DNA of 64,000 nucleotides from Vitis vinifera (lineage: Eukaryota > Streptophyta > Magnoliopsida > Vitales > Vitaceae). Under the pieces are notes generated by a model that had not been told where the DNA came from, did not search any database, and saw only the letters and a list, made by a program, of their open reading frames with translations. The translations under genes were made by a program, and so were the position numbers. The stretch is taken from contig NC_081812.1 in assembly GCF_030704535.1 (NCBI RefSeq), positions 21,799,501 through 21,863,500 of the forward strand, given 5' to 3'. This document shows positions 1-64,000 of the stretch, piece by piece (position 1 is the stretch's first letter; the number at the start of each line of letters is the position of its first letter).

Positions 1-95
1 GGAAACATAGTGGGATTCCACACCGCCACCGATGGAGAAGAAGAATATTGTGAAAGAAGATTAGGGTTTTAGGCATAGTGGATAAAAAGCAGAGT
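1..95 (-). pseudogene. Dirigent gene remnant, signal-peptide end (unit 1)
   Basis: This stretch resembles, on the minus strand, the first part of the dirigent genes in this window: the region around the signal peptide and the stretch just before the start codon. The same scrap recurs at 15142 and 27665, each time at the start of a duplicated unit, so it is a convenient marker for unit boundaries. No open frame longer than a few codons survives. The window begins inside it, so its full extent is unknown. Confidence 0.6.
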
Positions 96-767
96 AGAAA
101 AGCAAAATCTATCTGTTGGAGTGGGCTTGTTATCAAAGCATGGTTTTAAATAATATGTATTGAATACAACTTTCAAAAGGTGTTTGGCTTTATTATTAGC
201 AAGTTTGAAGGGATTGAATTGCACAATTTCATGCATAACGATGAAATCATACTCTTCAAATTTTGTCTAATGATGTTCAAGTAATTTTCATGAAAATATA
301 ATCTAATTATAAACAAATAAAAGTGGGACAATTAATTTTTCACCTTTTTTTCAAGCACGTCTAAAAGTCATTCTAAAAACTATTTGCATATATATTGTAA
401 AACTATTATAAAAAAAATATTATTTTATTTTACATATTTAAAACTTATTTTTAAAATTTAAAGTAATAATTGTTTTTTATATTTCAAATTTTTAATCAGG
501 TTTTAAAAATAATATTTTTATTACAGTTTCTAATTTTAAAAACAAAAATCAGCAAATATATTCAAACCAAAATTAATTTTTTTCTTAAATTTCTCATAAA
601 TAACTATGAAAGAGAGGGATTAAGGTTTTGGCCATGGTGGAAAATTAACAAAGAGAACGTTAAAAAAAATAAAAAATAGAGGGACAAGAAAAAAGGCCTA
701 AATAAAATTCACAGACGGGTTAATATTTATATGTTGTTTATAAGGCCCAAAATTAGTTTTTCTTTAA

Positions 768-1069
768 GTTTACGTTTGGTTTCCGGAAAATACTAAGAAA
801 AGAAAAAAAATGTAAAGAAAAATAATTTTTTTATGGTTGTCCTATGAAAAATATCAAATAAAATAAAATATAATTAAAACTAATTAAAAACTTATGTATT
901 TTTAAATTATTTATGAGTTAAAATAAATAAAATGAGTTTGAAGTAATAAAAAAAATAATTTATCAACTTTTAATCCATTTTTTTTATTTTCCTTCACTTT
1001 TTCTTTCATTCTATTTTTCCTTTATATTTTCTTTCCTTTACATTTTCCTTCAAAAATTTTGGAACCAAC
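768..1069. mobile_element. MITE, PIF/Harbinger (Tourist)-like, copy 1
   Basis: This is a 302-bp AT-rich element with imperfect terminal inverted repeats (GTTTACGTTTGGTTTCC at the left, GGAACCAAC at the right), flanked by the trinucleotide TAA on both sides. The unit-2 copy of this locus, around 15905, reads straight through without it, which gives an empty site. Its interior closely matches the MITE at 22788-23113. It has no coding capacity. Confidence 0.75.
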
Positions 1070-1111
1070 TAACTGATTTTTACAATTTTACCTCTAATAC
1101 ACGCCCCAAAC

Positions 1112-1310
1112 TTGGGGTGGTGGCCGACTGGCCGTAAGTCCTCAGGGGAAGGTGACGCTCACGTTTCTTTTCTTTTTCTTTTCCTTTTTCTTTTTTTGTC
1201 TTTTCCTTTCCTTCCAACGGCGAAAACATTATCCGTTATGGACCGTTGGATCAAATATGAAAGAATAGATGATGCCACCTGGAAAGTATAAAGGAAAGCA
1301 AAATCTAACA
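1112..1310 (-). promoter_or_regulatory. Conserved dirigent upstream block (degenerate copy)
   Basis: This block recurs at 10677, 11707, 15950 and 24097. It contains GTGACGCTCACGT, a pyrimidine-rich run, GGACCGTTGGATCAAATATG (a MYB-like CCGTTG core) and GATGCCACSTGG (a G-box position). In this copy the G-box reads CCACCTGG, so it is mutated. It lies on the upstream side of minus-strand dirigent sequences. A promoter role is inference from recurrence and motif content. Confidence 0.45.
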
Positions 1311-2200
1311 ATGAAACATTGACTGCTCAGAGAAATTAAGGTCATAAAAAAAAAAATTATTGATTTAATAATTTAATTTAATTTACTAAATAAATTAAAT
1401 ATATGTGATAAAATAATTTAATGATATAAATTAAAATAAAAAATAAATTTAAATAATAAATAAAAGTAATTAACTTATTCTTAAAATTATATTTTTATTT
1501 TACATTTTTACTCTCAATTATCCTAATTATTTTCAAGATCTCTTTTGTCTTTACTCAATCTCATTTATCCTAATTATAATTTATAATGATAAATATATCA
1601 ATTTGATAATTTAAAATAAATTTTAAGTTAATTCTATCAAACAATCTTAATACTTATAAATAAATTTAAGTATAATTTAATTTAAATTATTAAGTAATAA
1701 GTATTAATTTTAATCAAATACCCCTAAATCTTACACTAATTAAAGGAAAGAAAATAAAAAAATATCTCTAAGTTTAGATTTATTTTCTATTTTTTTATTA
1801 GAAACTTCCATATAAAACCAAATATATTGTATAAAAAGTAAAGATTTATTTTATATCTTTAAAAATTATTTTAGAAATTCTAAAATTTGAGGTAAGAATT
1901 TTTTTTAATATCTCAAATTTTTAAATAGTTTTTAAAATTAATATTTTGTTTTCAACGTAAACATTTAAGAGTTCTTGTATATTATATAAAAATAATTTTT
2001 TGATTTTAAAAACAAAAGAGAACACTATAATTTTTATTTTTATTTTAAAATAAAAATGTTAATAACCTTTATTTTGCAAAAAGTTAACAATTGGGATATT
2101 AAAAAAACTTTATTATCTTAAATTTTTAAATTTTTTGAAAATAATATTTAAACACGTAAGATTAACCAATATTTTTTCTCCAATAGTAACCAAACTATAA

Positions 2201-2495
2201 GGTTATATTTGGTTCCCAAAAAATACTAAAGAAATAAATAAAAAAATGCTAAAAAAAATTATTTTTTCATATTTGATTGTCTTATGAAAAATAAAAAAGA
2301 AAATTAAATATAACTAATTGAAACTTATAAATTTTCAAACTATTTAATCTTTATATTGATAAATTAAAATGAGTATAATTAGTTTGAAGTAGCAAATAAA
2401 AATAATTTATTGTTTTTAAATCTATTTTTTATTTTCCTTCATTTTCTATTTTATTCTCTAATTTCTTTAGAATTTTCCCCGAGCTAAATATAGTA
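2201..2495. mobile_element. MITE, diverged member of the same Harbinger-like family
   Basis: It begins GGTTATATTTGGTTCCC directly after TAA and ends near GAGCTAAATATAG, with an interior resembling the copies at 768 and 22788. It is more diverged than either, so it is probably an older insertion. The right boundary is uncertain by several bases. Confidence 0.55.
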
Positions 2496-3660
2496 TAGGT
2501 ATTTAGAGGTTTCTCAATAGGCTTTAGAAAATAATAAAATAATTTATTATTAAGTTTTAGTTTTTTTAAAAAAAAAAATATTTAAAGGGTTTTCAATAGT
2601 TTTAAAAAACTAATAAAATAATTTTATTATTAAATTTTCAAAAAATTAAATAATTTTTAAAGTTGTAAAGTAAGTCCATGTTTTTATATAAAGGTTTCTA
2701 TTTTTTTATATAGGAATTTTTATATAGTTAACAATTTTTTAAAACATTTCTTTTACAATAGGAAAACCAACAAATAAAAGAAGTTGAATTTTTTTGTCAA
2801 AAAAAAATTGTTTCAAGTGTTAGAAATATTGAAAGTTAAAATCAGAAAAATAATATTATCTTAACTTTTATATAGAGATGAAAAATTATTTAATTATATT
2901 ATTAAATGAATACATAAATAAACTCTTATTAAATATGAAGAAGTCCAAACATTTTATTTTCCTTTATCCTTTAAGGTCATATTTGGTTGACTAGATATAA
3001 CATGTGATAGAATAAAAAAAAAGAATATATTATATTTTATCCCATATTTGATAATTTATTCTATATTAATATTTAACAAAACGTAAGATATGATAAGTGA
3101 TCAAATATATTATCTATCATATTTTTTATATCTCATCGGATATGCATATTTCATATATTATAAATTTTTTTGTTTTATCAATTTTTATTTTTCATATTAC
3201 TTATTTTACAAAATAAAATTTTGTTATTATAAAATTAAATTTGTGGTTAAAAAGGAAAAACTAATAAAATGATTAATATTAATATATGCCTTATTATTAT
3301 AAATGTACATATATACTAAATAACATGATGTAAAAAAATTTATTTACAAACTTTAAATATTTTAATCATGAAGAAAGTTAAACCTTATAATATAATTTTT
3401 ATTTTAAACACCCATAAATAATATATATTTCATTTTTTTTACAAACTAGATATAAATATAAAATAACATAACATATTTTATTGGATATGCATTTATTTCC
3501 TATCCAACATGATATGATTTCCTAATATATACATATTTTATCTCATCCTATCATATCCGTTATCTTATTTGTAACGTGTTTTTAATATCACCAACATTGT
3601 AATAGATCTTATGGCTTGTGCGTTGTGGTGGATAGATCATTTATTATAATTGGTTATATG

Positions 3661-4991
3661 TGTGAAACTAAGGTTTGGTTAATCTTGATTTTGATGATAA
3701 TAAAACAAGGTTTATAACTAATGATTATATTTCAAGTGTGATTAGGTAAGACGATTTTCAAATTTGCAATCACAAAGACAAATCAAGCCAAAGAGAAATC
3801 ATGAAGAAGAAGACCACCTCAAAGAGAAGTGTTTTTCAAGACTTAAGCTTCATAAGATCTCTTTGTAAGGTTGTTGGTGTACTAGGATTTTCATGCATTA
3901 CATTCTTTACTTATGCACCAAAATCATCCAAAAGTTATTTTGTTTTAAATATTTTAAGAATTGGATGATTTCATGTTTTTCAACTAAAACCTTGTGTTAA
4001 ATGTTTTTCAAACTTATTTTAAAAGGTTTTAAGTTGAAAAAGTTGGTTGTTGAGCCAAAAAACGGCTCAACCGGTTGAACCGGGTGAGGAACCGGTCGAT
4101 CGCAAGCTCAACCGGTCGAGGTCCGGGTCGACCCATAGCTCAACCGGTCGAGGCTCGAGTAGACCCCCAGCTCAACTGGTCGAGGGTGCAAAAAACTTTC
4201 TTTCTTCCAAAACGGTTGTTCAACCGGTCAAGGTTGAACCTCAACTGGTTGAAGTCCGGTCAAGGTCCGTTTGAGGCCCAACGGTCACCTGCCAAGCATT
4301 AAATGCTAACAGTTAGTCAACCGATCGACCCCTAACTCGATCGGTCGAACCCCCAAACAGTTAGTTTGATTTTTCTCTTCTATAAAAATGCTCCAATCTT
4401 CATTGTTTAATAAGTTTAACATTTCCAAATCTTTCTTAATTATATTTGAGTCTTGGAAGAGTGTTTTTTAGTACACCATTGTTCTAAAACTTGCATATCC
4501 TTAGTGCACCATTCAATCCTAGTTTTCTTGTATCATTTGAGCTTAAAGTTCTTGTACTAGGATTTTTGAGAGATCATTTTATTTGTAAATCCTTGAGAGG
4601 AAGTTGTTCAAGAGTGAGATATCTCTTGAGAAGTGTAAAGGGTGTTTGGAGCCAAAAGCTCAAGAGGGTGAATTGGAACCATAATCCAATTGGATTGCTT
4701 GAAGGCTTGGTTTGGAAGCCTTGAATTAGTGGAACCTCAAGCTCAGGATTGAAGCTAGAAGAGAGTGGATGTAAGCCGGGTTGCGCCGAACCACTATAAA
4801 CTCTTGTGTTTGCATTATCTCTTTACTACTCTTTAATTTATATGCAATTGTCTATACATTACTTATTATATACTTGCATATAACTGTCTCTTGCATTCAC
4901 TTGTTTAAATTTGCGAAAAGAGACTATCACCCTATTCCTCCCCCCGTCTAAGGTGATTACCATAGGTTGGATTAACCTAATATTCCTAACA
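3661..4991 (+). mobile_element. Solo LTR, probably Copia (SIRE/Maximus-like)
   Basis: This is a 1,331-bp element that starts TGTGAAACTAAGG and ends ATTCCTAACA. It is flanked by the identical 5-bp duplication ATATG (3656-3660 and 4992-4996). No internal region, primer-binding site or second LTR is present, which fits a solo LTR left by LTR-LTR recombination. The end, with a run of Cs followed by TAAGGTGATTACC, resembles LTR ends of the SIRE/Maximus Copia lineage, from memory. A tract rich in ACCGGTCGA motifs occupies about 4065-4350. Unit 2 shows no copy, so it entered after or independently of the duplication. Treated as a fossil. Confidence 0.85.
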
Positions 4992-5237
4992 ATATGGATA
5001 AAATGAATATCGATTTTTTTTTAATAAATATTTTGTTCCTTCAAAATTTTGACATGTTTAAATTAGCAAAACATGTGGAAGAAAAAAGTAAATGAATTTA
5101 GAAAAATAAACAGATGAATTGAAATTTTTCCATACATAATGTCCAATAGTAAAAAACGAGAAAACATAAATAAAAGCCTCTAATCATTGACATTATTGGA
5201 AAGAAAACAAAGAAAAGGCTAAGACGAGTTACAAAGA

Positions 5238-5344
5238 TCAATAATGTGAGACAAACATTATACTCCACAACAACATTTCATGTTTTGTTATTAAGGGTTG
5301 GAGTCCTCGCCTCAGCATACCCACAAGCAAATCAGAAAACCCAC
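5238..5344 (-). pseudogene. Dirigent pseudogene, 3' part (unit 1, split)
   Basis: The minus strand reads the C-terminal part of a dirigent protein (the ARGY region through the VVEYNV-like end). It matches the 3' end of the gene at 13574-14152 and stops abruptly at CCCAC. The gene resumes at 9483, beyond an insertion of about 4.1 kb. The CCCAC pentamer is present on both sides of the insert (5340-5344 and 9483-9487), consistent with a target duplication. Small indels and substitutions make it non-functional. Confidence 0.8.
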
Positions 5345-6664
5345 AGTAATTCCCGGGTTTTTAAAGACACGTTAGATTCTTGAAGCATAAATTCTTTTAT
5401 AAAATTGTGAGTCAATTAGTAAAAAAGAGTGGTGAAGATCCACATATTAGTATTTAATTGGGAGAGATTTTGAAAAAATTGGTCAAAAATTAATAGTTTG
5501 AAAATTTTGTCACATCAAATGTAAAGAGTGAGAATTTCAAAAATTAAATTTAGATTTGGAGAAAAAATTTAACCATCAAATAATTGAGATTAGATTTTGA
5601 AAATTTGAATATTAAGTATGTTACATGAATTAATTTAATTATTATCGGATAATTATCAGAGAACCATAGGAAGAAAAATTTAATAAAAAATTATATTATA
5701 TCGAATTGTTATAATGGATAATTAAAAAGAAATTGAATTTAATTTTTATAATTGGAATTAAACTTTATAGAATTACAAAACATCAAACGAAATTGAATTG
5801 AAATTAAATTAAGATAAAATTTAAAATATATGAATTTAGAAAAAAAAAATATACAAAGAGATAAATTAATTAAATGTGAATTTATGGAATTAAGTTTTAG
5901 TATATTATTTAAATTTTTGTTGGTAAATAAATATTGATAAAATTAACAGGTTAAAGGTTATTACAAATTTCAACTTCTTGGTTGTTGAAAAATTATTTTA
6001 TGGAATTGAATGTTGTTAATAGTCAATTATATTATATTTTAAGTGAACTTTAGAGTAAAAATGTTTCACGTAATTAAAGTCAAATTATATTTTTTTGAAA
6101 AACAAGTTTATAGTAAATTTAATTATGAATACAGTAATATTTTTCTCAAGGTGAAAAATTATAAGTTGTGTATAATTTATAATTATGGAATGAAAATTAA
6201 AGAATGATGGTTTTAATTTATTGAGAAATGGACACATATGACATTTTGGGTTTTGTTTTAATAAGCATATATATATATATAAGGAAGTGGGCCAAATGGA
6301 TGGAAGCTAAAAGGGAAAAATATAAAATAAATGAGAGAAATGGGAGAGATGCGGTCGACTGAGAGTGGGAAAAGACTCGCCAGCTTTGGGATGCCAATGA
6401 AGTCTATTTTGTGTAAAATTTTAAAATGATATTCTATTCAACGTGAGAAACACTCTTACGAAGTCCAATTTTCATTTCAATGGTTAGATTTTCAAATTTA
6501 AGATAGGGAGACTTAACCCTATAACTTTTATTTAATGCATTTTTATTTAAAAAAATTATAAATATCGTTGTTTGAAGTTAAATAAGTAATATTTGTAAAA
6601 TGGGAAATTTTATTGGGTGATTTAGGCATTTTCTTTAGAATTTTTTTATAACGAGTAATTTAAA

Positions 6665-7200
6665 TTGTGGAAGATGAATGTGTTTGGTTATTAAAAATTA
6701 TTGGGATTATTGAGAATAAATAAAATTGTGGTAGAAATTATGTTTGATTGATATTGGGATTATGGAGAATTTATTAAGATGTTTTTGATAATTTAATTAT
6801 CAAAAATGATTGTGTTTGGTTATTAAAAATTATTGGGATTATTGAGAATAAATAAAATGATGGTAGAAATTATATTTGATTGATATTGGGATTATTGAGA
6901 ATTTATTGGGATGTTTTTGGTAATTTAATTGTGGGAAATTGTTGTATTGGTTATTAAAATTATTGATATTATTAGGAATAAATAAAATGATGATATAAAT
7001 TTGGGTTTTTGTTAATATTTAAATTATTGAAAAATTTTCCTTAAATGTTGTGGTGGCTTGATTATGGAAAATTGTTGTATCAGGTGTTAAAATTATTGAG
7101 ATTATTGGAGATAAATAAATTATGACATAAATTGCATTTTTGTTGATATTTGCATTGGTGGGAATTTTCTTGGATATGTGGTGTTATGTAATTGAAGAAA
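6665..7200. repeat. Degenerate tandem repeat, period about 131 bp, about 4 units
   Basis: The phrase TGTTTGGTTATTAAAAATTA followed by TTGGGATTATTGAGAATAAA recurs at about 6681, 6813, 6944 and 7076 with growing divergence. The same array is present in unit 2 (20880-21430), so it was formed before the segmental duplication. Confidence 0.75.
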
Positions 7201-7230
7201 AAATTTGTTATATTGGTTGTTGGAAATTAT

Positions 7231-8206
7231 CATGGTTTTAAAAATCGGACCAGACCGACCGGTCTCGATTCTGGTCCGGTTCGGTCAATTGGACCAGAAA
7301 TATATCAAATCGGAATTAGACCTGTGGAATCGGCGGTCTGACTGGTGAACCGGACAAACCGGCCGGTTCCATTCAAATCAGACGGTTCAATTACATTTTT
7401 TTTTTTTAAATTTTTTTTACAGTGATCTGCACCGAAAGTGAAGAAGCTGTCTCTCCCAACGCGCCACAACAACGACGCCAGCTCCCACTAGCTGTCTCTC
7501 ACACCGCTGCAACCATCCCTCCTCTTCTTCCCTTCGCTGCAAAACCCCCTCCCGCACCGCAAACCCTCCATGAATGAAAGCACAGTTCAGATTGATAGCG
7601 ACCTAAAACAAGTAAAAGAAAAGCAAGAATCTTTCTGCTTGTTTTTTGTTTTTGACGGATGTCTCCTCTGTGATTTGCCAAATAAGAGAAAGAGAGAGAG
7701 AGAGGGGGGTAGGGAGGTGGGTGGTTTATTATAATAATAATAATGTGTTTGTTCATGCCCAAAAAGAAAGATAAAAAAAAAAAAAAAAACACAGAGTACC
7801 ATCTCTGTGAACTTTGTATAATAATGAACAAATGCTCAGATTCAGTTTTTTATTGCACCACTTCTTGATTCAAGTATTTTTTTTAGACTTGTTCCAAGCT
7901 TTTTCAAATAATCATTCAAATGAAGACCAAGAAATAAATATGATTTAATGGTAAAATAAATATTAAAATTTTAAATTTTAAATTAAAATTATGATTTTAA
8001 TTTTAATTTCTAATTTGAAACTAATTTTTCGATTTTTAAATAAAATTTTAATTTTTAAATAATATATAAATTACTATTTTTATTTTTATAATTATTTTAA
8101 ATTTTAATAATTTATAAATTGTATATTTATGACGTCACCGGTTCGACCGTCGGTCCAACCAATGAACCGTGAACCGGTAACTTTTCCGGTTCAATAACCG
8201 ATCCGG
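7231..8206. mobile_element. CCGGTT-rich non-autonomous element, about 980 bp, unclassified
   Basis: The sister copy in unit 2 reads GGAAATTATTAAGCATG (about 21440-21456) without interruption. Here the same sequence is split after GGAAATTAT and resumes at TAAGCATG, so about 980 bp was inserted after the duplication. Both ends are dense in ACCGG/CCGGTT motifs (7250-7390 and 8150-8210), and the middle contains a CT-rich stretch and AT-rich DNA. The possible target duplication is TTAT (7227-7230 and 8207-8210). The ends are not clear inverted repeats, so the superfamily is open. Small frames near 7499-7831 are not convincing genes. Confidence 0.65.
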
Positions 8207-9482
8207 TTATTAAGCATGTTAGGAATAAATAGAATTTATATGGCTAAGGTTTAAAACTATGTTTTGATGTTATACAAATTAATTGTGAATTTTCTTTAAT
8301 ATTTGTGATGATTAGAGCGAAGAAAAATCGTTGTGTGGATTGTTGAAAATTATGAAACATAATGGAAGTAAATAGAATTATGTCTTGAAAAATTATAAAT
8401 GTTAAAATATGATTTGATTGCATTTCATATGCATCATGGTTGTGTGAAATGGAAATGATAATGAAAAGACCATGAAAAGAGCAAAAGTGAAAAAAGGAAA
8501 AAGAAAAATGAGAAATAAAATGACCCCAAAGAGAGCAAATTTAGAGTGGAATGAGATCCCTAGGGTAAAAGACTCAAAAGTTTACCATAGAAAGACTCCG
8601 AATGGGAAGTATATTTGGGTAAAGCCCAATAACGACAGTGCATTGCGTGTAAGCACTTGCATCATGATTGCATTTACAAAAAGAATTTGTATTATTTATC
8701 AAGTATATACTTGAATATATTATTCAAGACTAAAATGACTTATTTATTTTGAAATTTTAGAATTATTGATATGCTAGACATATGATTGAATAAAAAAAAT
8801 GATAATTTTGATTGGTTTAAATTTGTATGGTTGGGGTTTCTTTTAGTGTGTATGATGTAAATATAATATTATATTTTGACATATAGTTGTATTTTATTAA
8901 CCTAGAAATTCTTACTCGTTTGGGTGTAAAACAATCTATTGAACAATGTGGAAATGTTCACCCTTTTATTATCTAAAATTCTTAGATGCAGATATAGTTC
9001 TGAAGAATTACATGAAGAACATGAAGTCTTCCAAAGAGCCCCATAAAGTAAAAGAGCCATAATATTGTTTGTTTTTCACTTATATTACTTTTTTGAAATG
9101 TATTAATTTGAGTTATATGGACTTTTGTAACTTAAATTATGTTTTGTTAGTTTGTAAAACATTTTTGGACATATTTTTTTTACTTAGAGATTATTGTAAC
9201 TATTTGGGTTATCACATGAGGTGGAAAAAGGACAGACGGATTGATTATACTTGTGAATAGGAGATAGTGTGATGGTTGGTTTTGAAAAAATAAAATAATA
9301 TGTTGTAGTAAATTTTAGCTTAATAAATTTATTTGGGATTAGATGTTTTATTGAAAAAAAAAAAAAAAAAACAATGTGTTTCGATTAATTGTCAGCGTGG
9401 ATATGAGTAATGTTAGGGTCAAAACCTTTTATCAGGGCTCACAAGTCGAGTTATAGGTTGCCCAAGAATTTGGAATGTGAGA

Positions 9483-9931
9483 CCCACTGCCGCCGACGAT
9501 CAACATCTCCCACACCTTTCAGAAGATGGTGTTTCAGCTCAAAACATTAAGAGTACTATCGTTATACTGGCCCTCCATGAAAACAAAATTCAGCACCATC
9601 AACAAGCCTACTTTCGTCTACAACGCCGATGCGTATTAGGCTTTTCCCACCATCTTGGAGTTCGGTTCGGGTCCCTCGGTCAAGAGATCGTCCATCATGA
9701 ACACCGTCGTCGACTTGTTGGTCATGGCGGCCTCAGCAACTCTCACGGCGATGGATTCCGAGGCGCTGACAATGTCGTGGAAGTAGAAGTGGAGGTGGCT
9801 GAGCTTCTCTTCGTTGAGACCCATCGATATGGGAGAAATTTTTTTGGAGAAACGGTGGGATTCCTCGCTGGAGCCACGGCGGCAGCAATGGTGGAGAAGA
9901 AGATAGTGAAAATGATGAGAGGTTTCGCCAT
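9483..9931 (-). pseudogene. Dirigent pseudogene, 5' part (unit 1, split)
   Basis: The minus strand from 9931 reads a signal-peptide-like start (MAKPLIIFTIFFSTIAAA), then, in another frame, the conserved [13 protein letters not shown] segment and a degraded version of the [15 protein letters not shown] segment. At least one frameshift follows the signal peptide, residues before MMDD are lost, and the GIYASAS region is shortened. It joins its 3' part (5238-5344) across a 4.1-kb insertion. A dead relative of the unit-2 pseudogene at 22713-23490. Confidence 0.85.
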
Positions 9932-10676
9932 GGTGGAGAAGAATTAAACAAAGGTGGAAAAAATTTCGACGTCAACCATACCTTCTTATAAATATATGAA
10001 TGATGGCAAAAAAAATATTTAGCTTCATTATTTATTTGTGGGTTTAATATATTTTAAACTCTCAACCCATCCCGTGTTGTTTGGCACATTGACCCTTTAG
10101 GACCCAAACTTCTTAAATTATAGTGCTCTACCTTTTTTTTGTTAGATAATATAAACTTCTTAAATTGCAACACTCTACCTTTTTCATTAGTCAGTGTTAA
10201 TTTAAGTGAACAAAAATCTCGTGTTGTATACGTGACTGACTAATGAAGGGTAAATTTATAAATTCTCAAACCAAAACATTAAACAGATTGCCCCCATACC
10301 AATCCTTCGTTTATTTAAAATAATTTTCATATTCATTCCATTTAAAAAATTAAATGAAGTAGAGTGGAACAGGTATCAAAAAAATTTACCCATTACTATT
10401 TCTCAGTAAAATGTATAAAAATAGACTTATATTATAAATAAAAATATATTTGTTTATTCTTAATTAAAATAATCAAAATTGAAAATATTTAAAATTCTGA
10501 CATTAATAAATATTATTTGGGAGTAGTTTTAAATAATTGTTTCGTATGTAGTCATTTATATGGTTATACATAAGAGAAATGGATCTTATAATAAAATTTC
10601 ATAAAATATTTTTAAAAAAAATGTATAGAGACATTCGTTGACTTAAAAAAGAAAAAAGAAAAAAAGGAAAGAGCTG
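9932..10676. other. Non-coding spacer upstream of the split dirigent pseudogene
   Basis: AT-rich DNA with no recognisable gene. It is repeated in unit 2 (about 23491-24096), with small indels. Confidence 0.6.
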
Positions 10677-10912
10677 AAACTTGATGAGCGGCGTGGATTA
10701 GTTGGGCCTTTGGAAATTCCAAATTTGGGTTTTTGATGATTCCCGGCACTTTATGGGGTGGTGGTCCTAACGCATTAGAGGAAGGTGACGCTCACGTGTC
10801 TTTTCTTTTCCTTCCGATGAGGAAAGCTGCAAATGTTAGGGACGGTTGGATCAAATATGAAGAGCAGATGATGCCACGTGGAAAGTACAAAGAAAAAGGG
10901 CAAATCACCTAA
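10677..10912 (-). promoter_or_regulatory. Conserved dirigent upstream block with G-box
   Basis: The block begins with GCGGCGTGGATTAGTTGGG and a GAAATTCCAA segment, which also occur upstream of the dirigent copies near 50050 and 52787. It continues with GACGCTCACGTGTC, a pyrimidine run, GGACGGTTGGATC (MYB-like site) and GCCACGTGGAAAG, with a perfect G-box at 10875-10880. It lies about 0.75 kb upstream of a dead dirigent copy. G-boxes and MYB sites are known stress and hormone elements; activity here is inferred. Confidence 0.5.
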
Positions 10913-12640
10913 TGATAATTGTTGGGAATGTTGGTCCCTTTTGATAACGAATATACTAAAAATGTCATTCGATTAAAAGCTCTTAAGCATTTAATGCACT
11001 TTACTTTTTGTTAGGACATTTATATTGCGTGGATCTCATATTTATGATAATTATTAACATTTAAATTTTAAATTAAAATTTTGATGATAATATAATTTGT
11101 TATTTAAATTTACTATTTAAAACAAAAATACTTTTAAAAAATATTTTGATGTTTAAATTTGTTATTTTAATCCTTACAACTTTACTAACTTAATATACAA
11201 ATATTCAATCATATAACATATAATTATTCAATGGAATAACACGCTAACTATTCATTAAGTAATATAACACGTGAAAAAATTAAATAAAAATAAATTAAAT
11301 TATTGTAATATATTATAATATTAATGTATTTATGTTGCAAGTATAATACAATTACGTCTTACTTATATTTTATTACAAAAATAATAATTTTAAAATGTTT
11401 ATTTATATCTTATTGGTATTAATATATTAGTATATTAACATCATTTACAAATTATTTAATAATTTGTGTATATATATATAATAAAAAAAAATCATGAGTC
11501 TTATAAATTCAAAATAATGTTTTATTTGGTTTTAAAAGTGATTCATAATATAAATATATTATGAAATATGGTATGATCATTACAAACTTTTACTATTATA
11601 AAAAATGTTTAAAAATTTTTTAATTAAATTTTATTATAATAAAAGTGTATTTATATTCTAATTATAACATATTTTGATTTGTATCTTATAATAAAAGTAA
11701 TAATCTCATGGGAAGGTGACGCTCACGTCTCCTTTCTTTTCCTTCCGATGAGGAAAGCTGCAAATGTTAGGGACGGTTGGATCAAATAAGAAGAGCAATG
11801 ATGCCACGTGGAAAGTACAAAGAAAAAGGGGGAATCACATAATGATAATCATTGGGAAGGGTGCTCAAAAGCTTTTAACGCCCATTTGTGGCGCGTGGAC
11901 CTCATATTTATGGTAATTATTAACCTTCAAATTTTAAATCAAGATTTTGATGATAGTATAATTTATTATTTAAATTTATTATTTAAAATAAAAATACTTC
12001 TAACAAACATTTTGATGTTGTTTAAATTTTTTATTTTAATATTTACAACTTTATTAACTTAATATACAAATATTCAATTAAATAACACATCATTTTTTAA
12101 CGGAATAACATGTAATTATTTATTGGATAATATAACATGTGAAAAAATTAAATAAAAATAAATTATATTATATTATAATATATTGTAATATTAATATCTT
12201 TGTGTTGTAAGTATAATGCATTTATGTCATACTTATATTTTATTATAAAAGTAATAATTTTTAAAATACTTATTTATATCTTATTGGCATTAACATATCA
12301 TTATCAGTATATTAACATCATTTACCCAATATATTGAAATTATTTAATAACTTTTGTGTATATATATATACATAAAATAAATAAATAAATAAATAAAAAA
12401 AACCATGACTTTCATGAATTCAAAATAGGTTTCAGAAATGATTCATAATATAAATATGTTATGAAATATGATATGATTATACAAAACTATAACTTTTATA
12501 AATAAAAAGTTTAAAATTTTTCTAATTATGTTTTATTGTAATGAAAGTGTGTTTATATTATAATTATAACATATTTTGATCATAAGTGTATTTTATAATA
12601 AAAATAATAATCTTATAGATCACTTTTTATACTTCATTAA
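10780..12640. repeat. Tandem duplication of about 0.93 kb (two copies)
   Basis: Copy 1 (about 10780-11700) and copy 2 (about 11707-12640) share the block GGTGACGCTCACG...GCCACGTGGAAAGTAC and then the same AT-rich sequence in the same order. Unit 2 has only one copy (24190-25180), so this duplication is private to unit 1. Copy 2 repeats a G-box at 11815-11820. Confidence 0.75.
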
Positions 12641-13260
12641 TATTTAATATATCATATGTATTAATATCATCCACTCGATGTATTGAGAAAAAAAATGATC
12701 AAAAAATTATATACGAAAATTAAGAAAAAAACATTATGCAAAGAAAAAAAAATAGAAATATCATACAAATTTTTAAAAATTATTTTATTATAAAAAATAA
12801 AAAAAGATCAAACATTCTCCATTTTCTTATTCTTTTTAGATAATTCAAATTAAAAATTAAGTAATGTATCTTCCTCGAATTCAATACAAAAACATAATTT
12901 ATTAGTTTAAAATTAGAAAAATATATATGAAAAAATCATTATTTTTATTATATAATTATAAAACTTTCTTAATAAAAAAATGCACAAAAAAAAACTAATT
13001 AAATATTACTTAAAAATATTTTTTAAAAGTATTTTTGCTTTAAATGGTAAATTTAAATAACAAATTATACAATCATTATATATAATAATTGTAAGGATTA
13101 AATCCAAAATTTTGATTTAAAATGTGAACGTCAATAATTACAATAAATGTGAGACTCATATACCATAAATGTCCTAACAAAAAAATAAGTGTTTTATATG
13201 GTTTAAATTTTAAAAGTTTTAATTGAAATGCATTTTTGGTATTTCAAAATATTATTGTCC
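10943..13260. mobile_element. Long-inverted-repeat (foldback/MULE-like) element, unit 1
   Basis: About 200 bp at the left (10943-11150), with the key string TTTTTGTTAGGACATTTAT, recurs inverted at the right (about 13020-13260, reading ATAAATGTCCTAACAAAAA). The arms are similar but not identical. The sister element in unit 2 (24352-25811) is 1.46 kb. This one is longer because the left arm was included in the tandem duplication at 10780-12640. No transposase is seen. The class is uncertain; long inverted arms suggest a MULE-type or foldback element. Confidence 0.6.
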
Positions 13261-13573
13261 AGTAATTATCCTATTTAACCCACCTATCCGTAATTCTCCC
13301 AAAGAAAAATCTAAAGATGAAAATCGAGTGCGTGAAGGGCCTTCGACATGCCTACCATCCTATCAGCCTATAATTAATCATGAATCTTGAGAATTTTTAT
13401 TTATTTATTTTTTTCCTTCCAAATTTCGACATGTTTATTAAATTAGCAGCAAAATATGTGGAATAAGCAAATAATTTAAAACTTTCCCATTCATGATGTC
13501 CAAATTTAAAAACGAAAAAGCATAAAATTATCGGAAAGAAAACAAAGAAAAAGCTAAGACAGAATTGCAGGAA

Positions 13574-14152
13574 TCAGTAATGAAAGACATAAACATTATA
13601 CTCCACAACAACATCTCCTGTTTTGGGATTGAAGGTGTGAGTCCTCGCCTGAGCATACCCACGAGCAAATCGGAAAAGCCCACTGCCGCCGACGATCGAC
13701 ATCTCCCGCACCTTTGAAAAGATAGTGTTTCGACCCAAAACACTGAGAGTACTGCCGTTGTACTTGCCCTCCATGAAAGCAAAATTCAGCACCATCAAGA
13801 AGCCCATTTCCTCCTGCGACGCCGATGCGTATATTCCTTGGGCTCTTCCTACCAGCTTGGAGCTGGGCTCGGGTCCCACAGTCAAGGGATCGTCCATCAT
13901 AAGCACCGCGCCGAACACTGTCGCCGACTTGTTGGTCATGGCGGCCTCAGCGACTCTCACGGCGGTGGGTTTCGGGCCGCTGATTATGTCGTGGAAGTAG
14001 AAGTGGAGGTGGCTGAGCTTCTCTTCCTTGAGGCCTATCGATTCCGGAGAAAGGTTCCTGGAGAAACGGTGGGATTCCCCGCTGGAGCCGGAGGCCGCGA
14101 CGGCGGCAATGGTGGAGAAGAAAATAGTGAAAAGGATGAGGAGTTTTGCCAT
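13574..14152 (-). CDS. Dirigent protein, DIR22-like (complete)
   Basis: A single-exon gene encoding 192 residues, the usual dirigent size. Dirigent proteins are secreted beta-barrel proteins that steer the coupling of phenoxy radicals such as coniferyl alcohol radicals, giving stereo-defined lignans and related phenolics in the cell wall. Residues 1-20 (MAKLLILFTIFFSTIAAVAA) are a signal peptide. Family landmarks follow: [12 protein letters not shown] (about 45-56), [58 protein letters not shown], and the terminal VEYNVYVFHY. Two N-glycosylation sites (NKS, NGS) are present. It is nearly identical to 26139-26708. The exact product is unknown. I chose the first Met because it opens the signal peptide. 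Confidence 0.95.
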   Translation of the reverse strand: MAKLLILFTIFFSTIAAVAASGSSGESHRFSRNLSPESIGLKEEKLSHLHFYFHDIISGPKPTAVRVAEAAMTNKSATVFGAVLMMDDPLTVGPEPSSKLVGRAQGIYASASQEEMGFLMVLNFAFMEGKYNGSTLSVLGRNTIFSKVREMSIVGGSGLFRFARGYAQARTHTFNPKTGDVVVEYNVYVFHY

Positions 14153-15141
14153 CGTGGAGAAGAAACAAAGATGGAAAAAGTTTTTGTGTCTACCTGCGCA
14201 ACCATACCTTCTTATAAGTGTATGGATGAAGACAAATAAAAAAATAAAAAATAAAAAATATTTAGCACCAAGCCTAATAGTGTCACCGACACTTACGGGT
14301 GGTCGAGTTCTCGAGGCTTAGGATGTCGTGGAGTCACTAAGCATCCAATGCTTGAGGCCCAAAAACATATAAATTTTAACACATATAATAAATAATAAAT
14401 CAAGATTATAAAAAATAAAATTATTTGGCTTAGTTAGATATTTGAAAACATGCTATCCTAAAATCACTACCATTTCCCTGCATGTAATTTTAAGATACAA
14501 CTTCAATAGACTCATAATAATATTTCCTCAACAAGCATATTAGACACGAAAACTAAGAAGAATCCATTGAAAATTAAGTTACCCAAAAAAAAAATGAACA
14601 TTTAAGATGAAAAAACACGATTGTATAAAAAGTTAGGAATAGTGGAAAAAACCATAATGATATATGAAAACATATTTTTGTATTAGATTTATCTTATCTT
14701 TAAAATGAATTGAATTACTCTTTATATAACAATATTTGTTGACTTCCTAATTCAATTTTGATGGTGATCAGTGTGGCCATTGCAACTTTTTAACTAAAGT
14801 CCAAGTTATAAATCACGAGTCTTGTCAATTGGAACATTCTCGAAAATCTCAATTATTAGATGTGGATTTTCAGAAGTACCTATTTGCGTATGGTACCTTG
14901 ATGCTATGCTTCTCTTTAAAGGGTACTAAGTGGACAAGGACCTATTTTTTGTACCATCGATATATAAATATTTTATAATAATTTTAAAGATAAAGGAAAA
15001 TCCTTTTTGTTAATAAAAGATGATCATTGTGTCCATAAAGTGTCATCATATTAAGACTCACAAATCCTCAACATTTGGAGAAATTTAAAGTTGTTGAATT
15101 ACTTATTATATATAAAATTTAATTTCCAACAAAGGGGTTTA
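14153..15141. other. Duplicated spacer upstream of the dirigent gene
   Basis: No gene is seen. The sequence, including CACTTACGGGTGGTCGAG near 14290 and TTGCAACTTTTTAACTAAAG near 14783, is repeated closely at 26709-27664. The right end (ending CCAACAA near 15132) resembles an LTR terminus in the unit-2 copy (CAATTCCCAACA), so a relic LTR is possible, but I could not find both ends. Confidence 0.5.
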
Positions 15142-15235
15142 TGGAAACATAGTGGGATTCCATACCGCCACCCGTGGATAAAAAGAATATTGTGAAGGAA
15201 GATGAGGGTTTTACGCATAATGGATAAAAAGTAGA
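15142..15235 (-). pseudogene. Dirigent gene remnant, signal-peptide end (unit 2)
   Basis: Sister of the scraps at 1-95 and 27665-27760, differing from them by a few substitutions. It marks the left end of duplicated unit 2. Too short and broken to encode anything. Confidence 0.6.
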
Positions 15236-16944
15236 GTAGAAAAGCAAAAATCTATCGGTTGGAGTGGGCTTGTTATCAAAGTATGGTTTTAAATAAAATG
15301 TATTGAATACAACTTTCAAAAGGTGTTTGACTTTATTATTAGCAAGTTTGAAGGGATTGAATTGCACAATTTCATGCTTAACGATGAAATCATACTCTTC
15401 AAATTTTGTCTAATAATGTTCAAGTAATTTTCATGAAAATATAATCTAATTATAAACAAATAAAAGTGGGACAATTAATTTTTCACCTTTTTTTCGAACA
15501 TGTCTAAAAGTCATTCTAAAAACTATGTGCATATAAATTGTAAAGCTATTATAAAAAAAGTATAATTTTATTTTACATATTTAAAACTTATTTTCAAATT
15601 TAAAGTAATAATTGTTTTTTATATTCCAAATTTTTAAACAGGTTTTAAAAATAATATTTTATTACTATTTTCTAATTTTAAAAACAAAAATCAGCAAATA
15701 TATCCAAACCAAAATTAATTTTTTTCTTAAATTTCTCATAAATAACTATGAAAGACAGGGATTCAGTTTTTGGCCATGGTGGAAAATTAACAAAGAGAAT
15801 GTTAAAAAAAAAAAAAAAAACAAAGGGACAAGAAAAAAGACCTAAAGAAATATTCACAGACTGGTTAATATTTATACCTTGTTTATAAGCCCAAAATTAG
15901 TTTTTCTTTGACTGATTTTTACAATTTTACCTCTAAAAGCACGCCCCAAAAGGTGACGCTCACGTTTCTTTTCTATTTTTTCTTTTCTTTTTCTTTTCCT
16001 TTTTCTTTTTTTGTCTTTTCCTTTCCTTCCAACGGCGAAAACATTATCTGTTATGGACCGTTGGATCAAATATGAAAGAATAGATGATGCCACGTGGAAA
16101 AAACAAAGGAAAGCAAAATCTAACGACGAAACATTGACTGCTCAGAGAAATTGAGGTCATAAAAAAATATTATTGATTTAATAATTTAATTTAAGTTATT
16201 AAATAAATTAAATATATGTGAACAAATAATTTAATGATATAAATTAAAATAAAAAATAAAGTTAAATAATAAATAAAAATAATTAACTTATTCTTAAAAT
16301 TATATTTTTATTTTACCTTTTTACTCTCATTTATCCTAATTATTTTTAAGATCTCTTTTGTCTTTACTTAACCTCATTTACCCTAATTATAATTTACAAT
16401 GATAAATATGTCAATTTGATAATTTTAAGTTAATTTTATCAAACAATCTTAATACTTATAAATAAATTTAAGTATAATTTAACTTAAGTTATTAAGTAAT
16501 AAGTATTAAGTTTAATCATATACTCTTAAATCTTACACTAATTAAAGGAAACAAAATATAAAAAAATCTCTAAGTTTGGATTTATTTTCTATTTTTTTAT
16601 TAGAAACTTCCATATAAAACCAAATATATTGTATAAAAAGTAAAGATTTATTTTATATCTTTAAAAATTATTTTAGAAATTCAAAATTTGAGATAGGAAT
16701 TTTTTTTAATATCTCAAATTTTTAAATAGTTTTTAAAATTAATATTTTTATTTCAACGTAAACATTTAAGAGTTCTTGTATAGTATATAAAAATAATTTT
16801 TCAATTTTAAAAACAAAAGAGAACACTATAATTTTTATTTTTATTTTAAAATAAAAATAGTAATAACCTTTATTTTGCAAAAAGTTAACAATTGGGATAT
16901 TAAAAAAACTTTATTATCTCAAATTTTTAAACTTAAAATAATAT
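15236..16944. other. AT-rich spacer of unit 2
   Basis: It corresponds to positions 96-2136 of unit 1 but lacks the MITE found there at 768-1069; the unoccupied site is at about 15905-15915. It carries no credible gene. It includes a block with an intact G-box (15950-16112). Confidence 0.65.
15950..16112 (-). promoter_or_regulatory. Conserved dirigent upstream block with G-box (unit 2)
   Basis: It carries GGTGACGCTCACG, a long CT-rich run, GGACCGTTGGATCAAATATG and GATGCCACGTGGAAA, with a perfect CACGTG at 16091-16096. It lies about 1.8 kb upstream of the complete dirigent gene at 13574-14152, which is far for a core promoter, and may belong to the lost gene whose scrap is at 15142. Confidence 0.4.
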
Positions 16945-17889
16945 TGTGGACCCCTTATTTTGGTTCGATACATTCCCACTCTATGGCGAAACTCGCTTTT
17001 TATTTGTTTGGTGAAAATTTGATTTTTAGAAAAATACTTTTTGAGTGACCATTTATTTTTGTTTTATTTTTTAAGGGAAAAACAAAATAAGAAAGAAAAA
17101 CCCTAAGTATAACTCCTGAAGAAAAAAAAAAATAGGTCTGTGAAAAACCGAATCTGGGTCCGAGGATCATGTTATTTATTGGAAAAGTACGGTGGTGAGT
17201 CGTAGCACCCCTCTAAGCCCCTAAAAATGGGTTTTTACTAAATAAAGTAAGACGAGTGTGACAATTGATATGGAAATCAATGGATACCCACAATGACCAT
17301 AGGCAAAAAACAAGTCATTATAATGAATTAATAAACAAAGTGAGAGTAAGAGCGTACTTTGCCTGTAGGTAATAAAGCGCTATCATGGAAATAAGGTTAG
17401 CTCAAATATAAAATTATTACATACATATCAAAGAGTAAAACAAAGATCAAGTAATATTCATTAAGTATAGTAGTTGACAATCAAAAGAGAAAACTCATAT
17501 GTGGGGCCCCCACCAAAGCTCAATTTATCTTGCATGAATTGGTCTCACAAATTCTATTATTTTGGAATTATGAAAAAATTACTTATTTAAAATCAAGAGA
17601 AACAGAAAATTATTTGAAAATCGAAGAAAATTTGTACAAGCACATACCAAAATGAGAATGGCAGCAGACTTATTAAAATCAGGATTTTTGGCAACCTAAA
17701 ACCCTAATAAATGATGACAAGTTGCAGAATTGAAAAAATATTTCACAACTGGAGTGGAATAAAACTATTCGGAAGAAAATTAGAGTTTTGAATTTAACTT
17801 GAAAATTGAAGTCTCGAAAATTATTTGAAAATTGAAGTTTTGAAAATTCAATTTAAGAATTGGAATTTTGGAAATTAAATTTGAAGATG

Positions 17890-18440
17890 AAATTTTTTTA
17901 TAAATAAATAAATAAAACAATAATAATAACAAAAATAATAATGACTAAATAAATAAATGTAAAAATTGGAATTTTGGAAATTGGAAATCGAATTTTTAAG
18001 AATTATTTAAAAATGGAATTTTAAAAATAAATAAATAAATAGAATAATAATAATAACGAAAATAAAAATGATTAAATAAATAAATGAGAAATTTTGAATT
18101 TTGGAAATTGATAATTAAATTTGGAAATCAGAATTTTGAAGAGTTATTTAAAGATGGAATTTTAAAAATGAATAAATAAATAAATAGAATAAAATAATAA
18201 TAATAATAACGAAAATAATAATGATTAAATAAATAAATGTGAAAATTGGAATTTTGGAAATTGGGAATTAAATTTGGAAATCGGAATTTTGAAGAGTTAT
18301 TTAAAGATGAAATTTTAAAAATAAATAAATAGAATAATAATAATAATGATTAAATAAATAAATGTGAAAATTGGAATTTTGGAAATTGGGAATTAAATTT
18401 GGAAATCAAAATTTTGAAAAATTATTTAAAGATGAAAATT
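17890..18440. repeat. Minisatellite-like tandem repeat in the LTR-type remnant
   Basis: Four units of about 125-153 bp repeat the pattern AATAATGATTAAATAAATAA, then GGAATTTTGGAAATTGG and GAATTTTGAAGAGTTATTTA. Landmark starts are at about 17942, 18069, 18222 and 18347. Unit length varies through short tetranucleotide (AAAT) and trinucleotide (AAT) runs inside each unit. Confidence 0.75.
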
Positions 18441-19781
18441 TTTAAAATTAAATTTGAAAATAATTAAAGTTTGGAACTTTTGAAAATTAAACTTTAAAAT
18501 GGGAGTTTTGAAAAATTATATTAAAATTGGAGCTTTGAAAAATTAAATTAAAACTGGAGTTTTGGAAAATTATCTTAAGATTAAAATTTTGAAAATTAAA
18601 TTTTTGGCATCAAAAGATGAAAAATAAGAAAATAATAATAAAAATAAGACATATGGCCTTAGCATCATTGGCCAAACGTGTACATGCATAATCCAAGGAA
18701 TAAAAAAATGGAAAAGGTGAAGCACCAACAGCACCAGTGCACCACAAACCTATTTTCCATATAACAATAATGTCATACCCACACCACAAACCCATTTTCC
18801 ATGCATATATTCGCCATACCCATCTAGGTTACAGTAAGCACCTTAAAAACCAGTTGCAACCATATCCCATACCATAACCGTCATATCCACCAACAAAACC
18901 CAAAGCTCAAAATATCAACTATGAAGATCAAAACCCAATTCACGTTGATTATAGCAGTAAGAGAATGGAGAAGTGGAATGAAAACAACAATTTGTGAGTC
19001 GTGGCATGGGCAGGCAAACGAAGGCATGGGTACGGGGGAGATGAAGTGGAATGAAAGCAGAGGGGCGATGAACAGTGCCACGAACCGATTGATACCAAAA
19101 TGGGAGGAGGAGCTGGAGAAGCAGCTGCTTTTGATGCAGCAGCAGCCACCGGAGCTTCCATCGCTATGGAAAGTGCTCTTATGTATAATGAAAATGATTC
19201 GGTAAAGGTGGTAATGGTGGACAATGGACGGTGGTGATAAGAGATAGGAGTATAGCAGTATGGGTGTGACGACATGGGTGTGATGGGTATGAAATGAGTG
19301 GGGTAAAGTGGAAGAAATGGTAGGTTTGCAAGGTGGCAGAAGGCATGGGAATTGGTTGTGATGAAGGTGCAATAGGGACCATGCCGGTTTGGCCTAGATG
19401 GTGATCACTGCATAACTTGATTTTCATGCGCGGGGCCCGGGTGAGTGGTAGACTGGGCGAATCTTCTTTTTTGCTTCTCTCATGGCGGTCAAGTCCCCTT
19501 TACCGTAATCAATTCCAGTTAAAATGGAGAACCTTTGCTTTGAGGGTGTTTGAGGCGCACGTTGAATGGCGTCGGAATGGTGGCTGAGGCGCACCTTGAA
19601 TGGTGCCTCAAATGGTGCCTTTTAAATGCCTGAAAACGCCGCCGGAATGACGTCAAAACCGCGTCCATTTTGAACACCTGAACGGCGTCTTAACGACACC
19701 TGAAATTGCCCAAGATTTAATTTTTTGTTGTTTCTGATTTAATAAAAGTTTTGGTGAAAAATGGGAGGCTCTGATACCAAT

Positions 19782-20251
19782 TGATAAACATTTTTTATCT
19801 CTATTATCACTAACAATACAAACAGAAAGTATATGTATACCAAGCATTCAAATTATGTCTTCCACTGTTGTCTAAGAACATACCTGAGTCGATTATTTTT
19901 CGGCGATGAATACAGTATAGATCTTCTAAGGCTGTAGAGGACACCACCTTCTTTCTGAATTCTCTCAGACGATGGGAGCCGAAGAGAAACAGGTCTGTTC
20001 TAATTCCAAAACTGATGTGATCTATATGAACAGACACACAGTCTATTATATTTATACCTTCCTGCCTTAGGGACCATACCCTTTGGCTATTGGGCCTCAC
20101 GAGTCTTAGGCCCATCATCTAAGGCCTGTGAAGGCGTTGGGCTCTACACATAAGGTGGCCCATACTGTGGAAAACCGATACAAAATAAACATTAAGACGA
20201 ATAGCTTAGTCATGTACCATTGTCAAATATGTGTGAGTCCATATCTTAACA
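19782..20251 (-). repeat. LTR-like terminus with adjoining tRNA-Met primer-binding site
   Basis: About 470 bp. On the minus strand it begins TGTTAAGATATGG and ends AATGTTTATCA, one base pair-step before the TGGTATCAGAGC primer-binding motif. It therefore reads as the 5' LTR of a minus-strand element. The matching 3' LTR is not visible in the window. Confidence 0.55.
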
Positions 20252-20256
20252 AATAT

Positions 20257-22712
20257 TTAATTATATTGTATTTTAAGTGAATTTCAGAGTAAAAATGTTT
20301 CACATAATTAAAGTCAAATTATATTTTTTTTAAAAGCGAGTTTATAGTAAATTTAATTATGAATACGATAATATTTTTCTTGACGTGAAAAATTATAAGT
20401 TGTGTATAATTTATAATTATGGAATGAAAATTAAAGAATAATGTTTTTAATTTATTGAGAAAGGAACACGCATGACATTTTGGGTTTTGTTTTAATAAGC
20501 ATATATATATATATAAAAAGAAGTGGGTCGATTGTAGGGAAGTTAAAAAAAATGAGAGAAATGGGAGAGATGCGGTCGACTGAGAGTGGGAAAAGAATCG
20601 CCTATGATATACCAAATGAAGTATGTTTCATGTAAAATTTTAAAAGGATATTCTATTCAACGCGAGCAACACTCTTACGAAGTCCAATTTTCATTTCAAT
20701 GGTTAGATTTTCAAATTTAAAATAGGGAGACTTAACCCTACAACTTTTATTTAATGCATTTTTCTTTAAAAACTTTATAAATATCATTGTTGGAAGTTAA
20801 ATAGGTAATATTTGTGATATGAGAAATTTTATTGGGTGATTTAGGCATTTTATTTAGAATTTTTGTGATAATGAGTAATTTAAATTGTTGAAAATGAATG
20901 TGTTTGGTTATTAAAAATTATTGGGATTATTGAAAATAAATAAAATTATGGTATGAATTATGTTTGATTAATATTGGGATTATTGAGAATTTATTAAGAT
21001 GTTTTTGATAATTTAATTATAGAAAATGATTGTGTTTGGTTATTAAAAATTATTGGGATTATTGAGAATAAATAAAATGATGGTAGAGATTATATTTGAT
21101 TGATATTGGGATTATTGAGAATTTATTGGGATGATTTTAGTAATTTAATTGTGGGAAATTGTTGTATTGGTTATTGAAATTATTGATATTATTAGGAATA
21201 AATAAAATGATGATATGAATTTGGGTTTTTGTTAATATTTGAATTATTAGAAAATTTTACTTGAATGTTGTGGTGGCTTGATTGTGGAAAATTGTTGTAT
21301 TGGGTGTTAAAATTATTGAAATTATTGGAGATAAATAAATTATGACATAAATTATATATTTTTTATATTTGCATTGGTGAGAATTTTCTTGGGTATGTGT
21401 GGTTATGTAATCGAAGAAAAAATTGTTATATTAGTTGTTGGAAATTATTAAGCATGTCGGAATAAATAGAATTTATGTGGCTAAGATTTAAAACTATGTT
21501 TTGATGCTATACAAATTAATTGTGAATTTTCTTTAATATACAAGGTGATTAGAGTGAAGAAAAATCGTTGTGTGAATTGTTGAAAATTATGAAACATAAT
21601 GGAAGTAAATAGAATTATGTCTTGAAAAATAATAAATGTTAAAATATGATTTGATTGCATTTCATATGCATCATAGTTGTGTGAAATGGAAATGATAATG
21701 AAAAAACCCCCAAAAGGGCAAAAATGAAAAGAAAAGAAAAATGAGAAATGAAATGACCCCAAAGAAAGCAAATTAAGAATAGAATGAGATCCTAGAGTGA
21801 AAGACTGAAAAGTTTACCATATGAAAACTCCAAATGGGGAGTATATTTGGGTACGGGCATCTATCATTCAGTGAAAGCCCGAGAACGACATTGCAATGTG
21901 TGATTGCGTGTAAACATTTGCATCATGATTGCTTTTAGAAAAATAATTTGTATTATTTATCAAGTATATGTTTGAATATATTATTCAAGACTAAAATGAC
22001 TTATTTATTTTGTAAATTTAGAATTATTAATATTCTAAACATATGATTGAATAAGATAAATGATAATTTTGATTGGTTTAAATTTGTATGGTTGGTGTTT
22101 CTTTTAGTGTGTATAATGTAAATGTAATATTATATTTTGACATATGGTTGTATTTTATTAACCTAGAAATTCTTACTCGTTTGGGTGTAAAACACTCTAC
22201 CGAGCAATATGGAAATGCTCACCCTTTTATTTTCTAAAATTCTTAGATGCATATATAGTTTTGAAGAATTACATAAAGAACATGAAGTGTTCCAGAAAGC
22301 CCCATAAAGTAAAAGAACCATAGTATTGCTTGTTTTTCATTTATATTACATTTTTGAAATGTATTAATTTGAGTTATATGGACTTTTGTAACTTAAATTA
22401 CGTTTTGTTAATTTGTAAAACATTTTTTGATATATCTTTTTTGACTTAGAGATTATTGTAACTATTTGGGTTATCACATAAGGTGGAAAAATGACAGGTG
22501 GATTGATTATACTTGTGAACAAGAGATAGTATAATAGTTGGTTTTGGAAAAATAAAATAATATGTTGCATTAAATTTTAGCTTAATAAATTTATTTAGGA
22601 TTAGTTGTTTTATCGAAAAAAAAAATCAAGGTGTTTCGATTAATTGTTAGGCTGGATATGAGTAATGACCAGGGGTCACAAGTCGAGTTCTAAGTTGCCC
22701 AAGAATTTGGGG
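20257..22712. other. Unit-2 copy of the old dirigent-splitting insertion (right part)
   Basis: It aligns by eye with 6020-9482 of unit 1, without the 1-kb CCGGTT element. It contains the 131-bp repeat array (20880-21430) and the CTTACTCGTTTGGGTGTAAA stretch (about 22165). No gene is seen. Its left part was lost, apparently where the LTR-type remnant now sits. Confidence 0.65.
20880..21430. repeat. Degenerate 131-bp tandem repeat, unit-2 copy
   Basis: Same array as 6665-7200, with the same number and order of units, so it was duplicated with the unit instead of expanding independently. Confidence 0.7.
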
Positions 22713-23490
22713 TGTGGGACCCACTGCTGCTGACGATCGACATCTCCCACACCTTTGAGAAGACGATGTTTCGGCCCAAAACACTAAGGCTATGTTTGGT
22801 TCCCGGAAAGTACAAAGGAAAGAAAAAAAATGCTAAGGAAAATGATTTTCTCATGTTTGGTTGTCCTATAAAAAATATCAAAGAAAATCAAATATAATTA
22901 AAACTAATTAAAAACTTATGTATTTTTAAATTATTTAATCTTTATATTGATGAGTTAAAATAAATAAAATGAGTTTGAAGTAACAAAAAAAATAATTTAT
23001 CAACTTTTAATCTATTTTTTTATTTTCCTTCACTTTTTCTTTCCTTCTACTTTTCCTTTGTATTTTCTTTCCCTCGCATTTTCCCTCAAATTTTCCGGGA
23101 ACCAAACATAGCCTAAGAGTACTGTCGTTATATTGGCCCTCAATGAAAACAAAATTTAGCACCATCAACAAGCCTACTTTCGTCTACGACGCCGATGCGT
23201 ATATTCCTTAGGCTTTTCCCACCATCTTGGAGTTGGGTTCGGGTTCCTCGATTAAGAGATCGTCCATCATGAATACCGTGCTGAACACTGTCGCCGACTT
23301 GTTGATCATGGCCACCTCAACAACTCTCATGGCGGTGGGTTCCGGGCCACTGACAATGTCGTGTAAGTAGAAGTGGAGGTGACTGAGCTTCTCTTCCTTG
23401 AGACCCATCGATTTGGGAGAAAATTTTTTGGAGAAACGGTAGGATTCCTGGCTGGAACCGCGGCGACAACAATGGTGGAGAAGAATTAAA
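22713..23490 (-). pseudogene. Dirigent pseudogene interrupted by a MITE (unit 2)
   Basis: The minus strand reads most of a dirigent protein: [34 protein letters not shown], then [12 protein letters not shown] split by a 326-bp MITE at 22788-23113. The signal peptide and start codon have been deleted, frames are broken in several places, and the C-terminal part beyond the GGSG region is missing. It is the sister of the split pseudogene at 5238-9931. Confidence 0.85.
22788..23113. mobile_element. MITE, PIF/Harbinger (Tourist)-like, intact ends
   Basis: A 326-bp element with near-perfect terminal inverted repeats: GGCTATGTTTGGTTCCCGGA at the left and TCCGGGAACCAAACATAGCC at the right. It is flanked by TAA target duplications (22785-22787 and 23114-23116). 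It sits inside a dirigent pseudogene where all sister copies read AACACTGAGAGTAC or similar without interruption. TAA target duplications and this terminal type fit the PIF/Harbinger superfamily. It encodes no protein. Confidence 0.9.
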
Positions 23491-24096
23491 CAAAAGTGGA
23501 AAAAATTTATGCGTCCATTTGCCGAACCATACCTTCTTATAAATAAATGAATGATGGCAAAAAAAAAAATATATATTTAGCTTCATTATTTATTTGTGGG
23601 TTTAACACATTTTAAACTCTCAGTTTATCCATGTTGTTTTGCACATTGACCCTTTAGGTTTAAAATCGAACTCTTTATACCCCAGACTTCTTAAATTATA
23701 GTGTTCTACTTTTTCTCGTTGGACAATGCAAACTTCTTAAGTTGCAATACTCTACCTTTTTCATTGGTAGGTGTTAATTTAAGTGAACAAAAATCCGATG
23801 TTGTATATGTGACTGACTAATGTAAGGTAAATTTATAAATTCTCAAACCAAAAAATTAAACAAATTGCCTTCATACCAAATCTTCGTTTATTCAAAATAA
23901 TATGTTTATTTATTTATAATTAAAATAATCGAAATTGAAAATATTTAAAATTACGACATTAATAAATATCATTTGGGAGTAATTTTCAAAAATGGTTTCG
24001 TATGTAGTCATTTATATGGTTAAACATAAGAGAAATGGATCTTATAATAAAATTTCATAAACTATTAAAAAAAATGTATAAAGACATTCGTTGACT
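23491..24096. other. Spacer upstream of the unit-2 dirigent pseudogene
   Basis: AT-rich, no gene, sister of 9932-10676. Confidence 0.6.
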
Positions 24097-24312
24097 TACT
24101 TGATGAGCGGCGTGGATTTCGGAAATTCCAAATTTGGGTTTTTGATGATTCCCTGCACTTTATGGGGTGGTGGTCCTAACGCATTAGAGGATGGTGACGC
24201 TCACCTGTCTTTTCTTTTCCTTCCGATGAGGAAAGCTGTAAATGTTAGGGACGGTTGGATCAAATATGAAGAGCAGATGATGCTACGTGGAAAGTACAAA
24301 GAAAAAGGGGGA
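24097..24312 (-). promoter_or_regulatory. Conserved dirigent upstream block (unit 2, G-box lost)
   Basis: Same block as 10677-10912, starting GAGCGGCGTGGATTTCGG and holding GGACGGTTGGATCAAATATG. The G-box position reads GCTACGTGGAA, so the palindrome is lost by one base. It sits about 0.6 kb upstream of a dead dirigent copy, consistent with relaxed constraint. Confidence 0.45.
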
Positions 24313-24351
24313 ATCACCTAATGATAATTATTGGGAAGGTTGGTCCCATTT

Positions 24352-25811
24352 GATAACGAATATACTAAAAATGTCATTAGATTAAAAAGCTTTTAAAATT
24401 TAAAGCATTCAAGGGACTTCACTTTTTGTTAGGACATTTATGGTGCAGGACCTCATATTAATGGTAATTATTGACATTAAAATTTTAAATCAAGATTTTG
24501 ATAATAGTATAATTTATTATTTAAATTTACTATTTAAAACAAAAAATATTTTGATCGTTAAATTTGTTATTTTAATCCTTACAACTTTATTAACTTAATA
24601 TACAAATATTCAATTGAATAACACATAATTATTCAATGAAATAACACGTAACTATTCATTGGATAATATGATATGTGAAAAAATTAAACAAAAAAATAAA
24701 TTAAATTATATTATAATATATTGTAACATTAGTGTATTTATGTTGTAAGTATAATGCATTTATGTCATACTTATATTTTATTACAAAAATGATAATTTTT
24801 AAAATGCTTAATTTTATCTTATGGTATTAACGTATCATTATCAGTATATTAACATCATTCACCTAACATATTGAAATTATTTAATAACTTTTATGTATAT
24901 ATATATATATATATATATAATAAAATAAAAAAAGCTATGAGTCTCATGAATTCAAAATAATATTTTATTTGGTTTTAGAAGTGATTCATAATATAAATGT
25001 GTTATGAAATATGGTATGATCATACAAAACTATAACTTTTATAAAAAAAAAGTTTAAATTTTCCTAATTAGGTTTTATTGTAATGAAAGTGTATTTATAT
25101 TATAATTATAACATATTTTGATCGTACATGTATTTTATAATAAAAGTAATAATGTTAGAGATCACTTTTTATACCTTATTAATATTTAACATATAATATG
25201 TATTAACATCATCCACTCTATCTATCAAGGAAAATATATATATATATATATACATATATATGAAAATTAAGAAAAAATATTATGCAAAAGAAAAAAAAAT
25301 GGAAATATCATATAAATTTTTTAAAATTATTTTCTTATAAAAAATAAAAAACAATTAAACATTCTCTATTTTCTTATTCTTTTTAGATAATCCAAATGAA
25401 AAATTAAGTAATCGATCTTCCTTGAATTTAACACAAAAATATAATTTATTAATTTTAAATTAGAAAAATACATATGAAAAAATCATTATTTTTATTATAT
25501 GATTGTGAAACTTTCTTAATAAAAAAATTAGAATAAAAATAAAAAATGTAAAAAAAACACATTAAATGTTATTTTAAAATATTTGTTAGAAATATTTTTG
25601 TTTTAAATAGTAAATTTAAATAACAAATTACATCATCATCATATATAATAATGGTAATGGTTAAATCTAAAATTTAAACGTCAATAATTACAATAAATGT
25701 TGGACTCATGTACCATAGATGTCCTAACAAAAAATTAAGTCATTTTAAATATTTTAAATTTTAAAAATTTTAGTTGGAAGGCATTTTTGATATTTCAAAA
25801 TATTATTGTCC
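24352..25811. mobile_element. Long-inverted-repeat element, unit 2
   Basis: The left arm (24352-24560) contains TTTTTGTTAGGACATTTATG, and the right arm (about 25560-25811) contains the inverted form CATAGATGTCCTAACAAAAA. The interior is AT-rich and non-coding, with TA microsatellites near 24897 and 25235. It is the undisturbed version of the element at 10943-13260. Confidence 0.6.
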
Positions 25812-26138
25812 TTTCGATTACACCCTTTCCAGTAATTATCCTATTTAACCCACCTATCCGTAATTATCCCAAAGAAAATCGAGTCCTTGAAGGGCCATCG
25901 ACATGCTAGGTACCATCCTATGAGCCTATAATTAATCATGAATCTTAAGAATTTTTTATTTTTTATTTTTATATTTTTTTTCCTTCCAAATTTCGACATG
26001 TTTATTAAATTAGCAGTAAAATATGTGGAATAAGCAAATAATTTAAAATTTTCCCATTCATGATTCCAAATTAAAAAACGAAAAAGCAATAATTATCGGA
26101 AAGAAAACAAAGAAAAAGCTAAGACAGAATTGCAGGAA

Positions 26139-26708
26139 TCAGTAATGAAAGACATAAACATTATACTCCACAACAACATCTAGATTGAAGGTGCGAGTCC
26201 TCGCCTGAGCATACCCACGAGCAAATCGGAAAAGCCCACTGCCGCCGACGATCGGCATCTCCCGCACCTTTGAAAAGATAGTGTTTCGGCCCAAAACACT
26301 GAGAGTGCTGCCGTTGTACTTGCCCTCCATGAAAGCAAAATTCAGCACCATCAACAAGCCCATTTCCTCCTGCGACGCCGATGCGTATATTCCTTGGGCT
26401 CTTCCTACCAGCTTGGAGCTGGGCTCGGGTCCCACAGTCAAGGGATCGTCCATCATAAGCACCGCGCCGAACATCGTCGCCGACTTGTTGGTCATGGCGG
26501 CCTCAGCGACTCTCACGGCGGTGGGTTTCGGGCCGCTGATGATGTCGTGGAAGTAGAAGTGAAGGTGGCTGAGCTTCTCTTCCTTGAGGCCCATCGATTC
26601 CGGAGAAAGGTTCCTGGAGAAACGGTGGGATTCCCCGCTGGAGCCGGAGGCCGCGACGGCGGCAATGGTGGAGAAGAAAATAGTGAAAAGGATGAGGAGT
26701 TTTGCCAT
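26139..26708 (-). CDS. Dirigent protein, DIR22-like (complete, 3-residue deletion)
   Basis: A single-exon gene of 189 residues, sister of 13574-14152. It has the same signal peptide, [11 protein letters not shown] motif, [48 protein letters not shown] and VEYNVYVFHY end. By eye the two proteins differ at about five positions, plus a 9-bp in-frame deletion here that removes three residues in the NPKTG loop just before the last strand. The fold should tolerate this because the segment is a surface turn in dirigent structures (inference). Role: secreted guide of phenoxy-radical coupling in the apoplast. Confidence 0.93.
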   Translation of the reverse strand: MAKLLILFTIFFSTIAAVAASGSSGESHRFSRNLSPESMGLKEEKLSHLHFYFHDIISGPKPTAVRVAEAAMTNKSATMFGAVLMMDDPLTVGPEPSSKLVGRAQGIYASASQEEMGLLMVLNFAFMEGKYNGSTLSVLGRNTIFSKVREMPIVGGSGLFRFARGYAQARTRTFNLDVVVEYNVYVFHY

Positions 26709-27664
26709 CGTGGAGAAGAGACAAAGATGGAAAAAGTTTGTGTGTATACTTGCGCAACCATACCTTCTTATAAATGTATGAATGAAGACAAAAATAAAAA
26801 AAATTTAGCACCAAGCCTAATAGTGTCACCGACACTTACGGGTGGTCGAGTTCTCGAGGCTTAGGATGTCGTGGAGTCACTAAGCATCCAGTGCTTGAGG
26901 CCCAAAAACATATAAATTTTAACACATATAATAAATAATAAATCAAGATTATAAAAAATAAAATTATTTGGCTTAGTTAGATATTTGAAAACATGCTATC
27001 CTAAAATCACTACCATTTCCCTACTTGTAATTAGACTCGTAATAATATTTCCTTAACGAGCATATTAGACGTGAAAACTAAGAAGAATCCACTGAAGATC
27101 AAGTTACCAAAAAAAAAAAATGAATATTTAAGATGAAATACATGATTGTATCGAAAGTTATAAATAGTGGAGAAGACCATAATGATATATGAAAACATAT
27201 TTTTTGTATTAGATTTATCTTATCTTTAAAATAAATTGAATTGCTCTTTATATAGCAGTATTCGTTGACTTTCAAATTCAATTTTGATGATGATTGCAAT
27301 GATCATTGCAACTTTTTAACTAAAGTCCAAGTTATAAATTACAAGTCTTGTCAATTGGAACATTCTCGAATATCTCAGTTATTAGGTGTGGATTTTCAAA
27401 GGTACCTATTTGCGTATGGTACCTTGGTGCTATGCTTCTCTTTAAAGGATACTCGGTGGGCAAGTACTTATTTTTGGTACCACCAATATATAAATATTTT
27501 ATAATGATTTTAAAGGTAAAGAAAAATCCTTTTTGTTAATAAGAGATGATCATTGTGTACATAAAGTATCATCATATTAAGACTCAAATCCTCAAGGTTT
27601 GGAGAAGTTTAAGGTTATTGAATTACTTATTATGTATAACATCCAATTCCCAACAAAAGGGTTT
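26709..27664. other. Duplicated spacer, sister of 14153-15141
   Basis: Non-coding. It ends at CAATTCCCAACA just before the third unit marker. Apart from small indels it matches the unit-1 spacer closely, consistent with a fairly recent segmental duplication. Confidence 0.6.
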
Positions 27665-27760
27665 ATGGAAACATAGAGGGATTCCATACCGCCACCCGTG
27701 GAGAAGAAGAGTATTGTGAAGGAAGATGAGGGTTTTAGGCATAATGGATAAACAGTAGAG
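27665..27760 (-). pseudogene. Dirigent gene remnant, signal-peptide end (start of partial unit 3)
   Basis: Third copy of the scrap found at 1 and 15142. The following 500 bp also matches units 1 and 2, after which the sequence switches at about 28260 to the 3' flank of the dirigent gene interrupted by the MULE. Confidence 0.6.
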
Positions 27761-28259
27761 TAGAAAAGCAAACTCTATATGTTGGCGTGGGCTTGTTATC
27801 AAGGTATGGTTTTAAATAATATGTATTGAATACAACTTTCAAAAGGTGTTTGGCTTTATTATTAGTAAGTTTGAAGGGATTGAATTGCACAATTTCATGC
27901 GTAATGATGAAATCATACTCTTCAAATTATGTCCAATAATATTCAAGTAATTTTCATGAAAATATAATATAATTATAAACAAATAAAAGTGGAACAATTA
28001 TTTTTTCACCTTTTTTTCGAGCACGTACTATTTGCATATAAATTGTAAAACTATTATAAAAAAAAAATATAATTTTATTTTACATATTTAAATCTTATTT
28101 TTAAAATCTAAAGTAATAATTGTTTTTTATATTTCAAATTTTTAAACAGGCTTTTAAAATAATATTTTTATTACTATTTTCTAATTTTAAAAGCAAAAAT
28201 CAGCAAATATATCCAAACCAAAATTAATTTTTTTCTTAAATTTCTCATAAATAACTATG

Positions 28260-28531
28260 AACCAACCAGACTCTTAAAAGCATATAATCAAACAAGCAAA
28301 TTAGATGAATTGAAATTTTCCATTCAGCCAGCAAGAACAAACCCATAAATAATTTATAAATACCTCAGATTTACATAATTCCCCCATAAGTTAAATAAAT
28401 AAAGGGGTGGAGCTCCTATGTGACAGAAAAATCAAACGTCATCCTCCATCATTAGCATTAGACAGGAGAGAAATGAAAGCAACAACCAACATAGAGTTAG
28501 AGAACGAGACAGAGCTCAGTAATGCAAAGCA
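28260..28531 (-). other. 3' flank of the MULE-interrupted dirigent gene
   Basis: This stretch matches 51741-51950, the 3' flank of the complete dirigent gene at 51936-52502, right up to the last codons (AGTAATGCAAAGCA). It is therefore the displaced 3' end of the gene whose body lies at 46926-47492, 18.4 kb away. Confidence 0.85.
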
Positions 28532-28540
28532 TAAACATTA
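28532..28540. repeat. MULE target-site duplication, left
   Basis: TAAACATTA, identical to 46927-46935. On the gene strand it covers codons for Asn-Val-Tyr near the end of the dirigent protein. Confidence 0.95.
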
Positions 28541-28610
28541 GGGAGAATTGTGTTTTGGGCCCAGCTGGGCCCAAAAATTAACAAATGGTCCATCTATGTA
28601 ACAAAATTAA
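28541..28610 (+). repeat. MULE terminal inverted repeat, left (70 bp)
   Basis: Identical, in inverse orientation, to 46857-46926. It includes the palindrome TGGGCCCAGCTGGGCCCA (28555-28578 with flanking T/A runs), which carries TGGGCC 'site II' motifs in both orientations. Beyond position 70 the two ends diverge, with only weak similarity (AAGGCTAT) after an indel. Confidence 0.95.
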
Positions 28611-28771
28611 TAGAAAGGCTATGAGATTTTGAGTGACCTATATACCCTTCTAATTTCCAAGTCAGATTGCTGTAAATTAAAAGGGAGAATTGTGTTAAAT
28701 TTAAAATGCCATGTCACCTTCCCTTCTGTCAGTACTCTCGATGAAACCTCTGAACTGAGCGGAGCTTATCA

Positions 28772-29818
28772 ATGGCGTCCCAAATGGCGATCCTCTCCAG
28801 AGCCCGTAAAACCCTCCTCAAAACCCTAAACCACCACAACAATCCCTTTAAAGCTTCCATTTCCACCTTCACATTCCTCTCCCTGGAAGCCCAACTCGCC
28901 GAGCCCAGCCTTCCCCCGCCATCTCCCACTCCACTTCCTCCCAACCCCGCCTCAGGGAGCCCGCTCTACAAGTATTTTTTATGGATGGATCTTTACTTTA
29001 TTTATATCAGGATGCTGCAGACAGGAAAAGAATCTATGGCTGATGATGAGTCATATGAATTGGTTGTTGGTATGCTGTTTTTGACAGACCAGATTGATGC
29101 TGCCTTGAGATATGTTGATTTGACTTTGAAATCTGGTTATATGTTGTCAATGAGGGTTTTTGCTGAGTGTGTGAGAAGTTGTGTTAACAAAGGCAGGCTG
29201 GATGCTTTGGTGTCTATTATAGAGAGGTGCAAGGTACATGACTAATTAGAATTTTTTTCTAGATCATCTGTGTTAGGAGGAACACTTTCTGGTTATGTTT
29301 CTGTTTCTTATCTCGCTTCTCTGGAGTGTGTACCAGACAATGGATCAAAATAAAGCTCTTTCTCCCTCCTGGAACATGTGCATCTTCATTGCAAATATTG
29401 CGATGCAATAGGATAATAGCAAGTTAGCTTTTTATGCCCTATAATTCATGGCCAGATGGATTGCTCGGGGTGAGAATGCAAGGGGTCATGTTCTACTCTC
29501 TGTGGATGAGGGGCTTGTTGTATCAACACTTGGAACTGCTGGTAGGACTTACAGTTCTACTCTTGTAGATGCATCATGGGCGATCCTACGAGATCATTGC
29601 GTCAAAAGAAGGCACCTCAACTAGAATCTTATCTTGCAAAAATATATGCCGATGCAGCATTGGGGGATTTGCAGAGAGCATTCAGCACTCTGCATAAGTT
29701 TGAAACCGCTTATAGGAACTCCCCCAAAGAAGCAGAAGAGGATATATTCTCACCTTTTACATCTTTACATCCTTTGGTAATGGCAAGCTCCAAGAAGGGT
29801 TTTGAAACTTTGGACACG
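28772..29818 (+). pseudogene. Captured host gene fragment, mitochondrial PPR-like (transduplicate)
   Basis: Three exon-like pieces are visible. The first (28772-28970) starts MASQMAILSRARKTLL, an Arg/Ser-rich presequence, and ends PPNPASGSPLY, where it breaks off. The second (29011-29233) reads SYELVVGMLFLTDQIDAALR and CVNKGRLDALVSIIERCK, ended by a GT donor. The third (29456-29818) reads GHVLLSVDEGLVVSTLG, SYLAKIYADAALGDLQRAF and LHPLVMASSKKGFETLD, with flanking AG/GT. The helical-hairpin character resembles PPR proteins of the Arabidopsis At1g26460 type (from memory, unverified). Exon 3 carries a frameshift near 29583 (WAILR to SLRQKK), so no full product is possible. Its position just inside a MULE end is typical of Pack-MULE gene capture. 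Confidence 0.75.
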
Positions 29819-29860
29819 GTTTGTCTTCTTATCTGTAAAAGTTTCTGTTCTCACAATTCA

Positions 29861-32526
29861 TTTCCTTCTTCTTTTTACTAGAGGGACATCCCTCACATTC
29901 ATTCCTCATTTCCTTTCGTACACATTCAAATGCCTTGTGGTAGCCCACTTATGTTGCATAGGAACCTAAATTAGGTTTCATTTGCACCCTTTTCACTCAG
30001 CCATATCTTTGGAATGTGGTTAACCCGCCCATATGCACTCCTTTAGTTGCATTTATGTGCAATTACTCCAAGTGTACAAGGCCAATGTACTAAATGTACA
30101 AGGGTGTACAAGGGTGTGTACCTTAAGGTAATTCAAGTGATTTTGAAGAACTTAGTCATCAACATTTTCCACTCGTCGTGCACATTCCTAACACATATCG
30201 GTTGACAACACACTCCTTCCACGTATATTATTTGATATCTACCATGTTAGTTCATTGTTTTAGCTCCCCCACATTACTTATGCGTAGGAACCGAAACGAG
30301 GGTTAAGGTTTTCCACCTTTTCCCTCATCCACGAGAATGGGAACATTGTTTCCCCACCCATATGCACTTGTTCGGTCGTCCCTTCGGTGGATTGCATAAC
30401 TGTACAAGTCATTTACACTAACTGTACAACCCAAATGTGCTAACTGTACAAGTGTGTACAACCTTACCTATATTGAAGGATTTCAACTTTTTTTGAAAAC
30501 AATCGTTGCTCATTTCCTTCTTCTTTTTACTAGGGGGACATCCCTCACATTCATTCCTCATTTCCCTTCGTACACATTCAAATGCCTTGTGGTAGCCCAC
30601 TTATGTTGCATAGGAACCTAAATTGGGTTTCATTTTCACCCTTTTCACTCACCCATATCTTTGGAATGTGGTTAACCCGCCCATATGCGCTCCTTTAGTT
30701 GCATTTATGTGCAATTGCTCCAAGTGTACAAGGCCTTTACACCAAGTGTACAAGGCCAATGTACTAAATGTACAAGGGTGTACAAGGGTGTGTACCTTAA
30801 GGTAATTCAAGTGATTTTGAAGAACTTAGTCATCAACATTTTCCACTCGTCGTGCACATTCCTAACACATATCGGTTGACAACACACTCCTTCCACGTAT
30901 ATTATTTGATATCTACCATGTTAGTTCATTGTTTTAGCTCCCCCACATTACTTATGCGTAGGAACCGAAACGAGGGTTAAGGTTTTCCACCTTTTCCCTC
31001 ATCCACTAGAATGGAAACATTGTTTCCCCACCCATATGCACTTGTTCGGTCGTCCCTTCGGTGGATTGCATAACTGTACAAGCCATTTACACTAACTGTA
31101 CAACCCAAATGTGCTAACTGTACAAGTGTGTACAACCTTACCTATATTGAAGGATTTCAACTTTTTTTGAAAACAATCGTTGCTCATTTCCTTCTTCTTT
31201 TTACTAGGGGGACATCCCTCACATTCATTCCTCATTTCCCTTCGTACACATTCAAATGCCTTGTAGTAGCCCACTTATGTTGCATAGGAACCTAAATTGG
31301 GTTTCATTTTCACCCTTTTCACTCACCCATATCTTTGGAATGTGGTTAACCCGCCCATATGCGCTCCTTTAGTTGCATTTATGTGCAATTGCTCCAAGTG
31401 TACAAGGCCTTTACACCAAGTGTACAAGGCCAATGTACTAAATGTACAAGGGTGTACAAGGGTGTGTACCTTAAGGTAATTCAAGTGATTTTGAAGAACT
31501 TAGTCATCAACATTTTCCACTCGTCGTGCACATTCCTAACACATATCGGTTGACAACACACTCCTTCCACGTATATTATTTGATATCTACCATGTTAGTT
31601 CATTGTTTTAGCTCCCCCACATTACTTATGCGTAGGAACCGAAACGAGGGTTAAGGTTTTCCACCTTTTCCCTCATCCACGAGAATGGGAACATTGTTTC
31701 CCCACCCATATGCACTTGTTCGGTCGTCCCTTCGGTGGATTGCATAACTGTACAAGTCATTTACACTAACTGTACAACCCAAATGTGCTAACTGTACAAG
31801 TGTGTACAACCTTACCTATATTGAAGGATTTCAACTTTTTTTGAAAACAATCGTTGCTCATTTCCTTCTTCTTTTTACTAGGGGGACATCCCTCACATTC
31901 ATTCCTCATTTCCCTTCGTACACATTCAAATGCCTTGTGGTAGCCCACTTATGTTGCATAGGAACCTAAATTGGGTTTCATTTTCACCCTTTTCACTCAC
32001 CCATATCTTTGGAATGTGGTTAACCCGCCCATATGCGCTCCTTTAGTTGCATTTATGTGCAATTGCTCCAAGTGTACAAGGCCTTTACACCAAGTGTACA
32101 AGGCCAATGTACTAAATGTACAAGGGTGTACAAGGGTGTGTACCTTAAGGTAATTCAAGTGATTTTGAAGAACTTAGTCATCAACATTTTCCACTCGTCG
32201 TGCACATTCCTAACACATATCGGTTGACAACACACTCCTTCCACGTATATTATTTGATATCTACCATGTTAGTTCATTGTTTTAGCTCCCCCACATTACT
32301 TATGCGTAGGAACCGAAACGAGGGTTAAGGTTTTCCACCTTTTCCCTCATCCACGAGAATGGAAACATTGTTTCCCCACCCATATGCACTTGTTCGGTCG
32401 TTCCTTCGGTGGATTGCATAACTGTACAAGCCATTTACACTAACTGTACAACCCAAATGTGCTAACTGTACAAGTGTGTACAACCCTACCTACATTGAAG
32501 GATTACAACTTTTTTTGAAAAAAATT
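29861..32526. repeat. Tandem array, four nearly identical units of about 674 bp
   Basis: Units start at 29861, 30513, 31187 and 31861, at TTTCCTTCTTCTTTTTACTA. Unit 1 is 652 bp because it lacks one 22-bp piece; units 2 and 3 are 674 bp; unit 4 decays near 32526. Each unit contains two clusters of short TGTACAAG/TGTACAAC motifs. The near identity of the units means very recent expansion or homogenisation. Repeated small reading frames here (60-64 codons) are by-products, not genes. Confidence 0.95.
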
Positions 32527-34270
32527 GTTGATGGTGGTGTTTACTTATTGTTGGTAAGTGTTATGACAAACAATTTCCGTCTCCTTCTATTCGCCTTGTT
32601 ATCTTGGGTAACAACACATAATTTCAATAAGCCAATTTGTTGCCTTTATGAAAAACTCTCATTTGATGTTGATGTGAGGACAAATTTCTTTGAGGTTTCT
32701 AATTCAACAGCTTCATGCAAAATCAGATAGTTAATTCACATTTTATGGCTTTAGAGGTTTATTTTCTCATAATTTTCATCCTTCCAATATTCTTAAATTA
32801 TTAGTATGTTGACTTCTTTTGTTTGTAAGACAGATTTATGACTCTGCATCAATGGAAAATTATGTGCACAGTATTGAGTGACGGATAATAGGAGAACTTA
32901 AACGAGTACATGACCGTGTCAAATTGCATCTTTTCATGTTCGTTTTTAGATGAAGCAAATAAATGATCTTTTATCCTTGAACTAATTGTTTTTCCCTTTA
33001 TGTGTGCAGGTGGGTAGATTCTTGAAGTGGGAGCTTTGTCACGATTAATACAAATACTTCAAAATAAGAGGCTTAACATCATATGAAAGATGAGAAGAGA
33101 ACAAACAGAGAAGTGTAGATGATCAAGATAGTTTATTTTATAGGAAGCCAATCTATGTTAAGAGTTGGATAATAAGATACCAACCTTCTTTTAAGTTTTT
33201 ACATTGTAACTATTTTCATCAAATAGTATCATATACGTTTCGGGACATGTAATTATGCATTTCATTCCAATTAAAATTCCAATGTATTGAACTTAAATTT
33301 TGGTTATTTTGCAGTTTATCAGCACATGTTTCTTGTTTTTAAATTTTGTTTTCCCTCCGTTTATATTGGTTGTTGGACAAATAATGTCTCATTCTCATTT
33401 CATGTCGTTCTCCAAGTTTGCTGAAGAATTTCTTTACTTGCTGATTTTGAAGAACTTACTCATTTACTTTTTCCAATATTCAGGGACATTCCTCACACAT
33501 ATTACTTGAATGGTGCCTCATTGCACGTATTTTATGTGATGGCTACCATGTTAATTAATTTTATTAGCTCCCATACTAATGATGCATATGAAGCAAAACG
33601 AGGATTAGCTTTTTCATCCTTTTCCCTTATCCATGAGAGTGGAAGCATTGTTTTCCCACCCATATGCACTTGTTTGGTCGTCCCTATTATGGATTTCTCC
33701 AACTGTACAAGGCATTTACACTAAGTGTACAAGGCCAATGTGCTAACTGTACAAGGGTGTACAAGGCTACCTAACTTAAGGGTTTTCAAACGAATTTCGA
33801 AAAATTCTTTGCTCATTTATTTTTTCAATATTCTTTCAAACCTCCCTCCTTCCTATATTCATCCTCCTTACTTTCGAGTGACATAGTATCTTCTAAATGC
33901 CTTGATTTATGTAAGTGTTGTATGTGTGCATAATGTTTTTTGAATTATTACCATTACTTAAGTCTTGACATAATGGACATGTTGATCTATTAGTTATTGT
34001 ATTTAGAATCTTGAAATTTTATCCGAATGCATTATATAACTGGATATAATTGGAAGGACCCCTTCCATATATGGTTGCATAATTGAAGTAACCCCTAGCC
34101 CTAGCCTTTATGTGAGGGCAGTGATAACTTTCGAATGGTGCCTTCCATTATCCCCTTCACCAGCCCTGTCTCAGGCCCTTCGGACATGGATTGAAGGCAA
34201 ATCAAATTGAAAACTTACAAAGCGATGTCATTTCAATATGCATGATTTCTAGTTTATAATTTAACCCCAT
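32527..34270. other. MULE interior, non-coding, with an ancestral copy of the 674-bp unit
   Basis: No confident gene is seen. Positions about 33420-33790 hold a single diverged copy of the 674-bp unit, recognisable by CCCACCCATATGCACTTGTT and by CTGTACAAGGCATTTACACT. Its divergence marks it as the older form from which the array may have grown. Confidence 0.6.
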
Positions 34271-34346
34271 TTAATGCAAAACCACAGTCATACACTGTTG
34301 ACTCCCCAAGAGGCAAGGACCTACTTGAGAGATAATGAGTCGGCCA

Positions 34347-34403
34347 CCTCGACCGGTACACGATCGGTACACGACCGGGAAAGTGTAACCGGTCGACCGG
34401 TGA
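34347..34403. repeat. ACCGGTCGA-rich short tract
   Basis: Contains CTCGACCGGTACACG, GTACACGACCGGG and AACCGGTCGACCGGTG. Similar tracts occur at 4065-4350 (in a solo LTR) and 37715-38172. The tracts on either side of the ORF at 34807-36261 suggest these are parts of one nested element. Confidence 0.6.
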
Positions 34404-34806
34404 CCTACCTGGACGCCCTGTCGCACACACCCTCGCCTGTAACAGCCGATCAGATGGATCAGGCGAAAGATGGAGGTTGTACTATATCATACAAAAATTT
34501 TTTGCACCCACATAATTTTTTGACATACTTAATGTTTTGATTTTGGAAACAAATAGTTAAAAAAATTGCACTTGGGCCCATTAAAATGATAATCATTAAA
34601 AGTAAACGTATAATTCACATAAGACAAAAGAAATCATATATATATATAGTCAGCTGAAATATAGAGGAAACATAGACATATATATACATAAACATAGACA
34701 TATATATATATAGTCAAGTGAAATATAGAGTAAACAAAGACAACAGACACAAAGATGGCAATGATTTGCATGTACTTATGCTAATCCTATATAGCTATCG
34801 CTGCTA

Positions 34807-36261
34807 TCACGACTTAGGAGGTGGTGGTGGAAACACGGATCGGATGTAAGCCATCATGTCCTCATGCTGACTGTCCTGGCGATCAAGCCTCTGGAGGATA
34901 TGCGCAAAGGTAGCCTGCTGCTGATCCATGCGATCCTCAATACTCTGAAATCTCTGCTGCATAGACTGGAATTGCTCGGTGAAGCCTGTCTGATAATGAT
35001 CCATGCGATCCTCCATAGAGTGGAATCGCATATCCTTGACAATTGCTAGCTCCTCAATCCGAGCGCCCAGTGAGCTGATCTGAGCACCTAAATCAATCCA
35101 AGCCTGACTAGGTCCGTATGGAGCTTTATGAGGTGATGTTTGCGCCAGAGGTGGATCAGTGAATGATGGCTGCGAAGATGTTCCGGCTGTGTGCATTGCC
35201 TCAAATGTCATCCCCCCTGATACCGTCGACCGCAACTGGCAGCCCTCGGACTGCTGTGCAGGTATTTCAACCTCAGTCTGTGTATGCTCATAATCTCTCT
35301 GAGGGGCAACCCCACCCTCCATCTCCCCAATCTCCGCCTCCTCCTCAACGGCAGGCTGTGGTACTGGTCGCTCCACTTTCCTAATCCATGCTCCTTCAGG
35401 CCCCTTCTCAAACTTCATACGGGCCAACGATTGCTCATCATATGTGTCATAACTACTTGGGGCCTCAAAGTCCTGCTCCTTGCTCAAATCAACCCCCGCA
35501 TCCTTGAATACTCGTGTCAGAAAACGGCCATAGGGGAGAACACGTGTGGAGCTCTCGCAGCATGCAAGCATGTGCATCATCATCACATATCCAACGTCAA
35601 TCCGTCTCCCCCTCATAATCGAATCAATGATAAATGCCTCCAGATATGATACCTCATCTCGGTGGCCGCCTCGTGGCAAGAGAATGTATAGGATCATGTG
35701 GTGAAGGATGCGAGATCTAACTGTCAGGCTATGTGCTGATGGTTTGCCCATCCCCCGTGCATCAGCAAGGCCGCACATCCTCTGTATCGCCTCTGTAGGC
35801 TCGAAACCCGCCACAGTGGGCCAACCCTTAGACTCATATACCCTGAGTCCGACTGGAGCGATGTCTAAAATGCGGCATATGCTCTCCGGGTCAAGCTTGA
35901 TCTGCACACCTCTAACGGTCGAAACAATCGGCCCTCCGTGTCCATATGTCACTCGTGAATAGAATGCCCTCACTAATGTCGGAAATATCGGCTCGGAAAT
36001 AGTGACTAATGGCAGCCACCCCATACGTGCGAATAGTCCCTCAAAGTCGAAATGCTGTAGTTGGGAGAAATTAATATTTCTCCCTGGAACAACCTTCCTG
36101 TGGGAAAACTTCTGCTTGTACCTTTGATATTCCTCCATTGAAGTGAAAAGACCGGTGTCAAACCTTGCCTTTCGGCGGGCCTCCGCCTCACCGGGCTGAG
36201 ATGGCTCAGCAGGGCGCTTGCCCTGTGCCCTAGAGGCAGCCGTATCTCTCCTAGGCGGCAT
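34807..36261 (-). CDS. Putative plant transposon protein (PF20167-like), 484 residues
   Basis: An open frame starting MPPRRDTAASRAQGKRPAEP, a basic, proline-rich N-terminus. A globular region at about 45-290 includes FEGLFARMGWLPLV, FYSRVTYGHGGPIVSTVRG, LDPESICRILDIAPVG and MMMHMLACCES. That pattern matches what I recall of the plant-specific 'putative plant transposon protein' family. The C-terminal third has an acidic linker and then a coiled-coil-like stretch with the repeats MEDRMDHYQTGF and IEDRMDQQQATF. The biochemical role is unknown. The frame is uninterrupted and the GC content is higher than the surroundings, so it looks whole. It may belong to a retroelement-type or other element nested in the MULE. 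Confidence 0.6.
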   Translation of the reverse strand: MPPRRDTAASRAQGKRPAEPSQPGEAEARRKARFDTGLFTSMEEYQRYKQKFSHRKVVPGRNINFSQLQHFDFEGLFARMGWLPLVTISEPIFPTLVRAFYSRVTYGHGGPIVSTVRGVQIKLDPESICRILDIAPVGLRVYESKGWPTVAGFEPTEAIQRMCGLADARGMGKPSAHSLTVRSRILHHMILYILLPRGGHRDEVSYLEAFIIDSIMRGRRIDVGYVMMMHMLACCESSTRVLPYGRFLTRVFKDAGVDLSKEQDFEAPSSYDTYDEQSLARMKFEKGPEGAWIRKVERPVPQPAVEEEAEIGEMEGGVAPQRDYEHTQTEVEIPAQQSEGCQLRSTVSGGMTFEAMHTAGTSSQPSFTDPPLAQTSPHKAPYGPSQAWIDLGAQISSLGARIEELAIVKDMRFHSMEDRMDHYQTGFTEQFQSMQQRFQSIEDRMDQQQATFAHILQRLDRQDSQHEDMMAYIRSVFPPPPPKS

Positions 36262-36758
36262 GAGAGAGTGAAACTGAATGGGACGACGGTGGTAGAGAAA
36301 TAGAGGAGCAGCTCAAAGTGATAACAAACCGAAGCAAAGGAGATTGGCGCGCTGGAACAGGTGAGAAACCGCCTTTGACGCGCGCTGATCAAGGACCCCT
36401 TCCAATACACACGGCCGACCTCCCAAATATCATTCCACACCCTTCAAAACCCACTCCGAAGCCATGAAATAGCTGCAATGCCGTTCAAAGTAGGTTTCCC
36501 ACCAAGCTGAATACCCAAAACCCTTGAAGGCTGACAATGTCAAAATGCCGCACGGGGGGTATTTCAAAAGACAACCCCACGAATGCCTCGCTCGCTCCAC
36601 TCGCGGTTGACCCCCTCTGTAAGTAAGAAGCCGAACAGTCGCTTTGGCTTGGAAAGTGTTAGAGTTGCTTTGACTCTTACAATTCCGAGACTCTATAACA
36701 ATGATATGAAATTGAATTTTCATTTATAATTGATTTAAATTGAATACCTATGACTGCA

Positions 36759-36761
<3 letters not shown>
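36262..36761 (-). other. Leader region upstream of the PF20167-like ORF
   Basis: About 450 bp of GC-richer DNA precedes the ORF and then changes abruptly to AT-rich sequence near 36720. The alternative frames across it overlap the ORF start and are not separate genes. Confidence 0.4.

Positions 36762-36846
<85 letters not shown>
36762..36846. repeat. (TA)n microsatellite, about 85 bp
   Basis: Uninterrupted dinucleotide repeat. A shorter one is at about 37210-37252. Confidence 0.97.
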
Positions 36847-36848
<2 letters not shown>

Positions 36849-37714
36849 TGATAATTTAAATTTATAAATAAATAATTAAATAATTTAAGGAAATTTCATA
36901 TTGAGATATAAAGTTTTCTTAAATTGTTGGAATAGTAGAAGATAATTACATTTTGTAAATTAAACTAGATAAAATAAAAAATTATTGGAAATTTGTTTTT
37001 ATTTTTTTATTCTTTTGGGGTTGGCTTAATGTTTATTTTCTATTTTAAATCTTATTATTGAATATAATAATATTGATTTAATGGATATTTTGTTTTTATT
37101 CTTAAAAAATAACATTTACGACTCCTAAATTTTTAAAAGTAATTAACATGTTACAAACTAAATTGTAAATAACCATTTTAGGATCTTAGACTAACTTAAT
37201 ATTTAGTTTTTAATCAATTACAAAATATGATATATATATATATATATATATATTTTGTGTACAATTTATCTACATACCCTTTTTTTTTTCATGAAATTTC
37301 GGGATAAAATGACATATTTTGACATTTGGAGATGGTAAATTATTGATATTGTTAAAGTAAAACTTAAAGGTTTAAATCCAAATATAATTGAATAGATTTT
37401 ATTATTTTAAAAAATATACATGAAATAAAATAAAAGTGTTTCATAAATTTTGCTAAATATATAAAGTCTATTTGGTAACTATTTTCAAAAACAATTACGA
37501 GAAATTACTTTTGAAAACTAATCTAAGATGTTTTGTAAAACAAGGTCAATTTAAGAACCAAAAATATTTTTAATATTTTTAAATATGATTTAAAAATAAT
37601 TTGTATGTTTAATGTTTTATTTTTAAAAATAGCTAACCTTTTTTCTCTAGCTATTATATGTTTTATCAATAATTACAGACAAAACATCAATTTTTTCATA
37701 GCAAAAACAATGTC
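36847..37714. other. AT-rich MULE interior
   Basis: No gene or clear repeat is seen except a TA run near 37212-37252. Confidence 0.5.
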
Positions 37715-38172
37715 AACATATGTTCGACCGGTCGAAGACATGCGCGATATGTGAAACGACCGGTCGACCGGCCATCTTCAACCGGTCGACCCCCGGTCGC
37801 AAGACAACATTTCATTTTCTCTCTCTCCCAGTAGCTGTGTGTGACCGGTTGAGTAATCATATCGTCCGGTCGATTTGAGGTCGATCATAGGTCGAGGTAC
37901 CGGTCGAGTGCAGTTTCGACACTCTCTCTCTCCCAGTGGCTGGTTGGTACCGTGGTCAACCGGTCGATATCCGGTCGAATACCGGTCGGAACTATTTTTT
38001 ACATTCTCTCTCTCCCAGTGGCTGTATGTGACCGGTTGAGGATGGTGGCTTCCCGGTCGTGTGTACACCATTGACCGGTCGTTACCCGGTCGAATACTTG
38101 TCGAGGGTTTAGTAACCGGTCGACCGGATTTGTTTCCCCAGTCGTAAACCCAGTCGATACCCGACCGCGACA
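37715..38172. repeat. ACCGGTCGA-rich irregular tandem repeat
   Basis: The motif CTCTCTCTCCCAGTGGCTG recurs three times, spaced about 80-110 bp. Between the copies lie many ACCGGTCGA / CCGGTCGAATACC units. A 131-codon minus-strand frame through it is repeat-derived (GRPVTKPSTS-like) and not a credible gene. Confidence 0.7.
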
Positions 38173-38429
38173 ACTGTTATCTTCTTTTTTTTCAAAATGT
38201 TTTGTATGAAATTTTTCTTGCTGACGTAGTACCCCTCATACAGTGTGTCCTCCAAATGCAAGTTATCAAAGTGAAAATACTTATGTAAGATAGATGGATA
38301 ATTTGTTTTTTATTTGTCAAATAGATAAGCCATAATATTCGCAATACATTGTCATGTGTATGTACTTTTTCCTGTATAATGTACAATCAGCTTTAAAAAT
38401 CCTCGTCACATCCTATTGAAAAGTGTATC

Positions 38430-41400
38430 TCAAACTGCCATGAATCGATGCCGATGCGCATTATGTGATGAAAGCAATAATCTGCCCAGTAGCTTCAATC
38501 TATACTTCTTCATCTTGGCCTGCACTCATTCATGTTTAAAAGACATATAAGGAAAGGTTAAATAAGTTGCCTATGCTATGCAATTTTTATATAAATGATG
38601 GCATAGTGAAAGCCTATATGTACATACCACATCGATCGATTTGGAGAGTCCCCCATTGGACCAGTTGTCCATGAATTTCATAATAAAAACGCCGCAGTCA
38701 TTGCTAACAGAAAGAGTAATTTGTAAGAACTTAAAAAGCGTGAAATGGGGAGTATAAAATTTGGAAAATGCTATGAAATCAAATTAAACTTAATTGTGGT
38801 AAACACTAACTCATTTGGTTGGCATGGTACGTCTGGCATGACAAAACTGTACATGTTCAAGTCTACAGCAACCATTTCTTTCTTGTCGGCAACAAGCATT
38901 AGAACAACTTTGGCCTTAAAGAAGCAAAGTAATTGACATTCAAACTTACAGTATGTTGTACAATGCAACTAATATTAGGGGAGTGGAAGGAACCTTACCA
39001 ATTTTTGTTGTATTCCAGTCATACAACTCCTTTTTCGTCCAGGCCGAGAATCCAGGAGCTGGATTCGCTTATTATGCAAGTCATAGACATAAAGTGTCCA
39101 ATGGTTTTTAAAAAGGACCGGTAAGTAGACCTTCATGATGCCACATACAATGGATTAGCAAATATAATGGGTCAAGGAGATCAGATGATGCCACATAAAA
39201 CATTGGAATGCAAGTCTGACCTGAGTAACATGCTGATACGAACCATCAAAGGCATACATATATGGATCAAAACGCGCAACAATTGCATCGTGCGTCAAAT
39301 ATTTTGCATTGGAACGAATCACCATGTCCTGTATATCAAATGAACGTAGTTAATGCATGGAAACATGTGCAAACGTGTGGACATGTTATCATAACAAGGG
39401 AAATTCAGATGTAGGGGCCATTAAAAGCATTCGTTACAGCTATGTATGGGGAGAGAAATAGTTTTGTCCTTGATTCATCATCGAATTGCAACATTCGGCA
39501 AAATGCATCCACGACCTAAAAGAAGAAATGATTAAAATGTAATCGATATTCAGATTGACTAATGAGATGTTACATCACATTAAAATTAAAAATAATGCAA
39601 ACTAGTGGAAAAATTGAAATATTAACATCATTGCCAATCCAAGAGTCTCCCTGGAAAGACGCGAGGTTGCCTCTGGTTAAACTTGTGTCGTGCATGGAAA
39701 CAAACTCTTCGCTGCCAACAAAACCATATATGTTAGGGTAATACGATTTGTTGCATGTGGAAACACTTGAAATTGGAGTAGTATATGATATAACATGCCT
39801 GGGGTCCAACTCCCCATCAAATACAGTTGCAGCTGCCGCTTTTAGGTCCATCTTTATGGCAGAATGTCGCGTTTGTGCCTGCGCTATGAATGGTGACAAT
39901 ACACTGGGAGCCATCCGACGGACTCTCCGTTGCCTCCCAATGCTATGGGATCGGGCCACAGTCATAGAACGCAAAGGTAAGGGGTCAAGGACGACAACTT
40001 CGTCATCAGCTGTTTGTTTGGAGTATCAACAGATTAGTTAACTGAACCCCAATACAATTTGACATATTTTCTACCACTAATGCAGTAATGAATGTGGCCA
40101 AAATGTTACCAATAATAGGTGGATGGCGAATAGGAGTGTCCGGTACTTGTTCGGTGGAATGGGTTGGCATGTCATATCGGGCAGCGGATGAATCAGGCTC
40201 GGCATCAGGAAACTCATCCGCTGCATAGCCCGAGTGAGCAGCAGTAGGTGAATGTACACTTCTTTTTCTTCGACCATCCAATCTTTGGATCAGACCACGC
40301 ATGATGCCAAGCTGGTGCTGAATGCCTTTTTGATAAGAATTTATTTGGCGTTCAGCTGCGTAGTACTTATCCAAGATTTCCTGTCACATGAGAACGAATT
40401 GGCATAGGCAAATTTAATTTCAAACTACTTAAAAGAAAATTGGTTAGAAGTTATTAACAATATAGCGATGATAACCAAATTGTTATGTGATTCAGATGGA
40501 CTCAATGCATAAAGTAACAAGTAGTTTTAGCATACATTACTACTTGTCGGTCCACTGTCATCCTCGACATGTGTACGGGGCGGTGACGATTCAGCAAACG
40601 CCTGCATTATGAGAACATCAGGCATGTTAAGAACATAGAAACATTGGAGGTATTCACATTGCATGTAAATCAATATATAACAAACTTCATGCCGAATCAA
40701 TGACTACCTCGCCATGTCCAAAACTCCCAAACTCACTTATCTCAGCAGATAAGCGCTCCTTTATCAACTCATCTGACCATGCTGAGAGTAGGGGCGCTGT
40801 CATCGGAACATGAACGGAAGGAATTTTGAATTTCATTACGTAATGGAGCTGCACAATGGAAATAAAGATATGTATAATTCTTACTTGTTGGTACTGATGT
40901 TAAAAAAGTCAAAGTTACCAATTAATGAATGTTAAAGCAGGCCAATACCTGGAGGAAAATAATGCAACCATGAACCCAGACGCTGTTCCCTTGCTTAAAT
41001 CGTCTTATACCCTCCACAAGCTGGTCAACAACAAATTGGCCCCAATTAACATCATTTCTGAAACCATCTTCATGGATGGTATGCCACAAGTTTCGGCATC
41101 CATCAATCCTTGAGGTGGGGGCTAATAGCGTCGCACAAGCGTAGTAAATGAAGCATCTACGGAACTCCTCCCCAATTGGTAAGTTGAGGAGTCTCTCCTC
41201 ACATGTGTTGAGGGTACCGAATGGATGATCAGACGGGGTAGTAGCAATATCTAGAATCCGGCCAGTCGTCGGGAGGCCAAAGACAAGGCCGACATCAGCA
41301 GCTGTCAGATCATACCTTATGTGGGATGTAATCTCAATGCGTTTGTACCCAACATTAAAATGGGCAATCAGCCATGTACAGAGATTATGCCGGATCTCCT

Positions 41401-41530
41401 TGCAATTTAAGTGAAGAAGACCTCCAAATTGAAGGTCTCGAACCACGTCCAATTTCTCAGGAGGGAGCCTGTTGCATAGTTTTAGAAACCGAGAAGATGA
41501 ACAACGTGTGTATAATCTGGTGGACTGCAT
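38430..41530 (-). CDS. ULP1-type cysteine protease of a Kaonashi-like MULE
   Basis: About eleven exons can be followed on the minus strand with GT-AG borders: 41530-40949, 40848-40708, 40601-40536, 40380-40110, 40009-39627, 39515-39438, 39328-39221, 39130-38999, 38914-38811, 38703-38628 and 38519-38430. The N-terminus (RFLKLCNRLPPEKL, DLQFGGLLHLNCKEIRHNLC, VGLVFGLPTTG) is the domain usual in plant ULP-containing transposon proteins. The C-terminus is a C48 peptidase: WIGND/VVDAFCRMLQF, KNHWTLYVYD (catalytic His), the Asp in IQLLDSRPG, the oxyanion Gln in PCQPN, and NDCGVFIMKFMD (catalytic Cys). All catalytic positions are kept. The family cleaves SUMO or SUMO-like conjugates; its use to the element is unknown. 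The true start may lie upstream, because 41525 is also a plausible splice acceptor. Confidence 0.88.
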
Positions 41531-42611
41531 TGAAATGGTTGGAGGTCATTAGTAGTTTACAAATGAATTTTATATATGAAAAAATTAACATCAATAGGAA
41601 TACGTAAGCGTTGTGAATAAAGCAATAAAATTGAATGAACAAACAAACATATTCATGTGGGATCATAATTTACGATTGGATGTTTATGTTATTCAATCTT
41701 TAACATCAAAAACAACTATAGGTCGTAAGTTGGGAAAAATATGAAGTATCCGAAATAACTTATCAATATTTAAAAAGAAGAAAGAATGCATCACCTCCGT
41801 AGTGGCCATAGAAGAATGAAATGATTGTTGTAAGATTCAACCTTGGAAGAACGGGCACCTGGAAATGCATGTTATAGCAGTTAATGATGACGTGGAGGAA
41901 CTAATAATAAAGGGAAAGGTCAATTGACTATTTGGACAATTAATCTTTTTGATTAATTTGGTAATGGTGTTCCATAATCATAGTTGTAAGGGAAAAATAA
42001 ATGAAATACATAACAATATGACATTTTACGAAAACGCGTAGAGTTTGGAAGGAAACACGTGTATGATCGATTATCCAACCAGCAACCAGATAAATTACTA
42101 GATAATAACCATATGGACAACGTGTGTAACAAGTATATCTAATTGAGGACAAATTGAAAGACAATTTTTATGACGTCTTAGAAATTGATGGCACATTAAA
42201 ATAGGTGCAAGCAGAAGATAATGTGATAAGAGGACTAATTCACAACTTGGAAATAAATAAAGGGGTAGTCTCGCTTTATTGAAAAAATAAATTTTGTCAC
42301 CCCAATACGTAAAATAATGTAACAGAAATTGTCATCCTTAATGAGGCTCCAAATAATAAATGCTCGATAATGTAGAGACAGAGATGGAATTAAATAACAA
42401 CTAAAAAGAAACCACATTCAAAGTGCACTTTCAATTAAGTTGGTTATTGAAAGCAACTCTAAATAAGAAAAATTCCAAAATAGTGCATCGTGCCTATAAA
42501 TAGGGCAATACAGAACAACGAGAGTCAACAACCCCATACCATATACCATACAACAGCATGTATGGAATGATACAAAATGAGGAAATTGTACAACCAAATA
42601 AAATGCAAATG
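41531..42611. other. Spacer between MULE transposase and ULP1 genes
   Basis: About 1.1 kb. It may hold additional 5' exons of the protease gene: a GT donor follows TGGCCACTACGGAG near 41800, on the minus strand. Otherwise I see no feature. Confidence 0.4.
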
Positions 42612-44943
42612 TCACGGCAATGGATTATTACATTTAGAGCGGTTGTGACCTATTCCATTGCATCGAGAGCAATGAATTGCTCTCTTATGACAAAACTGTG
42701 ATTCAATGCGCAATCGTCGGGGTCTTCCTGGAGGGCGTCTCACATGAGGGGGTTGGCAAGCAGGAAAGGAGTTGCCCGCGCAATCTATAACATATCCTCG
42801 ATCGTCACAAAGTTTCGGCATATTGTGTGTTGGTAATGGTTGAAACTGACCCGAGTAAATCAAATCTTGCATGGAGACATGAAAACATGGGTCAATATAG
42901 TCATACACGTCGTGTCTCAGTGTGCGGATGACAGCACATACGTGTGCACATGGCAAACCGGACATTTGCCATGTCATGCAAGTACACGTCCGTTGATTCA
43001 TATCGACAACCAAATAAACTTCTCCAGTAAACACCTTAAACGTCCCTCCCAAATAGGGTAGCACACTAATCGGACCAGACCTCATGATATTTGACATTAA
43101 CTTCTCTTCAGTTTTCGGTCCAACCACGCTCTTCCACTTTTGTGTATCACGCATATGGCTGTCCAACATGGCTACAAGTTTATCCATGTGCATTAACAAT
43201 AAAGTATAAATTGTTTGGTGACGCTCTTCTCTTAACCACGCATTGAACGCCTCTGCAATGTTAGTTGTCATTTTGTCCCAGCGCTTTTTAAGAAACTTTG
43301 ACATTGCCCAATGTTCGGGATTGTTTTCCGCAACCCATTTTGCTAGGTTCTCATTGAAGCGCACAAGTTTTTCAAATGCCTCATTGTAGTCTATTTCCAA
43401 CCTAGCATACGCAATGCTGTCCAAAAGTAGCAAAGCATCTTCTTTTCCTTTCTTTCCTCGAATCGTTTGCTTATTGAAGAAGCTAGAAAAGTTTTCCTTC
43501 ACATGTCGATAACAATACGCATGATTTCCTGTCCCAAACAACTCGGAAACACTACGCAAGATTCCCTGATGTCTATCTGATATAATAACAACTTCTTTAC
43601 CATCTAATACCCCCTTTAATTTATCCAAAAACCAATACCAGTCCTCATAATTTTCTGAACTTACCACACCAAGGGCCAGAGGGAACATTCCATCATCTGC
43701 ATCATATGCAATGGCAGACAAAAGAGCTCCCTTATATGGACCGCTTAGGTGGCACGAATCAATAGCCAATACAGGTCGACACCCCATGATGAACCCTTGA
43801 ATTGAAAATGCATGGGCAATGAACAATTGCATGAAGTGACCTTCTTGGGAAGTGTACTCCGCAATTGTGCCCGGGTTTATTTCTCTTAGCCTATGGCATA
43901 ACCAAGGGAGAAACGTGTAAGAGTCGCGTGGTACTCCATATATGCGCTCTTTTGCCTTCTCTTTAAGGTGCCATGCTTGGTTATATGTCAATTGAACCCC
44001 ATGATCACGTTCAAAATCCTTACAGATTTGACGAGGAAGATAGTCTGGAGTGGTTCTAAACACATCTTCAACAACAACCGCACCTCTCTTTGAAGAAACC
44101 TTCACCTTAGATGAACACTCATCCTGAGCTATATGTTTATGATTCACTTGGTAAGTATGAACTCGCAAGATGACATTTCCCTCGACAGCGTGAGCTGTTA
44201 TCTTCCAAGGACAACCATCAACCGAACACTTGACAGACATATGCGTAGGGGAATTTTTCGTGTACTTGTATTCAAACCTTCCACCTAATGACATCTGGTA
44301 AATTGCATTGCGAAACTCCTCGGCATTTTTAAATGTATGTCCCGACCCTAATATTGCCTCACGAAAACGAATCGATTCCAAAGGGATGTACTCAGTATCT
44401 GCAGCACGCGACGCAAAACCTCTTGATAGCATCATAGTGTTACGAATTGGATCGCATGATGCATTAGAGGACGGGAACGTGATAGGTGGATCTCTGCATT
44501 GACATATATTAACATAATTAGACTACGTGATGTGTAAAATTGATATTCACAATTTTTTAAATAAACATTGATGTTAAAGTCCATTACCGAAATGCCAACT
44601 GTGAATTCGGGATATTTGCTTCAATGGCTTCCACAGAGGGTAAGTCTACTAGGTATACATTTGCAAAGTCATCACTATGGGAAACCACGTTATCCAAATC
44701 ATCCTCATCTTCTAAATCTTGGATGACTCTGGGATTGAACTTCAACGTGTAGTGCATCTTCATCACGTCAAGGGAAATGTCAAATTTCTCCATGATTTTT
44801 TTGGTGAAATCTTCAAATGCCATTCCTTTATATATGTGAATACCTTTGCTTCTTCCACCCAAGTATTCCCATTGCCCATCATTTTTTTGGACAAGTTTGC
44901 CACCCACAAAAATGTAACAATATATCCTATTAGTTGCGTCCAT
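42612..44943 (-). CDS. MuDR-type MULE transposase, two exons, 745 residues, complete
   Basis: Exon 1 (44943-44588) starts MDATNRIYCYIFVGG and carries a PB1-like N-terminal domain with an acidic DLEDEDDLDNV stretch. Exon 2 (44493-42612) joins in frame across a short GT-AG intron (TTTCG/GTAATG to GCAG/AGATCC). Then come a MuDR DNA-binding region (FKNAEEFRNAIYQMSL, CSVDGCPWKITA) and the DDE core, with Asp in VLAIDSCHL, Asp in VVIISDRHQG and Glu in NIAEAFNAW. A SWIM zinc finger (RTCTCMTWQMSGLPCAHVCA), a basic GRPRRLRI patch and a CCHC knuckle (CSRCNGIGHNRSKC) follow. No stop or frameshift interrupts it. It would cut and join the element ends in the nucleus. It lies nearest the right terminal repeat and in the same direction as the protease gene. 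Confidence 0.95.
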
Positions 44944-46856
44944 TAACCTATACAAACATAGCACAAATATCATATTATAGATCAAACAATTATGCATATT
45001 ATAGAAAATGGCCTTCATATTTTCTCTCATTTGGCCTTTTGCTTTCAAGTTCAGACTATTACTAGTCGTCATGTCCAGATTATCACGCATCATTTATGCA
45101 TATACTTTTCCAAATGTTACTTCACTTATTCTATTTTTCACTGGTTGGTCGACTCTTCCTCTGTTTTTTGCAGATTGCTATGACCCTCTAGATCCCAATA
45201 GGAACATCACAATTACTTTTCAGACTTATAAATGGACACATCATGCCAATGTCATTAGTGTTTTGGCTCATACTCAATAGACAACTTCAAATTTAACTTA
45301 ATTTCAATTTGCTTCAATTGTATGCTGAAAATAATATTGCATTTGCTGCATTTGATATTTAGCAATTGTGAATAGTAAACATGGAAAGAGGTATTTGGCC
45401 ACTACAATGATTGTTGGAAACCATTCTGGATTTCAACGAGAAATCCCTTAATTGGTTTCTTATGTATTGACTCCCTTAATATTGGATTTCAAAAATAGAA
45501 TTAAGACTCATTAAACTGCCTTTGAACTGATCTGTTTCTTTATTTCGCATTTATATTCATGTTAGCTACAGATTTCATGAAGTTCGAAATGATAATCTAT
45601 CTACACATACTAGGTATCCCACAATATCTCATACTAGAGGGTTCAAAGAACTTGGGTTTTTTTCGAAAATAGGTAACAGGCGAACTAGCGAACTCAACTA
45701 GATTGCCGCACGAGGAAGTAAATATAATGCTCAATGATATAATTTGAACGAAAGGACAAAAAATATGTTTGCAAAAGAGAATCTATTTGCATTTACTTAT
45801 GATATATTAGAATAAAATTGCACCTATCAAACTAACTTTTCAATTCAATATGCAATGCTAAACCAAACAAACATAACTGAACCAAGTAAAATGCATGGAA
45901 AATCAAAATATATTTTTATGTCATCTTCAGCATCACAATTATCATGAATGGCAATCGAGGGTTCTCATATTCATGGACAAACAAGTGAATCATGGTGACA
46001 TCACAGTTTAATAAAAAGAAGTGATTTTTCCATGTCAAGGCTATCAATCATGTAAATCGAACACAAACATAATTATCTAAATAATAACTTTTTTCATACC
46101 ACAACATGCATATGCAATTAGCCCATGCGGATCCTCACTATTTCAAACTGTGAGCCATGTCTTAAAAAGACCATAACCCACGCCATGTCTTAGAGCCAGT
46201 TACGGGGTTTAAGCTTTAATCTTAAAATAAAATACTACTTTACCTGATGGTCAGAGAAGCTCCCTCCTCAATGCTCAGCACGGGACGACACCCACGGTGG
46301 GGATTAATGGCACACTGAAATCGCCAGATAAATTTGGGCAATGTATTTGGGCTGAAATGAATTGGTCGGGATAGCCGAAATGAAGCATAAACTGAAATTG
46401 TTGAACCTACTAACCTCAACTCTCAACTACTTCGCCACGGAACCCAAATCCGGTGGTGATCGTCGACAACAATGGATTCACAGAGGTGAAAAACTCCACC
46501 GTCTACACCTAAAATCGGATGGCCGGGAAACTCCACATGAAGATAGGATTAGGGCATTCTTTGGGCGGAAACGAGGGAACACTCAGGAATGTGAAAACGC
46601 CTCTCAATTTTGGGGAAAACGAACTGGAAATCCAACGTCGATTTTGTTTTTAATCGGATGGTCGGCAAACTCCAGATGAAGAGAGGATTAGGGCATTCTT
46701 TGGGCGGGAACCAGGCAAACACTCAGGAATGTGAAAACGCCTATCCAACGTGGATTTTGTTTTTTTTTTTTCATTAGCCAGCCAAAGGGCATTTTCGGCA
46801 TATTATAAATTGTATAGCCTTCTTATCAATTTTGAGACTTTGACTGGGTGTTGGGC
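44944..46856 (-). promoter_or_regulatory. Upstream region of the MULE transposase
   Basis: About 1.9 kb between the transposase start and the right terminal repeat. No credible gene is seen. The 105-codon plus-strand frame at 46362-46679 lies across a tandem repeat and is likely spurious. This is the expected place of the transposase promoter and 5' untranslated exon(s), but I could not place a start site. Confidence 0.4.
46513..46745. repeat. Subterminal tandem duplication, period about 139 bp
   Basis: The string ATCGGATGGYCGGSAAACTC, then GGATTAGGGCATTCTTTGGG and CACTCAGGAATGTGAAAACG, occurs at 46514 and again at 46653. It sits just inside the right end of the MULE, where MULEs often have subterminal repeats. 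Confidence 0.8.
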
Positions 46857-46926
46857 TTAATTTTGTTACATAGATGGACCATTTGTTAATTTTTGGGCCC
46901 AGCTGGGCCCAAAACACAATTCTCCC
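46857..46926 (-). repeat. MULE terminal inverted repeat, right (70 bp)
   Basis: Inverted partner of 28541-28610. It lies upstream of the minus-strand transposase, so it probably holds or borders that gene's promoter. The terminal base also completes a stop codon for the interrupted dirigent gene. Confidence 0.95.
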
Positions 46927-47492
46927 TAAACATTATACTCCACAACTGCATTTCCTGATTTGACGTTGAAGCTGTGAGTCCTCGCCTCAACATACCCACG
47001 TGCAAATCGGAAAAGCCCACTCCCGCCGATGATCGGCATCTCCCGCACCTCCGAGAAGATGGTGTTTCGTCCCAAAACACTGAGAGTACTGCCGTTATAC
47101 TTGCCCTCCATGAAAGCAAAATTCATCACCATCAACAAGCCCACTTCCTCCTGCCACGCCGACGCATATATTCCTTGAGCTCTTCCTACCAGCTTGGAGC
47201 TGGGTTCGGGTCCCACAGTCAAAGGATCGTCCATCACAAACACGTCGCCGAACGTCGTCACCAACGTGTTGCTCATGGTGGCCTCAGCGACCCTCACGGT
47301 GGTGGGGTTAGGGTCGGTGACGATGTCGTGGAAGTAGAAGTGGAGGTGACTGAGCTTCTCGTGCTTGAGGCCAATCGATTTGGGAGAAAGGTTTCTGGAA
47401 AAACGGTGGGATTCCCCGCTGGCGCCGGAGGCCGCGGCGTCTGCGGCGATGGTGGAGAGGAATATAGTGAAAAGGATGAGGGATCTAGCCAT
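46926..47492 (-). CDS. Dirigent protein, 3' end cut off by the MULE (188 residues)
   Basis: The gene starts [19 protein letters not shown] (signal peptide) and keeps [51 protein letters not shown] and [20 protein letters not shown]. It ends VVEYNV and then a stop. Intact sisters continue with YAFHY or YVFHY. The stop codon TAG is formed by two bases of the target duplication plus the outermost base of the MULE, so only the last five residues are lost. That final strand is conserved in all complete copies here, so reduced stability is possible. Its polyadenylation signals are displaced 18 kb. An upstream in-frame ATG at 47576 exists, but the signal peptide favours 47492. Confidence 0.9.
46927..46935. 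repeat. MULE target-site duplication, right
   Basis: TAAACATTA, identical to 28532-28540. Confidence 0.95.
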
Positions 47493-47559
47493 AGTGGAGA
47501 AGAAACGAAGGTGGAAAAAGCTGAATAGCATCATCGACTTCTCGGCTGATCGGGTTCTC

Positions 47560-47705
47560 ATGCCAGATGATGTCATGCATGCATGGAAGTAGAACCGGAG
47601 GTGGCTGATCTTCTAGCGCTTGAGGCCGTGAGATTCCCCACCACCGCACACGCGGATGATGCTGAAGAAGATGAGAGTTTCAGCCACAGTGGATAAGAAT
47701 TAGAG
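47560..47705 (-). pseudogene. Dirigent gene scrap (N-terminal half)
   Basis: The minus strand contains remnants of the [11 protein letters not shown]-coding stretch (GGAAGTAGAACCGGAGGTGG, GATCTTCTAGCGCTTGAGG) and of the signal-peptide stretch (GATGAGAGTTTCAGCCACAG), with deletions between them. Confidence 0.65.
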
Positions 47706-48049
47706 GTGAAAAAGCTCTATCTGTCCATTACTTGGAATAGTGGAGTAGTGGCTTAGGGGTCATATAATGCATACAACTTCCAAAAAGTATTTGGCTTCAT
47801 TATTACCAAGTTTGAAGGGATTGAATTGCACCATTTCATTCTAAGGATGAAATCATGTTCTTTAAAATCTATGCAATAATTAATATTCATAAAAATGTAG
47901 TCTAATTATAAATAAATGAAAAAGTGGATTAATTGGTTTCCTATTAATCAAAATAAAATTACTCAAATCCTCTCAGAATATAAGAAGTCTTTACATTTAA
48001 GAGAATTTTATGTCTAATAAAATTAAAATTTCTCAAATCATATTTCTGG

Positions 48050-48150
48050 AGAAAGTGTGTCCATGAGTCCATCGCCGACGGCAGCGGAGACGGTGGAGAA
48101 GAAGAGGACGACATAGTAGATAAGGGTTTTAGCCACGATGGAGATTCAAG
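48050..48150 (-). pseudogene. Dirigent gene scrap (signal-peptide end)
   Basis: It matches the 5' end of the complete gene at 51936-52502 (CATCGCCGACGGCAGCGG, GTTTTAGCCAYGATGGAGAT) and the 60 bp upstream of it (GGAATATGSCCAGCTRC). The rest of the gene is gone. Confidence 0.65.
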
Positions 48151-49268
48151 AGAAGGGTGTGAAGGCTTTGCATGAGAAATGGAATATGCCCAGCTACGCC
48201 TTTATATTAGTGGGGTTCCGGTACGTGGAAGCCTTCAATGTGGTGATAGTGAAAAAGCACAATGCAGATCGATTCTTACATGAAAAGAAAAAAAGCGACA
48301 GTGTCCTTTTCAGTCTGGAAAATATATTTCTTGATAATATATGATAAATAAAAATATTTTTCCTTTTTCTCAATAACGGGTTACCCTTGTTAGCTTTTTT
48401 TTCCACCATATATAATTATATTTATATGAATATTATTTAAGGGTATCAATTGATAGGTAGGTGAATCAATTGATTGAGCATCCAAGAGTCTTATGTATGA
48501 AAAACTCAAATTACAAATGGGGAATTAAAAAATTTAATCCATATGAATGTGGTGTTACAATTTTTGTAACCTTATCTTTATGAAATTTATTTGTACAATA
48601 TTATGTTTATAAGTAATAGAAGAAAATGAAAAGGTATATAACCTATGCAATTATATGGATGTATTCAAGTTCATAACCCATCATTACTCATTAATTTGTA
48701 CATAATGGATGTAAATAATAAGTATAACTCTCATATAGTCTTTGATGGAAAGATTAAAAGATATACAATTTATTATAAATTGAGGTCTCAAGCCACACTC
48801 TCATTTTTATGTCTTTTTCTTTCTTGTTGTTTATTGTTATTTATTTTTTAACAACATATACCACACAAGTGATTCATCCACTATATGAGAATAGTGAGTC
48901 GAAGACCTTGACAATACAATTCACACGGAGACTCGATTTCACTTCATAAATCAATGTAAGAATATGATCATTTTTTTAGTACTTCCATTTTTTTTGTTTT
49001 ATATATCCAAAATTGTTTTAAAAAATAATTATTTCCACATCAAGTTTACGAAAGTTTAGTTAACAACCCTGGCTTGGAAATATAAATTCATAAGTAATGT
49101 TACTGCAAATAAATAAAAACCAACCAGTCATACATAAATTGAAATGTTCCATTCAGCCAACGAGAACAAATACATAAATAAAAGCCTGTAGCTCCTCTGT
49201 GACAGAAAAATCAAACGTCACCCTCTCATTCGGTGGCGGAGCCACGCAGTGCCCAGAAGTCAGCGAGA
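48151..49268. other. AT-rich spacer between dirigent copies
   Basis: No credible gene. The last 150 bp (from about 49120) is the 3' flank typical of the dirigent copies here (CATTCAGCCA, CTCCTCTGTGACAGA). Confidence 0.6.
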
Positions 49269-49806
49269 TCAGTAATGGAAAGCATAAACCCTACGACTGC
49301 GCCTCCTGATTTGGTATTAAAGCTGTAAGTCCTCGCCTCAACATACCCACGAGCATATCGGAAAACCCCACTCCCGCCGATGATCGGCATCTCTCGTACC
49401 TCCGAGAAGACGGTGTTTCGTCCCAAAACGCTGAGAGTACGCCGTTATACTGGCCCTCCCTGAAAGCAAAATTCATCACCATCAACAAACCCAGTTCCTT
49501 CTGCGACGCCGATGCGTACATTTCTTGAGCTCTTCCCACCAACTTGGAGCTGAGTTCGGGCCCCGCAGTCAAGGAATCGTCCAGAACCGCCACAAAGCCG
49601 AACAGCGTGGCAGACTTGTTGGTCACGGCGGCCTCCCCCACTCTCACCGTGGTGGGGTTGGGGCCGGTGACGATTGGAAGTAGAATCGAAGGTGGCTGAG
49701 GCCTAATGATTCGGGAGAAGGGTTTCTAGAGAAAGTGTGCCATCGCCAACTGCTGCGGCGGCGACAGTGGAGAAGAAGAGGAAGGCGAAGTAAGGGTTTT
49801 AGCCAT
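49269..49806 (-). pseudogene. Dirigent pseudogene
   Basis: Closest to the complete gene at 51936-52502. The start (49806) is followed by a broken signal peptide. Bases are missing around the LHFYFHD region (the GTCGTG part of the DNA is lost near 49673). A two-base deletion in the NGSTLSVLG segment near 49438 shifts the frame, and the last codons are altered to VVGFMLSI. Readable parts include [30 protein letters not shown] and [16 protein letters not shown] in separate frames. Confidence 0.88.
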
Positions 49807-50049
49807 GATGGAGGTGCAACAGGCTTTGTATGGGAAATAGAATTTGGCCGGCTAGACTTTTATATTATCAGATGAGCAGTAGTGTAGGATAAGCCAGACT
49901 TTCATGTTGATTTTAATTTAATTTCTAATTAATTCAAACCATTCCCATATTGCATGAAGAAAAAGGCCAGTAGCTTTTTAATCCCTGGCGTCTCCTATTT
50001 TCTTGATAATAATAAAAATTACCATGCGCATAAATAATATTTTGGAGAG

Positions 50050-50150
50050 TTGAAACTTGAGGGGATGGAGGGCGTGGAGGAGTTTGGGGCTTCGAAATTC
50101 CAAGCAGGGGTAGGCGAACGTGAACCCTCCTGCTTTTAATGCAGGAACTT
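50050..50150 (-). promoter_or_regulatory. Conserved dirigent upstream block (type 2)
   Basis: It contains GTTGAAACTTGAGGGGATGG, GGCGTGGAGGAGTTTGGGGC, TTCGAAATTCC and the small hairpin TCCTGCTTTTAATGCAGGA. It is shared with 52787-52885 and, in its first half, with 10677-10725 and 24097-24135. It lies about 250 bp upstream of the pseudogene start. Confidence 0.5.
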
Positions 50151-51735
50151 ATATTTTATTTATTTATTTTTTGTCTGTTTTTAATCATAAAAATTTCAAT
50201 ATATTTATCTCTGATCAGACGTAAGTCCAAGAAAGCCACCTACCCCCTTTGTTTTTGTTGTTGTTTTCGAATCTGCAAAGCGAGGTGGGTTTGCATCCTA
50301 TTCTGGCTGGATTCATTAACACTGAATGGGTGTGACAAATGAGTATAAATATTTTGTTTGAATTTATACTCTGAAAAATAAACTTTATTTGTTTTTAAAT
50401 CCATTTAAAATAAAATATATAATATTGATAAATATTAATTTTGAATCATTATTTTTTATTTTTAAATGGATTTAAAAACAAATAAAGTTTAACAAATTTA
50501 CTTGAATTCTTACGCCTCGAATCTAAAGTGTTATTTGGTTTTTTTTACTTAATTTTAAATGGAACTTTAATGCTTAATAGTGTTAAGTATTAAATTGACT
50601 GTTTTTAAATAAATTTATTTTTATTAAACATTAAAAAGTAAATAAAAAAATCAAATATTTTTGTTTTTTTTATTTAGCAAAAAGTTTATAATAAGTCATG
50701 AAAAAGTAAAAAAACAAATAATTTAAAATTTAAAAGCAAATTGCTTTTGACAAAAAGTTAAAAAAAAACAATTACCCTATAAATCCACTATTCAATATCA
50801 AATTATACAGATTCGCCTTATTATTTTATTCTAAAGACTTACACTCCAATACCTACAACTTGATTCATGTCCGTAACACAGTAATCTCCAATTGATTCAG
50901 TGAATGCATTTCAATCTCCTCAAAGAAGTGTACGTCTTCAAGCAACCCATTGGGAATGGTGTGGCAAGATAGGTTTAATCCCTCGATGAATCCTAAAAAA
51001 TATTATAATGGGTATATATAAGCATACAAGTTATAGAGGATTGGTATATAAAATTCCCAACAAAAAAAAAACCTCAGTGAATTTTTTAAATATTCTATCA
51101 TATTCTAACAAATTTTACATGAGCACTCGAACGTATTTAACCACCACTCAAGCTCCTCGGGTGTTTGAGCATTGTTTAAGAGCTTAACAGTATTAGCGAT
51201 TGAGTGCTATTTTCACAACTTAAGCGGCACAGCTGTTTTCAAAATGTTAATTTTAAGTTTTTAAAATCAATATAAAATAGAAATTTACTTTAAAGTTTAA
51301 ACCCTTTAATCACATGACTTTTTGTTTGAATTTTTAAAGAAAAGTAAGGCCCTAACTAAAAAGTTTTTTAAGTAAGAAGTTAAATAAAAACAAATTTATC
51401 AACATATAATGGAAACTCGTTGTCATAACAATAAGCTCGTTAATTTTATAATAATTTAAAATACCTTTGGTGCATTTTTTATCTTTTATTTTAAAAAATA
51501 ATAATAATAATAATAATAAATATTTTTATATTAAATGTATAACCTGTTACAAAAAAACATACATTTATTTTACAGCTTTAAAAATTATGTTTAAAAAATT
51601 AAAAATTAAAAATAATAAAAAATTGATATCTCAAAATCTAAAATCAATATTTTTATTACTATTTTTAATTTTAAAAAGAAAAATCAGCAAATATATCCAA
51701 ATCAAAATTAATATTTCTCTTAAATTTCTCATAAA
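50151..51735. other. AT-rich spacer
   Basis: No gene is seen. It contains a hairpin (50379-50491). The last part (about 51590-51740) matches the 480-620 region of unit 1 and its sisters, a sequence that recurs downstream of dirigent copies. Confidence 0.6.
50379..50491. repeat. Near-perfect hairpin, about 37-bp arms
   Basis: The left arm starts TAAACTTTATTTGTTTTTAA (50379-50415) and the right arm ends TTAAAAACAAATAAAGTTTA (50454-50491). There is about one indel between the arms and a loop of about 38 bp. It could be a very short foldback MITE; no target duplication is clear. Confidence 0.8.
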
Positions 51736-51935
51736 TAACTACGAACACTCTTAAAAGATATAAATCACAAATAAATTAGATGAATTGAAAATTTCCGTTC
51801 AGCCATCAAGCACAATACGTAAAGAGAAGACTGGAGCTCCTCTGTGACAGAGAAGTCAACATCACCCTCTCATCATCAGAAGCATTATTGGAGAGAAATG
51901 AAAGCAAATAGCCAACATAGAGTTAGAGAGAGAAA

Positions 51936-52502
51936 TCAGTAATGGAAAGCATAAACATTATACTCCACAACCGCATCTCCTGATTTGACGTTAAAGCTGT
52001 AAGTCCTCGCCTCAACATACCCACGTGCATATCGGAAAACCCCACTCCCGCCGATGATCGGCATCTCCCGCACCTTCGAGAAGATTGTGTTTCGTCCCAA
52101 AACACTGAGAGTACTGCCGTTATACTTTCCCTCCATGAAAGCAAAGTTCATCACCATCAACAAACCAAATTCCTTCTGCGAGGCCGCTGCGTACATTCCT
52201 TGAGCTCTTCCCACCAACTTGGAGCTGGGTTCGGGCCCCACAGTCAAGGGATCGTCCAGAACCGCCACCCCGCCGAACAGCGTCGCAGACTTGTTGGTCA
52301 CGGCGGCCTCCGCCACTCTCACGACGGTGGGGTTGGGGCCGGTGATGACGTCATGGAAGTAGAAGTGGAGGTGGCTGAGCTTCTCACGCTTGAGGTCTAA
52401 TGATTCGGGAGAAAGGTTTCTGGAGAAAGTGTGGCCATCGCCGACGGCAGCGGCGACGGTGGAGAAGAAGAGGAAGGCGAAGTAAGTAAGGGTTTTAGCC
52501 AT
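51936..52502 (-). CDS. Dirigent protein, DIR22-like (complete)
   Basis: A single-exon gene of 188 residues from [20 protein letters not shown] (signal peptide, cleavage likely near AAAVGDG). A further in-frame ATG eight codons upstream is less likely because it would put polar residues before the signal. Landmarks: [85 protein letters not shown] and [13 protein letters not shown] and NGS glycosylation sites are present. It is the most divergent complete member of the cluster and the likely progenitor type of the pseudogene at 49269-49806. Role: apoplastic control of phenoxy-radical coupling. Confidence 0.95.
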
Positions 52503-52786
52503 GATGGAGATGCAATCATGCAAGAGGCTTTGTTACCTTTGTATCAGAAATAGAATATGGCCAGCTGCACCTTGGGTATTAGTTTGGGGTGGGGCCCTTG
52601 CAAGAGGAATCTTCCAGATAGCTTATCTAAAAAAACGTGTAATCAATAAAAACTATAATTTTAATTTATTTATTTTCTAATTAATTCAAACCATTCTTAT
52701 ATTGCCCGAAGAAAAAGGGCAGTGGCCTTTTAAACCCCGGAAGATATAGAAATTACCATGTGCATAGATAATGTTTTGGAGAGTTG

Positions 52787-52883
52787 AAACTTGAGGGGAT
52801 GGACGGCGTGGATGAGTTTGGGGCTTTGAAATTCTGAGCAGAGGGTTGGTGAACGGTGAACCCTCCTGCTTTTAATGCAGGAA

Positions 52884-52885
<2 letters not shown>
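52787..52885 (-). promoter_or_regulatory. Conserved dirigent upstream block (type 2), active-gene copy
   Basis: Sister of 50050-50150, starting AAACTTGAGGGGATGGACGG, with GGCGTGGATGAGTTTGGGGC and the hairpin TCCTGCTTTTAATGCAGGA. It lies about 285 bp upstream of the complete dirigent gene. Conservation between an active and a dead copy only shows shared origin; function is inferred. Confidence 0.5.

Positions 52886-52918
<33 letters not shown>
52886..52918. repeat. (TA)n microsatellite
   Basis: Sixteen or so TA units, absent at the corresponding place of the 50150 sister. Confidence 0.95.
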
Positions 52919-52921
<3 letters not shown>

Positions 52922-55299
52922 TGTCTGTTTTTAACGTAGAAATTTCAATTTATTTATCCCTGATTACGCGTAAGTCCAAGAAAGCCACCTGCCCCTTTGT
53001 TTTTTTCATTGATTTCGAATCTTCAGAACGAGGTGGGTTTGCATTTGCTAGAACCGTGTTTGATAAATGGGATGGAGAAATGAAAATAAATATTTTGTTT
53101 TATAATTATTTGGTTTTGAATATTAATTATTATTTATTTATTTATTTTTAAATATGAATGAATTTGATGATTTTAATTCTTCTATTTAGATATATATAAA
53201 AATAAAAATATAAGATTGGAATGATAATTTGTTTTCATTTCAATGTTAAATAAAATGAAATTAAAAAAAAAATACAATAATTTTCATATATATAATTTAA
53301 TTTTTTTATAAAAGAGTTTTTTTTTACTAATTAATAAAAGTTTCTTTGGGTGTGTTATTGAAAAACAAAATTATTTTTAAAATTTTATAGTTTGCTTATT
53401 GTTCTCTATTCAAATGTAAACAATAATAAAATTGATTGTTGTTTTTAATTTTTTTAAAATAAATTAAAATAGATAACTATTTTTTTTTCCTCCGATAAAA
53501 TGAATTTCAAATTGAATGAAATTTTGTATTAAAATTATTAATAAGTTTAATCATTATATATATATAACTATGAAAAAATAATAGACATAATTAATACTTT
53601 AATTTTTTTTAATAAATCTTGTAATTTTTAAGAATAATTTAAAAATAAAAGAAATTGATTAATTAATTAGATTAAATAAAAAAATTACAAAAAGAAATGA
53701 ATAATTCAATTTCTTTTATTTACTTGTATCCTATTATTTATTTTGAGAAATAAAATGTGAGATGACAATTGGTATACATCACCTCATTTCAATCTCAAAC
53801 TCGTTTATTTATATTTATATTCCTAAAAAATTAAAAAATAAATAAGCAAAATGAGATGAAATGAGTGTAGAAAATTCTCATACTCAACACGCCTCATTAA
53901 GTTTTTTATATTTTTTAATTAATTTTATATTTTTAAATTTTAAATTGTATTAAAAATAAATACATTTTATAAATGAATAAATGTAAAAATGAAAAACAAA
54001 ATAATTAAAATAATTTTGTATTTAATATTATGTATAATCGAGTGGTTTAGAGTCAAACCTAAACCTACCTTAGGTTTTAAAAAATAAAAATAAAAATAAA
54101 ATCTCAAACCTACTTCGAATTGGCTTATATTTACAACAAATCCATCCTATTAGGACAAGTACAAAAAAAAAAAAAAAAACCCACCTTATTAATATTACCA
54201 TGCAAAGTAGGGTGAGCCTCACCAATATTTGAAAAACTCCCTTCCTCAAATTGAAATAGTAGGATTCTCTAGAATTAAATACCAAGATTCGGGGAATCAA
54301 AATCTCCTTACCAAATTATCTAGATTCCCTCCCACTAATCACAAATATTTAAAATGTAAAATGCATATTTAAACTCATTAAAATAAATTTTTGCCCATTA
54401 AAGAAAAAATTAATAAAAAAACAAGGTAAAATCACGGATTCTTCAAAACATAACACATTTTTTATCTTTAAAAAATAATTTCATACTATAAATTAATGAA
54501 AATCCATTTTTAAAAATGCAAATTCCATATAAATATTTTTTATTCCGTTTAAATATTAGGAATTTTTATTTTATTATTATTATTATTTAATGATAATAAT
54601 GAAAATGATGTGTATAATAAAAAAAATCGTATAATTGCTCATTTTAAATAGTTTTTTTCCCATGATTATTAAATACTTCAATGGTAATCAACTTCATTTT
54701 GATTTCGATTTAAATCATTAAATAAATTAAACATATTTAGTAAAATAATTTAATATCATAGTTTAAAATAAAAAATAATTATAAGTATTAAGTCAAAAAT
54801 AGTTAATTTATTTTTAATCTATAGTGAAAATATAGTTAACAAATTTGACTACATTCCCAACTCATCTCATCTTTTTACAAAATTTTAAATGTGAATGTTT
54901 AATAAATAAATTTATTACTCAAGATTAATAAAAATATAAATATTAGTCAAAATTAATGAGGGTAATTATATTTATTTGATGATTTAAAATAAAATTGAAG
55001 TTAATTTAACTGGATAACCTTAACTTTTAAAGTAAAAAATAAGTAATAAGTTTTAATTCAGTAAATTAAAAATGATTTAACTTAAAATCAACTTAAATTA
55101 TTAAGTAATAAGTATTAAATTTGACTAAATATCATTGGTAAAACGAATGCATAAAGGTAATCCTCAAGAATTAAAATTAACATTTTGTTGAAGCATAAAA
55201 CAAAAATACAAAAATTAAGAAAAGAGATGAAATCTAGCAAGTACTAACTTGTTCGAGATGTATTGAAATTAATGGCAGAAATTCCCTTTCTAAATTTGA
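52919..55299. other. AT-rich intergenic region
   Basis: The first 130 bp matches 50160-50310, so it is part of the dirigent duplication. Beyond that I see no gene, only AT-rich low-complexity DNA. Confidence 0.65.
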
Positions 55300-55601
55300 T
55301 TGGGCCTTAAATCGGGCTTCAAAATAACCATATGGTTAGAGATTGGGTCATTATTTCGCCTCTTAGCCCAAGACTCAGCCCTGCATCTTTGAATGGGCTC
55401 AATGGACTTCTCCGATTTCAGAGAACCCAATGACTGGACCCAAAACTGCCCTGTAAAGCCCAGTCGGACCGGCCCATCCGAAACCCTAATACACCCACAA
55501 ACCCTAGCATATAAAAGCTTCCAAAGGAAAGGCCTCTAAAACTAGGGTTTTCCGAGAGACCATCACAGAGATATCGCAGAGAGAAAGGTAGGTTCGTGAA
55601 C
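55300..55601 (+). promoter_or_regulatory. RPL21 promoter and 5' leader
   Basis: It carries several TGGGCY/RGCCCA 'site II' motifs (ATTGGGCCTTAAAT, GAATGGGCTC, AAAGCCCAGTC, CGGCCCATCC), two telo-boxes (AAACCCTAA at about 55481, AAACCCTAG at about 55499) and a TATA-like CATATAAAAG at about 55508. The combination of site II and telo-box is the known signature of plant ribosomal-protein promoters. It ends in a short leader before ATG 55602. Confidence 0.85.
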
Positions 55602-57570
55602 ATGCCGGCCGGACATGGACTTCGATCGAGGACTCGAGATCTCTTCGCCAGGCCCTTCAGGAAGAAGGGTTACATTCCTTTGACCACATATCTGAGAACC
55701 TTCCGCATCGGAGAGTACGTGGACATCAAGGTAAACGGCGCCATCCACAAGGGCATGCCCCACAAGTTCTACCATGGCCGCACTGGTAAGGTCTGGAACG
55801 TTACTAAGCGCGCCATCGGCGTCGAAGTAAACAAGCAGGTATCCTTCTCTTTCTGCCCGTGTCTTGATTGTAATCTATTTGTATGGTATTTTGTTTGTGT
55901 GGAAATGGTGTTTTGATTGATTGGGTTTTCTTGATTTTTTGTTGGAATTTGATTTCAACTTAGTTGTTTAATTTGTTTGATTTATTAACCAGGAATAGGG
56001 TTAAGGGAAAAAAAAGCATGATTTGATCAACAAGTAAGAAAATTGATGAATGGATCGGTACTGAGATTCCTTAGAAAATAAAGCGATAGTGTATTCAATT
56101 ATTTGACATACTTCACTGATTTTTTCAATTGCGTCTGAGTTTCTCTGGGATTTAAAAAGTTGAAGTGAGAGCTGAGCGCTTGTTAGGAATTTTGGTTAAA
56201 ACATGGAAGCCACTGCATTTTCTCAGTTCTCCTTCAGTGTAAGCATTTACCGGATTGAGAGAAGAAATAGACTGCCTTTCAAAATTCTTGCATTTCAAGT
56301 GTATGTTAGTTGTTTAACCTCTTACAGATTAAAGGATAGCCTCTTTAACTTACGTGTTCAGCTGTAGAAGTAGAAACGGAAGTAATTGCTACTGCAGTAC
56401 CATTCGACTTTGTGTTTAGGAACTTTATTATAAAAATGTTTGAGAAGCTCTTCCAAATAAGGCTTATGTCATGCAAGAAAGTATGTAGTTGGAGTTGTAT
56501 TACCTTCCTTTGTTTCATGAATCTTCGACTTTTGCTCGGATTCTAGACACATGTGCCTTCTTAGGATGAGTTTGAGTAGCTATATTTCATGTATCATTTG
56601 TTTTGGGGAGGACGAAATGCGTGGTACTGATTTTAAGTTGATGCAACTGCGAAAGTCGGTACATTAAAGTGGGATGTTCTACATCTCATTTATTACAAGA
56701 GAGATGATTTATGAAACTTGTCTTGTTAGCCTTCCTGTTGGCAATAGCCCATTTTTTCTTTGTTCTTAATGAATAAGAGCGTGACTGAGATTGGGGGAAT
56801 TTGATGCTGCTATTTCATGAGTTATATGACAAGGTTGTAAAATGAATGAAGAGTGGGATTAGTGTCTAGTACTGGTTAAACCGAGCCTCCAAGTGGGATT
56901 CTGAGGGGAACATCCCCTTGAAAAATAATAAAATTACTATGCAAAGCAAGGAATGGATCTGGGGGCCTCAGTTTTAGAGAGAAACAAAACAACCAGTGAA
57001 CCAAATCTTGTATTTTGGCCTATTTTTTGACACCCTGAAAATAATCTCTCTCTTTTTGCTCCCACTATATCCCACTTCTGTCTACACCCTGCATGCCACA
57101 GCCACTATTATCTTCAATTTGTTTCATTGCATGCATACCAATGCAGCGGGAATTATGATTATTAGCTTTGAATCATATATCTGTTTCCATTTTGTTTTCC
57201 CCTTACACAATGCATTATGAATCCAATCTTGTATTTTTGGTTCATTGCTGTCTGCTTCAATTCAATTTATGACCATATTTCTGTTTGGCTTTGGTGCATG
57301 TTCATAATCCAGGTGGGTAACAGGATTATCAAGAAGCGGATCCATGTGCGTGTGGAGCATGTGCAACCTTCAAGGTGCACTGAGGAATTCCGTCTGAGGA
57401 AGTTGAAGAATGATGAATTGAAGACAGCTGCAAAGAAGAACGGTGAAATCATCAGCACAAAGAGGCAGCCAGAGGGCCCTAAGCCAGGTTTCATGGTGGA
57501 AGGTGCAACTTTGGAAACTGTTACTCCGATCCCCTACGATGTTGTCAACGATCTCAAGGGTGGTTATTAG
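55602..57570 (+). CDS. RPL21: 60S ribosomal protein L21 (eL21), two coding exons, 164 residues
   Basis: Exon 1 (55602-55838) encodes [20 protein letters not shown], then [20 protein letters not shown] and [19 protein letters not shown] 1,474-bp GT-AG intron follows. Exon 2 (57313-57570) encodes [20 protein letters not shown], then RPEGPKP-type sequence and the end [11 protein letters not shown]. Exon 1 is 79 codons and exon 2 is 85 plus stop, so the total of 164 residues equals the usual plant length. eL21 is a structural protein of the cytosolic large ribosomal subunit. An ATG two codons upstream is not present in a proper context (the triplet at 55596 is GTG). The gene looks fully functional. 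Confidence 0.98.
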
Positions 57571-60500
57571 GTACTCGTTTTCTTATTATGTTATCGTTTA
57601 GACTGTTGTTCATTGTTGATGAAGAGATGTTTTATTTTTGGAACACCAGCAGAGTTTTCTTATTTACATTTGGGGTTTAGTTACAAGAATAGAGAATCAA
57701 CAATTTTTGGTGCTATCATTTATATCATTTGGAATTGGAATGAGAGACATCTGTTTTCCTCCCAAGAAATGGCATATTGATTTTAGCTTTAAACCATAAG
57801 AATTTGTTCTGTTGTTCATAGTTGTGTGTTTACTTGAGCATTTGGGGTCTGTTTTGCAACAATTTTCAAAACAACTCCTTGAAATTGGTTTTTGAAAGCA
57901 GTTTTATACTTTTATGTTGATTTTCGAAGCAAAACTTTTTATTTTTATTTTTTTATAACACTTTTCAGTCTATTTTTCGATAAGAGATGATGCCTTTTTT
58001 TGTGTATTTTTTTTGTTCAATTGTTTATGGGAGAATACTCTTATCTTGCTATCTAATTTTCAATTGTATGCTTGTATGCGAATGTGGATTGTCATGGGAA
58101 GGAGCGAGGCTTCCATTTTCTTTGTTTTTGTTATTTTCCTCCTTATTTCCTAGATTATCCTGGACTTTTCGGGATAAAAACCGAGCCATAGAATTTAAGA
58201 GTCCATTTGGCAGTAGTTTTTGATTAGGTGTTTAGTAAAATTTAAAAACATTTTTTAAAATTTTGAAAAATCTATTCTAGCCTTTTTCGTGTTTAGTAAA
58301 ATTTAAAAACATTTTTTAAAATTTTGAAAAATCTATTCTAGCCTTTTTCGAAAAAAGGCTTGAAGGGTGATTCTCTTAAAAAAAAAAAAAAAAATTGTTA
58401 AATACACCTAAAATTAGATATCTCCTAATCCCTTGTATTAAATCATATTCTGAATTGAATTTCAAAATTGATTGGGATTAACATGTCAAACAAATCTTTG
58501 AACTTTTGAAAGCTAAAATCCACTTTTGTTTTGTTGCCTCCATGGGTCTTGTTAGGAATAGGTATTAATCTTACTATGATAGCCTGGGCCTGGGTTTCGA
58601 TTCTATTGAGCTGACACTTGTATTATAAATCTTGCTCCTGAGGTTTTCATTCAGGAAAAAAATGAAAAATGTGTCGGAAAACGACTGTGAAAACAATTAA
58701 CTCTATTGGTATGAAAATAAATATTATTATATCATGTGAAATTGTTAGGGAGAATTGATATGCTTTTAAATTTTTTCATGAATGATTACGGAAATGAGGC
58801 CGGCCCATTGCGTCAACTTGCTTCCTTGCTCTGGAATCATCGAATGACTCCAACTGTGCCTGGACAAGTATTCCCTCAACCCCTCCCCTTCTACCAACCA
58901 AGTATTATGTGCCTTCTCCCTCAGTCCCTTGTCTCTTCTTTGCTAAGATTGTCGGGTCCCCTGCAAACTGGACCAAAAGGGCTTTCGCACAAAAGTGCAT
59001 CATTTCCTTGAACTAATGTCATTAGTTGGTGAAGATGGTCCACTCCACTGCCTCTTCCATACTCGTGTCCTGGACTTTGAAACTTAAAGAAAGAAACATA
59101 AAACCAATAGCTACCTCCTCCAACTTCTACAATATGCGGAGCCCCTTTTTTAACTCATGCTGCATCTCCAAAATGCCATTTTCTTTGAAAGATGGAACAG
59201 GGCCAAATACGCATAAGACTTGTGGTCTTTGATTGCCAAATGATGTAGGCGAATCCTCTTAATGAGATAGGGGGAGCACCTTTTCCTCAGACGAGCCCTC
59301 AGCTCCTCTGCTCAAGCCTCAAGCTACGATTGATCCAGGACCCTATCTCCTCCCCCTGCTCTTCCCAACTGCTCAAACACACTTAGAAAAAAAACTGCCC
59401 TCCTTTCCTTATTTTTACATTATTTACAGAAAATTCATAACCAGACTGCCTATTAGAGTCGTGGAGTTACACGTGTTCGGTATTGTTTTGCAGTCTCTTC
59501 CACAACAGATAGCCGACGCAAGAAAGCAAGACTTGCCAAGTTGTGGAATCAATGGTTTATCGAGTACCATTCCATATAAACAGTTTCTATGTTTTATCTT
59601 CGAGTAAAAAGATATTGTTTATGTCGTTTTAATAATATTTGAAAAGATAACAAACTCTCATATTTACAAAAACAACTTCCATTTACTACCGGAAAATAAT
59701 CAATGATCTCCTCAATTTGACATAATCACCCTTACATTCCGTTTTTTAACAAGCAGAGATCGAGTATTACTTGCGTGTTAAAAGGAGATTTCACGTTTCT
59801 AAAAAAAATACTACATTTTGCTTTTTCAAATGTTCATGTTATGTTGTTAAGTTCCCATTACTTGATTAACCAAATATTTAGTTATGTACATCAAACATAT
59901 TTGATAAAATAATTTAATATTATAATTTAAATTAAAAATAAAATACTTTAAATATTAAATCAAAATAACTAACCCATTCCAAATCATAAATTTCCTTTTT
60001 CTCATTTACTCATATTTAATAAAATATATCTTACAATTACACCTTTATAATTCATCTTTTATTGTAACTATTTTTATAATTATCTTATCCTTCTTCAATA
60101 CTCCAAATATGAATTTTACAAATAAATTCATTACTTAAAATTAATAAAAATATAAAATATTATTTAAAATTAGCAATTATTAATGTCAATTTCAAGATAT
60201 AGATTACAGTTTAAATTAACTTTATTAAACCACTTTAATATTAAACTTAAAACATATGTAAAGTTCTAAGTTTTAATTTAACTCATTAAATAATAAATAT
60301 TCTCTTACCAAAAATCCACTTAAAGATGGGCGTGGTTTATGGAAATGAAAAATTCTTTCAACCTCTTTAGGTAAAATAAATAAATAATCATATTATTTTA
60401 AAAAAAATTTCAATAAAATAAATAAATTTTGCATTAATTAGGGAGTGCAAGGCCATGTCGATTCATATTGTTGGTACCATGGTAGTTTCCTATATTTGTT

Positions 60501-62385
60501 TATATGAACTTTCACCTTTCAGCTTTTAGCGTCGACCACACGGTCTATATACGGAAGACGAATACATATGGTCAATGCAAGATCCCTCAATTAAAACTGT
60601 CATAAACTTTAAAGGAAAAAGAGCAAACCAATCCAACAAGCACCTTAAACCAAAAATATGACAATAGAAGGTACGTTCAAGCAACCTGGAAAATAAATTC
60701 CCCAACCCAGATAGGAGTGAAACGCATGAGAGCAGGTGGTCAAGGCTACAAAAATAAGGTAACTTTAGTCTAACCACCAGCTGAGAAATAGAATTGACAT
60801 ACTTCCCATTCACTTTTTAACTAATATCACCGCAGTTGGTCGGTCAGTTGGTAGGTTCATATATCATATACGACATATACGTGTTTGGCCGATGAGAAAA
60901 AAAATGATAAAAAGAAAAGAATAAAAAATCAAGACCAAAAGTCATCACAAGGATACTAAAAGAAAAAATAAAAGACCATCCATGTGTCCCTCACATTTCA
61001 AAGCCTACAGATCAGAAATGCACAATGGGCCATGCCAGTTGTCTGCATGCAACTTTTGGTTTATAGAAACAAACACTTGGGACTCTGGCACTAAAAATCA
61101 CGATTCACCAACACAGTGAAGAAACTACCAAACAATCTCAATATATCTATCATGTGTGTTTTGATCTGTATCATGAGAACTTGATCTAATAAGAGAAGGA
61201 AATAAATCAGAGTTTAAAAAAAGCTTACCCAGATTTCCTTCTTCCTTCCCCCCATTGATTGCTCTTTTCAAAAGGCCATTACGCGGGCTGCATCTCCGTG
61301 CACCTTCTTCTGCACGTTCTGCTAATGTGATGTTTTTCCCCCCAAAATTGAAATTTAAGTTAGGTATAGACCCAGAAGAGAAAATGTAAACGCTACACAA
61401 CATTAGGCATCAGCACCGAACGAGGATTATCACTAAAATTCCAAGGAAACATGGAAACCCATGATATACGACAACTGGAGGTGTCTCATCACACCTGCCT
61501 TGGGGTAAAACTTAATCCTCAACTTACAAGATAAAAACCTAACTTATATCGGGCCGATGGGCATTTCTATTGGCAAAGGAAAAAAAAAAAACAAAAGGAA
61601 ATTGAATGAGACATAAACATAATTTTTCTATGTGACAAAGGTAGCATAATACAAAGTAGATCACACCCAGGATCCAACATGGACACCTGATAAAGAACAT
61701 GGAGCATGATCTACCATCAGTACACTGACGTTTTATCTTCTTTATCCATTGGCTTCTCTCAACCCCACTCTCTTAGGCATCTGTGTTCAGAAGACCTGAC
61801 CTACAGGCAAAATACATATGCTAGGTGAGTAATCACAACCTACACAAACCGAAATAAGTTCTAATCTTCAAAATATCAAATAAAGGTATTACGAGATTTC
61901 AAAAATACACCCCATTCAACTTCAGACTTTTGGTGCATTTCACATTTCACTGAGAGCTTTCTTTCATACACCAAGTTGTCCCCATTCAACTTTTACACAC
62001 AGAAAGCATATGATGAAGTTCTCTTACCAAGTAGAATCACAATTTTGCAGCATGTAAGTCAACACACAATAGTTTGACTTAAACCCAAAAGTCCATTCTA
62101 AGCACACCTTCATTCCAAAATAAAAAGGCAATGAAGAAAAAACCATTTGACAAGACTTGAAAGAACTAATTAGTTAACAAACAAGAAGCTATGCTCATTA
62201 ATCATGACATTAAAAAATAGTGAACAATAAACCTAGAAAAAAATAAAAAATAAAATAAAACATCGTGCTAGATCCTAAAAAAAATACACCATGAGTTCCC
62301 CAAGTTTTAACAGCAAGATGAAGCTGTCAACCAAAAAAATTCCTTGTATTTGGATAAAAGCAAAAATATTGGTCTACCTGGAATG
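57571..62385. other. Intergenic region between RPL21 and the CCR4-like gene
   Basis: The first few hundred bases are the RPL21 3' untranslated region. There is a 61-bp duplication at 58228-58349. A more GC-rich patch at about 58780-59480 has small frames (58736-59011 and 59026-59232) but no domain I recognise. The rest is AT-rich. Positions about 61700-62385 may be the 3' untranslated region of the minus-strand deadenylase gene. Confidence 0.5.
58228..58349 (+). repeat. Perfect tandem duplication of 61 bp
   Basis: GTGTTTAGTAAAATTTAAAA...CCTTTTTC occurs twice head to tail, at 58228-58288 and 58289-58349, with no difference seen. It is probably a recent replication slip. Confidence 0.95.
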
Positions 62386-63463
62386 TCAACGTCTAGTTCT
62401 AGGCTTGCAACGAAATTCAGCCAGAAGGGCAATATGATCAGAGGACCACTCCGGAGAAGGAAGTGCTGTGTCTTTTCTCAAGCTATCCTCATCCAAGAGT
62501 TCCAACAATGATTCCACCGTTAAAGAGTCGGCTGGAACCACAAATCTTATTTATTAGAGAATCCTAAACATCAATAACGGCACAAACTACAAGTATGAAG
62601 CACATGTGTAAATAAAATATAGGAAAAAGATGCAAACCGACATGTAGGAAAAAGATTACCTGTATAAAATATGTAATCAAGGGTGCCAATAAAATCTCTA
62701 GTGCAATGTGTAAATAAAGGTTCATTTGTTGAGGGGTCCAACCTTCTCCTCTGTTGCTCCAAACCAATGCCAACCCCCATTCTTGCAAAGGATGAGTAAG
62801 CACTTACCTGTAACAACACAGTGTCACAACCATCACAAGCCACGCAAAGCAAACATCATTTATTAATACAAATCTCAATGCCTTGTCCCTTCTGCCCATT
62901 TGATCAATCTTAATCACTTAAAGCCATGCAATGATAAACAATAAGTTTACCAGAGGCAGCTGATGTGTTAGCTTGCTGGCAGGGCGCAAAATTCCAAGAG
63001 GGTCTATTGCTAAATCTGGATGCATTGGATCCACTTTTCCCATCGCAAGAAGTGCATGTGGTGCACTGCAATAAGGTTCAAAATTACCTTCAAATAAGCG
63101 AAATGGCATTTCTAGAAAAACATAACTTTCACACAAAGTGCTAGAAACTAGAACACCACTGGAACAGTAAGCAATCAACTATATTTTAGTGCATAGACAG
63201 ACCTTCCAGGAACTGAATTAAAATCGCCACAAACCAGCATGGGAATGTCTGCACTGGCAGCTATTTTTTCCAAACCTTTTAAGAGAGTATGAACCTGATA
63301 TGACAAACAAGAATATACATAATAAAATAGTTTGATTAACTGAGACATAAGCACACGCATAAAAAAAGCCCCACTCAAGCTCACTCAAAAATAAAATAAA
63401 ATTAATTACCTGCCACAACTTGACATCTTTCAATTCTTGATGAACATTTATGTGTGTATTTGC
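62386..63463 (-). CDS. CCR4: CCR4-like carbon catabolite repressor protein 4 deadenylase, C-terminal exons (partial)
   Basis: Five minus-strand exons with GT-AG borders: 63463-63410, 63294-63203, 63065-62951, 62807-62660 and 62531-62386. They read ANTHINVHQELKDVKLWQ, then HTLLKGLEKIAASADIPMLV/CGDFNSVPGS, PHALLAMGKVDPMHPDL, GILRPASKLTHQLPL, EQQRRRLDPSTNEPLF, CTRDFIGTLDYIFYT and PSPEWSSDHIALLAEF, ending CKPRTRR. This is the exonuclease-endonuclease-phosphatase fold. CGDFNS and the SDH near the end are catalytic motifs. The protein is the poly(A)-shortening nuclease of the CCR4-NOT complex in the cytoplasm. It is closest to Arabidopsis CCR4-1/CCR4-2 from memory. The 5' exons (leucine-rich repeat part and first half of the nuclease) lie beyond the right edge. 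Confidence 0.95.
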
Positions 63464-64000
63464 CTGAACTCCAGCACATCAGAAAACAAATGGTTACAAG
63501 ATGCTTTCAAGAATGTTTGCAGAGGCAAAGGAAGAAAGGAGAGAAGCAGAGATGCCCATCCACATTTGTATTATAGGAAATTTATTGTGCACATTTTCAC
63601 ACATATTTAGCATCCTGGTATCTTGTATAATTAACAAATGAAGACATAAGCCTTAGCTGCTTCTTGAAACTTTTATAAAGAAATAGTCTGAGGAAGTTGG
63701 AAGGAAGAAGTTGGCTTTTCACAATGCAAAAGGATTGTTATAAGTCCACAAGTTGAGCTGCACAAACTTCAATTCTAAGGAGGAAACCCATCCAAATAAG
63801 CATTGGCAGAGCCAACAAAAGGCTTGAGGGGGGCCACAAATGAATAAAAAATATTTGTAGTTCAGTGGTAATCAAGGAATTCATCCCTTGTACCTGACAA
63901 AGGGTTCAAATCCCTGTAAGTGACAATTTTTAAAAAAAAAAATTCAAAGAGGGGGGGTTAGGATATGCCCCTCCTGGGCATGCCTTGGCCCTAAGTTTAT
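63464..64000 (-). other. Intron of the CCR4-like gene, running off the window
   Basis: No coding exon is recognised. It contains the SINE-like repeat described separately. Confidence 0.6.
63800..63960 (+). mobile_element. SINE-like, tRNA-derived repeat
   Basis: TAGTTCAGTGGT (63858-63869) fits an RNA polymerase III A box and GGGTTCAAATCCC (63902-63914) fits a B box, at tRNA-like spacing. They are followed by an A/T stretch. No cloverleaf can be formed cleanly, so it is a tRNA-derived SINE head, not a tRNA gene. Boundaries are approximate, and the right flank is G-rich. Confidence 0.45.

Follow-up and report, generated by a model that had tools for sequence, protein, structure and literature searches.

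An 18.4-kb MuDR-type MULE, complete at both ends and with an open transposase gene, in the tail of a grapevine dirigent gene

The 64-kb stretch of grapevine DNA analyzed here (hereafter, the window) contains a MULE of 18,386 bp at positions 28541-46926. It interrupts the final codons of a dirigent gene read on the minus strand. The following features were identified in the element and at its borders.

28532-28540: left TSD, TAAACATTA
28541-28610, plus strand: left 70-bp TIR, a perfect match to the right TIR
28683-28696, plus strand: exact repeat of the 14-bp TIR tip, lying 142 bp in from the left end
28772-29818, plus strand: degraded host-like gene fragment, seen in the ORFs; its ATG at 28772 falls ~160 bp inward of the left TIR
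29858-32530: tandem array of four units (652, 674, 674 and 673 bp)
30073-33765: cluster of the motifs TGTACAAG and CTTGTACA, outside any identified gene
34349-38127: patches of the motif CCGGTCGA (34.35-34.40 and 37.72-38.13 kb), outside ORFs
34807-36261, minus strand: embedded cargo, an open ORF of 484 aa with a match to Transposase_32 (PF20167; Pfam, 1.1e-23)
38628-39130, minus strand: catalytic core of a ULP1/C48 protease, in exons 39130-38999, 38914-38811 and 38703-38628 with GT-AG junctions
40708-41530, minus strand: exons 41530-40949 and 40848-40708, probably the N-terminal part of this protease gene
42612-44943, minus strand: MuDR-type transposase of 745 aa, in exons 44943-44588 and 44493-42612, identified with Pfam
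46857-46926, minus strand: right 70-bp TIR
46927-46935: right TSD, TAAACATTA
46926-47576, minus strand: dirigent gene struck by the insertion, identified with Pfam and by comparison of the joined flanks

The two TIRs are exactly 70 bp long and 100% identical, and all nine bases of the TSD are the same on both flanks. With simple repeats excluded, the TIR pair is the longest perfect inverted repeat of the 64-kb window; its arms reach 73 bp if three flanking bases are counted, and the runner-up has 38 bp. The left TIR holds a 16-bp palindrome (GGGCCCAGCTGGGCCC). Inward of the 70 bp, the left and right ends of the element match in patches only. The host gene (Pfam Dirigent, 2.7e-59) now stops after ...VEYNV and lacks five residues, YALHY; the TA of its present TAG stop comes from the TSD, and the G is the first one of the TIR. 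When the element was removed in silico, joining the flanks with a single TSD, the dirigent frame ended in VEYNVYALHY. This restored end resembles those of three paralogues in the window (13574-14152 and 26139-26708, ending in ...VYVFHY; 51936-52502, ending in ...VYAFHY). The comparison of the joined flanks with the rest of the window gave 13 BLAST pieces, five of which span the junction: 13574-14180 (88%), 26139-26736 (87%), 51832-52434 (86%), 49171-49700 (78%) and 5224-5344 (77%). The first three are the best, and they reach into the left flank by only 25 bases for 13574-14180 and 26139-26736 and by 133 bases for 51832-52434. Such alignments across the junction to other dirigent loci give independent support for the insertion. 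The initial annotation had called the boundaries of the element certain, and the identical TIRs, the perfect TSD and the paralogue-backed reading frame of the empty site bear this out.

The dirigent ORF at 46926-47576 is in itself a natural C-terminal truncation allele, with a stop shared by the TSD and the TIR. The window holds a dirigent cluster with open and apparently partial copies (5224-5344, 9483-9962, 13574-14152, 23113-23455, 26139-26708, 49171-49700, 51936-52502). The region of this cluster also contains larger duplicated segments, e.g., 104-403, 15247-15546 and 27770-28069, and a 132-bp tandem repeat at 6641-7072 and 20729-21292. Toward the end of the window, a short stretch noticed in a translated minus-strand frame (63178-63231) presumably resembles an endonuclease/exonuclease/phosphatase (CCR4-like); Pfam at 0.001 gave nothing in two of the three minus-strand frames of 53-64 kb.

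The transposase reads through 745 codons without a stop once a 94-bp GT-AG intron (44587-44494) is removed. Four Pfam families match above their cut-offs, namely MULE (2.3e-15), DBD_Tnp_Mut (3.2e-13), Transposase_mut (3.6e-8) and SWIM (1.1e-7), and a fifth match, to a zinc finger (0.029), falls under its cut-off. By eye, we picked out the DDE residues and, at the C-terminus, a zinc-knuckle-like motif (CX2CX4HX4C), following the usual definitions of these two motifs. The uninterrupted transposase proposed earlier for this element is thus confirmed at the same coordinates, as a gene with one intron. The element has the features of the MuDR type: TIRs, a TSD of 9 bp (8-11 bp in the type, usually 9), and a transposase with a DNA-binding domain, a DDE core and a SWIM finger. 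Hence, the MuDR-type MULE insertion at 28541-46926 is real; both of its ends are complete and its transposase is open. A sequence search of PDB with the transposase gave no match up to E = 1, and a structure prediction from the single sequence was uninformative (mean pLDDT of 36.3). Among viral contigs, five stretches fitted a pattern for relatives of the transposase and none was confirmed, and a 23-mer of the TIR occurred in neither the viral nor the genome contigs. Since both collections are not from plants, these null results say little.

The protease gene lies on the same strand as the transposase. Spliced in frame, its three core exons encode 104 aa with a match to Peptidase_C48 (Pfam, 3e-12), and the joined core matches SENP2 in PDB (1.4e-5, the best of 18 matches listed). 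The His, Asp and Cys at the expected positions of the catalytic triad all align with SENP2. In the unspliced region, four single ORFs gave no Pfam match of any kind, and three read-through frames gave none to C48. For the probable N-terminal exons, Pfam gave nothing up to E = 10. The accessory protease described as intact-looking at 38430-41530 is therefore real, with a C48 core and its triad, but it is split into exons rather than being one ORF, and the word intact applies to the catalytic core only. A domain shared between the protease N-terminus and the PF20167 ORF was also considered and rejected, as BLASTP found nothing (best E of 1.4).

Much of the 18.4 kb is cargo, which comprises a putative Athila-type ORF, the tandem array, a probable gene fragment and minisatellite patches. 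PF20167 has also been reported from an Athila LTR retrotransposon of sunflower, where it lies in an ORF of 487 aa (PMC11728184), and the ORF at 34807-36261 would, by its predicted domain, be an accessory ORF of the type found in Athila-type LTR retrotransposons. Read-through Pfam scans, which in the minus frames of 42.0-44.9 kb covered only the transposase and upstream ORFs, found no gag, protease or polymerase of a retrotransposon. Their other matches (EzrA, ATG17_like, DUF6526, Androglobin_II and OTU) were weak and under the cut-off. There is no LTR-like pair in a self-comparison of the sequence, and no nested perfect TIR of at least 11 bp with a TSD of 8-10 bp, except for offsets inside the outer TIRs. 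Apart from these, only two internal inverted repeats reach 14 bp: one pairs the second TIR tip with the right end, and the other is of 16 bp, at 33815/42292. Nested elements were thus rejected as the cause of the size within the reach of these searches, outside of which fall truncated elements and those with TSDs of 2-5 bp. Over the whole window, there was no Rfam match at the gathering score and no tRNA.

The degraded fragment at 28772-29818 may derive from a mitochondrial PPR gene (At1g26460-like); Pfam gave no match to it, and PDB none of any meaning. In the tandem array, the last three units differ pairwise at 4, 7 and 9 bases, with at most one gap, and since they are ~98.5-99.4% alike, the array was recently amplified or homogenized. 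The extra 14-bp TIR tip has no counterpart at the right end. The search for the tip gave three matches, all exact; with up to two mismatches allowed, shuffled sequences gave 0.66 matches on average, and at least three in 4 out of 100. An unpaired second tip implies some rearrangement of the left end, and the tip is perhaps a trace of end rearrangement or of gene capture. The element also has a 94-bp direct duplication (90%) near its right end, at 46513-46605 and 46652-46745, and a perfect (AT)42 microsatellite (36762-36846) adjoining an AT-rich block of 600 bp with 17.7% G+C, at 36.9-37.5 kb.

We made a rough estimate of the age of the insertion with a neutral model that assumes no selection since, using assumed values for the substitution rate (2.5e-9 to 6.5e-9 per site and year) and the indel-to-substitution ratio (0.05-0.15). 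The survival of a neutral 745-codon ORF drops to 5% at 1.4-6.4 My. Two identical 70-bp repeats reach the same point 3.3-8.6 My after they were last made alike, and a perfect TSD only at 26-67 My. Because the ORF decays sooner than the TSD, it is the best argument for a fairly recent last transposition, which on this rough estimate occurred a few My ago or less. The statement that the element looks young is hence plausible from the open ORFs, but supported only in part. The other two arguments carry little of it: a perfect TSD is compatible with tens of My and adds almost nothing, and for an element that moves by cut-and-paste, identical TIRs give no date of insertion.

Large MULEs have been on record in grapevine for years. 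Table 4 of Benjak et al. 2008 (PMC2528002) has 18 Mutavine families. Among them, Mutavine-1, which is Mudravi1 in Repbase, has 17.7 kb and a 70-bp TIR, and Mutavine-18 has 16.2 kb. In the same source, Mutavine-1 has 43 copies with >90% transposase, 12 whose ORFs are potentially functional and 38 that are deleted, as well as 5 ESTs, and it is named with Mutavine-17 as a possible exception to the loss of mobility. That source gives no TSD for Mutavine-1, and the TSDs that it reports for grapevine MULEs are always of 9 bp. ULP1 sequences are reported there for several MULE families of grapevine, some having TIRs and some not, and in either orientation; the ULP-1 marks of Table 4 are only on families other than Mutavine-1, and in the main text we found no statement that Mutavine-1 carries ULP1. 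In a later phylogeny of MULEs, MUDRAVI1 falls in the MUDR clade, with an inconsistent wording of the group number (PMC6446971). More broadly, MULEs with ULP1 have been found in Arabidopsis, melon, rice and grapevine. According to a review, the first Pack-MULEs to be reported were all of 7 kb or less, and transposition falls above ~6 kb of cargo (PMC6431247). The element had been ranked among the largest coherent MULEs. It is indeed large for the superfamily, but not exceptional, since Mutavine-1 and Mutavine-18 have been described since 2008.

We propose that the element is a structurally complete, potentially autonomous MuDR-type MULE that would have moved by cut-and-paste into the last dirigent codons. 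Once bound to the 70-bp TIRs, the 745-aa DDE transposase would release the element and reinsert it by a 9-bp staggered cut, while the ULP1-type protease gene and the picked-up DNA would travel along and bring the whole to 18.4 kb. In this scheme, we infer the autonomy of the element, the TIR binding and the role of the protease.

As for its family, the element is probably a copy of Mutavine-1/Mudravi1, a comparison made on the lengths of the TIRs and of the elements and not on their letters. It resembles this family in its 70-bp TIR, its size of ~18 kb and its MuDR-like transposase, and in the existence of copies with potentially functional ORFs. Among the 18 families, only Mutavine-1 has a 70-bp TIR, and its element is also the longest of those with a stated length (none is stated for Mutavine-15). 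At 18.39 kb, the copy is ~0.69 kb longer than the 17.7 kb of Mutavine-1, an excess that is suggestively close to one 674-bp unit of the array. Element lengths and TIR sizes alone can nevertheless coincide, in which case this would be an intact MuDR-type MULE of another, possibly undescribed family from another plant. We think this possible but rather unlikely, because an unusual length and an exact TIR length both fit one known family.

Either of these readings is compatible with a composite origin, where the ends and genes of a MULE surround unrelated nested insertions and never moved as an 18.4-kb unit. The embedded Athila-type ORF, the AT-rich block, the second TIR tip and the 16-bp inverted pair would fit such a history. 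Yet there are no LTR-like pairs, internal TIRs with TSDs or gag/pol genes in the searches described above, and 17.7 kb is already the recorded length of Mutavine-1; we consider the composite unlikely. The near-identical 674-bp tandem array could be mis-sized in the assembly, but that unrelated MULE halves were artificially joined is extremely improbable, as matching TSDs and a paralogue-backed dirigent frame are hard to get by a random join and the window has no N. The copy is therefore real but ordinary, probably a member of a known family, in a plant where large MULEs, and MULEs with ULP1, were already known. Its value is mainly that of a clean example, with exact ends, an open transposase and a dirigent allele trimmed by five residues.

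The noncoding part of the element is rich in short motifs. TGTACAAG occurs 27 times in the element, always within 30073-33765, and once elsewhere in the window, and CCGGTCGA occurs 15 times versus 3 in the rest of the window. In 100 first-order Markov controls, the former had a mean of 0.66 (maximum 4) and the latter of 0.17 (maximum 2). Both motifs were picked after looking at the sequence, and part of the TGTACAAG count is due to tandem duplication. In Arabidopsis, VANC proteins read short motifs tandemly repeated in noncoding VANDAL DNA, and VANC6 uses AGTTGTAC (PMC5735166). The KIU, which are ULP1-carrying VANC genes, act similarly according to a review (PMC13317346). Among the VANC motifs, the four YAGTATTAY forms are each absent from the element and AGTTGTCC occurs once; the exact AC-type motif of VANC6 is absent from the window. 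The TTGTAC core occurs 44 times in the element and 15 times outside. Given that the known VANC motifs are nearly absent from the element, the resemblance to VANC6 is limited to this core.

By analogy, the ULP1-type protein might bind the noncoding arrays of its own element (TGTACAAG in the 674-bp repeats and/or CCGGTCGA) and strip DNA methylation, forming an anti-silencing module. The loss of methylation would keep the transposase gene expressed, and this would explain the intact large members. We regard this as a long shot: the perfect TIRs, the lack of a recognizable N-terminal family and the lack of an exact AC-type VANC6 motif count against it. If it were true, a MULE with TIRs that is not one of the Arabidopsis VANDALs would have a self-contained anti-silencing module. 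If the arrays were targets of the element's own protease-type protein, sequence-specific anti-silencing would reach beyond the VANDALs of Arabidopsis and include TIR-MULEs in other plants, and the repeated occurrence of ULP1 domains in plant transposons would have an explanation.

The element thus shares traits with several known systems. Like Kaonashi (KIU), it is a MULE with a ULP1-type accessory gene, where the C48 match and the aligned His, Asp and Cys correspond to the ULP1 domain of Kaonashi/VANC-type MULEs. Like the VANDAL-VANC system, it has noncoding tandem arrays of short motifs, one of which shares TTGTAC with AGTTGTAC. However, Kaonashi and VANDAL elements are described as non-TIR, whereas the grapevine element has perfect TIRs, and its N-terminal protease exons, in contrast to Kaonashi/VANC, match no Pfam family. 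In KI-MULEs, the ULP gene is described as opposite to the transposase, whereas here both genes are on one strand. The picked-up gene pieces recall Pack-MULEs, in which the 5' end of the gene fragment tends to lie next to the TIR, as it does here. Unlike the transposase-less Pack-MULEs, the element has kept its own open transposase of 745 aa. Finally, MULEs with additional TIRs likewise have an additional TIR tip inside one end, but there the whole TIR is repeated and here 14 bp of it (Ferguson and Jiang 2012, PMC3310237).
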